The position numbers were made by a program, and so were the translations under genes. 64,000 bases of DNA from Humisphaera borealis (GTDB lineage Bacteria > Planctomycetota > Phycisphaerae > Tepidisphaerales > Tepidisphaeraceae), in assembly GCF_015169395.1 (NCBI RefSeq), contig NZ_CP063458.1:1-64000 (forward strand). The letters are read 5' to 3'. Shown here one piece after another: positions 1 to 64,000 of this stretch. Position 1 is the first letter of the stretch. Every line of letters begins with the position of its first letter. The notes under the pieces were generated by a model. That model did no database searches. It was not told the origin of the DNA and saw nothing but the letters and a program-made list of their open reading frames with translations.

Positions 1-1
1 C

Positions 2-2644
2 GAGCGCATCACGCAGGATGTCGCCGGCGAAATCGGAAAGCTGGCGCTGGCGCTCCAGAAGCGCGGGCACGCGCCACTGGATGTCGCCCACTTCCTCATG
101 AAGTGTGTCTTCTGCCTCTTCGCCGAAGACATCAACCTGCTGCCCAACAAGCTCTTCACCCGGCTCCTGCAGCGTGCGCACAAAGACCCCGACAAGTTCA
201 AGTCGCTCGGCTCGCAACTGTTCGCCGCCATGAAGACCGGCGGCGAGTTCGGGCTCGACCCGATCCCGTTCTTCAACGGCGGCCTGTTCGATGACGCCGA
301 AGCCCTCGACCTGAACATCAGCGACATCGGCCTGCTGCTGATCGCCGCGGGCCAAGACTGGGCCGCCGTCGAGCCGCACATCTTCGGCACACTGTTCGAG
401 CGCGCCCTCGATCCGTCAAAGCGTGCCCAGATCGGTGCCCACTACACCGGCCGCGACGACATCATGCTCGTTGTCGAGCCGGTGGTGATGGCCCCGCTCC
501 GGCGCGAGTGGGACGCCGCCAAGGCGAAGATCGGGGAACAGGTCGCCAAGCGCGCCGAGGTGGTTAAGGGCGTCGGCGTCGCCAAGCTCTCCGGCAAGGA
601 GAAACAGCAGGTCAACAAGATCAACGACGGGATTCACGAGACGCTGCAAGGTTTTCAGGGCCGCTTGTCGCACGTCCGCGTGCTCGACCCCGCCTGCGGG
701 TCGGGGAACTTCCTTTACATCGCGCTGCAGCAGTTGCTGAATCTGGAGAAGGAGATCATCGCGTTCGGTGCCCGCCCCGAGATCGCTATGCCGCTGATTC
801 CCCGCGTCCGCCCGACGCAACTGCACGGCATCGAGATCAACACCTACGCCGCCGAGCTGGCGAGCGTGGTCATCTGGATCGGCTATCTGCAATGGATGCG
901 CGACAACGGTTTTGTGACGCCAAGCAATCCCGTGCTGGAACGGATGAAGTCGATCGAGAACCGGGATGCGATTCTGGATTTGTCGAACCCCATTGCGGCA
1001 ACTATTCCTGAGTGGCCGAAAGCCGACTTCATTGTCGGCAATCCACCTTTCGCTGGGCGAGGGGAGAAGCGGCAGCTCCTGACCAAGCTCTTCGGAGACA
1101 CTTACGTTGATACCCTCAACCGGACGTACGATGCCCCGCTCCAACAAGGGTCTGACCTTTGCTGTTATTGGTTCGAGCGGGCGCGGCGCTATGTTGAAGT
1201 CTGGCCAACGCTTCGTGTTGGACTACTCGCAACACAAGGAATTCGAGGTGGAACGAATCGCAAAGTATTGCACGCGATTAAGGAGTCCGGCGACATATTC
1301 TTTGCGATCTCCGATCGTGACTGGTTACTCGATGGCGCAATGGTGCACGTCTCAATTGTGGGGTTCGATGACGGAACGCAATCCGTAAAGACGCTTGATG
1401 GGAACACTGTCGATGACATTTCGGCGGACTTGAAGGCGGACGACCGTTCGACAGCACTTGAGCTGGAGGAGAACAAGCCGATTGCGCATCAGGGCGCAAT
1501 TCCCAGCGGACGGTTCGATCCGCCGTCGGATATTGCACTCGAAATGCTGGTGGCAGGAGGCAATCCGTCGGGGAAAAGCAATGCGGACGTCGTCATTCCA
1601 TGGGCAAACGGCGAGGATATGCTCGATTCGCGGGACGTGAGCTTGATCATCAACTTCGGAAGCCGTTCGGTCGACGAGGCCGCGCTATTCGAAAAGCCGT
1701 TCGCGTGGGTTAAAGAGCATGTACTTCCCGCGCGAAAGAAGAGCGAAACGTCGGGGGCTTCTGACACCTTCTGGCAACTCTGGCGTTCGCGAGAGAAGCT
1801 CCGACGTCTCCTGCTCGCCATGTCGGATGAGGGTCGATTCTTGGCAACTCCGAGGGTCAGCAAGCACCGCATCTTTGTCTGGGTCGATCGAATGACGCTT
1901 CCGTCAGACGCGACGGTGGCGTTTGTGAGAAACGACGACTTTTTCTTCGGTACGGTTCAGAGCAGCATACACGCCCTATGGGCGCTCGACCGAGGAACCC
2001 AGCTCCGCGAAAAGGAAAGCGGGAACCGTTACAGCCATACCTTCACGTTTCGGACCTTCCCCCTCCCCTGGCCGCCCGGCAAGGAAGACCTCAAACACCC
2101 GACGTATCTCCGCATCGCCGAAGCCGCCAAGACGTTGAACGAGCAGCGGGAGCGGTGGCTCAATCCGCCGGAGTGGATCGGGCCGCTGGCGGCGAAGATC
2201 GACGCCGCCGACACCTTCGACGATGTCCCGGTCGACGCCCGGGCACTGGTCCGCCAGTCGGCGATCATGGCGGCGGCGGCGAAGGACTCCCGCCTGAAGA
2301 AGCGGACGCTGACGAACCTCTACAACGAGCGGCCGACGTGGCTGAAGCTCGCCCACGAAAAGCTCGACCGGGCCGTGCTCGCCGCGTACGCCGCGACCGA
2401 CGCGGCGGGCGATGAAGCCGGATGGTCCGAGGACTGGGCCAAGGTCTGGGTCGAGACGGGCGCGGGCCAGCCCCTGCCAGCTGATCATCCGCTGGCCGCA
2501 AAGCGGGCGGAGGTCGACCAGAAAGTGCTGGCGAACCTGTTGCGGCTGAACCACGCGCGTGCCAGAGGTCGGGAAGAGGCAACGGCGGCCAAGCCGGAGA
2601 AGCCAGCAAAGAAGACAGCCACCGCCGCACGGCAAGTGGAGTGA
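2..2644 (+). CDS. Type IIG (MmeI-like) restriction-methyltransferase, 5' partial
   Basis: This is an N6-adenine DNA methyltransferase of the MmeI-like class, in which one polypeptide normally carries nuclease, methyltransferase and target recognition. The reading frame is open from base 2, so the start and the expected N-terminal nuclease domain lie left of the window; about 880 residues are visible. A helical connector contains FAEDINLLP. SAM motif I, DPACGSGNFLYIAL, is near visible residue 230 and the catalytic NPPF motif (in FIVGNPPFAG) near residue 346. A target-recognition and C-terminal helical region follows, ending in a Lys/Ala-rich tail. Bases from about 1040 to 2040, covering the end of the methyltransferase and the recognition region, look less GC-rich than both ends of the gene, as expected if that module was exchanged. 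Family assignment is firm; the recognition site cannot be read. Confidence 0.88.
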   Translation, partial: ERITQDVAGEIGKLALALQKRGHAPLDVAHFLMKCVFCLFAEDINLLPNKLFTRLLQRAHKDPDKFKSLGSQLFAAMKTGGEFGLDPIPFFNGGLFDDAEALDLNISDIGLLLIAAGQDWAAVEPHIFGTLFERALDPSKRAQIGAHYTGRDDIMLVVEPVVMAPLRREWDAAKAKIGEQVAKRAEVVKGVGVAKLSGKEKQQVNKINDGIHETLQGFQGRLSHVRVLDPACGSGNFLYIALQQLLNLEKEIIAFGARPEIAMPLIPRVRPTQLHGIEINTYAAELASVVIWIGYLQWMRDNGFVTPSNPVLERMKSIENRDAILDLSNPIAATIPEWPKADFIVGNPPFAGRGEKRQLLTKLFGDTYVDTLNRTYDAPLQQGSDLCCYWFERARRYVEVWPTLRVGLLATQGIRGGTNRKVLHAIKESGDIFFAISDRDWLLDGAMVHVSIVGFDDGTQSVKTLDGNTVDDISADLKADDRSTALELEENKPIAHQGAIPSGRFDPPSDIALEMLVAGGNPSGKSNADVVIPWANGEDMLDSRDVSLIINFGSRSVDEAALFEKPFAWVKEHVLPARKKSETSGASDTFWQLWRSREKLRRLLLAMSDEGRFLATPRVSKHRIFVWVDRMTLPSDATVAFVRNDDFFFGTVQSSIHALWALDRGTQLREKESGNRYSHTFTFRTFPLPWPPGKEDLKHPTYLRIAEAAKTLNEQRERWLNPPEWIGPLAAKIDAADTFDDVPVDARALVRQSAIMAAAAKDSRLKKRTLTNLYNERPTWLKLAHEKLDRAVLAAYAATDAAGDEAGWSEDWAKVWVETGAGQPLPADHPLAAKRAEVDQKVLANLLRLNHARARGREEATAAKPEKPAKKTATAARQVE

Positions 2645-2751
2645 GGTGAGCGTTGCGGTCGGGCGGCGGTCCAGCGCGCGGCAACGCACTAGAATGCATC
2701 AAGTCGTATGACAGATCGCAGTTCCGAGTTTCTTACAGCAAACGGTGGACT

Positions 2752-3978
2752 ATGTCTGATGCGGGAAGCAAGGGCGGCTCGTTAAACGATACTTTGGCAA
2801 GCTTGGGTGCGAAGCTAAAAGAGCCAAGGTCGATATCTGCCACGTCGTCAATTGCCGCCGTCTTGGGCAATTTGTCGGCGTCCAATGCAATGAATTCTCT
2901 CAATGCGGGAACGCTTTTGTCCTCAGCGAGAGGTGCCGGTTCTCTTGCACGAACTCTCGCACTGGTGAACAAGGGGCGACATTTCGGCGACGAAGAGAAG
3001 AACTTCGTCGAATGGCAGCGGAGGCTTGCGGAAAGCGATGACAAGCTAACTGATCTGGAGAAACAGCTTGCGGAGGCGAAAAGCGTCGCTGAGCAGAATC
3101 AAGATGAGGCTGCCCAACTACGCGCGCTGGTGCAGAGGCACGAATCACAGCTGAATGAGAGCAAGCGCCTCGTCGAGTGGAGCTATCTGTCCCACCGTGT
3201 AAAGCCGGCGGCTGCCTTACGATTGCTCAGCGATGAGAGCTTTCGGCTCGAGTTCCTTCAGTCACCGTGTAACGCGTATGTGGTTTCAATCGATATCCGT
3301 CGATCGACGGAGCTGATGCTCAAAGCCCGCGAGCCCTCTGGTTTTGCAGAATTTCTCAACGATCTTGCCGGTGCCTTAAAAAATGCAATCCTCCAAAACA
3401 ACGGCGTGTTCGAGAAGTTTACCGGTGACGGTATCCTCGCCTACTTCCCCGATCACTTTACCGGGCCAGATTCCGGTTACCGGGCATTAAAAGCGGCAAC
3501 AGAGTGCCATGCATTATTCAAACAGCTTTATCTAGCAAACCGGCGCAGATTCACTTCGGTCATAAAGAGCACCGGTCTCGGCATAGGAATCGACCGTGGC
3601 GAAGTTCATACGATGGTCGTAGGTGGTGAACTTGCCGTCGTCGGCACCCCCGTAGTTTACGCGTGCCGAATGGGTGGTGCAGACGCAGACCAGACTTTGC
3701 TGAACCAAGGTGCGTACGAAGCCATTGCCGATCGGTATCACGAGTTTTGCGATATCGAGGAGACGGAGATCGATATAAAGCACGACGGGCCAACTGTTGC
3801 GTATCGCGTTAAGTTGAAGTCGAAAGTCTTCGAGCCGACAACCACTACGTGGGAAAGTACGGACGCCCTAGCACCTGATTCGGTAGGCCCCACGATACCC
3901 TTGAATTCCGCGGCCGCAGCCGGTAGTGCACCAACTCCCTCAGCGCCTTCCGGAAATGCGTTGCGCTCGACAAGTTAG
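2752..3978 (+). CDS. Class III nucleotidyl cyclase with N-terminal coiled coil and altered active site
   Basis: A 408-residue soluble protein. The first ~80 residues are Ser/Ala-rich, residues about 85-142 form a coiled coil, and residues about 175-350 form a class III cyclase domain. The two metal-binding Asp motifs are present: SIDIRRST (Asp181) and KFTGDGILAYF (Asp226, with Lys222). In the third motif the usual D-x-x-G-x-x-VN-x-A-x-R reads AVVGTPVVYACR, so the second base-specifying residue is Ala295 and the transition-state Asn is Val302, while Arg306 is kept. Product specificity is therefore uncertain, and a non-purine cyclic nucleotide is possible. ATG 2752 is chosen over TTG 2653 because GGTGG lies just upstream and the extra residues look non-coding. 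Codon use is less GC-rich than the surroundings, suggesting transfer together with the upstream restriction gene. No effector gene follows. Confidence 0.8.
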   Translation: MSDAGSKGGSLNDTLASLGAKLKEPRSISATSSIAAVLGNLSASNAMNSLNAGTLLSSARGAGSLARTLALVNKGRHFGDEEKNFVEWQRRLAESDDKLTDLEKQLAEAKSVAEQNQDEAAQLRALVQRHESQLNESKRLVEWSYLSHRVKPAAALRLLSDESFRLEFLQSPCNAYVVSIDIRRSTELMLKAREPSGFAEFLNDLAGALKNAILQNNGVFEKFTGDGILAYFPDHFTGPDSGYRALKAATECHALFKQLYLANRRRFTSVIKSTGLGIGIDRGEVHTMVVGGELAVVGTPVVYACRMGGADADQTLLNQGAYEAIADRYHEFCDIEETEIDIKHDGPTVAYRVKLKSKVFEPTTTTWESTDALAPDSVGPTIPLNSAAAAGSAPTPSAPSGNALRSTS

Positions 3979-6898
<2,920 letters not shown>

Positions 6899-6930
6899 GC
6901 GAATGCCACGGTTCGCAGTGAGACACCCGA

Positions 6931-6959
6931 GGGCGGGATGGCCGATCGCCATCCCGCCC
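6931..6959 (+). terminator. Terminator-like hairpin after katG
   Basis: An 11-bp perfect stem (GGGCGGGATGG and CCATCCCGCCC) with a 7-base loop lies 32 bases after the katG stop. The following sequence is only mildly T-rich (TGTTGATTTG), so it may be a weak intrinsic terminator or an mRNA-stabilising end. Confidence 0.7.
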
Positions 6960-7005
6960 TGTTGATTTGCCGCTGGCGGGTGGTCAAGGTTACGGGGGAG
7001 GAATC

Positions 7006-7539
7006 GTGCAGATCCAAACCGAACGCCTGACGATACGCGACCTGACGCCCGCCGACGCCGAGGGGCTGTTCCCGATTTACGCCGACGCGGAGGTCCGGCG
7101 GTTCATCGGCGGCCAGCCGACGCAGACGCTGGAGGAGCAGCGCGAGCAACTCGCCGCGACGCTGGAGCGGCAGTCGCGCGAGCGGTCCGGCTACGGGCGC
7201 TGGGCGGTGGAGCGATCGGCCGACGGGCTGCTGGTGGGCCTGGTGATCCTCAAACACGCGCCCGACGGCGACGGCCGGCCGCTGCCGGACGTGGAAGTCG
7301 GCTGGCATCTCGGGCGGTTCGCATGGGGCAACGGGTACGCGACGGAAGCCGGCGGCGCGATGCTTCGTCATGCCGGGTGCACGCTTCAATTGCCGGTCGT
7401 GTATGCGATCGTGCTGCCGGAGAATGTCCGGTCGATCCGCGTCACCGAACGCCTGGGGATGAAACCGCTGGGGCCGACGACACGCTACTACGGCAAGGAG
7501 GCGTTGCACTTCGCGTGGAATGCGGGGACGGCAAGATAG
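7006..7539 (+). CDS. GNAT N-acetyltransferase, RimJ/RimL type
   Basis: A 177-residue acetyltransferase. It starts like the Acetyltransf_3 family (IQTERLTIRDLTPADAE) and carries the acetyl-CoA-binding region typical of GNAT proteins (HLGRFAWGNGYATEAGGAML). The C-terminal part, RVTERLGMKPLGPTTRYYGK, is also typical. The usual reaction is acetyl transfer from acetyl-CoA to an amine, often a protein N-terminus, but the substrate cannot be read from the sequence. GTG 7006 is chosen as the start because GGGGGAGGA lies directly upstream. It runs convergent with the DinB-like gene at 7584, with only 44 bases between them. It is probably a single-gene unit. Confidence 0.9.
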   Translation: MQIQTERLTIRDLTPADAEGLFPIYADAEVRRFIGGQPTQTLEEQREQLAATLERQSRERSGYGRWAVERSADGLLVGLVILKHAPDGDGRPLPDVEVGWHLGRFAWGNGYATEAGGAMLRHAGCTLQLPVVYAIVLPENVRSIRVTERLGMKPLGPTTRYYGKEALHFAWNAGTAR

Positions 7540-7583
7540 ACATCAGAAGCGGGGGAGCAGGGTGTGGTCGCTGTACGGCGCCT

Positions 7584-8111
7584 TCACGCGTCCTTCCACG
7601 CGTGGCTCACCCACGGAATGTCGATCGCCGCATCGAGCCTCAGGCGCAGGCTCAACTGGGCGGCGTGGTGCTGGATGTGGCGGATGTTGTAGACGTGCAG
7701 CTCGGCGCGCGAGCATTTGCGACGCTGAAACCCCGACGGCCCGGCGAGCGCGTCGGCCGATTCCCGCGCGATGGTCTCCCGGGCCTTACCGCGCACGTAC
7801 TGCAGGTAGCCCAGGACGAACGGCTTTTCGTACAGCAGCACCGGCGGGCGATCTTCAAACTCTTCGTAGTCGCGAAACGCCTTGGGGTGCTCGACGTGGA
7901 AGGGCTGAAGCTTCATCACCTCGATGTCGTCGCCGGGCTGGAGGTAGAAATCGGCGAAGAAGACGGCATGAAATGCCGCCTGGCAGAACGTCCAGGTGGC
8001 TACGCGCTGGTTCCAGCTCGATTCCGGGCAGCGGGCCATGGCAAGGTGCACAGCCGCGAGTGACGCCTCGTACTGGTGCGTGAGAAGTTCCTTGAGCGTG
8101 TCGAGCATCAT
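7584..8111 (-). CDS. DinB-like (YfiT/DinB superfamily) protein
   Basis: A 175-residue predicted four-helix-bundle protein. It has an early His in LLTHQYEAS and a C-terminal HVYNIRHIQHHAAQL segment, the arrangement of metal-binding histidines seen in DinB-like proteins. Members of this superfamily include thiol-dependent S-transferases and stress proteins, but the specific reaction here is unknown. Two adjacent ATG codons (8111 and 8108) are possible starts; neither has a clear ribosome site. It lies downstream of pepA on the same strand with a gap of 56 bases, so the two may be co-transcribed. A second, divergent DinB-type gene is at 50405. Confidence 0.8.
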   Translation of the reverse strand: MMLDTLKELLTHQYEASLAAVHLAMARCPESSWNQRVATWTFCQAAFHAVFFADFYLQPGDDIEVMKLQPFHVEHPKAFRDYEEFEDRPPVLLYEKPFVLGYLQYVRGKARETIARESADALAGPSGFQRRKCSRAELHVYNIRHIQHHAAQLSLRLRLDAAIDIPWVSHAWKDA

Positions 8112-8167
8112 GGGTGGAACCAGGTCTGCGCGATGGGGGCACGTTTCATCATTCCGGCTCGGTGCTA

Positions 8168-9754
8168 CTACTTGGCCGACACCCATTCGACCAGCGTGCG
8201 AACGCCCCAGCCGGTGGCGCCTTTGGCGTAGTAAGGGAGGTCTTTCTCGGTGTCGGCGACGCCGGCGATGTCGAGGTGGGCCCAGGGGACGAGCTTGCCG
8301 CCGTCGCTGTTGGCCGCGCCTTCGCCCGCGCCGCCGGGGACGAAGAAGCTCAGGAACGCGCCGCCCTGCAGCGGGTGGCCTTCGCGGCCGCCGGAATTGA
8401 CGATGTCGGCCGGCTCGGACTTGATGTACTCGCGCTGGTCTTCGCCGATCGGCAGCCGCCAGAGCTTCTCGCCGGCCAGGCCGGCGGCGGCGTCGAGTTC
8501 CTTCACGATGCCGTCGTCGTTGGCCATGATGCCGGCCATCGTCTTGCCGAGGGCGACGACCACGCCGCCGGTGAGTGTGGCCAGGTTCACGACGGCCGAC
8601 GGCTTGTACTGCTCGATGCCCCAGGCGAGGGCATCAGCCAGGACCAGCCGGCCTTCGGCGTCGGTGTTGGTCACTTCGACCGTCACGCCGTTGTACATTT
8701 TCAGGATGTCGCCGGGGCGGTAGGCGGTGTCGCTGATGTGGTTCTCGGCGGCGGCCAGGATGCCGACGACGCGGACGGGGAGCTTGAGCTTCGCGACGGC
8801 GTACATGAGCCCGAGGACGGCCATCCCGCCGCACTTGTCGAAGATCATGCGGCCCATCTTGTCGGCCGGTTTGATCGAGATACCGCCGGTATCGAAGGTG
8901 ATCGCCTTGCCGATGACGAGCAACGGCTGGCCCGACTTCGCCGACTTGGGCGCGTGTTCCAGCACGATCATCCGCGGCGGTGTGACGATGCTGCCGGCAC
9001 CGACGGCCAGGATGCCGCCCATTCCGAGCTTCTGCATCTGCTTCTCGTCCAGCACGCGGGCCGTCAGGCCGACTTCCTTCGCCAGGTCCTGCGCCACCTT
9101 CGCCAGGCTCGGCGGGTTGATCACGTTGCCGGGTCGGCTGGCGATCGTGCGGGCGAAGTTCTGACCCTCGGCGATGATCCTGCCACGCTCGATGCCGCGC
9201 TTTACCGCGTCGGCCGATTCGGGCGAGCAGAGAATCGTGAAGGTGCGGGAGGCTTCTTTGCCGGCGTCGCGCTTGGCGGCGGTGCCCTTGTATTCGGTGA
9301 AGTCGAACCCGGCCAGCAGCAGCCCGCCGACGATCGCCTCCGCGATCGCACCGGCGGTGAGATCCGTCGAGCCGCGCTCGAACTGCGGCAGCGCGATCGT
9401 CATGTCGGCAACGCGGTGCTTCTTCGCCGCCCGGGCGATCGCGCCGGCAGACTGGCGGATGCCTTCGGCCGACACCTTCTTCACCGGGCCGAGGCCGGCG
9501 ACATACACCCGGCGGAACTCCGGGTTCTTGCGCGAGGTCTCATCGATGAGATCGAAGTGAATGTCCCGCGCCTTGCCACGCGACACGCCGCTGAGAATCA
9601 GCCGGGCGATCGCCTTCTTGGTGACATCGCCGAGCAGTGCTTCGTCGGCGGCGGGGCCTTTGGCTCCATCGAGCAGGAACACCGACAGGCAGGCCGGCTG
9701 GGTGGAGAGTTTGGTCGCAACTTTGAACGTGAAGGAGGGGCCGGTGGGTAGCAT
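8168..9754 (-). CDS. pepA: Leucyl aminopeptidase (peptidase family M17)
   Basis: A 528-residue cytosolic aminopeptidase that removes N-terminal residues from peptides using two metal ions. The N-terminal domain is variable. The C-terminal catalytic domain has GKAITFDTGGISIKPADKM and DKCGGMA, which provide the Lys and Asp ligands, and the family signature NTDAEGRLVLADAL, which provides Asp, Glu and Arg. The length fits the family. The start ATG 9752-9754 gives MLPTGPSF with a plausible N-terminus. PepA homologues in enterobacteria also bind DNA in site-specific recombination; nothing here shows that role. Two long open frames on the opposite strand are shadows of this gene. Confidence 0.96.
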   Translation of the reverse strand: MLPTGPSFTFKVATKLSTQPACLSVFLLDGAKGPAADEALLGDVTKKAIARLILSGVSRGKARDIHFDLIDETSRKNPEFRRVYVAGLGPVKKVSAEGIRQSAGAIARAAKKHRVADMTIALPQFERGSTDLTAGAIAEAIVGGLLLAGFDFTEYKGTAAKRDAGKEASRTFTILCSPESADAVKRGIERGRIIAEGQNFARTIASRPGNVINPPSLAKVAQDLAKEVGLTARVLDEKQMQKLGMGGILAVGAGSIVTPPRMIVLEHAPKSAKSGQPLLVIGKAITFDTGGISIKPADKMGRMIFDKCGGMAVLGLMYAVAKLKLPVRVVGILAAAENHISDTAYRPGDILKMYNGVTVEVTNTDAEGRLVLADALAWGIEQYKPSAVVNLATLTGGVVVALGKTMAGIMANDDGIVKELDAAAGLAGEKLWRLPIGEDQREYIKSEPADIVNSGGREGHPLQGGAFLSFFVPGGAGEGAANSDGGKLVPWAHLDIAGVADTEKDLPYYAKGATGWGVRTLVEWVSAK

Positions 9755-10096
9755 AAGTGCTGGAACTCCGCTGGTTGGTGGAGGGCGGAGTATAGGGCGG
9801 CGGCGGACCGGCGGCGAGATGGTATTGCAGGGGAAAAGCGGGGATCGCCACGGAGGTCAATTCGGTGGGGCAGGCATTCTTGCCTGTCTCGGGCGGATGT
9901 ACTCATCCGTCCGAAAGCGGCGGAACCCGATCGCTTCGGCCGCGGCGTACCGCGTCCGAGGCAGACAAGAATGTCTGCCCCACCGAAAGCCCGGTTGTCG
10001 TTCGAGTATGCCTTGTGGCCCCGAGTGACAGACAAGAATGTCTGTCCTCCACGTGCCCGCCCGGGTGAAAGCGTGAATGCCTGTCGGGCGAGGGCT
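9755..10096. other. Intergenic stretch between pepA and the kinase gene, repeat-filled
   Basis: No gene is supported. The stretch carries the family-4 inverted repeats described separately and presumably the pepA promoter near 9760-9830. The kinase gene ends at 10097, so any kinase terminator would have to be formed by these repeats. Confidence 0.5.
9864..10050. repeat. Family-4 repeat: one inverted copy plus two direct copies
   Basis: A ~25-bp element built around GGCAGACATTCTTGTCTGCC occurs at 9864-9888 (GGTGGGGCAGGCATTCTTGC), at 9958-9985 in the opposite orientation (ending CTGCCCCACC), and at 10027-10050 (GACAGACAAGAATGTCTGTC). Each copy is itself palindromic (CAGACA-AGAA-TGTCTG). The first and second copies can also pair with each other around about 70 bases. 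Confidence 0.75.
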
Positions 10097-11761
10097 CTAA
10101 TCCTGTACCACGATCTGATTCGCCGACGTCACGTTCACCACCGGCTGGCCGTCGATCAATTCGACCTGGCCGCTCACGCGGACACGGTGGGTGGGCAGGC
10201 CTTCGGGCAGGCCGGCGCTGATGGCGGCTGCGACGGTTGCGTAGACGTCGGCCGGCACGCGGCAGATGACGCCACGCTTCTGGTCGACCCCGCGGAAGTA
10301 GATCGTCTGGTCCTTGTCCTTCGCGCCGGCGACGCGGAGCACCCAGCCTTCGACCGAGACCTTGCCGTTGTGCTTCGCCGGGTCGGGCTCACCGGCGACG
10401 CGCATCAGCGTGGCCGAATCGGTCGAGGGAATCACCTGGCCGACGGCCGGTAGCGGAAGCGACATGTACGGCCGGGCGAAGGGGTCGTCGGTGGCCGCCG
10501 ACTGCTGAACGATGATCGGCTGTGGCGTCTGCTGTGGAAGCTGCGTCGGCGGTTGCTGGGCGACGAGGTCCTCTCCCGTCCGGCGGTTGCCACGCATTGC
10601 CAGCACCACCACCGCCACCACCAGCGCCAGCATCAGTCCGCCGCCGAGCAAACCGATCAGCGAAAGCGTGCGTAGCGTGAGCGCCGGGAGAAGGCCCTGG
10701 TCGGGTTTTACCGATTCGTCGATCGACGGCGCATCGACTTGGATCACGTGCAGGCGAAGGGCACGGGCGAAATGCCCGGCCGACTCGAACCGCGCGGTCG
10801 GCTCCTTCGCCAGTGCCCGCCAGATTGCCAGCGCCAGCGACTCGGGGATTTCGGGACGGATGCTTCGGATGTCGGGCGGCAGTTCCTCGACGTGCCGCTT
10901 GAGCACTTCCTGCGACTGTTCGCCGGGGAAGGGAGGCTTTCCGGTCAGCAGAAAGTAGATCGTGGCGCCCAGGCTGTAGATGTCGGAGAGCGCCGTTGCT
11001 TCGTGGCCGAGCGCCACTTCGGGGGCGACGAACAGCGGCGTGCCGACGGCGGCCGACAGGCCGGTGCCATCGTCGGTCAGGTCGTCGAGCCGGGCCAGGC
11101 CGAAGTCGCCGAGCTTGCACCGGCCCGACCGCGTGAGCATCAGGTTGGCGGGCTTGATGTCGCGATGGATGACGCCCTGCTCGTGGGCGTGCTGCAGGCC
11201 GTCGGCGGCGTCGGCGGCGAGCTGGCAGGCGCGCTGCACGTCCAGCGGGCCGGCGGCGGTCACCAGGTCCTTCAGGTTGCCGCCTTCGATCAGCTCCATC
11301 GCGATGTAGTGAAGGTCGGCGGCGCTGCTGACCTCATACACGCTGACGATGTTCGGATGATCGAGCTTCGCCGACGACCGCCCCTCGCGCATGAACTGCT
11401 CATGCTTCTGGGCGGCGGTGCGCTTGCGCGACGATCGGCTGCTGATGACCTTGAGCGCGACCAGGCGATGAAGCTGAATGTCTTCGGCGCGGAAGACCTT
11501 GCCCATCGCGCCTTTGCCAATGACGCCGATCAGCCGGAAACGCCCGATGCGCTTCCCGAGCCACTTGGGGGAGTTGTCGACGGTCGCACCGCCGGGCGCA
11601 GTGGAAAGCCGCGAGCCCGAGGTGTCGGCGGTCGAGCGCACGGAGGATCGGTCGGCGGCTTTGGAGGAGCGGCCCGACGTCGATGCCGGAGAAGCGCTCG
11701 AATCGGCCGTGGCGACACCGCCGGCCGACGACTGTGACGAACTGAGGGAGTCTGACGCCAT
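10097..11761 (-). CDS. Membrane-anchored Ser/Thr protein kinase with C-terminal OB-like domain
   Basis: A 554-residue eukaryotic-type kinase. Residues 1-65 are Ser/Ala-rich and disordered. The kinase domain is at about 70-335: glycine loop GVIGKGAMGKVF, lysine in VALKVIS, catalytic loop HRDIKPANLML, DFGLA, and APE in the activation segment. A transmembrane helix follows at about 360-385 (LGGGLMLALVVAVVVLAM). A Gln/Pro-rich linker leads to a C-terminal domain (about 440-554) with an OB-like pattern (KVSVEGWVLRV, HRVRVSGQVELIDGQPVV). The topology puts the kinase in the cytoplasm and the OB-like part outside, so it may be a sensor. ATG 11761 is the only reasonable start. No phosphatase gene is adjacent. 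Confidence 0.93.
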   Translation of the reverse strand: MASDSLSSSQSSAGGVATADSSASPASTSGRSSKAADRSSVRSTADTSGSRLSTAPGGATVDNSPKWLGKRIGRFRLIGVIGKGAMGKVFRAEDIQLHRLVALKVISSRSSRKRTAAQKHEQFMREGRSSAKLDHPNIVSVYEVSSAADLHYIAMELIEGGNLKDLVTAAGPLDVQRACQLAADAADGLQHAHEQGVIHRDIKPANLMLTRSGRCKLGDFGLARLDDLTDDGTGLSAAVGTPLFVAPEVALGHEATALSDIYSLGATIYFLLTGKPPFPGEQSQEVLKRHVEELPPDIRSIRPEIPESLALAIWRALAKEPTARFESAGHFARALRLHVIQVDAPSIDESVKPDQGLLPALTLRTLSLIGLLGGGLMLALVVAVVVLAMRGNRRTGEDLVAQQPPTQLPQQTPQPIIVQQSAATDDPFARPYMSLPLPAVGQVIPSTDSATLMRVAGEPDPAKHNGKVSVEGWVLRVAGAKDKDQTIYFRGVDQKRGVICRVPADVYATVAAAISAGLPEGLPTHRVRVSGQVELIDGQPVVNVTSANQIVVQD

Positions 11762-12036
11762 CGGAATCTATGCCGCCGTAAAACACGAAAGATGGGAACC
11801 GCCTGGAACATCCCGCCTTGCCGCAGAAGCGTGTCGCGGGTGTCCGACATGTGAAGATAGCGGAGTCCGGCCGCAAGACCAAAGAAATCCGCACGGCGGG
11901 ACAGGGGAAGCGGCTTGCAGAGTCCTGCCGTACCGATTGCAACGGATATGGCGTAAGCCGAATCACGCAAAGACCTACGCTCGCTTCAAGATTCCGCCTA
12001 TTCCCCGTTCCCTGCCCGCTCCGTTAGCGTGGTGAC

Positions 12037-12414
12037 ATGCGACACATCTACACAGCTCGGGACGCGATGGACGCCAACTTCTTACGCGGACTGCTGGAGC
12101 AGCAGGGTATCAACGCGGTCGTGCAGGGGGAGGCATTGCAGGAGACGTGGGGCAATCTCAACCTGTCGGCCGAGTCGTTGCCGTCGGTGTGGGTGGATGA
12201 GGCCGACCTGCCGCGGGCGATGTCGGTGGTGGACGAGTACAAGAAGGTCGATGCGGCCAACGCCGACCGCGACGACGACGAAGCGGTCGTCGACCCACCC
12301 ACGACGGCAACTGGCAGCTGGACCTGCGGCAACTGCGGACGTTCGAACGAACCGCAGTTCGATCGCTGCTGGCACTGCACGCACGCCCGGACCTGGGGAC
12401 CGGCGCTGGCGTAG
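12037..12414 (+). CDS. DUF2007 protein with C-terminal zinc ribbon
   Basis: A 125-residue protein. Residues 1-70 match the DUF2007 (putative signal-transducing) fold: MRHIYTARDAMDANFLRGLL, then VWVDEADLPRA. Residues about 93-112 form a RanBP2-type zinc ribbon with C-x2-C-x10-C-x2-C spacing in WTCGNCGRSNEPQFDRCWHC. DUF2007 resembles the PII-type ferredoxin fold and has no established reaction. There is no signal peptide, so it is probably cytoplasmic. The ATG at 12037 gives the whole domain. The gene is isolated, and its downstream flank is a composite hairpin repeat. Confidence 0.82.
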   Translation: MRHIYTARDAMDANFLRGLLEQQGINAVVQGEALQETWGNLNLSAESLPSVWVDEADLPRAMSVVDEYKKVDAANADRDDDEAVVDPPTTATGSWTCGNCGRSNEPQFDRCWHCTHARTWGPALA

Positions 12415-12505
12415 CGGTTGATCCAGGTAACAAGCCCGCTGCCAAACACTGAAACGGCACGCCATACGGCGCTACGCGACCGCACAATCGCTTCAAGCTC
12501 GGATT

Positions 12506-12622
12506 CAACACGAAGGGCGCGAAGGCACGAAGGTCACTAAGAAACACGACCAAGGCCATTGAAGACTGTTCTGATCATCTGACCCTACTTCGTGGCCTTC
12601 GTGTCCTTGTGCCCTTCGTGTC
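12506..12622. repeat. Composite hairpin repeat (unit ~CGAAGGCAC)
   Basis: The left arm (12506-12548) is a degenerate tandem of a ~9-bp unit (CGAAGGGCG, CGAAGGCA, CGAAGGTCA). The right arm (12587-12622) reads the complement (CTTCGTGGCC, TTCGTGTCC, TTCGTGTC). The arms pair imperfectly around about 40 bases. Confidence 0.75.
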
Positions 12623-12664
12623 AAAAACCGAACTCCAGACGGCTTAGGATTGCGCCGACTCGCG

Positions 12665-12694
12665 CACGGGTCTGCGGGGTACCGCCGACCCGTG
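12665..12694. repeat. Family-2 30-bp palindrome
   Basis: CACGGGTCT ... CGACCCGTG with a GTAC centre, followed by GCACC. Near-identical copies are at 17868, 17915 and 41252. Confidence 0.75.
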
Positions 12695-12727
12695 GCACCG
12701 AACGCGTTCCCGCGAGCATAAAAGTTG

Positions 12728-14629
12728 TTAGCGGCTGGTTCGTCGGCGGCGGAGCAGCAGTCCCGCCGCACCTGCCGCGAGCAGGCCGATCGCGGCAGGT
12801 TCGGGGATGGGCTGGGTGGTGGGCGATGTGATGATCGGCCCCGTCGACGGCAAGCCGTCGATGAACTGCGGGCCGGTCGGATCGACCATTGGCGTGCCGG
12901 GTAGAACGCCGTCGAGGATTCCCGACTTGGTGGTGTTGTCGACGACCGAGCCGTAGGTCGGCGTGGTGGTGGTGGTGCCCAGGCCGATCGGATCGGTCTC
13001 GGGCAGGCCGGGTACGCCGGGGAATCCGGGAATGCCATTTTCGGTCGCCGCCGGACCGGTCGTTGTCGGGCCGGTCGCGATCTCCGTCGATCCTTCGGTC
13101 GGACTGCTGGGCGAACCGGGCTCGGTCGCCTTGGTCGAGAGGAACGGGCCGAAGCGGCTCTGCGACGACCCCTGCAGCAGTTGCTGGAAGTCCGCCTGCG
13201 GCGTCGTCGCCAGCGCCACGGGGCCGACGAACTCCCCGCCGGCCTTGGCGTTCGATGCCATCGCGGCTGCGGCGGCGTTGCGACCGGCCTCGCGGTTGCC
13301 GTCGTTCATCGCCAGCAACGACTGGCCTGCCGACGAACCGCCCGAGCCCACGGCGAACGCCAGTGCGCTCCCACGGCTGCTTCGACCGCCCGCGGCGGAT
13401 GTTTTGCTTTCGATACGCGAGATTCCGGCTTCGCCCTGTGATTGTCCCGCCGCCGTCCGTCCCAGCGCGATGATGCGGTTCGACGGCACCGTCACCAGGG
13501 ACTTGGGCCAGGCTTCGACGTCGCGTGATGTGGGTGCGGCCGCCGGTTCGATCGGGGGCAGCTTCCAGGGGAGCGGCGCCAGCGCCACCGGCGGGGCGGT
13601 TTCTTCGGCGGGCTTGGCCTGGGCCTGCAACCGGGGGGTATTGCCCTGGAAGTTTCGGCCGAAGTTCCCCAGTTCGCGGAGCGACTGGCCGATGTCGTGC
13701 AGCCAGCGGGCCACGTCGCGAACGACCGGCGCCTGCTGCACGACTTCCGACGTGCCGGCCATCGTCGTGCCGACCGTCAGCAACATCGCGATCGACATCT
13801 TCCACTTGCTGGCGACCAGTCCGACGGCGGTGGCGCGGAGGGTGGCGTTGATGCGGCCGGCGATGGTGGAGACGACCGCCGAGTGCGACGTCAGCCACGA
13901 CCCGCCACCCGCCGACGCGTACATGCTGCCGTAGATGCCCGACGTGCCGGCAGTCTGCCAGACCTTGCCGGCCAGCGCCGCGAGGATCGAGTCGGCGACC
14001 GCCAGGCAGGCGATCGATCCGCCGGCGGTCGCGATACCGCGCGCGGTCAGCCGGGTGCCCAGCATCTTGCGGGCGCGGAACAACCGGACCGCCAGCGCCT
14101 TGGCGTTAGTCTTGAGTTCGACGGCGATCTGCTCGGTGGAGAGCCCGCCGAAGTAATAAAGGATGAGCGGCGTTCGGTAGTGGACGGGCAGGCGGTCGAC
14201 TTCGTCGCGCAGCACCTGCTTGAGCTCGTCCATGCTGACGTCGTCGGTCGCGTCGGCCGAGGGTTGCTGCTGGTCCTCGATCGCCGCCCGGATCTGTTCA
14301 CGGTTCTGCCGGCGGGTCTTGCTGCGGCGTAAATCGACGGCGGTCGTCTTGGCGACCTGCTGAAGCCAGGGACCGATGCGCGGCGTCGGCCCGCCGGCCG
14401 CCCGGGTCGATGCGAACCCCATCCGTGCGTATGTCGCAAGTTTAAGGAAAGTGGCCTGGGTGGCGTCCTCGGCGTCGTGGGCGTTGCGGGTGACGCGGTA
14501 GCAAACGCCGTAAACCATTCCCGAATAACGACGTACGATCTCCTCAAACGGCGCGGTCGCCCCGGTCTGCTCGAACTCGACGAGCAAGTCTTCGGCGGTG
14601 GAAATGGTTGGCGGCGGCAACTGAAACAC
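12728..14629 (-). CDS. ECF-type sigma factor with long extension ending in a PEP-CTERM signal
   Basis: A 633-residue protein. Residues about 27-90 are sigma-70 region 2 (EEIVRRYSGMVYGVCYRVTR, DAEDATQATFLKLA). Residues about 130-190 are region 4 (LPVHYRTPLILYYFGGLSTE). Two hydrophobic segments follow, near 199-220 and 275-295. A long Gly/Pro/Thr-rich stretch then leads to a C-terminus with PEP at about 609-611, a hydrophobic helix and RRRRTSR: a PEP-CTERM-type sorting signal, which exosortase normally cuts. The layout implies a membrane-tethered sigma factor whose tail crosses the membrane. GTG 14629 is chosen because AAGGA lies 10 bases upstream; ATG 14752 would add 41 non-coding-looking residues. 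No separate anti-sigma gene is adjacent. Domains are clear; sorting is inferred. Confidence 0.85.
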   Translation of the reverse strand: MFQLPPPTISTAEDLLVEFEQTGATAPFEEIVRRYSGMVYGVCYRVTRNAHDAEDATQATFLKLATYARMGFASTRAAGGPTPRIGPWLQQVAKTTAVDLRRSKTRRQNREQIRAAIEDQQQPSADATDDVSMDELKQVLRDEVDRLPVHYRTPLILYYFGGLSTEQIAVELKTNAKALAVRLFRARKMLGTRLTARGIATAGGSIACLAVADSILAALAGKVWQTAGTSGIYGSMYASAGGGSWLTSHSAVVSTIAGRINATLRATAVGLVASKWKMSIAMLLTVGTTMAGTSEVVQQAPVVRDVARWLHDIGQSLRELGNFGRNFQGNTPRLQAQAKPAEETAPPVALAPLPWKLPPIEPAAAPTSRDVEAWPKSLVTVPSNRIIALGRTAAGQSQGEAGISRIESKTSAAGGRSSRGSALAFAVGSGGSSAGQSLLAMNDGNREAGRNAAAAAMASNAKAGGEFVGPVALATTPQADFQQLLQGSSQSRFGPFLSTKATEPGSPSSPTEGSTEIATGPTTTGPAATENGIPGFPGVPGLPETDPIGLGTTTTTPTYGSVVDNTTKSGILDGVLPGTPMVDPTGPQFIDGLPSTGPIITSPTTQPIPEPAAIGLLAAGAAGLLLRRRRTSR

Positions 14630-14940
14630 GAAAGCGCGGTCCTTCCCTGCGGTTTTCGTTAATGACGATACAGGCAACGATCGGATTACAAAGGTTTTCC
14701 TTCCGAATTCTGCCGCGCCCGCGCATGCCAGAACGCAATCCCGGGCGAGCAACGCACTTTATCCGGGTCGGGCCATGCTGCCAGATACCCGAAAGAGGTC
14801 AAGCCGGGAATCGCGGGTTGTCGGCACCGGTCGGCACCGCCCAAAACGTCCGGACTCCGTCCATGGCCTTCGGCAATAATCGGTCCGGTTGAGCATTAAA
14901 CCGGCGTCCCCAATCCCTGTTCCCCGGCGGAGGTTCCCGA
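14630..14940. other. Divergent promoter region between sigma factor and sulfatase genes
   Basis: This stretch of about 310 bases separates two divergent genes. No gene, repeat or recognisable operator was found in it. Confidence 0.4.
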
Positions 14941-16344
14941 ATGCGATTGCGCTCCCTGCTCCTTCTCTCGGTCTGCCTGAGTCTTTTCACCGTTTCCGCT
15001 CGCGCCGCCGACGTCCCGGCCAAGCCGAACATCCTCTTCATCCTCGCCGACGACCTCGGCTACGGCGACCTCGGCTGCTTCGGGCACCCGCGCATCAAGT
15101 CGCCCAACCTCGACGCGCTCGCCGGCCAGGGCATTCGCCTCACGCAGTGTTACTCGGCGAGCGCGGTCTGTTCGCCGTCGCGATCGGCGATCCTCACCGG
15201 TCGCACGCCGCACCGTAACGGCGTCTACACTTGGATCGCCGAGGGTGCTGAGGTCCACCTTCGGACCAGTGAAGTCACGCTGCCGGAGATTCTCAAGGAG
15301 ATCGGCTACGCCACCTGTCACGTCGGCAAGTGGCACCTGAACGGCAAGTTCAACTCGCCCGATCAGCCCCAGCCCGGCGACCATGGTTACGACCACTGGA
15401 TGGCGACGCAGAACAACGCCGCCCCCAGCCATATGAACCCGAAGAACTTTGTCCGCAACGGCAAGCCGGTCGGGGAGTTGCAGGGCTTTTCCGCGCCGCT
15501 GGTCGCCGACGAGGCGATCGACTGGCTGTCGAGCAAGCGTGACAAGTCCAAGCCGTTCCTGCTGTCGGTCTGGGCACACGAGCCGCACCTGCCGATCGAA
15601 AGCGATCCGCAGTTCATGAAGCTCTACGCGGACCTGTCGCCGGACTTTCAGCAGCACCACGGCAACGTGACGCAGCTCGACTCTGCCGTCGGCAAGCTGC
15701 TCAAGGCGCTGGACGATCAGAAGCTGGCGGAGAACACGATCGTGGTGTTCACCGCCGACAACGGCCCCGAAGGCGACGGCACCAAAGGCCGCACCCGCGG
15801 CAGCCCCGGCGACCTGCGGGGTCGCAAACGATCGATGTACGAAGGGGGAATTCGCGTGCCGGGCATCGTCCGCTGGCCGGGAAAGATCAAGCCGGGGACC
15901 ACGATCGAAACCCCCGTCGTCGGCAGCGACTGGTTCGCCACGCTGGCCACCGCCACCGGCGGGAAGATGCCAACCGACCGTACCATCGACGGCGTCAACA
16001 TGCTGCCGGTGCTGACCGGCCAGGCGGCGTCCGTCGAACGCCCCATCCCGCTCTACTGGCGGCTGAACATGTCGCCGCCGAAGGAGAACCTGCACATGGC
16101 GATGCGCGTCGGCGACTGGAAGCTGCTGGCGTCGCAGGATTTTTCGAACTTCGAGCTTTACAACCTCAAGTCCGATCCGCAGGAAAAAACGGACCTCAAA
16201 GCCACCGACGCTCCGCGGTTCGAGGCGATGCGCAAGCAACTCGAGACACTGAACGCACAGATCATCAAGGAAGGCCCCGACTGGTGGACCCGCCTAAGCC
16301 CCAACGGCGGCGGCCCGAAGAAGGACAAGCCACGGAAGGATTAA
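14941..16344 (+). CDS. Secreted type I sulfatase
   Basis: A 467-residue exported arylsulfatase-family enzyme that hydrolyses sulfate esters. Residues 1-23 are a signal peptide ending SARA-A. The metal site starts in FILADDLGYGDLGC (paired Asp). The active-site motif CSPSR carries the Cys that formylglycine-generating enzyme converts to formylglycine. ADNGPEGDG supplies further metal ligands. The C-terminal part includes the typical WRLNMSP and SDPQEKTDL. GGAGG lies about 7 bases before ATG 14941. Planctomycetes carry many such enzymes for sulfated polysaccharides; the substrate is not readable here. The gene is single and is followed by a composite hairpin at 16410-16478. Confidence 0.95.
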   Translation: MRLRSLLLLSVCLSLFTVSARAADVPAKPNILFILADDLGYGDLGCFGHPRIKSPNLDALAGQGIRLTQCYSASAVCSPSRSAILTGRTPHRNGVYTWIAEGAEVHLRTSEVTLPEILKEIGYATCHVGKWHLNGKFNSPDQPQPGDHGYDHWMATQNNAAPSHMNPKNFVRNGKPVGELQGFSAPLVADEAIDWLSSKRDKSKPFLLSVWAHEPHLPIESDPQFMKLYADLSPDFQQHHGNVTQLDSAVGKLLKALDDQKLAENTIVVFTADNGPEGDGTKGRTRGSPGDLRGRKRSMYEGGIRVPGIVRWPGKIKPGTTIETPVVGSDWFATLATATGGKMPTDRTIDGVNMLPVLTGQAASVERPIPLYWRLNMSPPKENLHMAMRVGDWKLLASQDFSNFELYNLKSDPQEKTDLKATDAPRFEAMRKQLETLNAQIIKEGPDWWTRLSPNGGGPKKDKPRKD

Positions 16345-16409
16345 ATGACGGTGCGTGAATCGGCACCAATGTGGTGAACTGTCCAGGCTGCTCTGAAAGT
16401 GCCAAAAAG

Positions 16410-16478
16410 AACCGCAGATTTCGCAGATTACGCAGATTGGACAGAGGACAATCTGCGACATCTGCGCAATCTGCGGTT
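16410..16478. repeat. Composite hairpin repeat (unit CGCAGATTA)
   Basis: The left arm, 16410-16438, is three copies of a ~9-bp unit (CCGCAGATT, TCGCAGATTA, CGCAGATT). The right arm, 16450-16478, is the complement (AATCTGCG, CATCTGCG, CAATCTGCGG). The 29-base arms pair almost perfectly around an 11-base loop, between the convergent sulfatase and DoxX genes. Confidence 0.85.
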
Positions 16479-16557
16479 TCGTTGGCTCGGTGTGGGGCGA
16501 ACGGCTTCGTGACCAACTTCGTGGTGATCTGCTCTCGTGCCCCAACCGTACCCTCCG

Positions 16558-16947
16558 TTACCCGTTGTGAACCTTCTTCCCCATTGCCAGCGAGAAGATC
16601 GCCGGGTTGCGCAGACCCAGGGCCACCCAGACGAGTACGCCGATGAGGACGGGCATGAAGAACACGTCGCCGACGCGGACATGGGTGACGGTCGCGCCGC
16701 CGAGATAGCCGGTGAGGAGGATCGCCGCGAGGAAACCCATTCGCGGGATCAGGAACAGCACCGCCACCACCGTTTCGACGATGCCGATCTTGAACATCAG
16801 GTCGGTGGTGAAGCCCATTTTCTGGAACATCTCCGCTTTGCCCGGCCACTCGGTGAACTTGCCCATGGCGCTAGCGCCGATGAGGAACGCCACCAGCAGG
16901 ACGCTCAGAATCCAGCCGATCAATCGCTGCTTTTTCGAACCTGTCAT
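16558..16947 (-). CDS. DoxX-family membrane protein
   Basis: A 129-residue integral membrane protein with four hydrophobic segments: WILSVLLVAFLIGASAMGKF, IGIVETVVAVLFLIPRMGFL, LAAILLTGYLGGATV and MPVLIGVLVWVALGL. The pattern and the GKF ... HVRVGD elements fit the DoxX-like (DoxX_2) group. These proteins sit in the inner membrane and have been linked to quinone or redox functions, but the role is not established for this member. The start ATG 16947 is supported by GGAGA about 5 bases upstream; the open frame further upstream is not coding. It is a single gene with no obvious partner. Confidence 0.88.
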   Translation of the reverse strand: MTGSKKQRLIGWILSVLLVAFLIGASAMGKFTEWPGKAEMFQKMGFTTDLMFKIGIVETVVAVLFLIPRMGFLAAILLTGYLGGATVTHVRVGDVFFMPVLIGVLVWVALGLRNPAIFSLAMGKKVHNG

Positions 16948-17089
16948 TACTGTCTCCGTTGAACTGACACACTGTCTACCGGTGGCATGATAGCCACCGT
17001 TCGGTTGGCAGGTAGGTCGGGGTATACGACGTCCCGGCGCGGCCCCATCGTTAGTTGTCTCACTCACCGTATCGCATACACTGCCCGCC

Positions 17090-17827
17090 ATGCGCCAACT
17101 CACGCTCTTTACGCTCGGCATCGCGTTGCTCTCCCCGATTTCATTCGCCGCCCCGGCCAAGCCCAAGGCCCCCGAGACGCCGAAGGAACCGGAGACTTTT
17201 CTCACGACGCGCGGGAAGCTGATCAAGGAAGAGAACTTCTCGGCCGAGGGATCCATCCGCGACAAGAAGCTCTGGTACATCTACAAAGGCGACTTCTCCG
17301 TCCAGGAGGGAGCACTGCGATCGGTCGAGCGTGCCGAAGACATGCATCACCCGGCGATGTCGACGAAAGTCGCCGGCAAGAACCTGGTCCTGCAATGCCG
17401 CTTCAAGGTCGACGCCAGCAAGTGGCTGGGGCTCAGCCTGGATAACGGCAAGGAAAAGGTGCATGTCTTCCGGGCGATGGTGAACCCGACGAGCGTGAGC
17501 CTGAAGCGGATGAGCGGCATGGGCCCGACGACCAAGGGGGAGACGATCGCCGAGCAGAAATATAAGTTCGAGCCTGGCAAGTGGTACACGCTGGTCGTCG
17601 AGATCAACGGCAACGAAGCGGTCGCGACGATTCCCGAGGCGCAGATTGCCATCACCGGCGAGCACGAAGGCATCGCGATCGAGAAGGACCGCTTCGAGCT
17701 GATCTCCGGCGGAAACGCCGCCTGGTTCGACGACATCAAGATCTACGACGCCGAGCCCAACGCCGACTGGTCGAAGTCCAAGGCGAAGATCGTGGCATCG
17801 ATGCCGAAGCCGGCGGGGAAGAAGTAG
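17090..17827 (+). CDS. Secreted DUF1080-like (concanavalin-fold) protein
   Basis: A 245-residue exported protein. Residues 1-20 form a signal peptide (LGIALLSPISFAA). The mature part has the order seen in DUF1080 / 3-keto-disaccharide hydrolase-like proteins: KLIKEENFSAEGS near the start, WYIYKGDFSVQEGALRS, then beta strands, and FELISGGNAAWFDDIKIYDA at the end. That fold is a beta-sandwich of the concanavalin type. No catalytic residues can be assigned with confidence, so enzyme activity is uncertain. The mature N-terminus is Lys/Pro-rich (AKPKAPETPKEPE). It stands alone, and its downstream flank holds two family-2 palindromes. Confidence 0.75.
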   Translation: MRQLTLFTLGIALLSPISFAAPAKPKAPETPKEPETFLTTRGKLIKEENFSAEGSIRDKKLWYIYKGDFSVQEGALRSVERAEDMHHPAMSTKVAGKNLVLQCRFKVDASKWLGLSLDNGKEKVHVFRAMVNPTSVSLKRMSGMGPTTKGETIAEQKYKFEPGKWYTLVVEINGNEAVATIPEAQIAITGEHEGIAIEKDRFELISGGNAAWFDDIKIYDAEPNADWSKSKAKIVASMPKPAGKK

Positions 17828-17867
17828 GGCGATTGAGCGTCGTTTTGGAATCGCTTTCGGATGGTGT

Positions 17868-17944
17868 CACGGGTCGCCGGTACTCCGGAGACCCGTGTGG
17901 AGCGCCGATCGACGCACGGGTCTGCGGCGTACCGCCGACCCGTG
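17868..17944. repeat. Family-2 palindromes, two copies
   Basis: Copy A (17868-17897) is CACGGGTCGCCGG, TACT, CCGGAGACCCGTG. Copy B (17915-17944) is CACGGGTCTGCGGCG, TACCGCCGACCCGTG and is followed by GCACC. Each copy is palindromic and the two are about 17 bases apart, upstream of the beta-barrel gene. The open frame of that gene reads through them, but the RBS-supported start is downstream. Confidence 0.8.
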
Positions 17945-18004
17945 GCACCAGAAACGATATCGTCGCGCGAAAGTGCGATCACCACTGACACAGGAAACAT
18001 ATCA

Positions 18005-18670
18005 ATGCGCTTGAGCTCATTTCTCGCCACCGCCGCCTTCTCGCTGACAGCAGGTCTGTTCGTCGCCCCCTCGGCGTTCGCCCAGGACAAGCCGATCACC
18101 GGCACGCCGGAGTTTTCCCTCGGCATCGGCTACGCCAATGTGAGCGTCGGCAGCTCGTCGTCGGAACTGAATGGGCAGAACGCGCTGCGGGTCGATCCTG
18201 TGGTGAGCTTTTCGCCGTTCGCCGGGCTGCCGCAGCTTCGGCTCGGGGCGTCGGCGGGGGTGTCGATGGTGCTCGACAACAGCCAGCGGTCCCTCATCGT
18301 GAACAACGGCAGCGCTGTGTTCATCGGCAGCAGCGAGATGCCCTTCGTCCTGTTCACGCCCGAAGCCCGGCTGAGCTGGCGGCAGACCTTCGGTCGTAAC
18401 GGCGAGTTCTTCATCGAGCCCGGCATCGGCGGCGGGGTGGCGCTGGGCTGGCTGAACGTCGACTCCGAAGTCGATCCCGACAACTCCATCGACAAGACCG
18501 ATGTCACCTGGGAAGCCCGCGCGTTTCTGCACATCGGTGCCCGTGTCACCGGCGGAACCTTCGGCATCGAAATGTCGTACATGCGCGGCGGCGACATGAC
18601 CTTCGCCGACAACGCCAGGGGCGACGTCAGCGAGTTCTACGTCGGCGTCTTTGGCGCGCTGCAGTTTTAG
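18005..18670 (+). CDS. Outer-membrane beta-barrel-type protein
   Basis: A 221-residue exported protein. Residues 1-24 form a signal peptide (LATAAFSLTAGLFVAPSAFAQ). The rest alternates polar and hydrophobic residues as amphipathic strands (EFSLGIGYANVSVGSSSSEL, LRLGASAGVSMVLD, WEARAFLHIGARV, FGIEMSYMRGG) and ends with an aromatic residue in YVGVFGALQF, as outer-membrane barrels do. The true start is ATG 18005, with AGGAAA upstream; earlier in-frame starts lie inside repeats. It converges on the beta-helix gene, with only 13 bases between the two stops. The function is unknown; an OmpW/OmpA-like small barrel is the best description. Confidence 0.78.
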   Translation: MRLSSFLATAAFSLTAGLFVAPSAFAQDKPITGTPEFSLGIGYANVSVGSSSSELNGQNALRVDPVVSFSPFAGLPQLRLGASAGVSMVLDNSQRSLIVNNGSAVFIGSSEMPFVLFTPEARLSWRQTFGRNGEFFIEPGIGGGVALGWLNVDSEVDPDNSIDKTDVTWEARAFLHIGARVTGGTFGIEMSYMRGGDMTFADNARGDVSEFYVGVFGALQF

Positions 18671-18683
18671 ACGGCTGCTGCGA

Positions 18684-20357
18684 TTACGCAGCGTCGTCGG
18701 CACCGATCGACCAGGCACCGTCAGGCGACAGGCCGTCGAAGAAGTCGAGGCCGGTGAGCGGCGGGCCGTAGTACGTGCCGGTGATGGCTACGCCGGCGTT
18801 GCGAGCGGCGGACGTGCTGCTCAGGCGGAAGCTGCTCATCCCCAGCAGATCATTCAGCAGGGTCGAGGCGTTGTTGAACGTCGGCACCGTGACAGACGTC
18901 AAACCCGGGTCGCCGCTCAGGTCGGTGTTGACCGTGCCCAGCTTTTCCTGGCCAGACTTAGTGCGCCACGCGCTGACGGTCGTGTAGGTCGTCGTGAAGT
19001 CCTTGATCGAGAGCGATCCGCCGCCGGCGTAGTAGGCGTTACCCTGGAAGACCAGGCCGGTCTGCTTGCCGACAATCTCGAGTGTCCGCACGCCTGGCGT
19101 CGTCTGGAAGACGTTGTTGCGGACGCGAATGTTGACCGTGGGGCTCATCACGTAGACAGCCCGCGGTGTGCCACTGGTGGCGGCCGACATGTAGACGGTG
19201 TTGTTGTGGATGTCGGTGTTCATCGGGCTGCTGGCCCCGTTCCACATCGTGATGCCGCCGTACCCGTTCTTGCGACCGTCGTTGGCCGAGATGTTGTACC
19301 GGATGGCGTTGTTGCCGAAGGGGCGTGCGCCGGAGAACTGGAAGACGCCGTAGCCTGCGCCGTCGTTGTCGTGGCTGTAGTTGTATTGCATCACCGAGTT
19401 GGTGACGCCGCCGTCGAGATCGAACCCGCCGCCGTCGGCGGTGCTGCCGGTCTGGTTGTGGTGTGACTCGTTCCGCTGAATGGTGATCTGGTCCGCGTCC
19501 CACGCCCAGATGCCGACCGGGCCGCCGACGGACGCGTTGAACTTGCCGTTATACGACGCGACGGATTGCTCGATCAGGCCCAATTGCGCATCCGACAGGA
19601 TAATGCCGCTGCCCGTGTGCTTCGGGGTGAAGCCAATGATGCCGTAGTTATCGTTGACGGTTGCCCGGCGAATGGTGACGTTGGCATTGGCGTACTGCGT
19701 GCTGGTGGGGTTCCAGGCACCGTAGACCTCGATACCGCCACGCTCGTTGTGATGGACGCTGACGTCTTCGATCAAGACGTCGGCGTAGCCGCTCTTATCG
19801 ACCGTGCCGCCGATGCGGATGCCCCAGCCGCCGGTGGCGACCGCTTCGCCGCGCTTGGGCTTGACGACGGTCGAGCCGAAGTCGCTGACGTCCAGGTTCT
19901 TGAGCGTAATGCTATTGAGCTTGATGCTGCCGGGCAGGGTGTTCACGAAGCTGACGCCGTCCCCGCCGGGGTTGGTCGTGTAGTTGCCGCCGTCGAGGAT
20001 CAGGTCCTGGAGGACGACGTACTGGATGTTGGTCGCGGTGACGCCGGAGCCGGAAGCATTGAGAAGAGTTGCCCGTGCGGGACCGGTGCCTGGCGTTGGG
20101 TCGAACGAACCGATAACGACCGGCGCACCCGCCTCGCCCGAATCAGCCGCGTTCAACACCAACGGCCCGCCGAACGTTTCGTCTGCCGAGAACAGCAGCT
20201 GATCGCCGGCGGCCAAGTCCAGTGCGTTGACGTCAGCCGGCGCGACCCGGGCACCGCTCTGCGGAACGTAGCCCGCATCTGCCGTAACGAAGTAAGAAGT
20301 TGACAGCAGCTTGCGAGCTTCGAGCGTTTCCACGACGGAGCGGCGTTGAATTGTCAT
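18684..20357 (-). CDS. Secreted right-handed beta-helix protein with LEPR-XLL-like N-terminus
   Basis: A 557-residue protein. The N-terminus MTIQRRSVVETLEARKLLS matches the planctomycete LEPR-XLL-type export motif (here LEARKLLS). The rest is a repeated pattern of short strands and Asn-rich turns (GIEVYGAWNPTS, NVTIRRATVNDNYG, NQITIQRN-type turns, AVYVMSPTVNIRVRNNVFQ), as in pectate-lyase-like parallel beta-helices (DUF1565 / NosD-type). Such folds often bind or cut polysaccharides. No catalytic residues can be pinned down. A ribosome site (TAGGGATGAT) lies about 8 bases before ATG 20357. It is a single gene. Confidence 0.85.
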   Translation of the reverse strand: MTIQRRSVVETLEARKLLSTSYFVTADAGYVPQSGARVAPADVNALDLAAGDQLLFSADETFGGPLVLNAADSGEAGAPVVIGSFDPTPGTGPARATLLNASGSGVTATNIQYVVLQDLILDGGNYTTNPGGDGVSFVNTLPGSIKLNSITLKNLDVSDFGSTVVKPKRGEAVATGGWGIRIGGTVDKSGYADVLIEDVSVHHNERGGIEVYGAWNPTSTQYANANVTIRRATVNDNYGIIGFTPKHTGSGIILSDAQLGLIEQSVASYNGKFNASVGGPVGIWAWDADQITIQRNESHHNQTGSTADGGGFDLDGGVTNSVMQYNYSHDNDGAGYGVFQFSGARPFGNNAIRYNISANDGRKNGYGGITMWNGASSPMNTDIHNNTVYMSAATSGTPRAVYVMSPTVNIRVRNNVFQTTPGVRTLEIVGKQTGLVFQGNAYYAGGGSLSIKDFTTTYTTVSAWRTKSGQEKLGTVNTDLSGDPGLTSVTVPTFNNASTLLNDLLGMSSFRLSSTSAARNAGVAITGTYYGPPLTGLDFFDGLSPDGAWSIGADDAA

Positions 20358-20661
20358 GAGAGATCATCCCTAAATCGCGCGAACTACGGAGCGTAGAGTT
20401 GGCGAATCCCCTTGCAGACGAGCAGGATTTCTTGCCCCAATGCAATCAATGGTACCGGGCGGCTATGATGCGTCAATGTTGCTGCTTGCCGATATCGCGT
20501 GATGAAGAGCTGTGAATTGTGGCAGGCGTTGAATGGCGGTCGGCAACGCGGTGTGCGTGCAGGCAGCGAACCCGCAGAGCAAAGGTGCCGCAATCGAGGG
20601 GCGGACCGACCGATTACAGACAGGCGTCAGGCAAAAACGGTCGAGACGGCGGTTGAAATAA
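20358..20661. other. Intergenic stretch upstream of the beta-helix gene
   Basis: About 300 bases without a supported gene, containing the beta-helix gene promoter and the 3' flank of the tRNA gene. No repeat or operator was recognised. Confidence 0.4.
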
Positions 20662-20734
20662 TGGCAGCGACCGGACTCGAACCGGTGACCCGAGGCTTAT
20701 GAATCCTCTGCTCTACCAACTGAGCTACGCTGCC
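20662..20734 (-). tRNA. tRNA-Met (anticodon CAT)
   Basis: A 73-base cloverleaf: acceptor GGCAGCG/CGCTGCC, D stem GCTC/GAGC, anticodon loop TTCATAA, variable loop GGGTC, T stem ACCGG/CCGGT with TTCGAGT, and discriminator A. CCA is not encoded. The G1-C72 pair argues against an initiator tRNA. It is elongator Met, or possibly Ile with a modified CAT anticodon. The closing pair of the anticodon stem is A31-G39, a mismatch. A promoter lies directly upstream. Confidence 0.93.
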
Positions 20735-20747
20735 GAGCGGGGCGGAG

Positions 20748-20775
20748 AATGTACCAATTCTACGCGGGCTGACAA
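20748..20775 (-). promoter_or_regulatory. Sigma-70-type promoter of the tRNA-Met gene
   Basis: On the minus strand, TTGTCA (20770-20775) is followed by a 16-base spacer and TACATT (20748-20753). The tRNA 5' end is 13 bases further on. The spacing fits a housekeeping promoter. Confidence 0.6.
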
Positions 20776-20791
20776 GTGACGGGAAAGAAAC

Positions 20792-20872
20792 GCCGAATGC
20801 TGAATGCCGAATACTGAATCCAGACCTGCCTTCATTCATCCTTCCGCATTCATCCTTCCGCATTTCCCTTCA
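20792..20872. repeat. Composite hairpin repeat (unit ~GAATGCT / complement)
   Basis: The left arm is a tandem of GAATGCT/GAATGCC/GAATACT. The right arm, 20829-20872, is a tandem of ATTCATCCTTCCGC. Pairing is imperfect. The right arm runs directly into the stop codon of the universal stress protein gene. Confidence 0.6.
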
Positions 20873-21286
20873 GATCGGCTTGGACCAGTCCGGCGGCAGG
20901 ATCAGCACCGGGATCTTGGTGTTCTTCAGCAGTTCCACGGGCACGTTTCCGGCCAGCAGGCGGGCGAAGACGTTTTTGCCGGTCAACCCCAGCACGATCA
21001 TGGTGGCTTCGCGCTCCAGCGCGGTGTTCAGAATCGCCCGGGCGATGTCGTCGCTGAACATCAGCAAGTCCTGAACCTGCAACCCCTTGGCGTGCAGCTC
21101 TTCCCGCATGAAGCGGATCGCCTGTTCCCCCTCGGCCTGCTCCTGTTCGCGCATCTGTCCGCCACTGGGGCGCGATACGTGGACGACCAGTACTTCGGCA
21201 TTGAGCCGTTTGGCCAGGTCGCCCACCGAGTCGATCACTCGTTGGGCGGCGTAGGGGCTTGAGATCGCGATCAAGATTCGGCTCAT
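20870..21286 (-). CDS. Universal stress protein (UspA family)
   Basis: A 138-residue single-domain Usp. It begins MSRILIAISSPYAAQR, typical of the family. The C-terminal nucleotide-binding motif is G-x2-G-x9-G-N (GLTGKNVFARLLAGN), with Asn in place of the usual Ser/Thr, and it ends in KIPVLILPP. Usp proteins bind ATP or other nucleotides and act in stress survival; the exact role varies. A Glu/Gln-rich helix lies at residues about 45-60. The gene is downstream of rdgB on the same strand with 67 bases between, so a shared transcript is possible. Confidence 0.92.
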   Translation of the reverse strand: MSRILIAISSPYAAQRVIDSVGDLAKRLNAEVLVVHVSRPSGGQMREQEQAEGEQAIRFMREELHAKGLQVQDLLMFSDDIARAILNTALEREATMIVLGLTGKNVFARLLAGNVPVELLKNTKIPVLILPPDWSKPI

Positions 21287-21353
21287 CGTTCAATACCTGT
21301 GTCGGTCGGGCGCTCGCCCCGAGTCGCCCCCTTCACATCCTTCTACGGCAGCA

Positions 21354-21974
21354 TCATGCCAATCCTGCGTCCAACATCAATGACCGGAGTACCCGCAATG
21401 CGTTACCGCGATGACTGAGGGCGTGTTTCTGGTCTGACGGCAGCTCGGCCGTCGTCAGGCCAAGCCCGGGGACCAGGAACAGGGGATCATATCCGAATCC
21501 GTTCGTCCCGCGCGGGCTGCGGAGAATCGTTCCCTCCACCGTCCCGCGCGCCGACAGCACAATTTTGCCGGACGGATCGGACAACGCCAGCTCGCACACG
21601 AATCGCCCGGTCCGGCGATCGTCGGGGACGGCGTCGAGCTGACGCAACAGCAGGGCGTTGTTGTCGGCGTCGCCTTTGCCGGCCTTGTTCATCTCGGCCC
21701 AGCGGGCGCTGTGAACGCCGGGCTTGCCGCCCAGCGCATCGACTTCAAGCCCGCTGTCGTCGGCCAAGGCCCAGGTGTCGAATTGCCGGGCGTAGTCGGA
21801 TGCCTTGAGGCAGGCATTGTCGTGAAAGGTTTCGCCGGTTTCATCGACCGCGATTGCGTTCGGATGGCTCGACAGGTCGTCCCAGGTCAGGCTTTCGCTC
21901 GCGAGCATCTGCCGGAACTCTTTGACCTTATGTGCGTTGCCGGTGGCGATGAGGATGCGTTTGGGAGGCGACAT
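21354..21974 (-). CDS. rdgB: XTP/dITP diphosphatase (RdgB/HAM1 family)
   Basis: A 206-residue house-cleaning enzyme that hydrolyses non-canonical purine triphosphates such as XTP and dITP to the monophosphate. Family motifs are ATGNAHKVKEF at the N-terminus, VDETGETFHDNACLKA, ADDSGLEVDALGGKPGVHSA in the centre, and GTNGFGYDPLF and LSHRGNALR at the C-terminus. The length is normal. The start ATG 21974 fits homologues; the open frame upstream is not coding. No strong ribosome site is visible. It lies between a lipoprotein gene and the Usp gene on the same strand. Confidence 0.96.
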   Translation of the reverse strand: MSPPKRILIATGNAHKVKEFRQMLASESLTWDDLSSHPNAIAVDETGETFHDNACLKASDYARQFDTWALADDSGLEVDALGGKPGVHSARWAEMNKAGKGDADNNALLLRQLDAVPDDRRTGRFVCELALSDPSGKIVLSARGTVEGTILRSPRGTNGFGYDPLFLVPGLGLTTAELPSDQKHALSHRGNALRVLRSLMLDAGLA

Positions 21975-22068
21975 GACGGGGCAAGAATAAGGATGAAGTC
22001 CGAAAGCGGAAGGACGAAAAGGGAACGATTTCGCGTTCGCTTCGATCCGTGCCTGCCCGTGCTGCGGT

Positions 22069-23295
22069 CTACTTTCTGTTCGGGCCGGTGGGGTTGACCA
22101 TGGATGGTCCCTGCGTCCGGCCCCAGCCGCCCACCCGATCGGTCGTGACGGGGGTTGTTGACTGCATGTTTTCGAACCGGCCATTTCCCTTGGCTCGGGG
22201 GATTTCGACCAGGAACGACGGGTCCTGGTACTCCTTATTGTTCTCTCCGCGTTTCACCCCGATCTCGTAGTTCACCGCGTGCGCCGGGAACCGTTGCATC
22301 ATGCGAAGCATGTCGGAGTTCTGGATTTCGAGCTTCGGCGCGACCGAGACCGCCTGCTTGCCGTCGATCCGCCGGGCTTCCAGGTCTTCCGAGATCGGAA
22401 TGCTGGAGACGACCAGTGGCGTGCCGGCGGTGCTGTGGGCCACGTCCTTCATCTCGTCGGTGCGGTTTTGTTCCTTCACCGCGTCGTAGGTCCACTTGCC
22501 GACCGTCACCGAGCTGACCGAGTCACCGTGGAAGTAGTAGGCTTCGACGCCCTTGGCCCGCAGATCGGCGACGGCCTGGACGGCGGCTTCCTTGCGAAGC
22601 TGATGCCCGCGGAACGCCATGATCTGCAACGACCAGAACGCCCGCTTGGGGTCCACCGGGTTTTTCTCGCGGTCGACGTTGAAGAGGTTCCATTCCGGCG
22701 GGGCGGTGGGATCGGGGGCGTCGAGGGCGACGAAAAGGCTGCGCTCGAAAGGCTTGCTGCCGTCCCGTGACTTGCGTTCCCGCACGAATTGCATGTCGCC
22801 GTGGGCCCGCTGCACTTCGGCGGCGTTGTCTTTGTCGCCGGGCTCGACGGATTTGTAGTAACCGAAGTAGAGGTTGCTCGCGTCCTGGCCGTGGATAACG
22901 TACCAGTCGGACCGGCCGCTGGTGGTGTTGAGCCGGTCGCGAAGGGCCTGGGCGTCCACGACGTGGGTCGGTCCAACGACGGCATAGCAGAAGACGGTCC
23001 AGCGGGCACCGGGCGGGATATTGGGAATGGTCTGGACGACGGGCTGCGCCTGCCCGCCCGAGGCCGACTTGGCGCCGGCCGGTGTCGCCGCGCCCTGGGC
23101 CGCCGCGCCGACCGGCGCGTTGCTGGGCATAAGCGGCTGTTTTGTGAGTTGAGCGGTCGCCCCCGCGTCCGGCTGGGCGGCCTGCTTGGCCGTCTCGTTG
23201 CACCCGAGGATCTGCCCCAGAAGCAGTACGGTCGCCATCATGAAAATGGACGGACCGGCGAGTTGCGATGCGGATGAGCGGCGGGCAGTTGGCAT
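22069..23295 (-). CDS. Predicted lipoprotein with SPOR-like segments
   Basis: A 408-residue exported protein. The N-terminus has a hydrophobic helix ending in a lipobox (LLLGQILGC, Cys at about residue 32), so it is probably membrane-anchored by lipid. An Ala/Gln/Pro-rich linker follows to about residue 90. The body has two segments that describe stepwise residue relations like SPOR domains (WYVIHGQDASNLYFGYY; YYFHGDSVSSVTVGKW). I do not recognise an enzyme. ATG 23295 is preferred over ATG 23325 because GGAG lies about 8 bases before it. The C-terminus is Asn/Gly-rich. The next gene on the same strand is rdgB. Confidence 0.75.
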   Translation of the reverse strand: MPTARRSSASQLAGPSIFMMATVLLLGQILGCNETAKQAAQPDAGATAQLTKQPLMPSNAPVGAAAQGAATPAGAKSASGGQAQPVVQTIPNIPPGARWTVFCYAVVGPTHVVDAQALRDRLNTTSGRSDWYVIHGQDASNLYFGYYKSVEPGDKDNAAEVQRAHGDMQFVRERKSRDGSKPFERSLFVALDAPDPTAPPEWNLFNVDREKNPVDPKRAFWSLQIMAFRGHQLRKEAAVQAVADLRAKGVEAYYFHGDSVSSVTVGKWTYDAVKEQNRTDEMKDVAHSTAGTPLVVSSIPISEDLEARRIDGKQAVSVAPKLEIQNSDMLRMMQRFPAHAVNYEIGVKRGENNKEYQDPSFLVEIPRAKGNGRFENMQSTTPVTTDRVGGWGRTQGPSMVNPTGPNRK

Positions 23296-23718
23296 GGGGA
23301 ACAACTCCAACGGACGTTCGGACAAGAGGACGTTTTGGCGTCCCAGCGGCGACCCGGCAGTCTACCAGAACAACCCGATCCGCCGAAGGATAAGTTGTCA
23401 CGTCCGATAGGTGTTCCCCGGTGCTGAGGCATGTTGTCATGCGGGTGGGCCACGCGCCCAATCCTCTCGGTTAGGGGTGCTCCTTAGCCCCGTCTTGCTG
23501 GTCGCAATTGCTCGCGTTGCCGATTTGTCTGCTTTACCCAACACGCGCCAACCGCCAGAGTAGGTACGGAGCACCGTTGGCGCAATGCAAGGTTTCGCCA
23601 GTGGTAACATCCGCCGGACGTGAATCGTTAGGATGCCGAGCCAGACGGGGCAATCGGCCGGGGCGGTCCCGGGCCGGTGTATCGACCCAGCGGAAGTTTC
23701 TTTCCCCCGAGCGCAACG
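23296..23718. other. Divergent intergenic region before the ECF sigma gene
   Basis: About 420 bases between divergent genes, with no supported gene. The ECF sigma gene may be self-regulated from here, but no clear -35 AAC-type motif was found by eye. Confidence 0.4.
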
Positions 23719-24435
23719 ATGCTTAGGACGGACGGCACAGGTTCAACCGCGACAGACCCGAGAGGGTCGGCGGGTGGACCGGAGAGCCAAGTCTCGCCGG
23801 CGACACCGGTAACACCGTCCGTTGGTACGGATCACTTGGCGGAGGATGCGGCCGAACGATCGCGCGAAGACCTGATTCTGCTCCGCCGGGCTGCCGGTGG
23901 GGACGGAAAGGCGTTCGCTGATCTGGTCGAACGCCACGCCAAAAGCATGTATCGACTGGCGTATATGCTTCTGGGAAGCAACGCCGACGCCGAGGACGTC
24001 GTCCAGGAAACCTGGACCGGCGTCTATAAAGCGCTCAAGCGGTTCGAAGGACGGTCGAGCGTTCGGACCTGGCTGATGCGGATCCTCTCCACGCAGGTCG
24101 CCCTTTGGCGACGCAAAAAGCGGAGCGGGATCAACCGCGTCGGCGATATGAGGCTGGGCGTTCTGTCGCTCGACGATGCCCCAGGTGCCGAGGCCGATGC
24201 ACTGCCCCGGCCGGAACAGTCGGCCAACCGAAGCAGCGACTGGCAGGCCGACCTGGAAGTGGCGCTGGACAAGCTGAGCCTCGACCATAGGGAAGTCATC
24301 GTGCTTCGCGAGGTCGAAGGGTTCAGTTACGATGAGATCGCCGACTCGCTCAAGGTGCCGCGGGGCACGGTCGAATCCCGGCTGCACCGGGCGAGGAGTG
24401 AGCTCCGCAAGCATCTGAAGGCGTATGAGCCTTGA
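23719..24435 (+). CDS. ECF RNA polymerase sigma factor
   Basis: A 238-residue sigma-70 family protein of the extracytoplasmic-function type. After a ~55-residue Pro/Thr-rich start, region 2 reads FADLVERHAKSMYRLAYMLL and DAEDVVQETWTGVYKAL. A linker with WRRKKRSGIN follows. Region 4 reads LDHREVIVLREVEGFSYDEI with the helix-turn-helix ADSLKVPRGTVESRLHRAR. It directs RNA polymerase to a stress regulon. The start is ATG 23719 or GTG 23677; neither has a strong ribosome site. The anti-sigma gene follows 264 bases later and a Spy/CpxP-like gene after that, so this is a sensing module. Confidence 0.94.
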   Translation: MLRTDGTGSTATDPRGSAGGPESQVSPATPVTPSVGTDHLAEDAAERSREDLILLRRAAGGDGKAFADLVERHAKSMYRLAYMLLGSNADAEDVVQETWTGVYKALKRFEGRSSVRTWLMRILSTQVALWRRKKRSGINRVGDMRLGVLSLDDAPGAEADALPRPEQSANRSSDWQADLEVALDKLSLDHREVIVLREVEGFSYDEIADSLKVPRGTVESRLHRARSELRKHLKAYEP

Positions 24436-24469
24436 GATCGGGTGCAGGCGACGGTGTGAATGGCAAACT

Positions 24470-24640
24470 GAATGACGAATGACGACATTCGAATGACGAA
24501 TGAAGTTCCAATGAATCAAGCTCCGGCGTTCGAAATCGGTTGAGGTTTCGGGCGTTAGAGAACAATCGGCCGGTGAGCGGCGTTTGTGTGACGTGCGGCA
24601 GGGCTGGAAACGGAAATCTGAGATCTGAGATCTGAGATCG
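24470..24640. repeat. Two short tandem-repeat blocks between sigma and anti-sigma genes
   Basis: 24470-24503 holds tandem GAATGACGAATGACGACATTC-like units, partly inverted (CATTCGAATG). 24617-24640 holds three TCTGAGA units of a 9-10 bp tandem. The GAATGACGA unit is the same word used at 28588 in the secretion operon, and GAGATCTGA recurs at 34421. Confidence 0.65.
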
Positions 24641-24699
24641 GCGTTTCAAATCGCTCGGTCTCGCCCCCGGCCTTTCCGCCGTCGACTGTGAGAGAAACC

Positions 24700-25224
24700 A
24701 TGGCCTGCGAACAACTCCATCTTGTCGGTGCGCTGGTGGACGGCGAATTGCCGGCCGCACAAACCGAGGCCGTGTCGCGCCATGTCGCGGCGTGCCCCGA
24801 CTGCTCGGCGGAGATGGACGAACTGCGCGCCATGAGCCGTCTGGTGTCGGCCGCCCGCAACAGCAACATCGGCCTGATGCCCGACGACGCAATGGCCCGC
24901 CTTCGCACCCACGTGCAGGGCCTGGTCGAATCGGCCGACATCGGGCTGGTCTGGATGGCCCGCGTGTTCAGCGGCGTCGCCGCCAGCGTTTTGATCGCCG
25001 GCATCTGGCTGTTGAACCAGCCGGTCGAAAGGCCCGTGACGCAGGCGTCGCTGGTCCGCGACCAGGTGGTGATCACCAACGCGATGGCGGTGCTGTCGCG
25101 TGATCCTGCCCCGGCCACCGCCCCCAGCGCCCCCGACGTTCGCTCCCCCGAATCGATCCTGGATGACCTGGCCGGCACGAATCTGTCGTCGGCCGCCCAC
25201 GTGACGGAGACGGAACTGCCATGA
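24700..25224 (+). CDS. Zinc-binding anti-sigma factor (zf-HC2 / ZAS type), membrane-anchored
   Basis: A 174-residue protein. Residues about 1-45 are the ZAS zinc domain with H-x3-C-x2-C in RHVAACPDCSAEMDEL. One transmembrane helix lies at about 88-108 (VFSGVAASVLIAGIWLL), and an Ala/Pro-rich periplasmic tail follows. Such proteins hold an ECF sigma factor at the membrane until a signal releases it. The partner is probably the sigma factor at 23719. ATG 24700 is used; GTG 24688 is four codons upstream in frame. The next gene starts inside its stop codon (ATGA overlap), so the two are translationally coupled. Confidence 0.92.
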   Translation: MACEQLHLVGALVDGELPAAQTEAVSRHVAACPDCSAEMDELRAMSRLVSAARNSNIGLMPDDAMARLRTHVQGLVESADIGLVWMARVFSGVAASVLIAGIWLLNQPVERPVTQASLVRDQVVITNAMAVLSRDPAPATAPSAPDVRSPESILDDLAGTNLSSAAHVTETELP

Positions 25225-25892
25225 GCCGGCCCGCCCGTGGAAAACTTCTGCTGGTTATGTCCTTCGTGCTGACGCTCTGCGCCGGCATCGTGGTGGGCAT
25301 GGGCCTCAACAAGCAGGTCATCGGGCAGCCGGTGGTCATCACCCAGGCTGTCGCCACCCAGCCGGCGTCGGCGCCGAACCCGGGATCCTGGTTCGTCAAG
25401 GAACTGAATCTGACGTCCGAGCAGAGCGAGCAGATGAAGTCCATCTGGTCGGCGGCAATGGAAGGGACCGGGCGGGTGCTGTTCGACCAGCGTCGCACGC
25501 TGTACCACGAGCGCGACAAGGCGATCGAGGCGATCTACACCGACGAGCAGCGGTCCGAGCGCGAACGGCTGAAGAAGGAATACGAATCCAAGCTCGCCGA
25601 GAACAGCAAGGAACGCGAAAAGCTCGTGCAGGCGGCGGTCGAGAAGACCAAGGCGATGCTGACCGAGCCGCAGCGAATCAAATACGAACAGATGCTCCGA
25701 GACCGTGCCGACCGCGATCGTCATCGCGGCCCGCCCACCCGTTCCAGCACTCAGCCGTCCGAGCGCCCACCCGGCCCACCGCCTTCTTTCGGTCCGCCGG
25801 GGTTCCCCGGTCGGCGTGGTGTTGACGACGGCCGAGGTGGCGAGCCGCGCGGCGGTAAGCCGGACGGGGGCCAACCGGAATTGCGGCTCTGA
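25221..25892 (+). CDS. Spy/CpxP-like periplasmic protein (LTxxQ type)
   Basis: A 223-residue protein. One N-terminal hydrophobic helix (LLLVMSFVLTLCAGIVVGMG) acts as an anchor or signal. The middle is helical with LNLTSEQSEQMKSIW and LTEPQRIKYEQML, the two LTxxQ-like motifs of Spy/CpxP/ZraP proteins. The C-terminus is Pro/Gly-rich. In CnrX/ZraP-like systems such a protein senses metals or misfolded envelope proteins and signals to the anti-sigma factor. It overlaps the anti-sigma gene by 4 bases, supporting a sigma, anti-sigma and sensor module. Confidence 0.85.
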   Translation: MSRPARGKLLLVMSFVLTLCAGIVVGMGLNKQVIGQPVVITQAVATQPASAPNPGSWFVKELNLTSEQSEQMKSIWSAAMEGTGRVLFDQRRTLYHERDKAIEAIYTDEQRSERERLKKEYESKLAENSKEREKLVQAAVEKTKAMLTEPQRIKYEQMLRDRADRDRHRGPPTRSSTQPSERPPGPPPSFGPPGFPGRRGVDDGRGGEPRGGKPDGGQPELRL

Positions 25893-26014
25893 ACCGACAC
25901 AAGGCAACGTCACGACAACTGTAAGAACAGTGCGTCAGCGGCGTTCCGGGCACTTCATTCGTGAAGAATTTTACAACACGATCGATCGAACAACCCTTTC
26001 GCGGAGGCAACGCC

Positions 26015-26677
26015 ATGTCGCTGCTCAACTCACGTTTGCTCAAGACAACCCTTCCCGTCCTGGCCGCGGCCGTTTTTGCCGTGCCGGCGATGGGCCAGGC
26101 CCAGCCCGCCCAGCCGGGGCAGCCCGGCCAGCCCGGGCAGCGGGGTACCGGCGGCGGCAATGGCGGCGGGACCGACGCCGAGCGTCAGGCCCGCTTCGAC
26201 CAGTTCCGTCAGCAGATGGACACCCGCATGAAGGAGGTCCTCCGCGCCAGCGACGAGGAATACGCCGTCCTCAAGCCGCGCATCGAGAAGATTCAGTCGC
26301 TGCAGCGCGCCAATGACACCCGCCGCTCGGGCTACGGCATGCTGATGAGCGGTGCCTCGAACTGGCGCACCCGCGGCAGCACGCCCGGCGACGGTCAGCG
26401 CCAGCCCAATACCACTGAAAATGCCGACCCGAACCAGCAGCGCCGCAGCCCGTTCGGCGACACGCCCACCACGCCGGTGACCGTCAAGACACAGGAGATG
26501 CAGGCGGTCCTTGAAGCCAAGGACGCCGGCAACGACACGCTCAAGGCCAAGCTCGCCGAGCTTCGCGCCGCCCGTCAGACGGCCAGGCAGGAGATGACCG
26601 CTCTTCAGGAAGAACTGCGTCAGCTCTGCTCGGTCCGCCAGGAATCGGTGCTGGTCATGCTCGGACTGCTGGAGTAG
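26015..26677 (+). CDS. Secreted helical protein of unknown function
   Basis: A 220-residue exported protein with a signal peptide (LPVLAAAVFAVPAMGQA), a Gln/Pro/Gly-rich linker (QPAQPGQPGQPGQ), and helical segments (DQFRQQMDTRMKEVL, LRAARQTARQEMTALQEEL). It is similar in style to the LTxxQ protein upstream, though I see no LTxxQ motif. The start ATG 26015 has GGAGG about 8 bases upstream. Its TAG stop is the first three bases of the family-1 palindrome at 26675. It lies between the sigma module and the secretion operon and may belong to either. Confidence 0.75.
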   Translation: MSLLNSRLLKTTLPVLAAAVFAVPAMGQAQPAQPGQPGQPGQRGTGGGNGGGTDAERQARFDQFRQQMDTRMKEVLRASDEEYAVLKPRIEKIQSLQRANDTRRSGYGMLMSGASNWRTRGSTPGDGQRQPNTTENADPNQQRRSPFGDTPTTPVTVKTQEMQAVLEAKDAGNDTLKAKLAELRAARQTARQEMTALQEELRQLCSVRQESVLVMLGLLE

Positions 26678-26697
26678 GGTCCGCCTTGGCGGACGCG
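26675..26697 (+). repeat. Family-1 palindrome supplying a TAG stop
   Basis: TAGGGTCCGCCTTGGCGGAC followed by GCG. Its first three bases are the stop codon of the secreted protein at 26015. Confidence 0.85.
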
Positions 26698-26712
26698 CCG
26701 GTTAAGGCCGCA

Positions 26713-26795
26713 AGTGCTGAGATGAAAGTGCTGAGTGCTGAGTAAAAGCACCCTTTGCGCCTTCACTCAGCACTCAGCACTTTCATCTCAGCACT
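26713..26795. repeat. Composite hairpin repeat before gspE
   Basis: A perfect 31-bp inverted repeat (arms 26713-26743 and 26765-26795) with a 21-base loop. Each arm is a tandem of AGTGCTGAG / ATGAAAGTGCTG units. It ends 9 bases before the gspE ribosome site. Confidence 0.92.
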
Positions 26796-26815
26796 CTTTG
26801 TCCGAAGGACAAACC

Positions 26816-28582
26816 TTGCAAGACATTCTGACCACGCTCACACGCCAGTCGCTGCTCGACGAAGACGCCGCGCAAGTCGCGCGGGAGCAACTCGCCGGCG
26901 GCGCGTCGCTCGATGACGCCCTCGACGTAGCGATTCATGGTGTCGACGGCGAAGCCAACGGGCAGGGCGTGGCGGCGGAGGAAAAGGTCCTCCGTTACCT
27001 CGCCGAGCAGTTCGGCCTGGCCTACGTCGAACTGGAAAACGTCAACCCGCCGCGCGAACTGCTGGCCAAGTTTCCGGCCCGCATCCTGCTCAATCACAAG
27101 CTGCTGCCGCTGGAGCAGACGCCCGATGGCGTGATCGTCGCGACCTGCCGGGTCTTCGACTCCGGCCCGCTGGACGAACTGCGCCTCGCGACCGGCCTGG
27201 AACTGCGGGCGGCGATCGCGCCGTCGCGCGAAATCGACCGCGCCGCCAAGCGCGTGCTCGGCGTCGGTGCCGACACGCTCCAGTCGATGGGCGCCGATGA
27301 CGACGACGTCAAGGTCATCGAGACCAACGACGACGACCTCGACCTCAACGCCACCGCGGCGGCGCAGGATTCGTCGATCATCAAGTTCGTCAACCAGATC
27401 ATGGCCGAGGCGCTGGAAGTGCGGGCGACCGACGTTCACGTCGAGCCGTTCGAAAACCAGCTCCGCATTCGCTACCGCGTGGACGGCGTACTGATCGAAG
27501 CGCCCATCCCGTCGAAGATCCGCAAGTATCACGCGGCGATCGTCAGCCGTCTTAAAATCCTGTCGCACTTGGACATCGCCGAGAAGCGCCTGCCGCAGGA
27601 CGGCCGCATCCGCCTGCGGGTCGCGGGGCGTGAAATCGACCTTCGCGTGTCGGTCATTCCGATGATCCACGGCGAAGCGGTGGTGCTGCGTATCCTCGAC
27701 CGCGGCGACACGGTGCTGGGCCTGGAAGCACTGGGCATGAGCGCCCGCGACAGCAACATCTGGACGAAAGTCCTCGACCTGCCGCATGGCATCATCCTGG
27801 TGACCGGCCCGACCGGCAGCGGCAAGACGACGACGCTGTACGCCGCGTTGTCGAAGATCAACCAGACCGACCTGAAGATCATCACGATCGAAGACCCGGT
27901 CGAGTATCAGCTCCGCGGCATCAACCAGATCCAGGTCAACACCAAGGCCAACCTGAGCTTCGGCGCCGGCCTGCGTGCGATCCTGCGTCACGACCCCGAC
28001 GTCGTGCTGATCGGCGAAATTCGAGACCGCGAGACGGCCGAAATTGCCGTGCAGGCGTCGCTCACCGGCCACCTGGTGTTCAGCACGCTGCACACGAACG
28101 ACGCTCCTGGTGCCACCTCACGACTGATCGACATGGGCGTCGAGCCTTACCTGGTGGCGAGTTCGGTCGAAATGATCGCAGCCCAGCGCCTGGTTCGACT
28201 GATCTGCAAGCACTGCCGCGAAGAGATCCCACAGGACGAAGTCGAGCGCATGACCGAAGGGCTCGACGATGTTCCGCGGGTGCTGTACCGCGGCCGCGGC
28301 TGCCGCAACTGTCAGAACACGGGGTATCGCGGCCGGCAGAGCGTTTTTGAAATGATGCCGGTGACGGACGAAATACGAAGCCTGATCCTGACCCGTTCGA
28401 GCAGCCGCGTGATCCGCAAAGTGGCGATCGAGCAGGGTATGAAGAGCCTGCGTCAGGACGGCTGGCGGTTGGTTGCCGCGGGCCGCACAACCGTGGACGA
28501 GGTGATCCGTATGACGAAGGACGAGAACCAGGCCGTTGGCATGGAGAAGGTGGCGAGTACTGGTGACCGAGTGATCGACTAG
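26816..28582 (+). CDS. gspE: Type II secretion ATPase GspE
   Basis: A 588-residue cytoplasmic ATPase that powers the type II secretion pseudopilus. The N-terminal domain (about 1-160) is of the T2SSE_N type. Walker A, GPTGSGKT, is at residues 331-338. The Asp box (ITIEDPVEYQL), Walker B (DPDVVLIGEIRD) and His box follow. A four-Cys zinc motif is at Cys464, Cys467, Cys496 and Cys499. TTG 26816 is taken as the start because AAGGA lies at 26805-26809; starts further upstream lie inside the hairpin repeat and read SALSSQHSLSEG-like junk. It is the first gene of the secretion operon; gspF follows after another hairpin. Confidence 0.95.
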   Translation: MQDILTTLTRQSLLDEDAAQVAREQLAGGASLDDALDVAIHGVDGEANGQGVAAEEKVLRYLAEQFGLAYVELENVNPPRELLAKFPARILLNHKLLPLEQTPDGVIVATCRVFDSGPLDELRLATGLELRAAIAPSREIDRAAKRVLGVGADTLQSMGADDDDVKVIETNDDDLDLNATAAAQDSSIIKFVNQIMAEALEVRATDVHVEPFENQLRIRYRVDGVLIEAPIPSKIRKYHAAIVSRLKILSHLDIAEKRLPQDGRIRLRVAGREIDLRVSVIPMIHGEAVVLRILDRGDTVLGLEALGMSARDSNIWTKVLDLPHGIILVTGPTGSGKTTTLYAALSKINQTDLKIITIEDPVEYQLRGINQIQVNTKANLSFGAGLRAILRHDPDVVLIGEIRDRETAEIAVQASLTGHLVFSTLHTNDAPGATSRLIDMGVEPYLVASSVEMIAAQRLVRLICKHCREEIPQDEVERMTEGLDDVPRVLYRGRGCRNCQNTGYRGRQSVFEMMPVTDEIRSLILTRSSSRVIRKVAIEQGMKSLRQDGWRLVAAGRTTVDEVIRMTKDENQAVGMEKVASTGDRVID

Positions 28583-28587
28583 CCGTT

Positions 28588-28738
28588 GGAATGACGAATG
28601 ACGAGATGCGAATGACGAGTGAAACCTCAATAACGGAAGCTTCAATCGTCGACACGTGCGGGAGTTTATTCATGCGAGTTTGAGACTTGAGTAACTGAGA
28701 TTCGTCATTCATTCGCCATTCGAGTTTCGACCTTCGTA
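28588..28738. repeat. Composite hairpin repeat, gspE-gspF junction
   Basis: The left arm (28588-28640) is a tandem of GAATGACGA / GAATGACGAG. The right arm (28692-28738) is the complement (TTCGTCATTCATTCGCCATT). Pairing is imperfect, and the junction holds nothing else. Confidence 0.75.
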
Positions 28739-28755
28739 ATTGCCCCTTATTTCCC

Positions 28756-30090
28756 ATGGCCACTTTCGCATACACAGCCATCAGCCGCGACGGGAAGCGT
28801 ACCGCTGGTACGCTTAGCGCCGACAGCCGCGCCTCGGCGATCACGCAGGTGACGCGGCAGGGGCTGCATCCGCTGAAGATCGACGAAACGCGCAACGGCG
28901 CATCGGTGCCGGTCGCGGCACCGGCGAAGCGCGTCACGCCGCCGCCGGGCAAGAAGGGCGCTTCCAAGGACGTCGCCCCGGCCAAAGCGCCGGACGGCAA
29001 GGCATCGGCGGATGCTTCGCCGGGCGGCCTGTTCGCTGCCCGCATCAATCCGAATCGCGTCTCGGGAAAACTGGTCGAAGGGTTCACGCGAGAGCTGGCG
29101 AACCTGCTGGCCGGCGGTGTGTCGCTGGCGCGGGCGCTCGGACTGCTCAAGCGCGAAGCCTCCAATCCCAACGCAAAGGCGCTCTGGAACGCGATCCACG
29201 ACGACGTGGTCGGCGGCACCGCGCTCGCCGACTCGATGGCGAAGTACCCCAAGGCGTTTTCAACCGTCTATATCGCGATGGTTCGGGCAGGCGAAGCCGG
29301 CGGCTTTCTCGACGTCGTCCTCCAGCAGATCGCCGATTTCCGCACCCGCGAAGCCGACCTCAAGGGCAAGGTCAAAGCCGCGATGGTCTACCCCATCGTG
29401 CTGGCCGTGCTTTCGGTGGTCGTCGTCATCTTCCTGCTGAGCTTTTTCATCCCGAAGTTCGCCCCGATCTTCGACCAGTTCGGCGGCAAGCTGCCGACGC
29501 TGACGAAAATGATCATCGCCGCGTCCGACCTGGTGAAAGGCTACGGCCCTTACCTGGCGGTCGGCGGGGTGATTGTTGGCGTGATGTACTACCGCTGGAT
29601 CAAGTCCGATTCGGGCCGCCGACGGGTGGAACTGATCACACTCGCCGTCCCGGTGCTGGGACGTGTTATCGCCCATTTCGCGCTGGTACGGTTCTGCCGC
29701 ATGCTGGGTACGCTGGTCGGTGCCGGCGTGCCGCTGGTGTCTTCGCTTAAGACCGCCCGCGAGGCGATCGGCAACCAGACCCTCGCCGACACCGTCAGCC
29801 ATGCGATCGAACAGGTTCAGCGTGGCGAAGCGCTGTCCAAGAGCCTGGCGAACAGCCCGCTGTTTCCCGCGTCGGTGGTCGAGACGATCGCCGTCGCCGA
29901 AGAGACCGGAAGGCTCGACAAGGAACTGGTCCGCGTCGCCACCAGTTACGAAGGCGACCTCGACCGCCAGTTGCGCATGCTTGTCGCGATCGCAGAGCCG
30001 GTCCTGCTGATCATCATGGCATCGGTGATCGGCCTGGTGGTGGTCGGTATGCTGCTGCCGGTGTTCAATATGTCGGAGTTGATCAAGTAG
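28756..30090 (+). CDS. gspF: Type II secretion inner-membrane platform protein GspF
   Basis: A 444-residue polytopic inner-membrane protein. The N-terminus is typical (MATFAYTAISRDGKRTAGTL). An Ala/Pro/Lys linker (about 55-95) leads to two T2SSF domains, each with membrane helices (VYPIVLAVLSVVVVIFLLSF; LGRVIAHFALVRFCRMLGTL; LLIIMASVIGLVVVGMLLPV). GspF couples the ATPase to pseudopilus assembly. The TAG stop is the start of the family-1 palindrome at 30088. Length and order fit the family. Confidence 0.95.
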   Translation: MATFAYTAISRDGKRTAGTLSADSRASAITQVTRQGLHPLKIDETRNGASVPVAAPAKRVTPPPGKKGASKDVAPAKAPDGKASADASPGGLFAARINPNRVSGKLVEGFTRELANLLAGGVSLARALGLLKREASNPNAKALWNAIHDDVVGGTALADSMAKYPKAFSTVYIAMVRAGEAGGFLDVVLQQIADFRTREADLKGKVKAAMVYPIVLAVLSVVVVIFLLSFFIPKFAPIFDQFGGKLPTLTKMIIAASDLVKGYGPYLAVGGVIVGVMYYRWIKSDSGRRRVELITLAVPVLGRVIAHFALVRFCRMLGTLVGAGVPLVSSLKTAREAIGNQTLADTVSHAIEQVQRGEALSKSLANSPLFPASVVETIAVAEETGRLDKELVRVATSYEGDLDRQLRMLVAIAEPVLLIIMASVIGLVVVGMLLPVFNMSELIK

Positions 30091-30168
30091 GGTCCGCCTT
30101 GGCGGACCGAAGCCGGAAGTCGAAAGTCAGTCGTCGGAGATTGCTGTAGGGTTCGCCTTGGCGGACCG
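30088..30168 (+). repeat. Family-1 palindromes, two direct copies at the gspF-gspG junction
   Basis: Copy 1 (30088-30109) starts with the gspF TAG stop. Copy 2 (30147-30168) has TTCGCC in place of TCCGCC. Both face the same way and lie before the gspG start. Confidence 0.85.
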
Positions 30169-30200
30169 ATTATCGCTCGCAAACACCAGAGGAGAAACCA

Positions 30201-30647
30201 ATGTCAGTGCATAGCCGTACACAAGTTCGTCGCGTTCGTCGTTCCGCGTTTACCCTGATCGAACTGCTGCTCGTGCTGGTCATCCTGGCGGTGCTGGCGG
30301 CGATCGTGGTGCCGAAGTTCACCGGCCGTACCGACGACGCCAAGATCGGCGCTGCCAAGACCACGGTGCGCACGATCGAAGGTGCGCTAGACCTGTTCGA
30401 ACAGGACAACGGCCGCTACCCGACGACCGAAGAAGGCATTCGCGCCCTGATCGAAATGCCGGCGAATGTCACGAATTGGAAGGCCCCGTACTTCAAGGGC
30501 GACACCAAGGACCCCTGGGGCAACGAATACGGCTACCGCTACCCCGGTACCGTCAACACCCACGGGCCTGACGTCTTCTCGTTCGGCAAGGACGGCAAGG
30601 AAGGCGGCGGCGACGACTTGGGCAACTGGGTGACCGAGACCAAGTAA
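30201..30647 (+). CDS. gspG: Major pseudopilin GspG
   Basis: A 148-residue type II secretion major pseudopilin, the main subunit of the periplasmic pseudopilus. It has a short basic leader, a prepilin peptidase site before FTLIELLLVLVILA (Glu5 present), then a single long N-terminal helix. The globular part has the family's DLFEQDNGRYPTTEEG and DPWGNEYGYRYPG motifs. Acidic residues near the C-terminus (KDGKEGGGDDLGNW) fit the calcium site of GspG. GAGGAG lies just before ATG 30201. A prepilin peptidase gene is not in the window. Confidence 0.96.
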   Translation: MSVHSRTQVRRVRRSAFTLIELLLVLVILAVLAAIVVPKFTGRTDDAKIGAAKTTVRTIEGALDLFEQDNGRYPTTEEGIRALIEMPANVTNWKAPYFKGDTKDPWGNEYGYRYPGTVNTHGPDVFSFGKDGKEGGGDDLGNWVTETK

Positions 30648-30667
30648 TCCCCGGCGGACCGCTGTTG

Positions 30668-30787
30668 TAGGGTCCGCCTTGACGGACCGTTGCGCTCGCG
30701 TGACGTGTCCGCCGGAGCAGACCCTGCGAATGCACGGATCAAGTGTGCGCCGGTGCGGCCCACGCGTCCGCCAAGGCGGACCCTACG
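30668..30787. repeat. Family-1 palindromes, inverted pair at the gspG-gspH junction
   Basis: A forward copy at 30668-30689 (with TTGACGG in place of TTGGCGG) faces a reverse copy at 30763-30787. The reverse copy ends 1 base before the gspH ATG, so it occupies the place of a ribosome site. Confidence 0.85.
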
Positions 30788-30788
30788 A

Positions 30789-31373
30789 ATGCAAGTCGTC
30801 GTCAAGCAATCTCGCCGGGCCTTCACGCTGCTCGAGCTCATCCTCGTGCTGCTGGTGATGGCGATCATGGTCGCGATGGCGATCCCGGCGATGCGGGGCC
30901 TGGCGGCGGGGCGCGGGGCGGACGAGTGCGCGGGGCAGATGTTGGCGCTGGCCCACTACGCCCGCTCGCAGGCGATCGCCGAAGGCGTGAACTACCGGCT
31001 CAATATCGACCCGACGAACAAGGTGTATTACCTGACCAAGTTCTACAGCGATCCACTCGACGCAAGCGCCGCCCCGGGTTTCTACGAACTGGGCGTCGAG
31101 ATGGGATCCGTCTTTCGCGCGCCCGCCGACGTGACGCTCGAATGGGACAACGCCTACGCATCGCTGCAGTTGCAGAACGCGGCGGCGACTGGGCAGATTC
31201 TGCCGGAGAAGATCGGCAGCGATGTGCCGTTCGTCGAGTTTACGCCGTCGGGCCGTACCGATGCCTGCCTGATCCGCGTCATCGACCGCGACGGCACGGT
31301 CACGCAGGTGGTCTGTCCGTCGGCGACGGAAACGATTCGAGTCATTCGGCCGGACGGAAGGATCAGGAGCTGA
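30789..31373 (+). CDS. gspH: Minor pseudopilin GspH
   Basis: A 194-residue pseudopilin. A ~10-residue basic leader is followed by FTLLELILVLLVMAI, the prepilin cleavage site and helix. The C-terminal part has the beta-rich globular pattern of GspH/FimT proteins (PFVEFTPSGRTDACLIRV). The ATG at 30789 lies one base after a family-1 palindrome; GGCGGA inside the palindrome is the only purine-rich stretch that could serve as a ribosome site. The open frame extends upstream through the repeat but does not look coding there. gspI starts 3 bases after its stop. Confidence 0.9.
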   Translation: MQVVVKQSRRAFTLLELILVLLVMAIMVAMAIPAMRGLAAGRGADECAGQMLALAHYARSQAIAEGVNYRLNIDPTNKVYYLTKFYSDPLDASAAPGFYELGVEMGSVFRAPADVTLEWDNAYASLQLQNAAATGQILPEKIGSDVPFVEFTPSGRTDACLIRVIDRDGTVTQVVCPSATETIRVIRPDGRIRS

Positions 31374-31375
31374 TC

Positions 31376-31918
31376 ATGATGAGGCACGAAGGCATGAAGG
31401 CACGCAGGCACAAGGGAGGCGCATCACCGCGCTCCCTTAGTGCCTCCGTGCCTCCGTGCCCCCGTGCCTCCTCCCGCAGTGCCTCCTCCCGCCGTGCCTC
31501 TGCTCGTCGAAACCGAGGCTTCACGCTTGTGGAAGTCCTCGCCACCATCCTGATGCTGGCGATCATCGTGCCGGTGGCGATGCAGGCGGTGAGCCTGGCG
31601 ACTGGCATCTCCGGCGCGGCCCGCCACCGCGCCGAAGCCGCCGCGCTGGCCGAATCGCAACTGGCGTTCCTGATGACCAGCGGCGAGTGGCAGACCGGCA
31701 CGCTGCAAGGCGACTTCGCGCAGCAGGGCTTTCCGGAGTACCAGTGGTACGCCAGCGTCGGCAACTGGACGGAAGCCAACGTGCAGCAGCTGGACGTGAT
31801 GGTCCTCTGGACGACGCCCCGGCGGGGCGAGGAATCGGTTGTCGTCTCCACGCTGGTCTACCAGCTGGGAGCCGACGACAGTACCGGTGACGCGGCCGCG
31901 ACAGGAGCGACGCCGTAG
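31376..31918 (+). CDS. gspI: Minor pseudopilin GspI, leader built from repeats
   Basis: A 180-residue pseudopilin if ATG 31376 is used. The prepilin site is NRG-FTLVEVLATILMLAI with Glu5. The region before it is about 48 residues long and consists of translated repeats (MKARRHKGG, VPPCPRASSRSASSRRASAR). A GTG in the repeat (at about 31448) would shorten the leader to about 22 residues, more typical. The globular part has WYASVGNWTEANVQQLDV, as in GspI. It starts 3 bases after gspH, so the two are probably coupled. Its TAG stop is followed by a 7-bp hairpin. Confidence 0.85.
   Translation: MMRHEGMKARRHKGGASPRSLSASVPPCPRASSRSASSRRASARRNRGFTLVEVLATILMLAIIVPVAMQAVSLATGISGAARHRAEAAALAESQLAFLMTSGEWQTGTLQGDFAQQGFPEYQWYASVGNWTEANVQQLDVMVLWTTPRRGEESVVVSTLVYQLGADDSTGDAAATGATP
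31380..31500. repeat. Composite hairpin repeat inside the 5' end of gspI
   Basis: The left arm (31380-31420) is a tandem of GGCACGAAGGCATGAA-like units. The right arm (31437-31500) is a tandem of GTGCCTCC units. The arms are roughly complementary. The whole block lies within the apparent gspI coding frame. Confidence 0.75.
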
Positions 31919-31935
31919 CGACGGCTTTGCCGTCG
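31919..31935. terminator. Small hairpin right after the gspI stop
   Basis: CGACGGC-TTT-GCCGTCG is a perfect 7-bp stem with a 3-base loop, starting the base after the gspI TAG. There is no T-run, so it is more likely an mRNA-processing or stability hairpin than an intrinsic terminator. Confidence 0.55.
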
Positions 31936-32064
31936 TGAAGTCAGAAGTCAGAAGTCGGAAAAGAAATGCGACCTGTATCGACCGCAATCTCGCCCGCCTC
32001 ACACTTCGACTGTTTCGATGCGCCTTGTCCTATTCTGACTCCTGACTTCCGACTCCCGACTTCG
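31934..32064. repeat. Composite hairpin repeat, gspI-gspJ junction
   Basis: The left arm (31936-31961) is a tandem of GAAGTCAGAAGTCAGAAGTC. The right arm (32030-32064) is a tandem of CTGACTCCTGACTTCCGACT. The right arm lies inside the apparent leader of gspJ. Confidence 0.78.
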
Positions 32065-32763
32065 GCGCGGCGAAGCCGCGCATTCACCCTTCTGGAACTC
32101 CTCGCCGCGATCTCCCTCGTGGCGCTGATCGGTCTTTCGCTTTTTGCCACGCTGCGGATTGCCACCCGAGCGCGGGACAGTTCCGAAGCATTGCTCGAAC
32201 CGCAGCGGACTGCCGACCTGGCGTTCGAGATGATTCGTCAGGATCTGGAGAATGCCCAGCCGCCGTCGGGCGTGTTGTCGGCGACGTTCACCGGCGGCGA
32301 CTTCCGCGACGGCCGCGGCCGTGACGGCGACACCGTCCGGTTCTTCACCACCAGCAAAGGCCCGCAGCACGAAAGCGGTGACGGCGACATTCGCCGGGTC
32401 GAGTACCTCTGCCTGGCGTCCGACGGCAACGACACCCAGGGCGAGTACATGCTCGTTCGCCGGGTCATTCACAACCTGCTCTCCCCGTTCGAACCGCCGG
32501 CCGACGACGAAGTCATCCTGCGCGGCATCGGTGGCTTCGATCTTCAGTTCTGGGACGGTGCCCTTGGCACTTGGGTGCCCACGTGGGAATCGGCCCAGCA
32601 GAACAACAGCGTTCCGATGGCGATCCAGGTGTCGATCGACCTCGACCGCACCCAGCTCGTCGACGGCCAGTCGCAGGTCGTCACCCGGCGGTTCGTGCGT
32701 GTCGTTCAGCTCCCGTGTGCAATTCCGGCGCAAAACACCAGCGGATTGGGGACGGGACGATGA
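31966..32763 (+). CDS. gspJ: Minor pseudopilin GspJ
   Basis: A 265-residue pseudopilin. The prepilin site lies before FTLLELLAAISLVALIG. The leader from ATG 31966 is about 38 residues, longer than usual, and its second half (CPILTPDFRLPTSARR) is translated repeat. A later non-ATG start is possible. The globular domain has the GspJ-like stretch ERTADLAFEM-type helix (QRTADLAFEMIRQDLENAQP) and a C-terminal beta-rich part (VILRGIGGFDLQFWDG). The stop overlaps the gspK start (ATGA), indicating coupling. Confidence 0.86.
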   Translation: MRPVSTAISPASHFDCFDAPCPILTPDFRLPTSARRSRAFTLLELLAAISLVALIGLSLFATLRIATRARDSSEALLEPQRTADLAFEMIRQDLENAQPPSGVLSATFTGGDFRDGRGRDGDTVRFFTTSKGPQHESGDGDIRRVEYLCLASDGNDTQGEYMLVRRVIHNLLSPFEPPADDEVILRGIGGFDLQFWDGALGTWVPTWESAQQNNSVPMAIQVSIDLDRTQLVDGQSQVVTRRFVRVVQLPCAIPAQNTSGLGTGR

Positions 32764-34313
32764 TGACGCAGCGAAGAAGCAAGATCACCACGGAGGCACG
32801 GAGACACGGAGGTGTTTCCGGTGCACCACGCTATGCCTGCGATGAGAAGAAGGCTTTTAGCTTTGAATCGCCGTCGGATCCTGTCTCGGCGGTGATCCCT
32901 CCGTGTCTCCGTGCCTCCGTGGTGACGTCTTCGTCCCGCCGTCATGGCACGATTCTGGTGATGGTGCTCTGGGGCATGATCGTCCTCACCGGCATCATCC
33001 TGGTGTTCGGGCGAACGGTGCAGGTGGAGGCGATTTCGTCGAACAACCGCGTATCGACAATCCAGACGGCCGCTATCCTGCGCGGGGCAGAGCAGTATGT
33101 GCTGTCGCTGGTCGAAAATGCCGCCGGCGATCCCACCTACGTCGTCGACGCCAGTTCCGAGGCGATGGCCGTCGGCACGAATCCCGTCGACGGTCGGCCG
33201 ATGGGCTACTTCTGGATCATCAAGCCCGATACCGGCAACCCCGAGCTGACCGCGTTCGGGCTGGTGGATGAAAGCTCCAAGATCAATCTCAACAACGCCA
33301 GCCGGGAGACGCTGATGAAGCTCCCGAAGATGACCGAGGACATCGCCGACTCGATCATCGACTGGCGCGACACCGACGAGAACGTCACCAACCAGGGCGC
33401 TGAAAGCTCCTACTACTCCAACCTTCCGCAAGGCTACAACGCCAAGAACGACCGGTTCGAAGCGATCGAAGAGCTGCGACTTGTTCTTCAGCCGCGGCTG
33501 AAGGATGCGCGGCTGGTGGACGAGTTCCTCTACGGCTACGACCTCAATCATGACGGCGTCATGAGCGCCCGTGAGACCAGCGCCGGCGGGATGTCGTCGG
33601 CATTCAGCTCGGCGACGAACGACGGGCGGGGCATCGCGCCGTTCGTCACCGTTTACAGCGTCGAAGCCAACACCAACACCGGCCGGACCGACGTCAACGG
33701 CGACTCGAACCAGCTCCGCGACGCGATGCGGAAGATCTTCCAGCGCACCCGCGCCGACCAGATCGTCCAGCTCGCGACCACCGGCCCGGCCCCGCCGGGC
33801 GGTCGGCGGTTCGCCAACGTGTTCGATTTCTGTGGCAAGGGCACGATGTCCCCCCAGGAAGTCCGCCAGGCATACGACAAGCTGCACGCCAACCAGGGCC
33901 GCACCGCGACCGGGCGGGTGAACCTGAACACCGCGCCGCGCGAGGTGTTGCTGGCGATGCCCGGGCTTGAGGAACAGGACGTCGATAAGCTACTCAGCGC
34001 CCGCAATGCAGAAACCGGCACGTCACTGGCGTGGGTCTACGAGGCGATCGGCCCGCAAAAGGCGGCGGCGATCGGGTCGCTGCTGACCAACAAGAGCTAC
34101 CAATACTCGGCGGACATCGTCGCGATGAGTTCCAACGGGAAGAGCTTCAAACGGATCAGGATCATCGCCGACGCCCGCCGAACGCCGGCCAGGATTGTGT
34201 ATCGCAAAGACCTGAGCGACCTGGGTTGGCCGCTGGACGAGAGCATCCGGTATTCATTGCAGCAGGGCGGCGTGCTCGACACGCCGTTCGGGTCGGGCGG
34301 AAGTGCGTTTTAG
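32760..34313 (+). CDS. gspK: Pseudopilus tip protein GspK
   Basis: A 517-residue protein. The leader from ATG 32760 is about 65 residues and contains translated hairpin repeats (TTEARRHGG and IPPCLRASVV). The membrane helix is ILVMVLWGMIVLTGIILVFG. The body has two Asn-rich helix-hairpin-helix motifs (INLNNASRETLMKLPKMTED; VNLNTAPREVLLAMPGLEEQ), as in GspK. Between them, DYDLNHDGVMSARE-type sequence (in YGYDLNHDGVMSARE) is an EF-hand-like calcium loop. GspK caps the pseudopilus with GspI and GspJ. It overlaps the gspJ stop by 4 bases. Later in-frame starts closer to the helix cannot be excluded. Confidence 0.9.
   Translation: MMTQRRSKITTEARRHGGVSGAPRYACDEKKAFSFESPSDPVSAVIPPCLRASVVTSSSRRHGTILVMVLWGMIVLTGIILVFGRTVQVEAISSNNRVSTIQTAAILRGAEQYVLSLVENAAGDPTYVVDASSEAMAVGTNPVDGRPMGYFWIIKPDTGNPELTAFGLVDESSKINLNNASRETLMKLPKMTEDIADSIIDWRDTDENVTNQGAESSYYSNLPQGYNAKNDRFEAIEELRLVLQPRLKDARLVDEFLYGYDLNHDGVMSARETSAGGMSSAFSSATNDGRGIAPFVTVYSVEANTNTGRTDVNGDSNQLRDAMRKIFQRTRADQIVQLATTGPAPPGGRRFANVFDFCGKGTMSPQEVRQAYDKLHANQGRTATGRVNLNTAPREVLLAMPGLEEQDVDKLLSARNAETGTSLAWVYEAIGPQKAAAIGSLLTNKSYQYSADIVAMSSNGKSFKRIRIIADARRTPARIVYRKDLSDLGWPLDESIRYSLQQGGVLDTPFGSGGSAF
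32785..32925. repeat. Composite hairpin repeat inside the 5' end of gspK
   Basis: The left arm (32785-32812) and right arm (32898-32925) are perfectly complementary over 28 bases, built from CACGGAGG and CACGGAGA units. About 85 bases separate the arms. Both lie in the apparent leader-coding part of gspK. Confidence 0.9.
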
Positions 34314-34614
34314 CGGCATGGGCCTCGGTCAACCCCGGAAAATGCGGTTAACCACGGAGGACACAGAGAGCACGGAGAGGAAACACGAAGGGTTCCGCCC
34401 TCGAACGGATCGAGAAGAAGATCTGAGATCTGAGACCTGGCGATGTCTCCCCGTGTTTTCCCTCCGTGACCTCCATGTCCTCCGTGGGGAGCACCCTTCG
34501 GGGTGTGCATTCGACGGCCTTCGGAGCGTGTTCTAGGACGAAGCGAGCGGGCGTAAGTGGCACAGACGGAAGTTTTTACCACCGCCCGGCAACCATACTT
34601 GAGAGAACCAACGC
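34314..34614. other. gspK-gspL junction, no gene
   Basis: The 301 bases hold the composite hairpin at 34348-34487 and then about 125 bases with nothing recognised before the GTG start of the GspL-like gene. Confidence 0.5.
34348..34487. repeat. Composite hairpin repeat, gspK-gspL junction
   Basis: The left arm (34348-34393) is built from CACGGAGGACACAGAGAG-type units. The right arm (34448-34487) reads CTCCCCGTG, CCTCCGTGAC, CTCCATGTCCTCCGTGG. The centre has a direct repeat AGATCTGAGATCTGAGA (34419-34436). The unit resembles the one in gspK. Confidence 0.78.
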
Positions 34615-36153
34615 GTGGCGCAAAGAACCGGACAGAACAAGTTCCTTGGAGTGGCGATCGGCGAGAAGTCGCTCGTCATCGCCGAGGCCTCGCGCAGCGG
34701 GAATGCCCCGGCTGGCTCATCGCCTCTGGGCGCGGCGACCGGCCGCGTGACGCAGGCCGCCACGTTCGTCTACCCAGCCGGCGTGACGCTCGATACCCCC
34801 GAACCGTTGGGCAGCGCGTTGGGTGCATTCCTCAAGGAACGCGGGTTTGCCGCCCGGCATGTGGTCGTCGGCGTGCCGGCCCGGTGGGTGCTCAGCAAGC
34901 CCAAGGAAGTCCCCCCGGCCGACCCTGACCTCATCGCCGAGGCATTGCGGCTTCAGGTCGAGGGTGAGTTCAGCCAGGAACTACAGAACCTCGTTTTCGA
35001 TTACGCCGGTGAGATCAGCCCCACCGAGCCGCGCAATGTGCTGCTGGTCGCGATCCAGGACAAGTACCTGGAACAGATCAAGGCGATGACGTCAGCGGCG
35101 AAGCTGACACTGTCGGCGGTGACACCCGTGGGCTGTGTGCTCGGTGCTGCAGCCGGTACCGCCTCGGGGAAATCCCGGTCGGCGTTGGTCGTGTCGGTCG
35201 GCCCTGGTGGAATCGAACTGATCGCCCAGGACGGCGCATCGCCGCGGGCCCTGCGTCATCTGGGCGCGGCGGGCACGTCGGCGGGCATCCTCGCCGGCGA
35301 ACTTCGTCGGGCGACCTTTGCCGCGGGCAAGATGGACGCCTCGGCGTCCGCCAACGGCAACGGCTCGGCCGTCAACGGCAAGGGCGTCAATGGCAATGGT
35401 CATCACGGCCCGGCGCTGGTCGTCTGGGACGACCTGACCCTCACCGATCCGTCCCGGCAGGCACTGGCCGATGCGGTCGGCGCTCGACTGGAAAGCGGCA
35501 ATCTCGAAACACTGGGCGTGCCCGCCGGCCTGACCGGTGGCCCGCGCGACGCCGCCTCTCCCAGCCTTGCCGGCGCGGCGGCACTTGCCGTCGCCGCCGT
35601 CACCGAACAGGACAGCTCGGCGTCCGTCTGGCCGGCCGACTTCCTGCATTCGCGCCTGGCCGCCCCGAAAAAGGGGGGCATCAACCGCAAGACGGTGCTC
35701 ATCGCCGCCGGCGTGTTCGTTGTTCTCCTGCTGGCCGTTGTCGCGTACCTCGATCTGCAGTCCAGCCAGAGTCGTCTCAGCGACCTCGAAGCCGAGCAGG
35801 TCGGACAGAAGGACCGCGTCAAGGCGGCCGAGGCGTTCGTCAAGCGTGTCGGATACGCCGAGAAATGGCACCAGGGCAAGCCGCGCTTCCTGACCTGTCT
35901 TTATGGCTTGTCTCAAGCGATTCCCGAAGACGGCAAGACCTATGTCACCAACATCACGCTGAAGGAAAACATGAAGGGCACGCTCACCGGCCGCACCGGC
36001 GGGTCGGAACGCGACGTAACCGCGATCGTGGACCGTATGCTTAAGACCAAGCTGTTCACCGGCGTGAAAGCGCCGCAGATCGACAAGCGCGATGTCGGCC
36101 GAGGCGGTGGAACGGAAATCGCGTTTACGATCGAGTTCGTGTGTGTGCCTTAG
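34615..36153 (+). CDS. GspL-like protein fusing PilM-like and PilN-like parts
   Basis: A 512-residue protein. Residues about 1-330 are an actin-like PilM/GspL cytoplasmic domain (FLGVAIGEKSLVIAEAS; PARWVLSKPKEVP; ALVVSVGPGGIELIAQDG), interrupted by an Asn/Gly-rich insert at about 245-262 (SANGNGSAVNGKGVNGNG). One transmembrane helix lies at about 360-382 (VLIAAGVFVVLLLAVVAYL). A periplasmic coiled coil and a ferredoxin-like C-terminal domain follow, as in PilN/GspL. The start is GTG 34615. In type II systems GspL links the ATPase to GspM at the inner membrane. Assignment by architecture and position. Confidence 0.82.
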   Translation: MAQRTGQNKFLGVAIGEKSLVIAEASRSGNAPAGSSPLGAATGRVTQAATFVYPAGVTLDTPEPLGSALGAFLKERGFAARHVVVGVPARWVLSKPKEVPPADPDLIAEALRLQVEGEFSQELQNLVFDYAGEISPTEPRNVLLVAIQDKYLEQIKAMTSAAKLTLSAVTPVGCVLGAAAGTASGKSRSALVVSVGPGGIELIAQDGASPRALRHLGAAGTSAGILAGELRRATFAAGKMDASASANGNGSAVNGKGVNGNGHHGPALVVWDDLTLTDPSRQALADAVGARLESGNLETLGVPAGLTGGPRDAASPSLAGAAALAVAAVTEQDSSASVWPADFLHSRLAAPKKGGINRKTVLIAAGVFVVLLLAVVAYLDLQSSQSRLSDLEAEQVGQKDRVKAAEAFVKRVGYAEKWHQGKPRFLTCLYGLSQAIPEDGKTYVTNITLKENMKGTLTGRTGGSERDVTAIVDRMLKTKLFTGVKAPQIDKRDVGRGGGTEIAFTIEFVCVP

Positions 36154-36155
36154 GG

Positions 36156-36282
36156 AGTAGTCAGTGGTCGGTAGTCAGTGGTCAGAAAAGCCAAGTCGTC
36201 GTCCCTGACCCAGATTACTGATTTCTGCCTACTGCCTGCTGACTGCTGACTACTGACTACTGACTACTGACTACTGACTACT
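36156..36282. repeat. Composite hairpin repeat, gspL-gspM junction
   Basis: The left arm (36156-36186) is GTAGTCAGTGGTCG units. The right arm (36226-36282) is a longer tandem of CTGACTACTGACTACT units, with at least five copies of a 7-8 bp word. It ends 8 bases before the gspM-like ATG. Confidence 0.85.
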
Positions 36283-36290
36283 CCGCCATC

Positions 36291-36899
36291 ATGAACAACA
36301 TGTCCCCCCGCGAACGTTCGCTTGCCCTGATCGTCCTCAGCGTGGTCGGTGTGGCCCTGCTTTATCAGTTCGTGATCGATCCCTACTTCCAGAAGCGTCG
36401 CGAACTGAAGGCGGCGATCGAACTGAAGGAAGACGAGCTGAACCGCAATCGCAAGCTATTCAATGACGAGAAACGCCTTAAGGCCGTGCTGACCAACCTG
36501 AACGCCGGCGGTTTGAAGACCGATGTCGCCGAGGCCCGCAGCCAGCTGCTCTACGCCATCAGCAGCTGGACGAAGGATTCGGGGGTGAACTTGTCGTCGC
36601 TCAAGGAGGGTCGCACCACCAGCGAAGGCAAATGGATCCAGATCAATACCCAGGCCAGCGGCACCGGCCCGCAGAAGGCGATCGCGAATCTGTTGTGGCG
36701 GGTGGAGACGGCGTCGATCCCGGTGCGCGTGACCGAAATGACCGTCAATTCCCGTCGCGAGGGGACCGACGACCTGCAGATCAACCTGGGCGTGTCAACG
36801 CTCTGTGCCAACCCCGACGGTGACAAGCCCGAGACGCCCGGTCGCCGACCCGTCGCCTCGATCTACGGAAGCAGCGTCGCAAGCGGGAGAGAGCCGTGA
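36291..36899 (+). CDS. GspM/PilO-like assembly protein
   Basis: A 202-residue bitopic membrane protein. One transmembrane helix lies at about 10-28 (LALIVLSVVGVALLYQFVI). A coiled coil follows (FQKRRELKAAIELKEDELNR), then a ferredoxin-like periplasmic domain (PQKAIANLLWRVETASIPVR) typical of PilO/GspM. It probably pairs with the GspL-like protein. It starts 8 bases after a hairpin; no good ribosome site is visible in between. The TGA stop overlaps the next ATG by one base. Confidence 0.82.
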   Translation: MNNMSPRERSLALIVLSVVGVALLYQFVIDPYFQKRRELKAAIELKEDELNRNRKLFNDEKRLKAVLTNLNAGGLKTDVAEARSQLLYAISSWTKDSGVNLSSLKEGRTTSEGKWIQINTQASGTGPQKAIANLLWRVETASIPVRVTEMTVNSRREGTDDLQINLGVSTLCANPDGDKPETPGRRPVASIYGSSVASGREP

Positions 36900-38233
36900 T
36901 GAAACCGCAATCCATTCGCATCGTCCTGGTGGCCGCCGCTTCGCTCGCGCTGGGTAGTTGGCTGACCGGCGTGTTCGCGCAGCAGGAGCCGTCGGCCGCG
37001 CCCGCGGGTGCCGCCAAGCCCGCCACCCGCCCGGTGTTCGTGCCGCCACTGGCACCCGGGGCCGCTGCCAATCGCGGTGATCCGGGACCCGATCCGGTCG
37101 AGGACGAGGACGAGAAGCCAGCCCCCGAGACATCGGCGTCCACACCGGGTGCGCCGCCGGCAGCTGCCCCCGCATCCGGCGGATCGTCCGCTGCGCCGCC
37201 GGCAGGTCAGGTTGCGCCCACCACCCCGGCGACCGGGCCGGCCCATCCGTCAACCTCTCCTTCGACGTCTCCGTCGGCCGACCATGCGGCGGATACGACC
37301 GCCGCCGGCCCCGGCACTCAGCCGTCCACCTCGCCGACCGGCGTTGCCGAGGCACCGACCTCGCGTCCGAGCGGCAGCGGGTATTCCAAGTCGAGCAAGA
37401 GCCGGTTCGGCTCTTCCGGCCGCGATCGCGAAGCGGGCGGCGAACCGACAACCCGTCCGACGGCGTCGGATGTGGCGGCGGTGCCCGCGATGGCGTCCAA
37501 GCCGTTTGATAAAAAGTATGAGGTCCTGCTGGCCAGGAGCCTTTTCAGCAAGGAGCGCCCCAAGGCACCGTTCACCGGTCCGCCGCCGGGCCCCAGGGAA
37601 ACGATCGTGGTGAAGCCGCCGGAACCGCCGGCCCCCGAAAAGAGCATGGCCGTTCGCGGCATGAGCATCGAAGGCGAAGGCGACGAGGACGACGCCTGCT
37701 ACGCGTTCATCGAGGACCTTCCGCTCAAGACCATGAAGCGGGTGAAGAAGGGTGACAAGGTGGCGCGGGGCGTGGTGGTCGAGGTCACCCTGGCGGATCT
37801 GGTGTATGAGTTTGAAGGCAAGCGCACGCGGGTGCCGATCGGGCACACGCTCGACGGCGCGCCAGCCCCTGCGATCACCTGGAGCACCTACACGCCAGTG
37901 GCGACCGCGCCGCCGGCGGGATCACCGGGATCGTCCGGGTCTCGAGGCGGTGGCAATGATCCGCGTGGTGGAGACTCCCGCGGAGGCGATCCCCGTGGAG
38001 GCGATCCTCGTGGCGGTGACCGTGCCTCGTCCGGCGGCGGCTCGCCGCCACCGGCGGCCCCCGCGGTTGTCGCTACGCCGGGCACGCCGACAGCCACTCC
38101 GACACCAGCCGTTCCCGCCGCGACGGGCGGCACCGCACCCGCCACGCCAGCAGCGACTCCCGCGCCGGCGGGTGCGGCCGACGATCTTTTGGAACGAATG
38201 CGAAAGCGCCGCGAACAGGAAAGCGGACGCTGA
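36899..38233 (+). CDS. GspC/PilP-like periplasmic linker protein
   Basis: A 444-residue protein. The N-terminal hydrophobic segment (IRIVLVAAASLALGSWLTGV) is an anchor or signal. Residues about 30-180 are Ala/Pro/Ser/Thr-rich and disordered. Residues about 200-330 form a small beta domain (YEVLLARSLFSKERPKAPF; KSMAVRGMSIEGEGDEDDAC; VKKGDKVARGVVVEVTLADL) that resembles the homology region of GspC and PilP, which contacts the secretin. The C-terminus is Gly/Arg/Asp- then Pro/Ala-rich, with tandem GGDPRGGD-like repeats at about 375-390. It sits between the GspM-like gene and gspD, as expected for this role. No PDZ domain is seen. Confidence 0.75.
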   Translation: MKPQSIRIVLVAAASLALGSWLTGVFAQQEPSAAPAGAAKPATRPVFVPPLAPGAAANRGDPGPDPVEDEDEKPAPETSASTPGAPPAAAPASGGSSAAPPAGQVAPTTPATGPAHPSTSPSTSPSADHAADTTAAGPGTQPSTSPTGVAEAPTSRPSGSGYSKSSKSRFGSSGRDREAGGEPTTRPTASDVAAVPAMASKPFDKKYEVLLARSLFSKERPKAPFTGPPPGPRETIVVKPPEPPAPEKSMAVRGMSIEGEGDEDDACYAFIEDLPLKTMKRVKKGDKVARGVVVEVTLADLVYEFEGKRTRVPIGHTLDGAPAPAITWSTYTPVATAPPAGSPGSSGSRGGGNDPRGGDSRGGDPRGGDPRGGDRASSGGGSPPPAAPAVVATPGTPTATPTPAVPAATGGTAPATPAATPAPAGAADDLLERMRKRREQESGR

Positions 38234-38422
38234 GCGTGCGCGTCACCGGGCGGTCGCGGAGCGATCCGCACCAGCGCCGCGCGTGATCAATAGAGGCAGA
38301 CTTTGTTTTCCCCGTGTCCTTCGCGGCCGCGTCTCGGACGCGTGTTCGGCGTGACGCGGCGGCGCATGACTCGGATTGTTTCATGCGGTGAGTTTATTTC
38401 GGGCGAAGAAGGGCAATCGGGT

Positions 38423-41212
38423 ATGCGCACCAATTTGCGTTCGGCAGTCGTGGCGGGATTGAGCGGTCTGGCACTCATTGGTGGGACCTGGCTCCTGGCA
38501 CAGCCCGCGCCCACGCCGCCGGCGACTGGTCCTTCGGTCAATGCCTCCACCAGGCCGGCGACGCAGATCGCGATGAAGTTCGAGAACGCGCCGATCGACA
38601 CGGTGCTGAACTACGTCGCCGAGACCACCGGCTACACGATCCTCAAGGAAACGCCCGGCGCGATCGAAGGCCGCATCTCCATCAACAGCCCCAAGCCCGT
38701 GACGCCCGCCGAGGCGGTCACGCTGCTCAATGCCGTCCTGCGGACCCAGGGCTTTGCCGCCATCCAGCAGGACCGGCTGCTGAAGATCGTCACCCGCGAC
38801 AAGGCCAAGAAGCTGACCGACGTCTTCTTCGGGTCCGATCCGGCGCTGATCCCCGACACCGACGAACTGATCACCCAGGTCATTCCGCTCCGCAGCGTCG
38901 AGGCGACGCGGCTGCGGCAGGACCTGGCGTCGATGATCCCGATCGACGCCGACGTCGCCGCCAACGCCGGCAGCAACGCGATCATTATCACCGACGTGTC
39001 CAGCAACATTAAGCGGGTGGTGAAGATCGTCCACGAACTCGACAAAGACGCCGGCACGAGCGATCTGAAGACCTTTAAACTGACGAACGCCAGCGCCAGC
39101 CAGGTGGCGACGCTCCTGTTGTCGATCTTCAAGACGACGGCCACCAGCAGCAGTTCTTCTCGAGGCAGCAGCGGCGGGTTCGGGCCGCCGGGATTCAGTT
39201 TCGGCGGCGGCGACCCGCGCAGCGATCGGGACCGTGGCGGTGGTGGCGGCAGCAGTGGCAGCGGCGCGGTCGACCGCGCGCTCAAGGAAGGCCGCATCAA
39301 CGCAGTCGCCGACGACCGCACCAACACACTCATCGTCAGCGGTCCGCCCGACACGCTGAAGCTGATGGAAGGCATTATCGAGAAGCTCGACAAGAGTACC
39401 GACATTTCGCTGGGCCTGGAGACCTTCAATCTCACCTACGCCGATTCGACCAGTGCCGCAAAGCTGATTAACTCGGTGTTCGCGGTAGGTCAGAGCACGT
39501 CGGGCAGCTCCTCGTCCCGCAGCAGCGACGGCAGCAGCGACCGTAGTGATCGTGGCAGTCCCCGGCCCGATCCGTCGGCGGCGGCATCGGCCGGCATCTC
39601 GGGCGTCGATGCCGCACTCCGCGGCGGCAAGGTGAATGCCGTCGCCGACGAACGCACGAACTCCATCATCGTCACCGCGCCGCCCGAGGCGCTTCCGCTG
39701 ATCAAGAAGATGGTCTCCGACCTCGACAAGAACCCCATCAGCGAGCAGTCGTTCTTCATCTACCCACTGCGCAACGGACAGGCGCTTCAGCTCGAGTACG
39801 TGCTGAACGTGCTCTTCGGCAACAGCACCAGCGGCGGAACGGCCAACCGTACCAGCGCCTCCAGCCGCACCGGTGCGAACAGCCGGACCGGTGGCAGTGG
39901 TACCAGCGGCATCGGCGGTTCGGGAGGCATCGGTGGAACCGGGTCCACGAGCCGTGCCGGCGGCACCGGCAGCGGTTCCAGCCGTGGCACAACCAGCTTC
40001 GGCGGCACCTCCGGCTTCGGGGGTACCAACGGTCAGTTCGGCGGTGCCGGCGGGCAGCTCTCAGGCCAGAACCAGCGCGTCGCCAGTGACCTCACCGGCC
40101 AGGTGCTGGTCGTCGCCGACGAAGACACCAACTCGCTGCTGGTCACCGTCGCCACCCGCTATGCCGACCCCGTCAAGCAGATCATCGCGGAACTCGACCG
40201 CCCTCGCCCCCAGGTGCTGATCAAGGTTCTCGTCGCGGAAGTAACGCACGACGACTCGGTCGATTTCGGCGTCGATTTCTCGATCATTAACCGCCGGGCC
40301 AACGGCCAGGGGATTACCGTCGGAAGCGCCTTCGGCAACGCAACAGCCACCACCGGCCTGGTCGTCAGCCTGCTGGAAGACAAACTGAACATGACGCTGC
40401 ACGCGCTGGCCACGAACGGCAAGCTCGACGTGCTGTCGCGTCCGTACATCCTGGCGAGCGACAACCAGCTCGCGAGCATCACCGTCGGCAACGAAGTGCC
40501 GTTCATCACCAACACCCGCATCACCGACACCGGCCAGACGATCAACACGATCCAGTACCAGGACGTCGGCATCATTCTGAACGTGCTGCCGCACATTAAT
40601 CCGGACGGCCTGGTCATCATGGACGTGGTCCCCGAGATCAGCCAGCTCACCGGCACTACGGTGCCGATCAGCGACAACGTCAGCGCCCCGGTCATCGCCA
40701 AGCGATCGGCCGAGAGCCGTGTGGGCGTGCGGACGGGGCAGACCATTGTCATCGGCGGTCTGATGGAAGACCGAAAGACGAGCACCATCAACAAGATTCC
40801 GCTTCTGGGTGACATCCCGGTCATCGGGCCGGCGGTGTTCTCGCGGACGCAGGTCACCAAGAGCAAGACCGAACTGCTCATCTTCCTGACGCCGCACGTC
40901 GCCCAGCAGCCCGATCTGCTGGAGAGCGCGACCGAGCAGGAGAAGAAGACGCTGAAGCTGACGCCCAAGAGCGTGGCCCCCGGCAAGTTCGACGAACATC
41001 TGGACGGCATGCGGACCGGCGAGATGCCCTCGAGCCAGCCGGCCAACGCGAAGGAGCCGAGCAAGAACATCCCGATTCCGCCGCGGGTCCCGAGCCAGAG
41101 CCCGTCGAACCCGGGAATGCAGCAGCAGGTTCCGCAGGTGCCGTCGTTCCAGCCCGGCAGCTACGGCCCGCCGGCACCGACGGCCCCCGGCGGCCAGGCG
41201 GCGGCGGGGTGA
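38423..41212 (+). CDS. gspD: Type II secretion secretin GspD
   Basis: A 929-residue outer-membrane channel protein. A signal peptide (VVAGLSGLALIGGTWLLAQ) leads to N0 (about 50-125) and N1-N3 domains, then a secretin domain at about 600-820 with VGVRTGQTIVIGGLMEDRKT and PLLGDIPVIGPAVFSRTQVT. The N-domains contain long Ser/Gly-rich inserts (SSSSRGSSGGFG; SSSRSSDGSSDRSDRGS; SSRTGANSRTGGSG), making the protein longer than the usual 650-700. The C-terminus is Pro/Gln-rich. ATG 38423 is chosen because the signal peptide begins there; GAAGGGC lies upstream. It is the last core gene of the operon. Confidence 0.94.
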   Translation: MRTNLRSAVVAGLSGLALIGGTWLLAQPAPTPPATGPSVNASTRPATQIAMKFENAPIDTVLNYVAETTGYTILKETPGAIEGRISINSPKPVTPAEAVTLLNAVLRTQGFAAIQQDRLLKIVTRDKAKKLTDVFFGSDPALIPDTDELITQVIPLRSVEATRLRQDLASMIPIDADVAANAGSNAIIITDVSSNIKRVVKIVHELDKDAGTSDLKTFKLTNASASQVATLLLSIFKTTATSSSSSRGSSGGFGPPGFSFGGGDPRSDRDRGGGGGSSGSGAVDRALKEGRINAVADDRTNTLIVSGPPDTLKLMEGIIEKLDKSTDISLGLETFNLTYADSTSAAKLINSVFAVGQSTSGSSSSRSSDGSSDRSDRGSPRPDPSAAASAGISGVDAALRGGKVNAVADERTNSIIVTAPPEALPLIKKMVSDLDKNPISEQSFFIYPLRNGQALQLEYVLNVLFGNSTSGGTANRTSASSRTGANSRTGGSGTSGIGGSGGIGGTGSTSRAGGTGSGSSRGTTSFGGTSGFGGTNGQFGGAGGQLSGQNQRVASDLTGQVLVVADEDTNSLLVTVATRYADPVKQIIAELDRPRPQVLIKVLVAEVTHDDSVDFGVDFSIINRRANGQGITVGSAFGNATATTGLVVSLLEDKLNMTLHALATNGKLDVLSRPYILASDNQLASITVGNEVPFITNTRITDTGQTINTIQYQDVGIILNVLPHINPDGLVIMDVVPEISQLTGTTVPISDNVSAPVIAKRSAESRVGVRTGQTIVIGGLMEDRKTSTINKIPLLGDIPVIGPAVFSRTQVTKSKTELLIFLTPHVAQQPDLLESATEQEKKTLKLTPKSVAPGKFDEHLDGMRTGEMPSSQPANAKEPSKNIPIPPRVPSQSPSNPGMQQQVPQVPSFQPGSYGPPAPTAPGGQAAAG

Positions 41213-41251
41213 GGAGAGCTAGGAAGCGGTCGTGCGCGAGTTTGGCCAAGA

Positions 41252-41281
41252 CACGGGTCTCCGGAGTACCGGCGACCCGTG
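41252..41281. repeat. Family-2 30-bp palindrome
   Basis: CACGGGTCTCCGGAG-TACCGGCGACCCGTG followed by GCACC. It lies between gspD and the lipoprotein gene, matching the copies at 12665 and 17868. Confidence 0.8.
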
Positions 41282-41445
41282 GCACCACTGTGGGTATTTG
41301 GTGTTCGATGTCTTTTCGGCTTGGACGGCAGGTCGCCGGAGTACCTCGGGATGACAGCGATTGCGCGGTCAGCTAAGAAGTTTGGGCGCTAGTCGACTTG
41401 CCAACCCTGGGCTCGCGGGCAAGACTCACCGCCGTGAACCGCCTC

Positions 41446-41979
41446 ATGACCAACCGCGTCTGCCTCATCGTCTTCATCCTTGCCTGCGGCTCCGGCTGCG
41501 TACAGGAGCCCGCCAAGCCCGCCGGCGGCAGGGTCGTGCGAACTGACGGCCCGACCCCGAGTGGCATCGAATTGCCGCCGGGCAACACGCCTCCCAATGC
41601 TGTCGATGCGACCGACCCTGTCGCCTCGCAACTGCACGACCTCAGCGGCTTGTTCCTGGAGTATTACCTGATCAACAAGCGGCTGCCGGCGAAGCTGGAC
41701 GACCTCAAACCGCTGGCAGACTCCGGACAGCCCACCGACTTTGCCGACCCCAAGACCAAGCAACCGTTCGTTTATCTTCCCCATGCCGTTCGCATGACCG
41801 CCGGCGACACCAAGTTGGTCGTCTACGCCCCCAACCCCAATAGCAGGGGTCAGTATCAAGGCGTCCTGATGCGGCTGGCCCGCGGCAGCCAGGTGACGGC
41901 GACCTGGGTCGTCAGCCTGTCCGACATCGAATTGCAGGGGCAGATCGCCGGCATGGCACCGGCTAGCCCACCGAAGTAG
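41446..41979 (+). CDS. Small lipoprotein downstream of the secretin gene
   Basis: A 177-residue protein. The N-terminus has a signal with a lipobox-like end (CLIVFILACGSGC; Cys at about 12 or 16). After a Pro-rich linker the body has LSGLFLEYYLINKRLPAKLD, which resembles the globular part of pseudopilin-like or DUF1559-like proteins, and then small beta strands (AVRMTAGDTKLVVYA, VTATWVVSLSDIELQG). I do not recognise a named family. ATG 41446 is used; GTG 41434 is an alternative. It follows gspD by 233 bases with a palindrome between, so co-transcription is uncertain. A pilotin-like role is possible but unproven. Confidence 0.7.
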   Translation: MTNRVCLIVFILACGSGCVQEPAKPAGGRVVRTDGPTPSGIELPPGNTPPNAVDATDPVASQLHDLSGLFLEYYLINKRLPAKLDDLKPLADSGQPTDFADPKTKQPFVYLPHAVRMTAGDTKLVVYAPNPNSRGQYQGVLMRLARGSQVTATWVVSLSDIELQGQIAGMAPASPPK

Positions 41980-41998
41980 AAAAGGGCTGACCCCGATT

Positions 41999-42062
41999 AG
42001 CGGTCGCACCGCAGGTGCACGGCTGTCCGGCCGCAAAGAGGTGCACCTGCGGTGCGACCGCT
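41999..42062. repeat. 22-bp perfect inverted repeat
   Basis: Arms AGCGGTCGCACCGCAGGTGC plus AC (41999-42020) and the exact complement (42041-42062), with a 20-base spacer. It lies 20 bases after the lipoprotein stop, so it may also end that transcript. Confidence 0.88.
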
Positions 42063-42162
42063 CATCGAGGCGAACCGATTCCTCTCGAACACCTACGACT
42101 TTCCGGGGTAACAGGGATAGCATTCGCGTCGATCGTTTCGCCCACAGCGATCTGTCCAACTC

Positions 42163-44403
42163 ATGCGTCATCTGAGTTTTATTCTCGCTGTTCTGTTCGC
42201 CAGCTCATGTGTCTGTGCGGCCGCCGCCGACGTCGTCCCCGAGAACGTCTCGTTCAACAACGATGTGATGGCGGTCATCTCCAAGGCCGGCTGCAACATG
42301 GGCGCCTGCCACGGGAACAAAAGCGGCAAGGGTGGCTTCAAGCTTTCGCTCCGAAGTGAAGATCCGATCTACGATTACAACGCGCTGACGCGCGACGTCT
42401 TTGCCCGCCGAATCGACCCCCTCGACCCGGACCGCAGCCTGATCTTGCTCAAGGCGACCGGCGCGATCGCCCACGAAGGCGGCAAACGCTTTGCCGCCGG
42501 CGACATCGAATACCAGATCCTTCGGAAGTGGATCGATGCCGGCGCGTCCCGCAGCGGAAAGGCCGAGCCGAAGCTGGTGAAGCTCGATGTCACCCCGACC
42601 AGCCGCGTGCTGATCGACCCCGAACAAACCGTGCAGATCAAGGCGATCGCGCACTACTCCGACGGCAGCCAGCGGGATGTCTCCCGGCTGGCGTGCTACG
42701 AGCAGTCTCAGCAGGTCGCCGAGCTTGGCATCGACGGCACCATCACCCGCAAACCGCAGTCGGGCGGAACGTTGGGCGAGACGACCGTCATTGTGCGATA
42801 CCTGCACCTGCAGCAGGCGGTGGCACTGGCGTTCGTGCCGGCCCGGCCGACGTTCGCCTGGAGCGGCCCGCCGACGAATAACGTCATCGACGAGCAGGTG
42901 TTCGCGAAGCTTCAAACGCTGCGCACCAACCCGTCTGAATTGGCCGGTGACGATGTCTTTATCCGCCGGGCTTATCTCGACCTGCTCGGCATGCTCCCGA
43001 CCGCCGATGAGGTGAAGGCGTTCGTCGCCGACGGTTCCGCCGACAAGCGAACGAAGCTGATCGAGACGCTGCTCAAGCGGCCGGAGTACGCCGACTTCTG
43101 GGCGCTCAAATGGGCCGATGCCCTGCGCGTCGAAGAGCGATCGCTTGATACGACAGGCGTGAAGGCGTTCCACGGCTGGATCCGCCAGGCCGTCGCCGAC
43201 AACATGCCGCTCGACCAGTTCGTGCGGAATCTCGTCACCAGCACCGGCAGCACTTACCAAAACGCGCCGGCGAACTACTACCGCGCCCTGCGCAATCCCG
43301 TCGCCCGCGGCGAGGCGGCGGCCCAGGTCTTCCTCGGCACCCGCCTGAACTGCGCCCAGTGCCACAACCACCCGTTCGACCGCTGGACCCAGGACGACTA
43401 CTACGGCTGGGCCGATGTCTTCAGCCGCCTGGACTACAAGATCATCGAGAACAAACGCCGCGATAAGAACGACATGCACGAGTTCATCGGCGAGCAGATC
43501 GTGCTGGTCACGGAGACCGGCAGCGTGAACGACCCGCGCACCGACAAGCCTGTGAACTCTCCGCGCCTTCTGGGCGCTGCCCAGCCGCTTGCGGTTAAGC
43601 AGGACCGGCTGCAGTCGCTGGGAGACTGGCTGACGCGCGACAACCGCCTCTTCGCCAAAGCGCAGGTCAATCGCATCTGGGCCCACCTGATGGGCAGGGG
43701 CCTGGTCGATCCGGTCGATGACTTTCGCGCCACCAATCCGGCAAGCCATCCGGCGCTGCTCGAACAGCTTGCCGACGAGTTCGTCGCCAGCGGCTATGAC
43801 GTCAAGACGATGATCCGGCTGATCACCGCGTCGCGAACCTATCAGCTGTCGAGCGACACGAATGAGACGAACGCCGACGACGAGGTGAACTACTCGCACG
43901 TCGTCCCACGCCGAATGACGGCTGAGCAGATGGCCGATGCGCTGCACCAGGTGGCAGGTGTCGCGTCGCAGTTCAGCGGGTACGACAAAGGCACCCGCGC
44001 GGCGCAGATTGCCGGCGTGCCCAAGCAGCGTCGCGGCGGCGAGGCCGCAACGACCGCCGACCAGTTCCTGATCAGCTTCGGCCGCCCGCCACGCGAACTG
44101 GCGTGCGACTGCGAACGCAGCAACGAGACGGCCCTGAACCACACGTTCCAGCTCGTCAGCGGTCCGCTGGTGGCCGACCTGATCAGCCGTCAGGGAAACC
44201 GCATCGATCAGATGATCGCCGCGAAGAAGCCGGTCGAGCAGATGGTGGACGAGCTCTACATGACCGCGCTCGGCCGCCCTGCGACGACGGACGAGCGAAC
44301 CGGGATGGCCGAGCATGTGAAGCGATCGAAGGAACAGCGGAAGGGTTTGGAAGACGTGATGTGGGCGCTGGTGAACGCGAAAGAGTTTGTGTTGAGGAAG
44401 TGA
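42163..44403 (+). CDS. DUF1549/DUF1553 protein with haem-binding motifs (planctomycete PSCyt type)
   Basis: A 746-residue exported protein. Signal peptide at about 1-21. An N-terminal segment has CNMGACHG, a C-x3-C-H haem-like motif, typical of this family. A bacterial Ig-like strand region follows (about 140-225). DUF1549 is at about 240-445 (EQVFAKLQTLRTNPSELAGD; RRAYLDLLGMLPTADEV) and contains CAQCHNHP, a C-x2-C-H motif. DUF1553 is at about 480-740 (RLFAKAQVNRIWAHLMGRGL; MIRLITASRTYQLSS). Members are exported and occur almost only in planctomycetes and relatives, usually paired with DUF1501. The biochemical role is not established. The pair partner lies 211 bases downstream. Confidence 0.93.
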   Translation: MRHLSFILAVLFASSCVCAAAADVVPENVSFNNDVMAVISKAGCNMGACHGNKSGKGGFKLSLRSEDPIYDYNALTRDVFARRIDPLDPDRSLILLKATGAIAHEGGKRFAAGDIEYQILRKWIDAGASRSGKAEPKLVKLDVTPTSRVLIDPEQTVQIKAIAHYSDGSQRDVSRLACYEQSQQVAELGIDGTITRKPQSGGTLGETTVIVRYLHLQQAVALAFVPARPTFAWSGPPTNNVIDEQVFAKLQTLRTNPSELAGDDVFIRRAYLDLLGMLPTADEVKAFVADGSADKRTKLIETLLKRPEYADFWALKWADALRVEERSLDTTGVKAFHGWIRQAVADNMPLDQFVRNLVTSTGSTYQNAPANYYRALRNPVARGEAAAQVFLGTRLNCAQCHNHPFDRWTQDDYYGWADVFSRLDYKIIENKRRDKNDMHEFIGEQIVLVTETGSVNDPRTDKPVNSPRLLGAAQPLAVKQDRLQSLGDWLTRDNRLFAKAQVNRIWAHLMGRGLVDPVDDFRATNPASHPALLEQLADEFVASGYDVKTMIRLITASRTYQLSSDTNETNADDEVNYSHVVPRRMTAEQMADALHQVAGVASQFSGYDKGTRAAQIAGVPKQRRGGEAATTADQFLISFGRPPRELACDCERSNETALNHTFQLVSGPLVADLISRQGNRIDQMIAAKKPVEQMVDELYMTALGRPATTDERTGMAEHVKRSKEQRKGLEDVMWALVNAKEFVLRK

Positions 44404-44409
44404 TTTGTC

Positions 44410-44601
44410 CCCTCTCCCCTGTACTCGGGGGAGAGGGTCAGGGTGAGGGGCCGAACGTACGGCGTCATGACTCGCCGAAGAGAGCCCCGCGGCTTTGTCG
44501 AGGGATTATCGCCTCGAACGCGGAAAGGTCTCCGCGCAGATGGCGCTGCCCGACGTTCGGCCCCTCACCCCATCCCTCTCCCCCGAGTACAGGGGAGAGG
44601 G
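44410..44601. repeat. 49-base inverted repeat between the DUF1549 and DUF1501 genes
   Basis: The left arm (44410-44458) begins CCCTCTCCCCTGTACTCGGG and the right arm (44553-44601) ends GAGTACAGGGGAGAGGG, with nearly complete complementarity, including a CCGAACGT end. The loop is about 94 bases. The right arm ends about 14 bases before the DUF1501 ATG. Confidence 0.88.
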
Positions 44602-44614
44602 GGAAAGACCGACG

Positions 44615-46069
44615 ATGTCAAAGCGAACCCAATCCTCCGCCTGCGCCAGCTTTCACGCTTCCCAGTATTCGCGCCGCGCGATGCTCCGCGTCGGCGGCAT
44701 GGGAATGCTCGGCCTGACGCTGCCGAAGATCATCCAGGCGGCGACGGCGGGTGCTTCGGGTGGCGGTGCGTCTTCACCGGGCAAGCTCAAACCTTTCACC
44801 CCGCTGACGCCCATCACGCCCCGCGCCAAGTCGGTCATCTTCCTCTACCAGTTCGGCGGGCCGTCGCACCTGGACATGTTCGACATGAAGCCCGACGCCC
44901 CCGAGGCGATCCGCGGGCCTTACAAGCCGATCAAGTCGGCCGCCGACGGGATCCTGGTGTCCGAGAAGCTGCCGCGCACCGCAAAGATCATGGACAAGGT
45001 CACGCTCATTCGGAGCATGACCCACACCATGAAGAACCACAACTCGGCGTCGTACTACGCCCTGACCGGCCACGCGCCGCCGGTGGATGACATCCGCCTG
45101 AAGGATACGCCGGATCTTTTCCCGTCGTACGGCTCGGTCGTCGATGCGCTGGCGCCCAGCGCCGGCGACATGCCGACGTCGATCGCGTATCCGTACTACA
45201 TCCGGGACGGCTCGATCACGCCGGGGCAGCGGGCGAGCTTTCTGGGCAAGGTGCACGACCCGTTCTTTTTCACGCAGGACCCGGCCGGCGAGCACTTCAA
45301 ACTGCCGGAACTGAGCCTGCCGGCGGGCGTGGATATCGGCCGGCTCGAAGAGCGGCGCGAGTTGCAGAAGCTGGTCGATCGCCAGAGCCGGCTGATGGAT
45401 AACCCGTCGGCCGCCGGCATCGACGCGTATTACGACCGCGTGATCTCGATGCTGAACAGCCCGCGGCTGCGGAAGGCGTTTGACCTGTCGGCCGAGCCGG
45501 CGGCGATCCGCGACGCCTACGGCCGCCACACCTACGGACAAAGCTGCCTGCTCGCCCGGCGGCTGGTCGAAGCGGGGGCAAAGTTCGTCACGGTCTACTT
45601 CTCCGACGGCATCGGCGGTCAGAGCACGACCGCCGGCGGCTGGGACACTCACGGGTTCAACGACACCCGCATGTTCCCGATCGTCGAGAAACGCCATCTG
45701 CCGATCACCGAGGAAACGCTGCCGACGCTGCTGACCGATCTCGACAACCGCGGCCTGCTCGACGAGACGCTGGTCGTCTGGATGGGCGAGTTCGGCCGCA
45801 CACCCAAGATCAACGCCAACATCAGCCGCGACCACTGGCCGCAGTGCTACACCACACTGCTCGCCGGCGGCGGCGTGAAGCGCGGCTACGTTCACGGCGC
45901 GAGCGACAAGAACGGCATGTTCCCCGCCGACGCCCCGGTCAAACCCGACGATCTTGCCGCGACGATGTACTACCTGCTCGGCATCGACCCCTTCGCCGAG
46001 GTGAGAGATCTGGGCAACCGGCCGATCCATATCAGCAGCGGCAAGCCGGTTATGGGCGTGATTTCGTAG
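44615..46069 (+). CDS. DUF1501 protein (Tat-exported, sulfatase-like fold)
   Basis: A 484-residue protein. The N-terminus has a Tat-like signal (SRRAMLRVGGMGMLGLTLPK). The body has the DUF1501 order: FLYQFGGPSHLDMFDMKPDA, VTLIRSMTHTMKNHNSASYY, LAPSAGDMPTSIAYPYYIRD, WDTHGFN, VVWMGEFGRTPKIN and DHWPQCYTTLLAGGGVKRGY. These match the alkaline-phosphatase/sulfatase-like metal-site layout of the family. Upstream in-frame starts lie inside the inverted repeat and read PLTPSLSPEYRGEG-like junk, so ATG 44615 is used. Its TAG stop is the first part of the family-1 palindrome at 46067. It is the usual partner of the DUF1549 gene. Confidence 0.93.
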   Translation: MSKRTQSSACASFHASQYSRRAMLRVGGMGMLGLTLPKIIQAATAGASGGGASSPGKLKPFTPLTPITPRAKSVIFLYQFGGPSHLDMFDMKPDAPEAIRGPYKPIKSAADGILVSEKLPRTAKIMDKVTLIRSMTHTMKNHNSASYYALTGHAPPVDDIRLKDTPDLFPSYGSVVDALAPSAGDMPTSIAYPYYIRDGSITPGQRASFLGKVHDPFFFTQDPAGEHFKLPELSLPAGVDIGRLEERRELQKLVDRQSRLMDNPSAAGIDAYYDRVISMLNSPRLRKAFDLSAEPAAIRDAYGRHTYGQSCLLARRLVEAGAKFVTVYFSDGIGGQSTTAGGWDTHGFNDTRMFPIVEKRHLPITEETLPTLLTDLDNRGLLDETLVVWMGEFGRTPKINANISRDHWPQCYTTLLAGGGVKRGYVHGASDKNGMFPADAPVKPDDLAATMYYLLGIDPFAEVRDLGNRPIHISSGKPVMGVIS

Positions 46070-46132
46070 GGTCCGCCTTGGCGGACGCGATGGCAGCAGA
46101 CGGGAAAGACGCGTCCGCCAAGGCGGACCCTA
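46067..46132. repeat. Family-1 palindromes, inverted pair supplying stops to two convergent genes
   Basis: A forward copy (46067-46089) gives the DUF1501 gene its TAG. A reverse copy (46110-46132) gives the DUF58 gene on the minus strand its TAG (CTA at 46130-46132). The 20 bases between make a long hairpin possible. Confidence 0.9.
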
Positions 46133-47011
46133 CGTCCGTCGCGCCAGCAGCTTTACCAGCGCCTTGTCGTACGCCTCTTCCACGAACAAATCGTGATACT
46201 CCACGTCCGTATCGGCGCACACCCGCCTGATCTTCGTCAGGTATTCGCCGATCTGCTGCTTGTAGTTCTCCCGCACGTCGGCGGGATTGATCTGCAGGCG
46301 TTCCTTGGTTTCCAGGTCTTCCAGCGTGACCATGCGGTCGTAGGGCAGGTCCAGTTCGGCGCGGTCGAGCAAGTGGATCACCATCGCCTGGTGCTTGCGG
46401 TGGCGCAGGTGCTGGAGCGCTTTGATGAACTCGTCCGGCTCGGTCCAGAGGTCGCTGATCAGAATCACCAGCGTGCGGCGGGGAAGGCGTTCGGAAAGGG
46501 CATGAAGCTGTTTCGATAGCTCGGTGCCGACGCCGGGCTTGATCGCTTCGAGGGCTTTGAAGAGCCGATCGAGGTGCGCCGCCGACGATCCCGGCGGCAG
46601 CTCGGCGGTGACCGACTCATCGACCGCGACCAGCCCGGCCAGGTCCTGCTGCTTCGACAGCAGATACGCCAGGCACGCCGCCAGGTGGCGGGCGTAGTCG
46701 ATCTTTGTCGGCGTGCCGAACGTCATCGACGCGCTCGTGTCGATGACGATCGTGGCGCGAAGGTTGGTCTCCTGCTCGAAGAGCTTGATGTAATACCGAT
46801 CGGCCCGCCCGTAGGCCCGCCAATCCATGTGCCGCACGTCGTCGCCGGCGACGTACTCACGGTGCTCGGAGAACTCGACGCTGAACCCCTTGTGCGGCGA
46901 TTTGTGCTGCCCGATGAAAAGCCCCTCAACCACCTGCCGAGCCGACAACTCCAGCCCGCTCATCCGAGCCGCGTCGGCGGGGGCGAAGTATTGGTACTTG
47001 GGGATGGGCAT
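46130..47011 (-). CDS. DUF58 protein with von Willebrand-type metal site
   Basis: A 293-residue protein of the DUF58/MoxR-associated group. The N-terminal part has the family motif EYVAGDDVRHMDWRAYGRAD. A metal-ion-dependent adhesion site starts at DTSASMTFG, with Thr and Asp residues following in ISDLW. DUF58 proteins usually work with a MoxR AAA+ ATPase in folding or maturing periplasmic or membrane proteins; none is visible in this window, though it might lie further upstream of the window's recA region. The start ATG 47011 has no strong ribosome site. The TAG stop comes from a repeat. Confidence 0.9.
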   Translation of the reverse strand: MPIPKYQYFAPADAARMSGLELSARQVVEGLFIGQHKSPHKGFSVEFSEHREYVAGDDVRHMDWRAYGRADRYYIKLFEQETNLRATIVIDTSASMTFGTPTKIDYARHLAACLAYLLSKQQDLAGLVAVDESVTAELPPGSSAAHLDRLFKALEAIKPGVGTELSKQLHALSERLPRRTLVILISDLWTEPDEFIKALQHLRHRKHQAMVIHLLDRAELDLPYDRMVTLEDLETKERLQINPADVRENYKQQIGEYLTKIRRVCADTDVEYHDLFVEEAYDKALVKLLARRT

Positions 47012-47020
47012 TCGTCAGGC

Positions 47021-47119
47021 GGAACGAATGAAGAATGAAGAACCAAGAATGAAGAACGGGGAACTGAATAGATACGACCGCTCACTGTTCTTCATGCTTT
47101 GTTCTTCATTCTCCATTCG
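47021..47119. repeat. Composite hairpin repeat between DUF58 and recA genes
   Basis: The left arm (47027-47060) is GAATGAAGAA units. The right arm (47085-47119) is TTCTTCATGCTTTGTTCTTC and TTCTCCATTC. It ends about 16 bases past the recA stop side, so it could form the recA transcript end. Confidence 0.75.
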
Positions 47120-47135
47120 AGGGTCTGCGTGGTGA

Positions 47136-48263
47136 TCACTCATCTTCCGGCGACGGCTCTTCCACCGACGACTTGACCTGTGAGATTACGCCTTTGCTTT
47201 CCAGCACCTTCGCCCGGATCTCTTCGCAGAGGTCCTTGTTCTGGTTCAGGAAGTTCTTGGAGTTCTCGCGGCCCTGGCCGAGGCGTGTCGGGCCGTAGTT
47301 GTACCAGGCACCGCTCTTCTCGACGACGTTGCTCAGCACCGCCAGGTCGATCAGGTCGCCTTCGTAGCTGATGCCGCGGTCGAACATGATGTCGAACTCG
47401 GCGTCGCGGAACGGCGGGGCGACCTTGTTCTTCACCACGCGGGCCCGCGTGCGGTTGCCGACAGCGATTTCACCTTCCTTGATGCTGCCGGTGCGGCGGA
47501 CGTCGATGCGGATGGACGAATAGAACTTCAGGGCGCGGCCGCCGGGCGTGGTTTCGGGGTTGCCGAACATCACGCCGATCTTCTCGCGCAACTGGTTGAT
47601 GAAGATGACCGTGCAGTTGCTCTTGCTGATGGCGCCGGTGAGTTTGCGCAGGGCCTGGCTCATCAGCCGGGCCTGCAGGCCGACGTGGCTGTCGCCCATT
47701 TCGCCTTCGATTTCAGCCCGCGGGATGAGGGCCGCGACCGAGTCGACAACGATGACATCCACCGCGTTGGACCGCACGAGCAGCTCGCAGATTTCCATCG
47801 CCTGTTCACCCGTGTCGGGCTGGCTGACGAGCAGGTCGTCGAGCTTCACGCCGAGCCGCTTGGCCCAGGAGGGGTCGAGCGCGTGCTCGGCGTCGATAAA
47901 CGCCGCCACGCCGCCGGACTTCTGACAGCTGGCGATGATGTGCAGGGTGAGGGTCGTCTTACCGGATGATTCCGGGCCGAAGATCTCGACCACGCGCCCC
48001 TTGGGGATGCCGGTGCCGCCGAGCGCGATGTCGAGCGACAGCGAGCCGGTGGGGATGCCTTCGAGGACCTTGGGCTGGTCGTCCAGCTTCATGACGGCAC
48101 CCTTGCCGAACTGCTTTTCGATCTGCTGAACGGCGCGGGAGAGCGCCGAGTCGCGGGCAGGGTCGCGCGGGATGCTGGTCGCGTCCTGGCCGTTGACCTT
48201 GTGGTTGGTGTCGTTGGAGGGACGGGAAGAACGGGACTCACGATCTGCAGTGGCCTTGGCCAT
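47136..48263 (-). CDS. recA: Recombinase RecA
   Basis: A 375-residue DNA recombinase for homologous repair and SOS induction. A ~45-residue Ser/Asn-rich start leads to Walker A (GPESSGKTT), Walker B ([11 protein letters not shown]), loop L1 ([20 protein letters not shown]) and L2 ([20 protein letters not shown]). The C-terminal Glu-rich tail ([11 protein letters not shown]) is typical. The start ATG 48263 is set by AAGGAA about 8 bases upstream; the open frame runs 118 codons further up, but without a domain or RBS. The 5' leader is long, and two CCGAACA direct repeats are at 48502-48523 (minus strand). Confidence 0.97.
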
Positions 48264-48819
48264 GGCAGGATTCCTTTCGGTCGCCGGGTATGTTGGACAG
48301 CCGGCGAAAGGGCGACATTCGGGGCGTGTTGAATCGTTCGGGAGACCGCGTCTGACGCGGAAAACCGGAACACACGCCAGACGACATCGCCCGGCAGGTG
48401 GCTTGGGTGTGGCGGGCCAAAACAGCCCTGATCCACGTGCGGCGTAAGGGTTAAAAACCCACTCGCCGCGGCCGAACTCGACGGAAGCCACCCACCGTCC
48501 CTGTTCGGCCATTGTTTGTTCGGTTAGAGTACGGAAGAGGCTTGAGAAAATCAAGAAGCGAGATGCGATTTTTTTGCGGCTCGGTTGCTCTCTAATCGCT
48601 AACCATGTGCTAACCATGTCTTGTCGCGATCCTGGCCATCACCCCGTTCAGGAGCCGACGCGGACGTGAGTTGCGCATGACCTTCGCAATGCACTTGAGG
48701 AAATCGCCGGGTCTCGATAGGGTCGCATTCGCGCAGTAGGTCGAATCTCAGTCGAATCGCACACGTCCATTGGTAGACGTGATCGTCGGAACTATCTCCG
48801 GTCATGCAAGGGTATTCAT
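48264..48819. other. recA upstream region
   Basis: No gene is supported in 556 bases. On the minus strand, TTGATT and TACTCT with 17 bases between (about 48525-48555) could be a recA promoter. Downstream of it are two CCGAACA direct repeats (48502-48508 and 48517-48523). A run of T (about 48569-48575) sits upstream of that. No small RNA or ORF could be identified. Confidence 0.4.
48502..48523 (-). promoter_or_regulatory. Direct repeats upstream of recA (possible SOS or other operator)
   Basis: CCGAACA occurs twice with a start-to-start distance of 15 bases, just after the putative recA -10 box. The alphaproteobacterial LexA site is GAAC-N7-GAAC; here the spacing is GAAC-N11-GAAC, so this is only suggestive. 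Confidence 0.3.
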
Positions 48820-49281
48820 ATGACGTCTCGTTTCCGTTTGCTCGTCGCGGTGTCGGTTGTTTGTCTGTCGATCGGTTCGGCGTTCGACGATGGTCGTTGG
48901 TCGGCTGCCGCGGTCGCGGCGGATAAGCCCCCGGCTCCCGCGCCCGCCGAGGAAATCCCGGTGCTCGCGGTGACCGACGTTGCCGCCATCAAGGCCGCGG
49001 AGGGAAAGAAGGTCACCGTCGAAGGCACGGTTCAGACGGCCGCCTGGAGCAAGACCGGCAAAGTGCTGAACGTGACGTTCGCCGACGCCGGCGAGAACGG
49101 CTTTCTGGCCGCCGCCTTCTCGAAGTACAAGGAAGCGCTCGACGCCGCCTTCGAAGGGGACGTCGCCAAGGCGCTGACGGGCAAAAAGGTCAAGGTCACC
49201 GGCACGGTCAAGATGTTCAAGGACCGCCCGGAGATCATGATCGAGAAGCCGGAGCAGGTGGTGGTGGTCCCGGCGTCGTGA
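48820..49281 (+). CDS. Exported OB-like protein
   Basis: A 153-residue exported protein. Signal peptide at about 1-35 (LLVAVSVVCLSIGSAF). The mature part has the strand order of a small OB-fold domain (KKVTVEGTVQTAAWSKTGKV; NVTFADAGENGFLAAAFSK; GKKVKVTGTVKMFKDRPEIM; PEQVVVVPAS). This resembles bOB-fold and 'nucleic-acid-binding OB' annotations, but no binding partner is known. The gene is convergent with the PfkB kinase, with only 5 bases between stops. It is similar in style to the OB-like C-terminus of the kinase at 10097. Confidence 0.72.
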   Translation: MTSRFRLLVAVSVVCLSIGSAFDDGRWSAAAVAADKPPAPAPAEEIPVLAVTDVAAIKAAEGKKVTVEGTVQTAAWSKTGKVLNVTFADAGENGFLAAAFSKYKEALDAAFEGDVAKALTGKKVKVTGTVKMFKDRPEIMIEKPEQVVVVPAS

Positions 49282-49286
49282 TGTGT

Positions 49287-50189
49287 TCAGAAACTCATCG
49301 CCTGCTTGAACGCATGCCACCGATCGTCGATCGCCTCGCGGTTGATCGCCTGCAATCCGCCTAATGAAAAGTCGGCGATCGTGTGGCTCGCGACGACCGT
49401 GCCGAACGCCATGGCGCGTTTGATCGTCGCCGGGTTGAAGCTGCCCTGTGTTGCGAGGTAGCCCATCATGCCTCCGGCGAAGCTGTCGCCGGCGCCGGTG
49501 GGGTCGACGACCTTTTCTGCCGGGAAGGCCGGCAGCACGAACACGTCGCGGTCGCTGACCAGCATGCTGCCGTGCTCGCCTTTCTTGATGACGACAAACT
49601 TGGGGCCGAGCTTCAGCACGTCCTTGGCGGCTTCGATGAGGTTCTTCTTTTCCGTCAGCAGCCGGGCTTCGCCGTCGTTCAGCACCAGGCCATGAATCTT
49701 GCCGAGCAGCTTCACCAGCTCGTGCCGCTCGGTGGAGATCCAGAGGTTCATCGTGTCGGCGATCACGAGTCTGGGGTCCTTCATGCTCGCCAGCATCTGC
49801 TGCTGCAACGCCGGGTGGGTGTTGGCGAGGAAGACGTACTTGCTGTCGAGGAACTGCTCGGGAATCTTGGGGGCACGCTCGGCGAGCACGTTCAGGTCGA
49901 CCTCGACCGTCACCGCCTCGTTCATGTTCTCGACGTAAGACCCGTGCCAGCGGAAGGTCTTGCTGCCCTTGCGGATTTCCAAGCCGCTGGTGTCGATGTC
50001 CCGGCCGTCGAAGACCTTCAGCAGGTCGCGCGGGCAGTCTTCGCCGACCGCGCCGATCAGGCGGACGTGGGTGAAGAACGAAGCCGCGTACGAGAAGTAG
50101 ACGGCCGAGCCGCCGATGACGTCGTCGCGCTTGCCGAAGGGGGTTTCGACGGTATCAATTCCGAAAGAGCCGGTGACGAGTAGGGACAT
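49287..50189 (-). CDS. PfkB-family carbohydrate kinase
   Basis: A 300-residue sugar or nucleoside kinase. The N-terminus has the GG-type glycine motif (GSFGIDTVET, DDVIGGSAVYFSYAASFF). The C-terminal signature is DPTGAGDSFAGGMMGYLA, with the catalytic Asp. Central parts (IVADTMNLWISTERHELVKL) match ribokinase-like sugar kinases. It phosphorylates a sugar or a nucleoside such as adenosine with ATP; the substrate cannot be told. The start ATG 50189 gives a full domain. It is a single gene. Confidence 0.92.
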   Translation of the reverse strand: MSLLVTGSFGIDTVETPFGKRDDVIGGSAVYFSYAASFFTHVRLIGAVGEDCPRDLLKVFDGRDIDTSGLEIRKGSKTFRWHGSYVENMNEAVTVEVDLNVLAERAPKIPEQFLDSKYVFLANTHPALQQQMLASMKDPRLVIADTMNLWISTERHELVKLLGKIHGLVLNDGEARLLTEKKNLIEAAKDVLKLGPKFVVIKKGEHGSMLVSDRDVFVLPAFPAEKVVDPTGAGDSFAGGMMGYLATQGSFNPATIKRAMAFGTVVASHTIADFSLGGLQAINREAIDDRWHAFKQAMSF

Positions 50190-50309
50190 GGGGGAGAGGA
50201 TTAATGGGGAAGACGCGAGGGGTCAAGGATTCGGGAAGAAGTTTGTCCACGAATGCACGCGAATGGTCACGAATGAAGACGCGGGAAGATCGCAAAGGCG
50301 GCGCAATCC

Positions 50310-50408
50310 GTGACACGGGCTTCCAGCCCGTGCGCGATGCGTTGTGATTAGAAAAGTGAGCGATTGCCGACTTCAACGTCGCCCGCACGGGCTGGAAGCC
50401 CGTGTCAC
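50310..50408. repeat. Family-3 24-bp perfect inverted repeat
   Basis: The arms GTGACACGGGCTTCCAGCCC-type (50310-50333) and GCACGGGCTGGAAGCCCGTG-type (50385-50408) are exact complements with a 51-base loop. The right arm contains the TGA stop codon (50405-50407) of the DinB gene. Confidence 0.9.
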
Positions 50409-50944
50409 TGACGCCGCTCTTCTTTTGCGTCGACGGGCCATTCGTTCAAACCGAGATGCTGCCGTTCCCAGCTCAGGGCGTCGCCTTCGATGAGGTTCTT
50501 CACGCCGAGCCGCCTCAGGATATAGAGGCACTGAGCCCTGTGGTGCATGCCGTGCGTGGCGAGATGGACAAGGCCTGCGCCCAGCGGCTTTCGATGGGGA
50601 GGATTGTCCAGGTAGTCGACGAAATCTGCATTTTCCCTGCCCTGTTCGGAGACGGCTCGGCCCAGCGACAGCAGTTCATCCGCGACGATATCCAGGCGGG
50701 CGAGCAGGCCTGCGACGCTGTCGGGTGACGGGGCGGTCGTCGCGGCGGCCCGCTGCGGACGGTCGCTCATCAGGTCAAACCAGCATTCCATGTTGCCAAC
50801 GATGTGTGAAAACGTCCGTCGAAGCGTGCGGTGGCCGATATCGAACTCGCGATCCAAGTCCGCGTCGCTGAGGTTGGCGGACAGCGACAGCAGCGCCCGC
50901 GTGGTCCAGGCGTCGTGATGGAGCAGGCGTTCGAGGATTGTCAT
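50405..50944 (-). CDS. DinB-family protein
   Basis: A 179-residue four-helix-bundle protein. MTILERLLHHDAWTTRALLSL starts like DinB proteins. Metal-binding His residues are in FSHIVGNMECW and LVHLATHGMHHRAQCLYIL. The family is divalent-metal dependent; some members conjugate bacillithiol or mycothiol, others have no known role. Its stop codon lies inside the family-3 inverted repeat. It is divergent in sequence from the DinB-like protein at 7584. Confidence 0.9.
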   Translation of the reverse strand: MTILERLLHHDAWTTRALLSLSANLSDADLDREFDIGHRTLRRTFSHIVGNMECWFDLMSDRPQRAAATTAPSPDSVAGLLARLDIVADELLSLGRAVSEQGRENADFVDYLDNPPHRKPLGAGLVHLATHGMHHRAQCLYILRRLGVKNLIEGDALSWERQHLGLNEWPVDAKEERRQ

Positions 50945-51041
50945 CGGGGTGCCCTCGTCCGGGGCGCGTCCTTCCCACGGACAGCTGTCCGTGGGCGTAT
51001 TGCTTCCTCGCGGACGTAGTACCTCCGCGGCGCTGGGACGC

Positions 51042-51413
51042 TCAGCTCTGCCCGGGCAACTGCCGGATTTTCACGCGGGTTTCGGTGACGGTGTACATGC
51101 GACCGGGCGTGAGCCGCTTGTACCGCTCGAAGAGCCGATCGACGGCGTCGTCCTGTTCGATATCGCCGCCTGCAAGTTGCAGGAAGACCAGTGACCGGTC
51201 GAACTTCACCGGCGTCTGGAACGGCGCATCGGCCATCTCGGCGTCGGTGGTCAGGACGTCCACCTGCGCCTTGTGGCAGGCGGCGAAAAATTCGATCGGC
51301 AGGCCGTCCGGGGCGATCTTGGCCTCTTCGGCCGAGACGACCTTGTGACCGTGACGAAGCAGCGCTTCGGCGATGGCGGGGCTGGCGGTGGTTCCGTGGA
51401 TGATGAAACGCAT
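51042..51413 (-). CDS. Small protein with PIN-like (DUF5615-type) features
   Basis: A 123-residue cytoplasmic protein. The start MRFIIHGTTASPAIAEALLRHGHKVVSAEE and the segment VDVLTTDAEMADAPF follow the pattern of DUF5615 / Mut7-C PIN-like proteins, with an Asp in the second acidic position. The first catalytic Asp expected right at the N-terminus is not present (Gly/Thr-rich instead), so nuclease activity is doubtful. No antitoxin-like partner gene is adjacent. It is flanked by composite hairpins on the upstream side. Confidence 0.6.
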   Translation of the reverse strand: MRFIIHGTTASPAIAEALLRHGHKVVSAEEAKIAPDGLPIEFFAACHKAQVDVLTTDAEMADAPFQTPVKFDRSLVFLQLAGGDIEQDDAVDRLFERYKRLTPGRMYTVTETRVKIRQLPGQS

Positions 51414-51430
51414 GGGGGTGAGGAGAAGAG

Positions 51431-51523
51431 AGAAGTCGGGAGTCGGGAGTCGGAAGCAAGGAGGGTTAGACCGAGAGGATTTCTATCCAACTCCTGACTT
51501 CCAGCTTCTGACTCCTGACTTCG
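51431..51523. repeat. Composite hairpin repeat (unit GAAGTCGGGAGTCGG)
   Basis: The left arm (51431-51460) has GAAGTCGGGAGTCGGGAGTC. The right arm (51489-51523) has CTCCTGACTTCCAGCTTCTG and more. The unit is close to the gspI-gspJ hairpin at 31936. It lies between the orphan at 51042 and the PNPOx-like gene. Confidence 0.75.
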
Positions 51524-51530
51524 AATCCGT

Positions 51531-52088
51531 TCACGGATTCAATTCCGCCGCCGCGCTCCACTTCCCCGCCAGCATCCAGCGGCGGCGGCGGTGGGGGTGG
51601 ACGGTCAGTTGCAGGTGCTCGACCCTCCGGGGCCGAACGACGATCAGTTCAAAATTGGCCGGCGGCGGCGCGTCGGCGGGGGCTTCCAGCCGAAACGACT
51701 CCGGCGGATCGATCTTTCTCGCCCCCGGCGCCGGCCAGAAGAAGAGCGCCCGGGCGGCGGGGGACATCTGCTGCCAGATTTCCGGCCGCAGCGGGTCGGG
51801 CGGCGAGCCGCCGGTCACGCGGGCCGCACCCAGGATGCGGAACTGCTCCCGCAGCGTCGGCAGCCAGAAGACGACCTCCGCCTGCGGGCTGGCCTTGATC
51901 TGGTCGTTCTTCTCGCTTCGGCTGTCGGAGACGATCAGCACGTTGCCGTCGTCGCCCACCCGGCGGCAGACGACCGTTCGGGCGCGGGGCGCGCCGCTGC
52001 GATCGACGGTCGCCAGCGTCGCCAGTTGCGGCTTGTCCCCAAACTCACGGGACAACGCCGATTGAAGCTCACCGATCCATTCACTCAT
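51531..52088 (-). CDS. Pyridoxamine 5'-phosphate oxidase-family (FMN split-barrel) protein
   Basis: A 185-residue flavin-binding protein. It has the PNPOx-like order: LATLATVDRSGAPRARTVVC near the start, then VLIVSDSRSEKNDQIKASPQ (phosphate-binding), VFWLPTLREQFRILGAARV in the centre and GKWSAAAELNP at the C-terminus. It resembles Pyridox_oxase_2 (Alr4036-like) proteins more than true PdxH, so the substrate is uncertain. The start ATG 52088 gives the full domain. It is divergent from the methyltransferase at 52278, with a hairpin between. Confidence 0.88.
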   Translation of the reverse strand: MSEWIGELQSALSREFGDKPQLATLATVDRSGAPRARTVVCRRVGDDGNVLIVSDSRSEKNDQIKASPQAEVVFWLPTLREQFRILGAARVTGGSPPDPLRPEIWQQMSPAARALFFWPAPGARKIDPPESFRLEAPADAPPPANFELIVVRPRRVEHLQLTVHPHRRRRWMLAGKWSAAAELNP

Positions 52089-52177
52089 AAAGGCACGTCA
52101 GTTTTGCCGACCGGACTCAGGGCGCAAGGGGAGGTAGTATGCGGATCAGCGGGCGGAGGGCAAACGACTGCTTGAAT

Positions 52178-52266
52178 GTGGAAGGTCGATAGTCGATGGT
52201 CGGAAAGACAGATTAATCGTCAGGCTTCGCCAGAATCGACAATCCACGATCTACATTCGACAATCG
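52178..52266. repeat. Composite hairpin repeat (unit GTCGATAGTCGATGG)
   Basis: The left arm (52178-52206) has AAGGTCGATAGTCGATGGTC. The right arm (52232-52266) has AATCGACAATCCACGATC and ATTCGACAATCG. It ends 11 bases before the methyltransferase ATG. Confidence 0.75.
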
Positions 52267-52277
52267 TCTCCCACTCC

Positions 52278-52892
52278 ATGCCCGACCCCATTCCTCCCTA
52301 TCTCGAACCCTACCGCAAGGCCGCCAAAACCTACGGCGACGGCTTCAAATCCCTGCTCTGGGCCAGTCCGCAGACGCAGGCGGTGCGGTTTGATGTGATC
52401 GCCGACATCGTCGATGTCCACGGCCGGCTCGTCTGCGATGTGGGCTGCGGGCGGGCGGATTTGCTGGATTTCCTGCATCGCAGGAAAATCCGTCCGTTGG
52501 ATTACACCGGTATCGAGGCGGTGGAAGAGCTCGCTGCCGCCGCCGAGCGTAAGGCAGACAAAACGGTTCGCATCATCCGCGGGGATTTCATCGTCGAGCC
52601 GGTACGATTGTTCGTCGGGGCCGAGGTCGTCGTCTTCAGCGGCTCGCTCAATACGATCTCCGACTTCGGGTTCTACCAGTCGCTGCGGCGGGGTTTCGAA
52701 GCGACGGCCTGGGCGCTGGTTTTCAACTTCCTCTGCTCCACCGAACTGGCCGGTGCCGATCACCTATACTGGCGGACGAGGCGGGATGTCGAGCAGTTCG
52801 TGCGGACGCTCGGCGCGAAAGAAATTCGCGTGCGCGACGACTACCTTGACGGCGATTGCACGATCGCGGTCATGAAGGAAGACCCCGGGTGA
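52278..52892 (+). CDS. Class I SAM-dependent methyltransferase
   Basis: A 204-residue protein with a Rossmann-type SAM site: motif I is LVCDVGCGRADLLDFL, an acidic end of strand 2 is in DYTGIEAVEEL, and VVVFSGSLNTISD is motif IV-like. The C-terminal part is beta-rich. The substrate is not known. ATG 52278 is used; the open frame upstream is the hairpin repeat. The flanking sequence 52893-53094 has no recognised feature. Confidence 0.88.
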   Translation: MPDPIPPYLEPYRKAAKTYGDGFKSLLWASPQTQAVRFDVIADIVDVHGRLVCDVGCGRADLLDFLHRRKIRPLDYTGIEAVEELAAAAERKADKTVRIIRGDFIVEPVRLFVGAEVVVFSGSLNTISDFGFYQSLRRGFEATAWALVFNFLCSTELAGADHLYWRTRRDVEQFVRTLGAKEIRVRDDYLDGDCTIAVMKEDPG

Positions 52893-53094
52893 ACGCCAAA
52901 AGGCTTCCACCGCGTCTGTAGCACCGGCCAGAACCGACCGTGACATTGGATCCGCCGCAATAGACGTCGCCTATAAGCGGCATTGCCGCCAAAAAGCAGG
53001 TTCCTCCCTAACGCCGGGCCTTACGCGGAGTATCGACGGGTGAGAAGTTCGCTTACGTTGAACCGCAGTGCGCCGTAACCGTATGGATTGCAGC

Positions 53095-55566
53095 ATGATA
53101 GGAAAGAGTCGAGCCTTGATGTTCGGAGGATTGACGCTGGCGCTCGCTGTGGCGTTGCTGGTGCCGTTGTCGATGCAATCGACCTCTTCCGCAGCACCGG
53201 CGACGGCTGCGCCAGTAAGCCCGACGCCGGCCAAGGCGCTGGTGAACGATCCGCGGGCCAAGACCGTCACCGCCTTCCTCAACACGCACTGCGTGTCCTG
53301 CCACAACCCTGAAAAGAAGAAGGCCGACCTCGTTCTGCACACCTACGCCGACACCTCTTCCATCCTGAAGGGGCGGAAGGTCGTCCAGCACGCGCTGGCG
53401 ATGGTGAAGTCCGGCGAAATGCCGCCCGACAGCAAGCCGCAGCCGAAGGTGGAGGAGATCGAAGCGTTCGCAGCGGCCGTCAACGGCATGTACGCCGACG
53501 ACGACCGGCTGGCCGGGCCGAACCCCGGCCGGGTCACGGTTCGCCGGCTGAACAAGAATGAATACAACAATACGGTGTCGGACCTGCTGGGGATGGAGTT
53601 CCTCGCCGCCGACGACTTTCCCGCCGACGACATTGGCCACGGCTTCGACAACATCGGCGACGTGCTGACGCTGTCGCCGGTGCTGATGGAGCGATATCTC
53701 GCCGCTGCCGAGGTCATCAGTCAGAAAGCGATCGTTCTCGAGCCGCCAAAGGTGGGCGAGCGATGGCAGGGCGGTCGTTACCTTGAGCCTGCCGGCCGCC
53801 GGGTGCCGACGACCAAGTTCCGCCCGGTGACCAAGGGTGCGGTGAACACGCCGTTCCGCCTGTCGAACGACGGCGATTACGTATTCCGCACCCGCGTTTA
53901 TGCCCGCACGACCGACGGGGAGCCGGTCAAGGCCACGCTGCTGCTGGACGGCAAGGAGTTGAGCACGCACGAGGTGACGGGCAAGGACGAGAAGTCGGCT
54001 AAGATTATCGAACACCGATTGCACCTGGAGCCGCGGGAGTATCGCTTTGCGGTGCAGATCGCCAACCCGTCGCCGGGCGCCGAAGAACTGGACATCGGTA
54101 ACGGTCGATCGGCCAGGGGCAAGATCGAAGACAAGTCCGGCGAGGCCCGACCGGCCGACGGGGTGCGGGTGTTGTATGTCGAGTTCATCAACGTCAACGG
54201 GCCGGAAGATACCCGGCCGTCGTCACACCGCCGGCTGATTGCCGCCGCCGACCCGAAGGCCCCCAAGGCGACGCAAACGCGGCAGATCATGGAGCGGCTG
54301 ACGCTGCGGGCTTACCGTCGGCCCCCGACGAAGGACGAAGTCGATCGCCTGTGCAAACTGGTCGAACAAACCGAAGCCGCCGGCGAAAAGTGGGAAGCCG
54401 GGCTTCAGATGGCGCTGCAGGCGGTCCTGGTGTCGCCGAAGTTCCTCTTCCGGCTGGAACTGGACGACCGGCCCGAGGCGGCCGAGCCGCGTCCGCTCGA
54501 CGAGTTTCAGCTCGCCAGCCGGCTTAGCTACTTCGTCTGGGCGAGCATGCCGGATGACGAACTGCTGGATCTGGCCGCCAAAAAGCAGTTGACGCCGAAT
54601 CTCGACGCCCAGGTCCGCCGAATGCTCAAGTCGCCGCGGGCGCAAACGCTCGTTGACAACTTCGCGATGCAATGGCTGCAGCTCAAACGGCTGAAAACCT
54701 TCAGCCCCGATCCGAACCTTTTCCCGAAGTTCGATGAGACGCTGCGCAACTCGATGCAGCAGGAAACGGAGCTTTTCCTGACGGCGATCCTTCAGGAAGA
54801 CCGCAGCATCCTCGACCTGATCGACGCCGACTTTACGTTCCTGAACGACCGGCTCGCGGCCCACTACGGTATCACCGACACCCTCGGCAACGGCTGGGAC
54901 AAGAAGCCCGGCCAGCCCCGTGGCGAGCGGATTCCGTATGGCAGGTTCGTGCGCGTGTCGCTGCCCAAGGGCGGTGCACGCGGCGGGTTGCTGACGCAGG
55001 CCAGCATCCTGGCGGTAACGAGCAACCCGAGCCGAACGAGCCCGGTCAAGCGGGGCAAGTGGGTGCTCGAGCAGATCCTGGGTGCTCCGCCGCCGCCCGC
55101 TCCGCCGAACGTGCCCGAGCTGGAAGCAACCAGCGAAAAGGCGCACGCCAAGTCGTTGCGCCAGCAGATGGAGCAGCACCGTGAGAACCCGGCGTGTGCC
55201 AACTGCCACGCGAAGATGGACCCGATCGGCTTCGCTTTTGAAAACTTCGACGCCGTCGGGGCCTATCGTTGGAAAGACGGCAATTCCGACATCGACGCCT
55301 CCGGCGTTTTGCCCGACGGCAGTTCGTTCAAAGGTGCGGCGGAGTTGCGGTCGATCCTCGTCCAGAAGCGTGCCGACCAGTTCACCAAGTGCGTGACCGA
55401 GAAGCTGATGATCTATGCCCTGGGTCGCGGCCTGGAGTACTACGACGACGGAGCCGTCACCAAGGTGACCAAGGCCGTCGCGGCCGATAACCATAAGCTG
55501 AGCCGGTTGGTGATTGAGATCGTCAAGTGCGAGCCGTTCCGGATGAGGAGAGGGTTGCAGGATTGA
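53095..55566 (+). CDS. DUF1587/DUF1592/DUF1588/DUF1585 planctomycete cytochrome-type protein
   Basis: An 823-residue exported protein. A hydrophobic signal or anchor ([20 protein letters not shown]) leads to a haem-binding C-x2-C-H in [18 protein letters not shown]1587 follows at about 140-200 ([20 protein letters not shown]). The later part has DUF1595-like ([19 protein letters not shown]), DUF1592 ([20 protein letters not shown]), DUF1588 ([40 protein letters not shown]) and DUF1585 ([15 protein letters not shown]) regions in the usual order. These proteins pair with DUF1552 proteins. The exact start (53068, 53083 or 53095) is uncertain. Confidence 0.93.
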
Positions 55567-55677
55567 GAGCGTGAGAGACGGAGAGACGAGGTCGTATTAG
55601 GGTCAGAGCCGTCTTTGGCTTCGACTGGGTATCAGGAAATCGGTCGCAACTACGCGTTGTCCCAGCAGTAGAGAACC

Positions 55678-57036
55678 ATGATGAATCGTCCACCCCTTTC
55701 TCGTCGTACGCTGTTGAAGGGTCTTGGCTGCGCCGTGGCGCTTCCGTGGCTGGAGTCCATGGGCAGTCTGAACGCCTGGGGTGCCGCCACGCCCGCACCC
55801 GCGAATGTCGTCAAGGGCGCACCCAAGCGCATGGCGTTCCTCTACGTGCCCAACGGCAAGAACATGGCCGACTGGACGCCGAAGAACGAGGGCACGCTCG
55901 GCGAACTGCCGGCGATTCTGAAGCCGCTCGAAGCGTTCAAGAACGATTTCTCGATCCTCACCGGCCTGGCCGCCGACGGGGCCCGCGCCCATGGCGACGG
56001 CGGCGGCGACCATGCCCGCGCGCTCGCCGCGTTCCTGACCGGTGCCCATCCCCGCAAGACCGACGGCACCGACATCCGTAACGGCATCAGTGTGGACCAG
56101 ATCGCCGCCAGCCGTATCGGCGAGCATACCCGCCTGCCGTCGCTGGAGATCGGGACCGAATCCGGCGCGATGGCCGGCAACTGCGACTCGGGCTACTCGT
56201 GCGTCTACTCGTCCACCATGTCGTGGAAGAGCGCGACGACCCCGCTCCCCAAGGAAGTCAACCCGAAGCTGGTCTTCGAGCGGATGTTCGGCGGCGGCGT
56301 TGCCGAGGATCGCCTGCGCCGCGACGCCCGCCGCAAGAGCCTGCTCGACTTCATCCACCAGGACACCCGCGACATCAGCCAGAAGATCAGCGCCAACGAC
56401 AAGCGGAAGCTGGACGACTACTTCACGGCGATCCGCGATATCGAGCTGCGCATCGAACGGGCGGCAAAGCTGCCGGAGCCGAAGATGCCCGCCGGCGTCA
56501 CCGCACCGACCGGTATCCCCAAAGACCTGACCGACCACATCCGCCTGATGGCCGACCTGATGGTGCTTGCGTTCCAGGCCGATGTGACGCGCGTCTGCAC
56601 GTTCGTGCTGGCCAACGAAGGCAGCAACCGGCCTTACCCGTTTGTCGGCGTGAATGACGGTCACCACGACCTGTCGCACCACGGCAACGACATGACGAAG
56701 AAGGAAAAGATCCGCGAGATCAACAAGTACCACACGACACAGCTCGCGTATCTGCTCGGCAAGCTCAAGGGCATCAAGGAAGGGGACGGCACGCTGCTCG
56801 ATCACTGCATGATCGCGTACGGGTCGGCGAACTCCGACGGCAACCGCCATAACCACGACGACCTGCCGGTGCTCGTCGCCGGCAGCGGCGGCAAGACGAT
56901 CAAGACCGGTCAGCACCTGGATATGAAGCGCGAAACGCCGATCGCCAACCTCTGGACGTCGATGCTCGACCGGATGGACGTGAAGGTCGAAGCCGTCGGC
57001 GACAGCACCGGACGGCTAGGCGTGATTGACGCGTAG
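55678..57036 (+). CDS. DUF1552 protein (Tat-exported)
   Basis: A 452-residue protein. The Tat-like signal is SRRTLLKGLGCAVALPWLES. The body has the family's KRMAFLYVPNGKNMADWTP, FSILTGLAADGARAHGDGGG, SVDQIAASRIGEHTRLPSLE and GYSCVYSSTMSWK motifs, and ends LLDHCMIAYGSANSDGNRHN and TPIANLWTSMLDRM. It is the standard partner of the DUF1587-type gene, 111 bases upstream. It converges on the methyltransferase-like gene with 32 bases between. Confidence 0.94.
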   Translation: MMNRPPLSRRTLLKGLGCAVALPWLESMGSLNAWGAATPAPANVVKGAPKRMAFLYVPNGKNMADWTPKNEGTLGELPAILKPLEAFKNDFSILTGLAADGARAHGDGGGDHARALAAFLTGAHPRKTDGTDIRNGISVDQIAASRIGEHTRLPSLEIGTESGAMAGNCDSGYSCVYSSTMSWKSATTPLPKEVNPKLVFERMFGGGVAEDRLRRDARRKSLLDFIHQDTRDISQKISANDKRKLDDYFTAIRDIELRIERAAKLPEPKMPAGVTAPTGIPKDLTDHIRLMADLMVLAFQADVTRVCTFVLANEGSNRPYPFVGVNDGHHDLSHHGNDMTKKEKIREINKYHTTQLAYLLGKLKGIKEGDGTLLDHCMIAYGSANSDGNRHNHDDLPVLVAGSGGKTIKTGQHLDMKRETPIANLWTSMLDRMDVKVEAVGDSTGRLGVIDA

Positions 57037-57068
57037 GACGCGACTGCATTCTTCATTCCCCTTCTGAC

Positions 57069-57941
57069 CTACAGCAACGCCGCCTTCGACCGCCGAAATC
57101 GTAGCGCGTACACCAAAAACGACTTCTTCGGCCCGAGCGTCCACATCCAAGGCGGGGTCTGGCGGACGTCGCTCAGCAGGCCTTTGAGCAGGGGCTCGTT
57201 CTGCAACTCGTCCCGTAGCGTGTCGGGGTCCAATCCCGGGAAGTGCTGTGCGCGGCCGACGGTCCGCGAAGCGACCTCGGACAAGCGGTCGGCGTGGCTG
57301 GTCAGCAGCGATCCGACCTTCGCCGCCTGGGCCAGATCGACGACGAGAATGCCGGTGCCGCCGGGCGACAGCCATTCGACCAGTTGTCGCAGGTGCTGTC
57401 GGCGGATCGCCTTGCGGAGGTCGGCGGCGCGGGGGTGAGAAGAGCCCAGGGCGTCGGTCGCGTAGAGACAGATCTGCGACAGCAGGCAGGGGGAAAGAAT
57501 CATGTCGAACGGGCCGCCGACCGCCGGCAGCGGGGCGGTCGCGATCGATCGCAGGCAGCGATCGAGTTCGTCGCCGGAGGGTTTTCGCCGGGGCCAGTCG
57601 GCCATCGCCGCGGAGGCGCCGGTGAGATCGACGCCGCCGCGAAGCACCAGTCGTTCGTGGGATTCCACGTTCTGCCGTTGCGCCGCGGCGGTGAGGGCAG
57701 CGGCATCGATATCGACCAGGGTGATGCGGTCGAAAATCGACAGCAAGTGGGGGAGTTCAAGATCGTTGCAGTTCCCCGCCCCCAGCACACAAAGCCGTCC
57801 GCCGGTCACCAGTTGGCCGGGAGCGAGCAGATCCGTCACCTGTCGTCGGTGATCGGCAAAATGATCCCAGTGGTCGCGGGTCGAACGGTTGTAAGTGGCC
57901 TGATTGCGGGCGAGGAAGTTGGAGGGAGTGTCATTGGTCAC
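57069..57941 (-). CDS. Methyltransferase-like protein
   Basis: A 290-residue protein with a SAM-type Rossmann core: LCVLGAGNCNDLELPHLLSI, then an acidic residue in ITLVDIDAAAL. A loop region (PFDMILSPCLLSQICLYA) replaces the usual motif IV. The C-terminus has basic/aromatic residues (MWTLGPKKSFLVYALRFRRS). The SAM-binding core is clear; the substrate is unknown. The start ATG 57941 lies inside a tandem GTGACCA repeat that also forms the left arm of a large hairpin (57935-58085), so translation start and repeat overlap. Confidence 0.78.
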   Translation of the reverse strand: MTNDTPSNFLARNQATYNRSTRDHWDHFADHRRQVTDLLAPGQLVTGGRLCVLGAGNCNDLELPHLLSIFDRITLVDIDAAALTAAAQRQNVESHERLVLRGGVDLTGASAAMADWPRRKPSGDELDRCLRSIATAPLPAVGGPFDMILSPCLLSQICLYATDALGSSHPRAADLRKAIRRQHLRQLVEWLSPGGTGILVVDLAQAAKVGSLLTSHADRLSEVASRTVGRAQHFPGLDPDTLRDELQNEPLLKGLLSDVRQTPPWMWTLGPKKSFLVYALRFRRSKAALL

Positions 57942-58085
57942 TGGTCATTTGTCACGGTTGCTGGCTCTGTAGGGTCCGCCTTGGCGGACGCGTTCGCTGT
58001 ACCTTCCCGGGTTATGCCGGACGCCAGGGGCCGTCAACGTCCGCCAAGGCGGACCCTACGGGACCAGTGACCAGTGACCAATGAC
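57935..58085. repeat. Nested hairpin: composite arms around a family-1 inverted pair
   Basis: The outer arms are GTCATTGGTCACTGGTCA-type (57935-57958) and ACCAGTGACCAGTGACCAAT-type (58061-58085), with an inner inverted pair of family-1 palindromes (57970-57992 and 58030-58050). The whole block folds as one long stem. It spans the region between the methyltransferase start and the stop of the next gene (58089). Confidence 0.8.
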
Positions 58086-58088
58086 TCT

Positions 58089-58676
58089 TCAAAACTGCGT
58101 CGGGTCCGGCACGACGAACACCTTTTCCAGCAGCACGTAGTTGCGCCCTTTGTATTCGGTGATCATCCCGCTCACGCGGAACTTCAGGTCGCGGGTCGCG
58201 CCGGTGACGGCGGTTTCCATCATCATCAGCTTCAGGTTGGGCACGATCACCAGCGGCGGTTCGCGCAGGCTCTTGCCGTCGGCCTCGAATACGAACTGCG
58301 ACTGCGACCCGTCCGGCGTTTTCTCCAGCCGGCCGACACGGTCGATGATGTACGTCCCTTCGCGCAGCGTGGCGACGGCCGGCGCGTTCGGCTTCACGGC
58401 ACCTGCGCCGCTGGTCTTGTCGGTCGTCGGGACGTCCACCAGCGGCTGCAGCGGCTTGGGCTGCGACGGCGTCGCTGGACGCAGCATTTGCCCCAGCATC
58501 TGGTCGGACGACATGGTCTTGGGGTCGGGCTTGACCGGCTGCGTGGTGGCAGGACGAGACGTTGCCGGCCGGGTGGTCGCGGGCGTCGCCGGGGTGTCGG
58601 CCGCGTGCAGCGGTGCGAGGATCGCCACCGAGGCGGCGAACGAAACGGTGCAGGCGAGCAGATGGCGAGTGCGCAT
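58089..58676 (-). CDS. Exported protein with OB-like C-terminal domain
   Basis: A 195-residue exported protein. Signal peptide at about 1-26 (LLACTVSFAASVAILAPLHA). A Thr/Pro-rich linker (TPATTRPATSRPATTQP) and a domain (about 100-195) with TYIIDRVGRLEKTPDGSQSQ, PLVIVPNLKLMMMETAVTG and LKFRVSGMITEYKGRNYVLL, a small beta barrel of the OB type. The start ATG 58676 has GGAGA close upstream. It resembles the exported OB-like protein at 48820 and the C-terminus of the kinase. Function unknown. Confidence 0.78.
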   Translation of the reverse strand: MRTRHLLACTVSFAASVAILAPLHAADTPATPATTRPATSRPATTQPVKPDPKTMSSDQMLGQMLRPATPSQPKPLQPLVDVPTTDKTSGAGAVKPNAPAVATLREGTYIIDRVGRLEKTPDGSQSQFVFEADGKSLREPPLVIVPNLKLMMMETAVTGATRDLKFRVSGMITEYKGRNYVLLEKVFVVPDPTQF

Positions 58677-58903
58677 GGCGTCTCCGGAGTGAATGACCTC
58701 GGCCGGCAGTTTCCGCTGGCCGCGGCCCGTACACAAGTGCCGTACACATCCTACGGCCGCATCGGCATTATCGGCTGTGGCACCGTGATCCGTTACCGCC
58801 GTGGCGATCGGACCCTGGGGGCCACTCGCAGGTAAGTGCTGACGTCCGGCCTGCTTTAACTCGAGCCACCGCCAGTGGCAGGAAGTTACCGGGCGCAATA
58901 AAG

Positions 58904-58945
58904 AACCGGATTTCGCCGAGCCTGACGGTTCGACGAAATCCGGTT
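58904..58945 (-). terminator. Terminator hairpin after the gene at 58976
   Basis: Perfect 12-bp stem (AACCGGATTTCG and CGAAATCCGGTT) with an 18-base loop, followed on the minus strand by CTTTATTG. It lies 30 bases after the stop codon. Confidence 0.72.
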
Positions 58946-58975
58946 GCATGCCCAAAACGTATCGTAGGATGAACT

Positions 58976-59548
58976 TCAGCGGGCGTCGGTGACTGCTTTT
59001 ACCGACTCCGCCGACGTCTTCTTCGGGATGATCAGGATGGCCTTCGGTTGCGCGGCCGGGCCAGTCGCCGGCCGGGTTGCAGGAGGTTGCACGCTCGCGC
59101 GGATATCGATCGAACCAGCCGCCTGAGCGGGGACGACCACGCCCAGGCCGTCGGCTGCCGCGACCGCAGACGCCATCAGGTCGGCCATCCGGAAGTAGCG
59201 CGGTACGCGGTCGTAGGCTTCGTCGCGGGCGTCGACCGAGGTGTACCCGAACACGCTGACATTGCGGCGTGGTGCGCAATCGCTGGCGACGTACTGCGGC
59301 GGACGGCCGATCAGATTGGCGTGCAGATACCCGACGCCGTAGACGCCTTGCCGTGTCGATCGGGCATCGTGGAAGCACTCCAGGGTCTGGCGGACGTACG
59401 CGTGGACCCGGGGATTGCTGCCGCCGTAGTAATAGGTGGCGCGATCCGTCCGGTACTGCGATTGGACCGGCTCGTACACAACTTGGCCGTGGGAAAGACC
59501 GGCGAACAGGAACGACAACAACGCGGCGAACATGGCTTGCTTACGCAT
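58976..59548 (-). CDS. Exported protein of unknown function
   Basis: A 190-residue exported protein. Signal peptide at about 1-21 (AMFAALLSFLFAGLSHGQ). The mature part has Tyr-rich beta segments (VVYEPVQSQYRTDRATYYYG, VHAYVRQTLECFHDARSTRQ) and two Cys (in ECFHDA and DCAPRRN) that could form a disulfide. The C-terminus is Ala/Pro-rich. I recognise no family. ATG 59548 is used. A terminator hairpin follows 30 bases after its stop. Confidence 0.72.
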   Translation of the reverse strand: MRKQAMFAALLSFLFAGLSHGQVVYEPVQSQYRTDRATYYYGGSNPRVHAYVRQTLECFHDARSTRQGVYGVGYLHANLIGRPPQYVASDCAPRRNVSVFGYTSVDARDEAYDRVPRYFRMADLMASAVAAADGLGVVVPAQAAGSIDIRASVQPPATRPATGPAAQPKAILIIPKKTSAESVKAVTDAR

Positions 59549-60122
59549 ACGACAGCACCTCGGGTGCGAGTGGTGAAACACGGAGGTGACTGCGAGCTTA
59601 GCAGGTCCGCCTCGCGACCCCGGCGCGATAAAGTAAGGGATTCCTCCAGGTGTGGTGATCCGCCGTCAAGGCTGGCAAGCCATGCCGGTCGTTCACTCGA
59701 TCTGGCACTGTCGGTCGGCTGGGCCAGGCGGTCGAGGTGGAGGGATCGCGGTTCGTACGCCGAGAGACGTGAAAAAAAGAGGCGCTCGCGGCAAGAAAGA
59801 ATACGTCGTCTTTGTAGAGCCGCCTCATCGCTCGACGACAAGCTGCGTTCATTAAGCGAGCTCAGGCGTAATGCTCTCCGTCATAATGTTATAAGAATGT
59901 TATGAGATATTTTACTCAAATTTAGTGGCAGATTTTCAACGCTGCAGGCAACATGAGATTGGCAGAGCAACACGGTGGGGCGTCTCGGCGGAGAAACCGA
60001 GCGGGCCTTGGGGTACTACTGCCGTCGTGCATTTCTCCTTTCATGCGTAGTTGATGGAACAGCAGGCGGTATCGGTGTTTTCCCCGCTGATATCGCCAGG
60101 TGGGCAAATCGGAGTGGATGTA
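59549..60122. other. Long leader region before the surface-protein gene
   Basis: 574 bases without a supported gene. A locally AT-rich block at about 59884-59932 contains two direct AATGTTAT copies, described separately. The rest (59940-60122) could be a long 5' untranslated region. I looked for a cyclic-di-GMP riboswitch and did not find its core. Confidence 0.45.
59885..59903. promoter_or_regulatory. Direct repeats AATGTTAT in an AT-rich block
   Basis: AATGTTAT occurs at 59885-59892 and 59896-59903, 11 bases apart, one helix turn. It is embedded in an AT-rich block that stands out against the GC-rich surroundings and lies about 220 bases before the surface-protein gene. A transcription factor site or promoter is plausible. 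Confidence 0.35.
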
Positions 60123-63100
60123 ATGCAGTCACGTGTCTTCCGGCGTCGTGGTGTGTTGGTGAAGATTGCCGCGGCCATCGCGGCGGTTCCGTCCATCGGG
60201 GTCGCGGCCGACAACGTTTGGATTGGTACCGACAGCAACTGGAGTACCGGTTCCAACTGGTCGCTCGGCACTGAACCCGACGGCACGACGGCCTTCGGGG
60301 ACGCGGTTTTTCCGCTTCCCTCGCCGAATCTGGGCGTCGTTACGCTCAGCGCCGGAGAACAAGCGAACTCGCTGAAGTTCAACAGCAGCTACAGCCTATC
60401 TGGTGGCGATCTGACGCTGGCGACGGCGAACACACGCATTGCACTTGGGGAGAGTGTTACCTTCGCTTCGACCCTGAACGGGTCGGCAGGTCTCAATCTC
60501 TCGGGCGGCGGCACACTCAATCTGACTGCGCCCAATGGCTACACCGGGACCACCACCATCAGCAATGGCTCGGTCGTCATCGGCAGCCTGTCGGCGCTGG
60601 GTGCGTCCACGTCTCAGATCGTGATCACCGGTTCGGCAAACCGCGGATTCGGCGGCGGCAGCCTGGTGCTCGGGGGAGGAATCGATGTCACCCGCGCCAT
60701 CTCCATCCAGGGTCGCGGCCCCATCTCGGATCGAAGTGCCGCGCTGGTGAGCGTCGGCTCCAACACGCTTTCCGGTGCCGTCACCCAGGGCACTCCCCTT
60801 GCAACGATCTCCCAACTCTATTCGGCCAGCGGTCGGCTGACGTTGACTGGCGGCCTCGATGTCGCCGGCACCGCGGGGACGAACTTCGTCCAGTTCGGCC
60901 TGACCAACGGCACCGGCGTGGGCGGCTATGTGATCACCGGTCCGCTGACCGGCACAGGCACCCTCGAGAAGGCCAACAACGGCACTCTCATCCTGGCGCC
61001 CTCCGTCGCGACGGGCTTCTCAGGGCGCGTCCGCATGACCGGCGGTACGGTCCGAATCGAATCCCTGGCGTCGCTCGGCACCGCAAATGGAACGGTTACG
61101 AACGCCACGATCGACGTAAACGGCGGTGCGTTCGAAGTCCGTATCGATAACCCGAACTTCGCGAAGAACGTCTATCAGCGCAATAACGGCACGATGTTTG
61201 TCGATCATGCGATCGGCAGCACCGTTCAGAATGGCACTGCGACCTACGGCACGCTTGCATTTGAGGAAGCCTTTACCCTGACCTTTGCAGGTCGCAACGG
61301 CTACAACGCTACGTTCGGTGCCGCTCCCGTGCAGGGCGGCGACAACAACAGCACGTTCACGAACAACAGCAACGGTACTGTCACGTTCACCGGCGCGTTC
61401 TGGAGCAACACGAACAACACCGCAAGCCGTTCGATGTCCGTGAACGGCAGCGGCGATACGGTCTTCAGCGGCGACATCATCGCGTCAGCCGCCGCATTCG
61501 ACCACACGTTCGCGAAGGGCGGCACTGGCACCGTCACGATCACCAGCGTCGCATCAACGCTCGACGGAGCGTTGTCAGTGAATGACGGCACCCTTGCGAT
61601 TACAAGCTTCCGATCCGTCGGAGATACGACCAACGCCTCGGTGATCAATCTCGGTGCCACGACCACGACGGGTACCCTGAACTTTATCGGCAGCAACATT
61701 GCGGCCGCCGATCTGACAACCTCCAGGGCGATCAACCTTGCCGGTACCACCGGCGGCGGCGCGATCCTGGCCAACCAGACCGGGACCAGCCCCAGCCTGA
61801 TCTTCAATGCCGCAGCATTTACGGCAGCCGGTGCTGCCACCGAGTTCAAAACGCTGACGCTGGGCGGTGCCAATACGGCCGACAACACCATCAACGGCGT
61901 CATCCCCAACAACGCTGCCGGTGGTTATGTCAACGTCGCCAAGACCGGTGCCGGTACCTGGGTGCTCGGCGGAACCAATACCTTTACCGGCGTCGTGAGC
62001 ATCGCCAACGGCACCTTGAAGCTGAAGGCTGCGGCGGGCGGATCGACCGTTCTTCAGGATAGCGCGCCGGTGGCGTTCAGCGTCGACGCGACGTCGCAGT
62101 CCGCCGGTGGAACACTGGAACTCCTCGGTGCCGGCGGCGTGGCAAGCGACGAGTTGGCCGGGCCGCTCAGTATCGTCGCAGGTGCCAGTACGGTGAAGGT
62201 GACGCCGGGCGCCGCCGGTACTGCGTCGCTCAGGTTTGTGTCGATCGGGACCACCGCGACGACATCAGCGGCATCGGCCGCGTCGACGACGATCACCGTG
62301 CCCAGCACGGTCGGGCTTGTTCCGGGGATGGTCATTACCGGCACCGGCGTGACAGCCAACGCGACGATCGCCGCGATCACCGGTCCCACCACGTTCACTG
62401 CCAGTGCGGCGCAGACGATTGCCGCTTCCGTTCCCCTGACCTTCTCCCGCCCCAGCGGCGTTGTTGCCGGCGGCGGCGGCACGGTGAACTTCACGCCGGC
62501 GGCAGGCGGCAGTGTGATCATCGGCTCGGTCCCGGCGGCCGGTCTGCTCAATGGTTTCTCGTACTTCAACGGTGCGGACTTCGCCTACGCGCCGGCGACG
62601 ACAAACGCAACGCTCCGCGCCCCGGTCTATGACACGGATGCGGGCTTCAACACGGTTGCAGGCGGCGCGATCCTGACCGCCGCCTCCAACAATTTCATTA
62701 CGGCAACCAGCGGCGCGTTGTCTGACGGGACCGTCGTCGAAGCTGCCGCCAAGACGATTTCCACTGTCAAACTGAGCAATGCCACGACCCTTACCGCCAA
62801 CGCCCTGCTGACCATTCAGAGCGCAGCAAACAGCCCCGGCGGCATCCTGCTCTCCGGGGGTTCGGCCACAATTAACGGTACCGCAGGCATCACGTCTGGC
62901 GGCACGGGCGACCTCGTTGTCCGAACCGACCTGGCGACCGACGTACTGACAATCTCCACGCCGTTGACGGCAACCACCACTGGCGGTCTCACGAAGACCG
63001 GTGCCGGCGTTCTGATTCTGTCCGCCGTAAACGCACAGACGGGTCAGACCAACATCAACGAAGGTACGGTCCGCCTGAGCGGAGCCACGAGCAGGCTTAG

Positions 63101-64000
63101 CGGAGCAAATGCATCCCTGAATGTCCGTCAGGGGGCGACATTGGACCTAAACGGCGTTAGTACCGGCACTGCGATCTTCAGCTTGAACGGTGCCGGCACC
63201 ATCACCAATTCGAATGCCACGACCGCGACCCTGACCCTCGGTAACAACAACGGCACCGGAACATTTGCGGGCATTATCCAGAACGGCCCCAGCGGCGGTG
63301 GCGTCGTGAACGTGACCAAGACCGGTACGGGCGGACAGACCTGGTCCGGTCTGAACACCTACACCGGTGTGACGACGATCGCTTCGACCGGCATCGTCAC
63401 CGTGCCGAACCTGGCCAATATCGGCTCAGCAAGCAGCATCGGTGCCGGCGTGAGCACGGATGACGCCAGTAACGCAGCCAGCCTGGTCTTCACTGGAACA
63501 AGTACCACGCAAGGCTATGGCGGTATCAGCTACACCGGCCGGCAGTCCATCAGCATCAATCGGCTGTTCACCTTCAACGGCGTCGCTTCGGGCGGTGCCC
63601 GTATCCAGAACAACAGTGCAATCAACGCGTCGCTGATCTTCAGCAACCCGGCACCACTCGTTTTCGGCGCTGCGGCAACCAACATTGCACAGGGATTGGT
63701 GCTGGGCGGTTCGTCTTCGGGCGACAACCTATTCAACCCGCGAATCACCAACAACGGCACTGCCGTCACCAACGTCTACAAGTCCGACGCCGGTCTCTGG
63801 ATCCTTGGAAATGCGACGAACAGCTACACGGGCGTGACACAGATCAACGCCGGTGCACTACGAGCGGTCGACGGTACCACGTTGCCGACAGGCTCGAACG
63901 TAATTCTGAACGGCGGCGTGCTGGAAACCGGCGGTACGCTGGCGCGGACGATCGGTACCGGGGCGGGTCAGTTCAAGTGGGTCAATGGTGGCTTTTCAGG
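60123..64000 (+). CDS. Large autotransporter-associated beta-strand-repeat surface protein, 3' partial
   Basis: The frame is open from ATG 60123 to the right edge, at least 1292 codons. A basic N-terminus and signal (VLVKIAAAIAAVPSIGVAAD) are followed by a planctomycete-style repeat region. Recurrent motifs are of the autotransporter-associated beta-strand type (PATR): GTWVLGGTNTFTGVVSIANG, WSGLNTYTGVTTIASTG, and LWILGNATNSYTGVTQINAG, each Gly-x-W-x-Leu-x-Gly then N-x-Tyr/Phe-T-G. It is rich in Thr, Asn, Ala and Gly and nearly free of Cys. Such proteins are exported and often very long; the C-terminal barrel or sorting signal is outside the window. Minus-strand open frames over this gene are shadows. 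Confidence 0.93.
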   Translation, partial: MQSRVFRRRGVLVKIAAAIAAVPSIGVAADNVWIGTDSNWSTGSNWSLGTEPDGTTAFGDAVFPLPSPNLGVVTLSAGEQANSLKFNSSYSLSGGDLTLATANTRIALGESVTFASTLNGSAGLNLSGGGTLNLTAPNGYTGTTTISNGSVVIGSLSALGASTSQIVITGSANRGFGGGSLVLGGGIDVTRAISIQGRGPISDRSAALVSVGSNTLSGAVTQGTPLATISQLYSASGRLTLTGGLDVAGTAGTNFVQFGLTNGTGVGGYVITGPLTGTGTLEKANNGTLILAPSVATGFSGRVRMTGGTVRIESLASLGTANGTVTNATIDVNGGAFEVRIDNPNFAKNVYQRNNGTMFVDHAIGSTVQNGTATYGTLAFEEAFTLTFAGRNGYNATFGAAPVQGGDNNSTFTNNSNGTVTFTGAFWSNTNNTASRSMSVNGSGDTVFSGDIIASAAAFDHTFAKGGTGTVTITSVASTLDGALSVNDGTLAITSFRSVGDTTNASVINLGATTTTGTLNFIGSNIAAADLTTSRAINLAGTTGGGAILANQTGTSPSLIFNAAAFTAAGAATEFKTLTLGGANTADNTINGVIPNNAAGGYVNVAKTGAGTWVLGGTNTFTGVVSIANGTLKLKAAAGGSTVLQDSAPVAFSVDATSQSAGGTLELLGAGGVASDELAGPLSIVAGASTVKVTPGAAGTASLRFVSIGTTATTSAASAASTTITVPSTVGLVPGMVITGTGVTANATIAAITGPTTFTASAAQTIAASVPLTFSRPSGVVAGGGGTVNFTPAAGGSVIIGSVPAAGLLNGFSYFNGADFAYAPATTNATLRAPVYDTDAGFNTVAGGAILTAASNNFITATSGALSDGTVVEAAAKTISTVKLSNATTLTANALLTIQSAANSPGGILLSGGSATINGTAGITSGGTGDLVVRTDLATDVLTISTPLTATTTGGLTKTGAGVLILSAVNAQTGQTNINEGTVRLSGATSRLSGANASLNVRQGATLDLNGVSTGTAIFSLNGAGTITNSNATTATLTLGNNNGTGTFAGIIQNGPSGGGVVNVTKTGTGGQTWSGLNTYTGVTTIASTGIVTVPNLANIGSASSIGAGVSTDDASNAASLVFTGTSTTQGYGGISYTGRQSISINRLFTFNGVASGGARIQNNSAINASLIFSNPAPLVFGAAATNIAQGLVLGGSSSGDNLFNPRITNNGTAVTNVYKSDAGLWILGNATNSYTGVTQINAGALRAVDGTTLPTGSNVILNGGVLETGGTLARTIGTGAGQFKWVNGGFS

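Follow-up and report, generated by a model that had tools for sequence, protein, structure and literature searches.

Short dispersed palindromic elements, probably mobile, at the gene junctions of a type II secretion operon in Humisphaera borealis

GTAG-REPs, which are short dispersed palindromes tagged with GTAG and linked to Y1 transposases, are known in Planctomycetes (PMC3733652). The intervening sequences (IVSs) of 23S rRNA, which are about 430-450 nt long, have complementary ends that form a stem and optionally carry a gene for a four-helix-bundle protein, are considered selfish; they sit in rRNA helices and are excised by RNase III (PMC4990558). TAACTGA and related heptamers in Beggiatoaceae, Cyanobacteria and Bacteroidetes are intergenic direct repeats near start codons, for which a translational role was suggested (PMC4679880). 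Finally, Rickettsia palindromic elements are palindromic insertions that are translated in frame as part of proteins (discussed in PMC3733652).

In the 64,000-nt stretch of H. borealis DNA analysed here (the window), gspE-F-G-H-I-J-K-L-M-C-D form a type II secretion (T2SS) operon on the + strand (26816-41212). Pfam models back the assignment of E, F, G, J, K and D, match H and I in the N-methylation motif only, and give for L a sub-threshold PilN model as the sole match. An earlier note had placed inverted repeats at every boundary from upstream of E to L-M, and these are indeed present, except that E-F is degenerate and F-G has no pair of arms. When the local inverted-repeat score of each junction was set against 200 dinucleotide shuffles, seven of the nine lay far above all shuffles, i.e. 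before E (score 32, z 23.7), G-H (18.5, z 9.9), H-I (23, z 14.8), I-J (16.5, z 8.1), J-K (28, z 18.7), K-L (21, z 12.8) and L-M (24.5, z 18.5), E-F being weak (14, z 6.3) and F-G different in kind (10.5, z 3.7). Further downstream, M and C abut and C-D scores 12.5, which equals the best of its own shuffles. No Rfam family was found within the operon.

Judged by their units, the junction hairpins can be assigned to three superfamilies: GTAG-REPs, elements with tandem-heptamer arms and elements with tandem 8-10-mer arms. GTAG-REPs are found at F-G, at G-H and at the stop before E, which all share GTAGGGTCCGCC. They comprise a half-element (26674-26694, + strand; sequence and family census), whose TAG serves the gene preceding E as stop codon, one copy after gspF (30087-30108, + strand), whose TAG (30088-30090) is the gspF stop codon, another before gspG (30146-30167, + strand), and the G-H element (30667-30786; inverted-repeat score and RNA fold), which consists of two GTAG-REPs inverted to each other; GTAG followed by GGTCCGCC TT GGCGGACC occurs at 26674, 30087, 30146 and 30667. 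What had been read at F-G as a pair of arms is actually a single 18-bp palindrome present twice in the same orientation (sequence and inverted-repeat score). These repeats resemble the GTAG-REP/RAYT/TIRYT class in having GTAG at the end of the palindrome, in being dispersed and in lying downstream of genes in co-directional or convergent gaps (PMC3733652), but the class accounts for no operon elements other than F-G, G-H and the stop before E. The tandem-arm elements, in contrast, have neither the GTAG tag nor a link to Y1.

Tandem-heptamer arms, located by inverted-repeat score and RNA fold and given no strand, are found before E (26713-26795, GTGCTGA), where the perfect 31-bp arms reported earlier were confirmed, at E-F (28590-28741, GAATGAC, degenerate, supported by its z of 6.3 and not by its fold), at I-J (31932-32053, GAAGTCA) and at L-M (36154-36284, GTAGTCA), immediately 3' of the gspL stop codon. 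The tandem 8-10-mer superfamily, of type CRCNRAK and located in the same way, comprises J-K (32785-32925, octamer CACGGAGR), with the perfect 28-bp arms also reported earlier, K-L (34352-34487, 9-mer CACGGAGNN) and probably H-I (31378-31473, octamer GGCACGAA). The two arms at one junction match, as had been noted; that units differ between junctions holds less well, since GTAG-REPs recur and CACGGAG is common to J-K and K-L. Like IVSs, the heptamer hairpins have complementary ends and a long stem (weak at E-F), but they sit at mRNA gene junctions of a protein-coding operon rather than in an rRNA gene, have tandem-heptamer arms and are mostly gene-less. They share with the TAACTGA-type repeats tandem heptamers, an intergenic location and a patchy cross-phylum distribution, whereas the inverted pairing and the gene link described below were not reported there (PMC4679880).

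The hairpins are not all strictly at boundaries. Two of them, H-I and J-K, fall within the open frame of the pseudopilin gene that follows, and the loop of I-J holds the sole start codon of gspJ (31966). The N-terminal leaders of I, J and K each contain their element in frame, the open frames running through it. These leaders should be removed by prepilin peptidase, which may be why the elements in them are tolerated; the likeness to Rickettsia palindromic elements, which is one of description, differs in this expected removal. As RNA, eight of the nine junction elements fold better than all shuffles (E-F, z -0.97, does not), and an incidental effect of the hairpins on the operon mRNA is therefore possible. 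RNase III is encoded in the genome, and processing of the junction hairpins by this enzyme is plausible.

The same families are dispersed well beyond the operon. In an 800-kb sample of the genome (rates were estimated from such samples), there are 135 such inverted repeats, compared with 0 in shuffled sequence, and 119 are intergenic; they are frequent in co-directional and convergent gaps and seldom lie between divergent genes. GTAG-REPs number 87 there, at least 44 of them at a stop codon or no more than 300 nt after it, and the J-K arm unit occurs 112 times in the genome. This supports the earlier suggestion of an element that targets gene ends. Elements nested in loops of others numbered 4 against about 17 expected, but overlapping repeats had been removed beforehand, which biases the test, and we therefore make no claim on nesting preference.

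The tandem arms are tied to two small protein families. Counting arms at a score of 17 or more, 27/30 GxxExxY genes (8-10-mers) and 22/27 genes for the four-helix-bundle 23S-rRNA-intervening-sequence protein, or IVP (7-mers), are flanked by arms in Phycisphaerae, compared with none of 24 gspE controls; in genomes of other phyla, selected for the presence of a CACGGAG array, the counts are 14/22 and 18/26, respectively. Arms flank only 5/88 random small genes, four being REP-type, and the single gene with tandem-type arms turned out to be a GxxExxY gene itself. Arm period follows the protein (8-10 at GxxExxY, 29/29; 7 at IVP, 34/43; Fisher 2e-12). T2SS elements share the units GAAGTCA and GGCACGAA with IVP copies in their own genome, and CACGGAG with GxxExxY copies in other phyla. 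No published link between IVP or GxxExxY and flanking repeats was found in the open-access literature.

With regard to MITEs, whose terminal inverted repeats are shared with an element encoding a transposase, gene-bearing relatives with like arms exist, but neither IVP nor GxxExxY is a known transposase, and the elements have no target-site duplication (flank identity is 2-9 nt, i.e. at chance level). No ORF or gene remnant was found in the T2SS loops, none in gene-less loops generally was convincing (best E-value 0.17), and no empty site was seen at base resolution. With neither duplication nor remnant to go by, it is the arms that point to descent from gene-bearing copies.

The reading that we consider probable is that the hairpins are not a feature of the operon but independent insertions, at its junctions, of short and apparently mobile palindromic elements from three superfamilies, which are also present in many other bacterial phyla. 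The gene-less operon copies would derive from gene-bearing elements, carrying IVP in the tandem-heptamer case and mostly a GxxExxY (PD-(D/E)XK-like) protein in the tandem 8-10-mer case, while the GTAG-REPs would belong with those linked to Y1/HUH RAYT transposases. Insertion would be tolerated between genes and within pseudopilin leaders, and selected against in mature coding sequence. The RNA hairpins, which are long, might be cut by RNase III as in rRNA IVSs, any effect on the operon being a side effect.

One point against this reading is density. Score 14 is reached by 8/9 operon junctions compared with 20% of all co-directional junctions (p 2e-5) or, where the gap is 100-310 nt, 36% (p 2e-3); neither p value allows for the operon having been chosen as striking. 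This excess, which may be a sign of selection or of some local preference, would also suit hairpins that are selected signals, i.e. RNase III sites, 3'-end protection or a means of setting pseudopilin ratios, as would the folding and the presence of RNase III. We nevertheless regard such signals as very unlikely, and the earlier proposal of a regular feature governing pseudopilin mRNA processing, stability or ratio as unsupported. The operon order is kept in about 15 relatives, where the genes usually abut without a hairpin, and the same families lie genome-wide beside unrelated genes; furthermore, three elements lie within open reading frames, and a cut there would destroy the mRNA. Where relatives do have a hairpin in the operon, both family and junction differ. 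Chance insertions since retained as an aid to mRNA segmentation would likewise account for the density and for stems long enough to suit RNase III, but such maintenance lacks comparative support and is unlikely, since the other element families that the congener has at its junctions, some of them the same ones, fit tolerance equally well.

Formation of the palindromes in situ, with slippage and template switching at work and no mobile element involved, would explain why arms are more alike within than between elements in the two largest tandem families (permutation p 2e-4; GTAG-REPs show no such excess, p 0.75), as palindrome correction would produce. It is hard to reconcile with the same unit words in many phyla with the same inward polarity (59/62 CACGGAG matches within a detected inverted repeat) and with the linkage to two specific protein families, and we hold it to be highly improbable, although template switching could maintain arms already present. 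Movement of all elements, tandem-arm ones included, by Y1/HUH RAYT or TIRYT transposases has in its favour 11 Y1 matches in the genome and inverted repeats flanking 17/21 Y1 genes; these arms are, however, REP-type, palindromic and non-tandem, and none of the 21 has tandem CRCNRAK or heptamer arms, which accompany IVP and GxxExxY genes, making such a common mover quite unlikely. For GTAG-REPs, no Y1/RAYT gene in the genome was seen flanked by the exact unit of the operon; in a member of the family (L259), a Y1 gene is flanked by TAGGGTCCGC repeats.

More tentatively, the insertions that we favour might belong to something broader, in that elements with inverted arms of tandem 7-10-mers could be two related, phylum-spanning selfish classes, the first carrying the Avd-like four-helix-bundle IVP and the second the nuclease-like GxxExxY protein, and could spread by a novel mechanism. 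For the IVP class this might involve an RNA stage and a reverse transcriptase provided in trans, for the GxxExxY class homing-like cutting; rRNA IVSs would then count among the IVP class as a special case, and gene-less copies would be widespread but overlooked in bacterial mRNAs. Since tandem inverted arms are tied to two small protein families, the patchy cross-phylum heptamer repeats, reported without a mechanism, gain a likely origin and tests become possible. The elements may also explain recurrent N-terminal extensions in predicted proteins, such as TTEARRHGG, and the operon offers a model for the effect of nine strong hairpins on a polycistronic mRNA.

An ORF, whose likeness by eye to SUKH proteins is not backed by any Pfam match, is contained in a 585-nt CACGGAG element at position 5522783 of the same genome.

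The inverted repeats that an earlier note placed before gspE and at the eight junctions from E-F to L-M of the type II secretion operon (26816-41212, forward strand) are largely there. When each place is compared with 200 dinucleotide shuffles by gapped local inverted-repeat alignment, seven of the nine score far above all their shuffles, while E-F is weaker (14 vs. 11 for its best shuffle) and F-G weakest (10.5 vs. 10), because it holds a short palindrome in two direct copies and not two arms. As RNA, eight of the nine fold more stably than any of their shuffles (-90.8 kcal/mol at J-K, -70.6 at L-M and -62.3 before E), E-F being the place that does not. As for the genes themselves, Pfam supports the names E, F, G, J, K and D, finds no more than the N-methylation motif in H and I, and matches L to a PilN model alone, below threshold. 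At J-K (32785-32925), the left arm contains a Shine-Dalgarno-like GGAGG and the right arm an anti-Shine-Dalgarno-like CCTCC.

Such repeats are found throughout the H. borealis genome, a single 7.19-Mb contig that contains the window and 112 occurrences of the J-K arm unit (at most three mismatches). Forty evenly spaced 20-kb pieces (L040 among them) contain 135 inverted repeats scoring at least 16, of which 119 are intergenic, and shuffled sequence contains none. Among gaps of 100-310 nt, an inverted repeat (score 14) is present in 36% where the flanking genes are co-directional, 59% where they are convergent and 8% where they are divergent, rates that come from this systematic sample only, further loci having been partly picked near known copies. 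Eight of nine junctions at a score of at least 14 would be improbable at the overall co-directional rate (p 2e-5) and with gap lengths taken into account (p 2e-3), neither value being corrected for the choice of a striking operon; a local factor, e.g. tolerant leaders, may contribute to this density. Elsewhere in the window, a heptamer inverted repeat (GTCATTG/GTCACTG) at 57930-58085 has a GTAG-REP pair in its loop, a concentric nesting of two families, and two more large families that recur in the genome are seen at 44409-44602 (CCCCTCTCCCC...GGGGAGAGGGG) and 9861-9987 (GGTGGGGCAGGCATTCTTGCCTG).

About 15 genomes from the family and the class conserve the order E-F-G-H-I-J-K-L-M-C-D, and most junctions in them are overlapping or short, without inverted repeat. 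Where repeats do occur, both family and junction vary: other families are present at E-F, at J-K and between H and J in the congener, at G-H, H-I and J-K in G016, and before E and at J-K in G020. The hairpins are therefore lineage-specific additions to a compact operon whose junctions are tolerated places. An operon-specific role in pseudopilin mRNA processing, stability or translation ratio, as the earlier note suggested, is not supported, since the same families are genome-wide and junctions in relatives mostly lack hairpins; a mobile-element reading is supported.

What these elements might be is indicated by long-spaced pairs of tandem arms, which enclose genes for a four-helix-bundle 23S rRNA intervening-sequence protein (IVP; locus L088) or a PD-(D/E)XK-like GxxExxY protein (L245), both families being confirmed. 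All four GxxExxY genes of H. borealis lie between tandem arms, as do clearly two of its four IVP genes and likely a third, in elements spanning 446-538 bp. Across Phycisphaerae, flanking arms scoring at least 17 (the 95th percentile for flanks joined from different loci is 14.8) are found at 27/30 GxxExxY and 22/27 IVP genes, and at none of 24 GspE control genes. In other phyla, where genomes were chosen for holding a CACGGAG array, the counts are 14/22 and 18/26. Random small genes pass in 5/88 cases, four with REP-type arms and one being itself a GxxExxY gene. GxxExxY arms have a period of 8-10 (29/29) and usually a CRCNRAK-like word (40/46), IVP arms mostly a period of 7 (34/43) and rarely that word (4/45). 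The operon shares units with such elements: GAAGTCA (I-J) and GGCACGAA (H-I) recur at H. borealis IVP gene elements (6607281 and 1525427, respectively), and CACGGAG (J-K, K-L) at GxxExxY genes in Geothrix, Rhodospirillales and Spirochaetota. No description of tandem inverted arms linked to either gene was found in the open-access literature searched, which is no proof that the link is new. CACGGAG arms may carry cargo other than these two genes; at 5522783-5523367 of the H. borealis genome they lie 585 nt apart around an ORF of about 150 aa with no Pfam match.

Polarity is fixed in tandem 7-10-mer arms, with a purine-rich 5' arm in 73/82 H. borealis cases. When species genomes were scanned for the CACGGAG array, the matches listed came from Acidobacteria, Planctomycetes, Verrucomicrobia, Cyanobacteria, Proteobacteria, Chloroflexi, Nitrospiria, Bacteroidetes, Armatimonadetes, Spirochaetes and others, with the array pointing inward in 59 of the 62 listed matches that lie in a detected inverted repeat; a few (L180, L196) resemble plain tandem repeats without a partner. 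The best reading is that the tandem-arm hairpins of the operon would be gene-less copies of IVP- or GxxExxY-bearing elements, although no convincing gene remnants were found in gene-less elements, nor target-site duplications at elements. Avd of diversity-generating retroelements is a homologue of IVP (PMC10053308), for which the family check here gave a weak Avd match, and IVP is also the protein found in rRNA intervening sequences, which RNase III excises (PMC4990558); together these points suggest a possible RNA-level life style.

The palindromic-arm elements are REP-like (GTAG+GGTCCGCCTTGGCGGACC in the operon, other families elsewhere). Strong inverted repeats flank 17/21 Y1 (RAYT/HUH) transposase genes tested, and in H. 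borealis REP-like repeats flank those at L076, L079, L080 and L082, much as in RAYT/TIRYT elements (PMC3733652). These four genes go with four different REP-type families, each possibly a cognate pair. Within the CACGGAG and CRCGAAG families (p 2e-4), though not among GTAG-REPs (p 0.75), arms of the same element are more alike than arms across elements; tandem elements therefore behave as units or are palindrome-corrected, whereas REPs behave singly. In 21/87 copies of the GTAGGG family (window and genome sample), the TAG doubles as the upstream gene's stop codon, as read from the sequence at 26674-26677, 30087-30090 and 46066-46069.

Pseudopilins start with a short leader that is cut off by prepilin peptidase, and the frames through the I, J and K elements are open, the start codons named here being candidates. 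The K start overlaps the J stop by 4 nt, an arrangement shared with six relatives; the element follows in frame and makes the leader about 62 residues long (MMTQRRSKITTEARRHGG...SSSRRHGTILV). For I, ATG codons and a Shine-Dalgarno-like sequence lie just 3' of the H stop, and the frame runs through the element to RGFTLVE; for J, the sole start codon of the open frame sits in the hairpin loop. Alternative candidates for I and K are GTG codons in their right arms. Cleavage of the leader may be why these elements are tolerated. The gspK N-terminus of the relative G002 (L054) has a different long repeat-like insert in its leader, an independent in-frame insertion.
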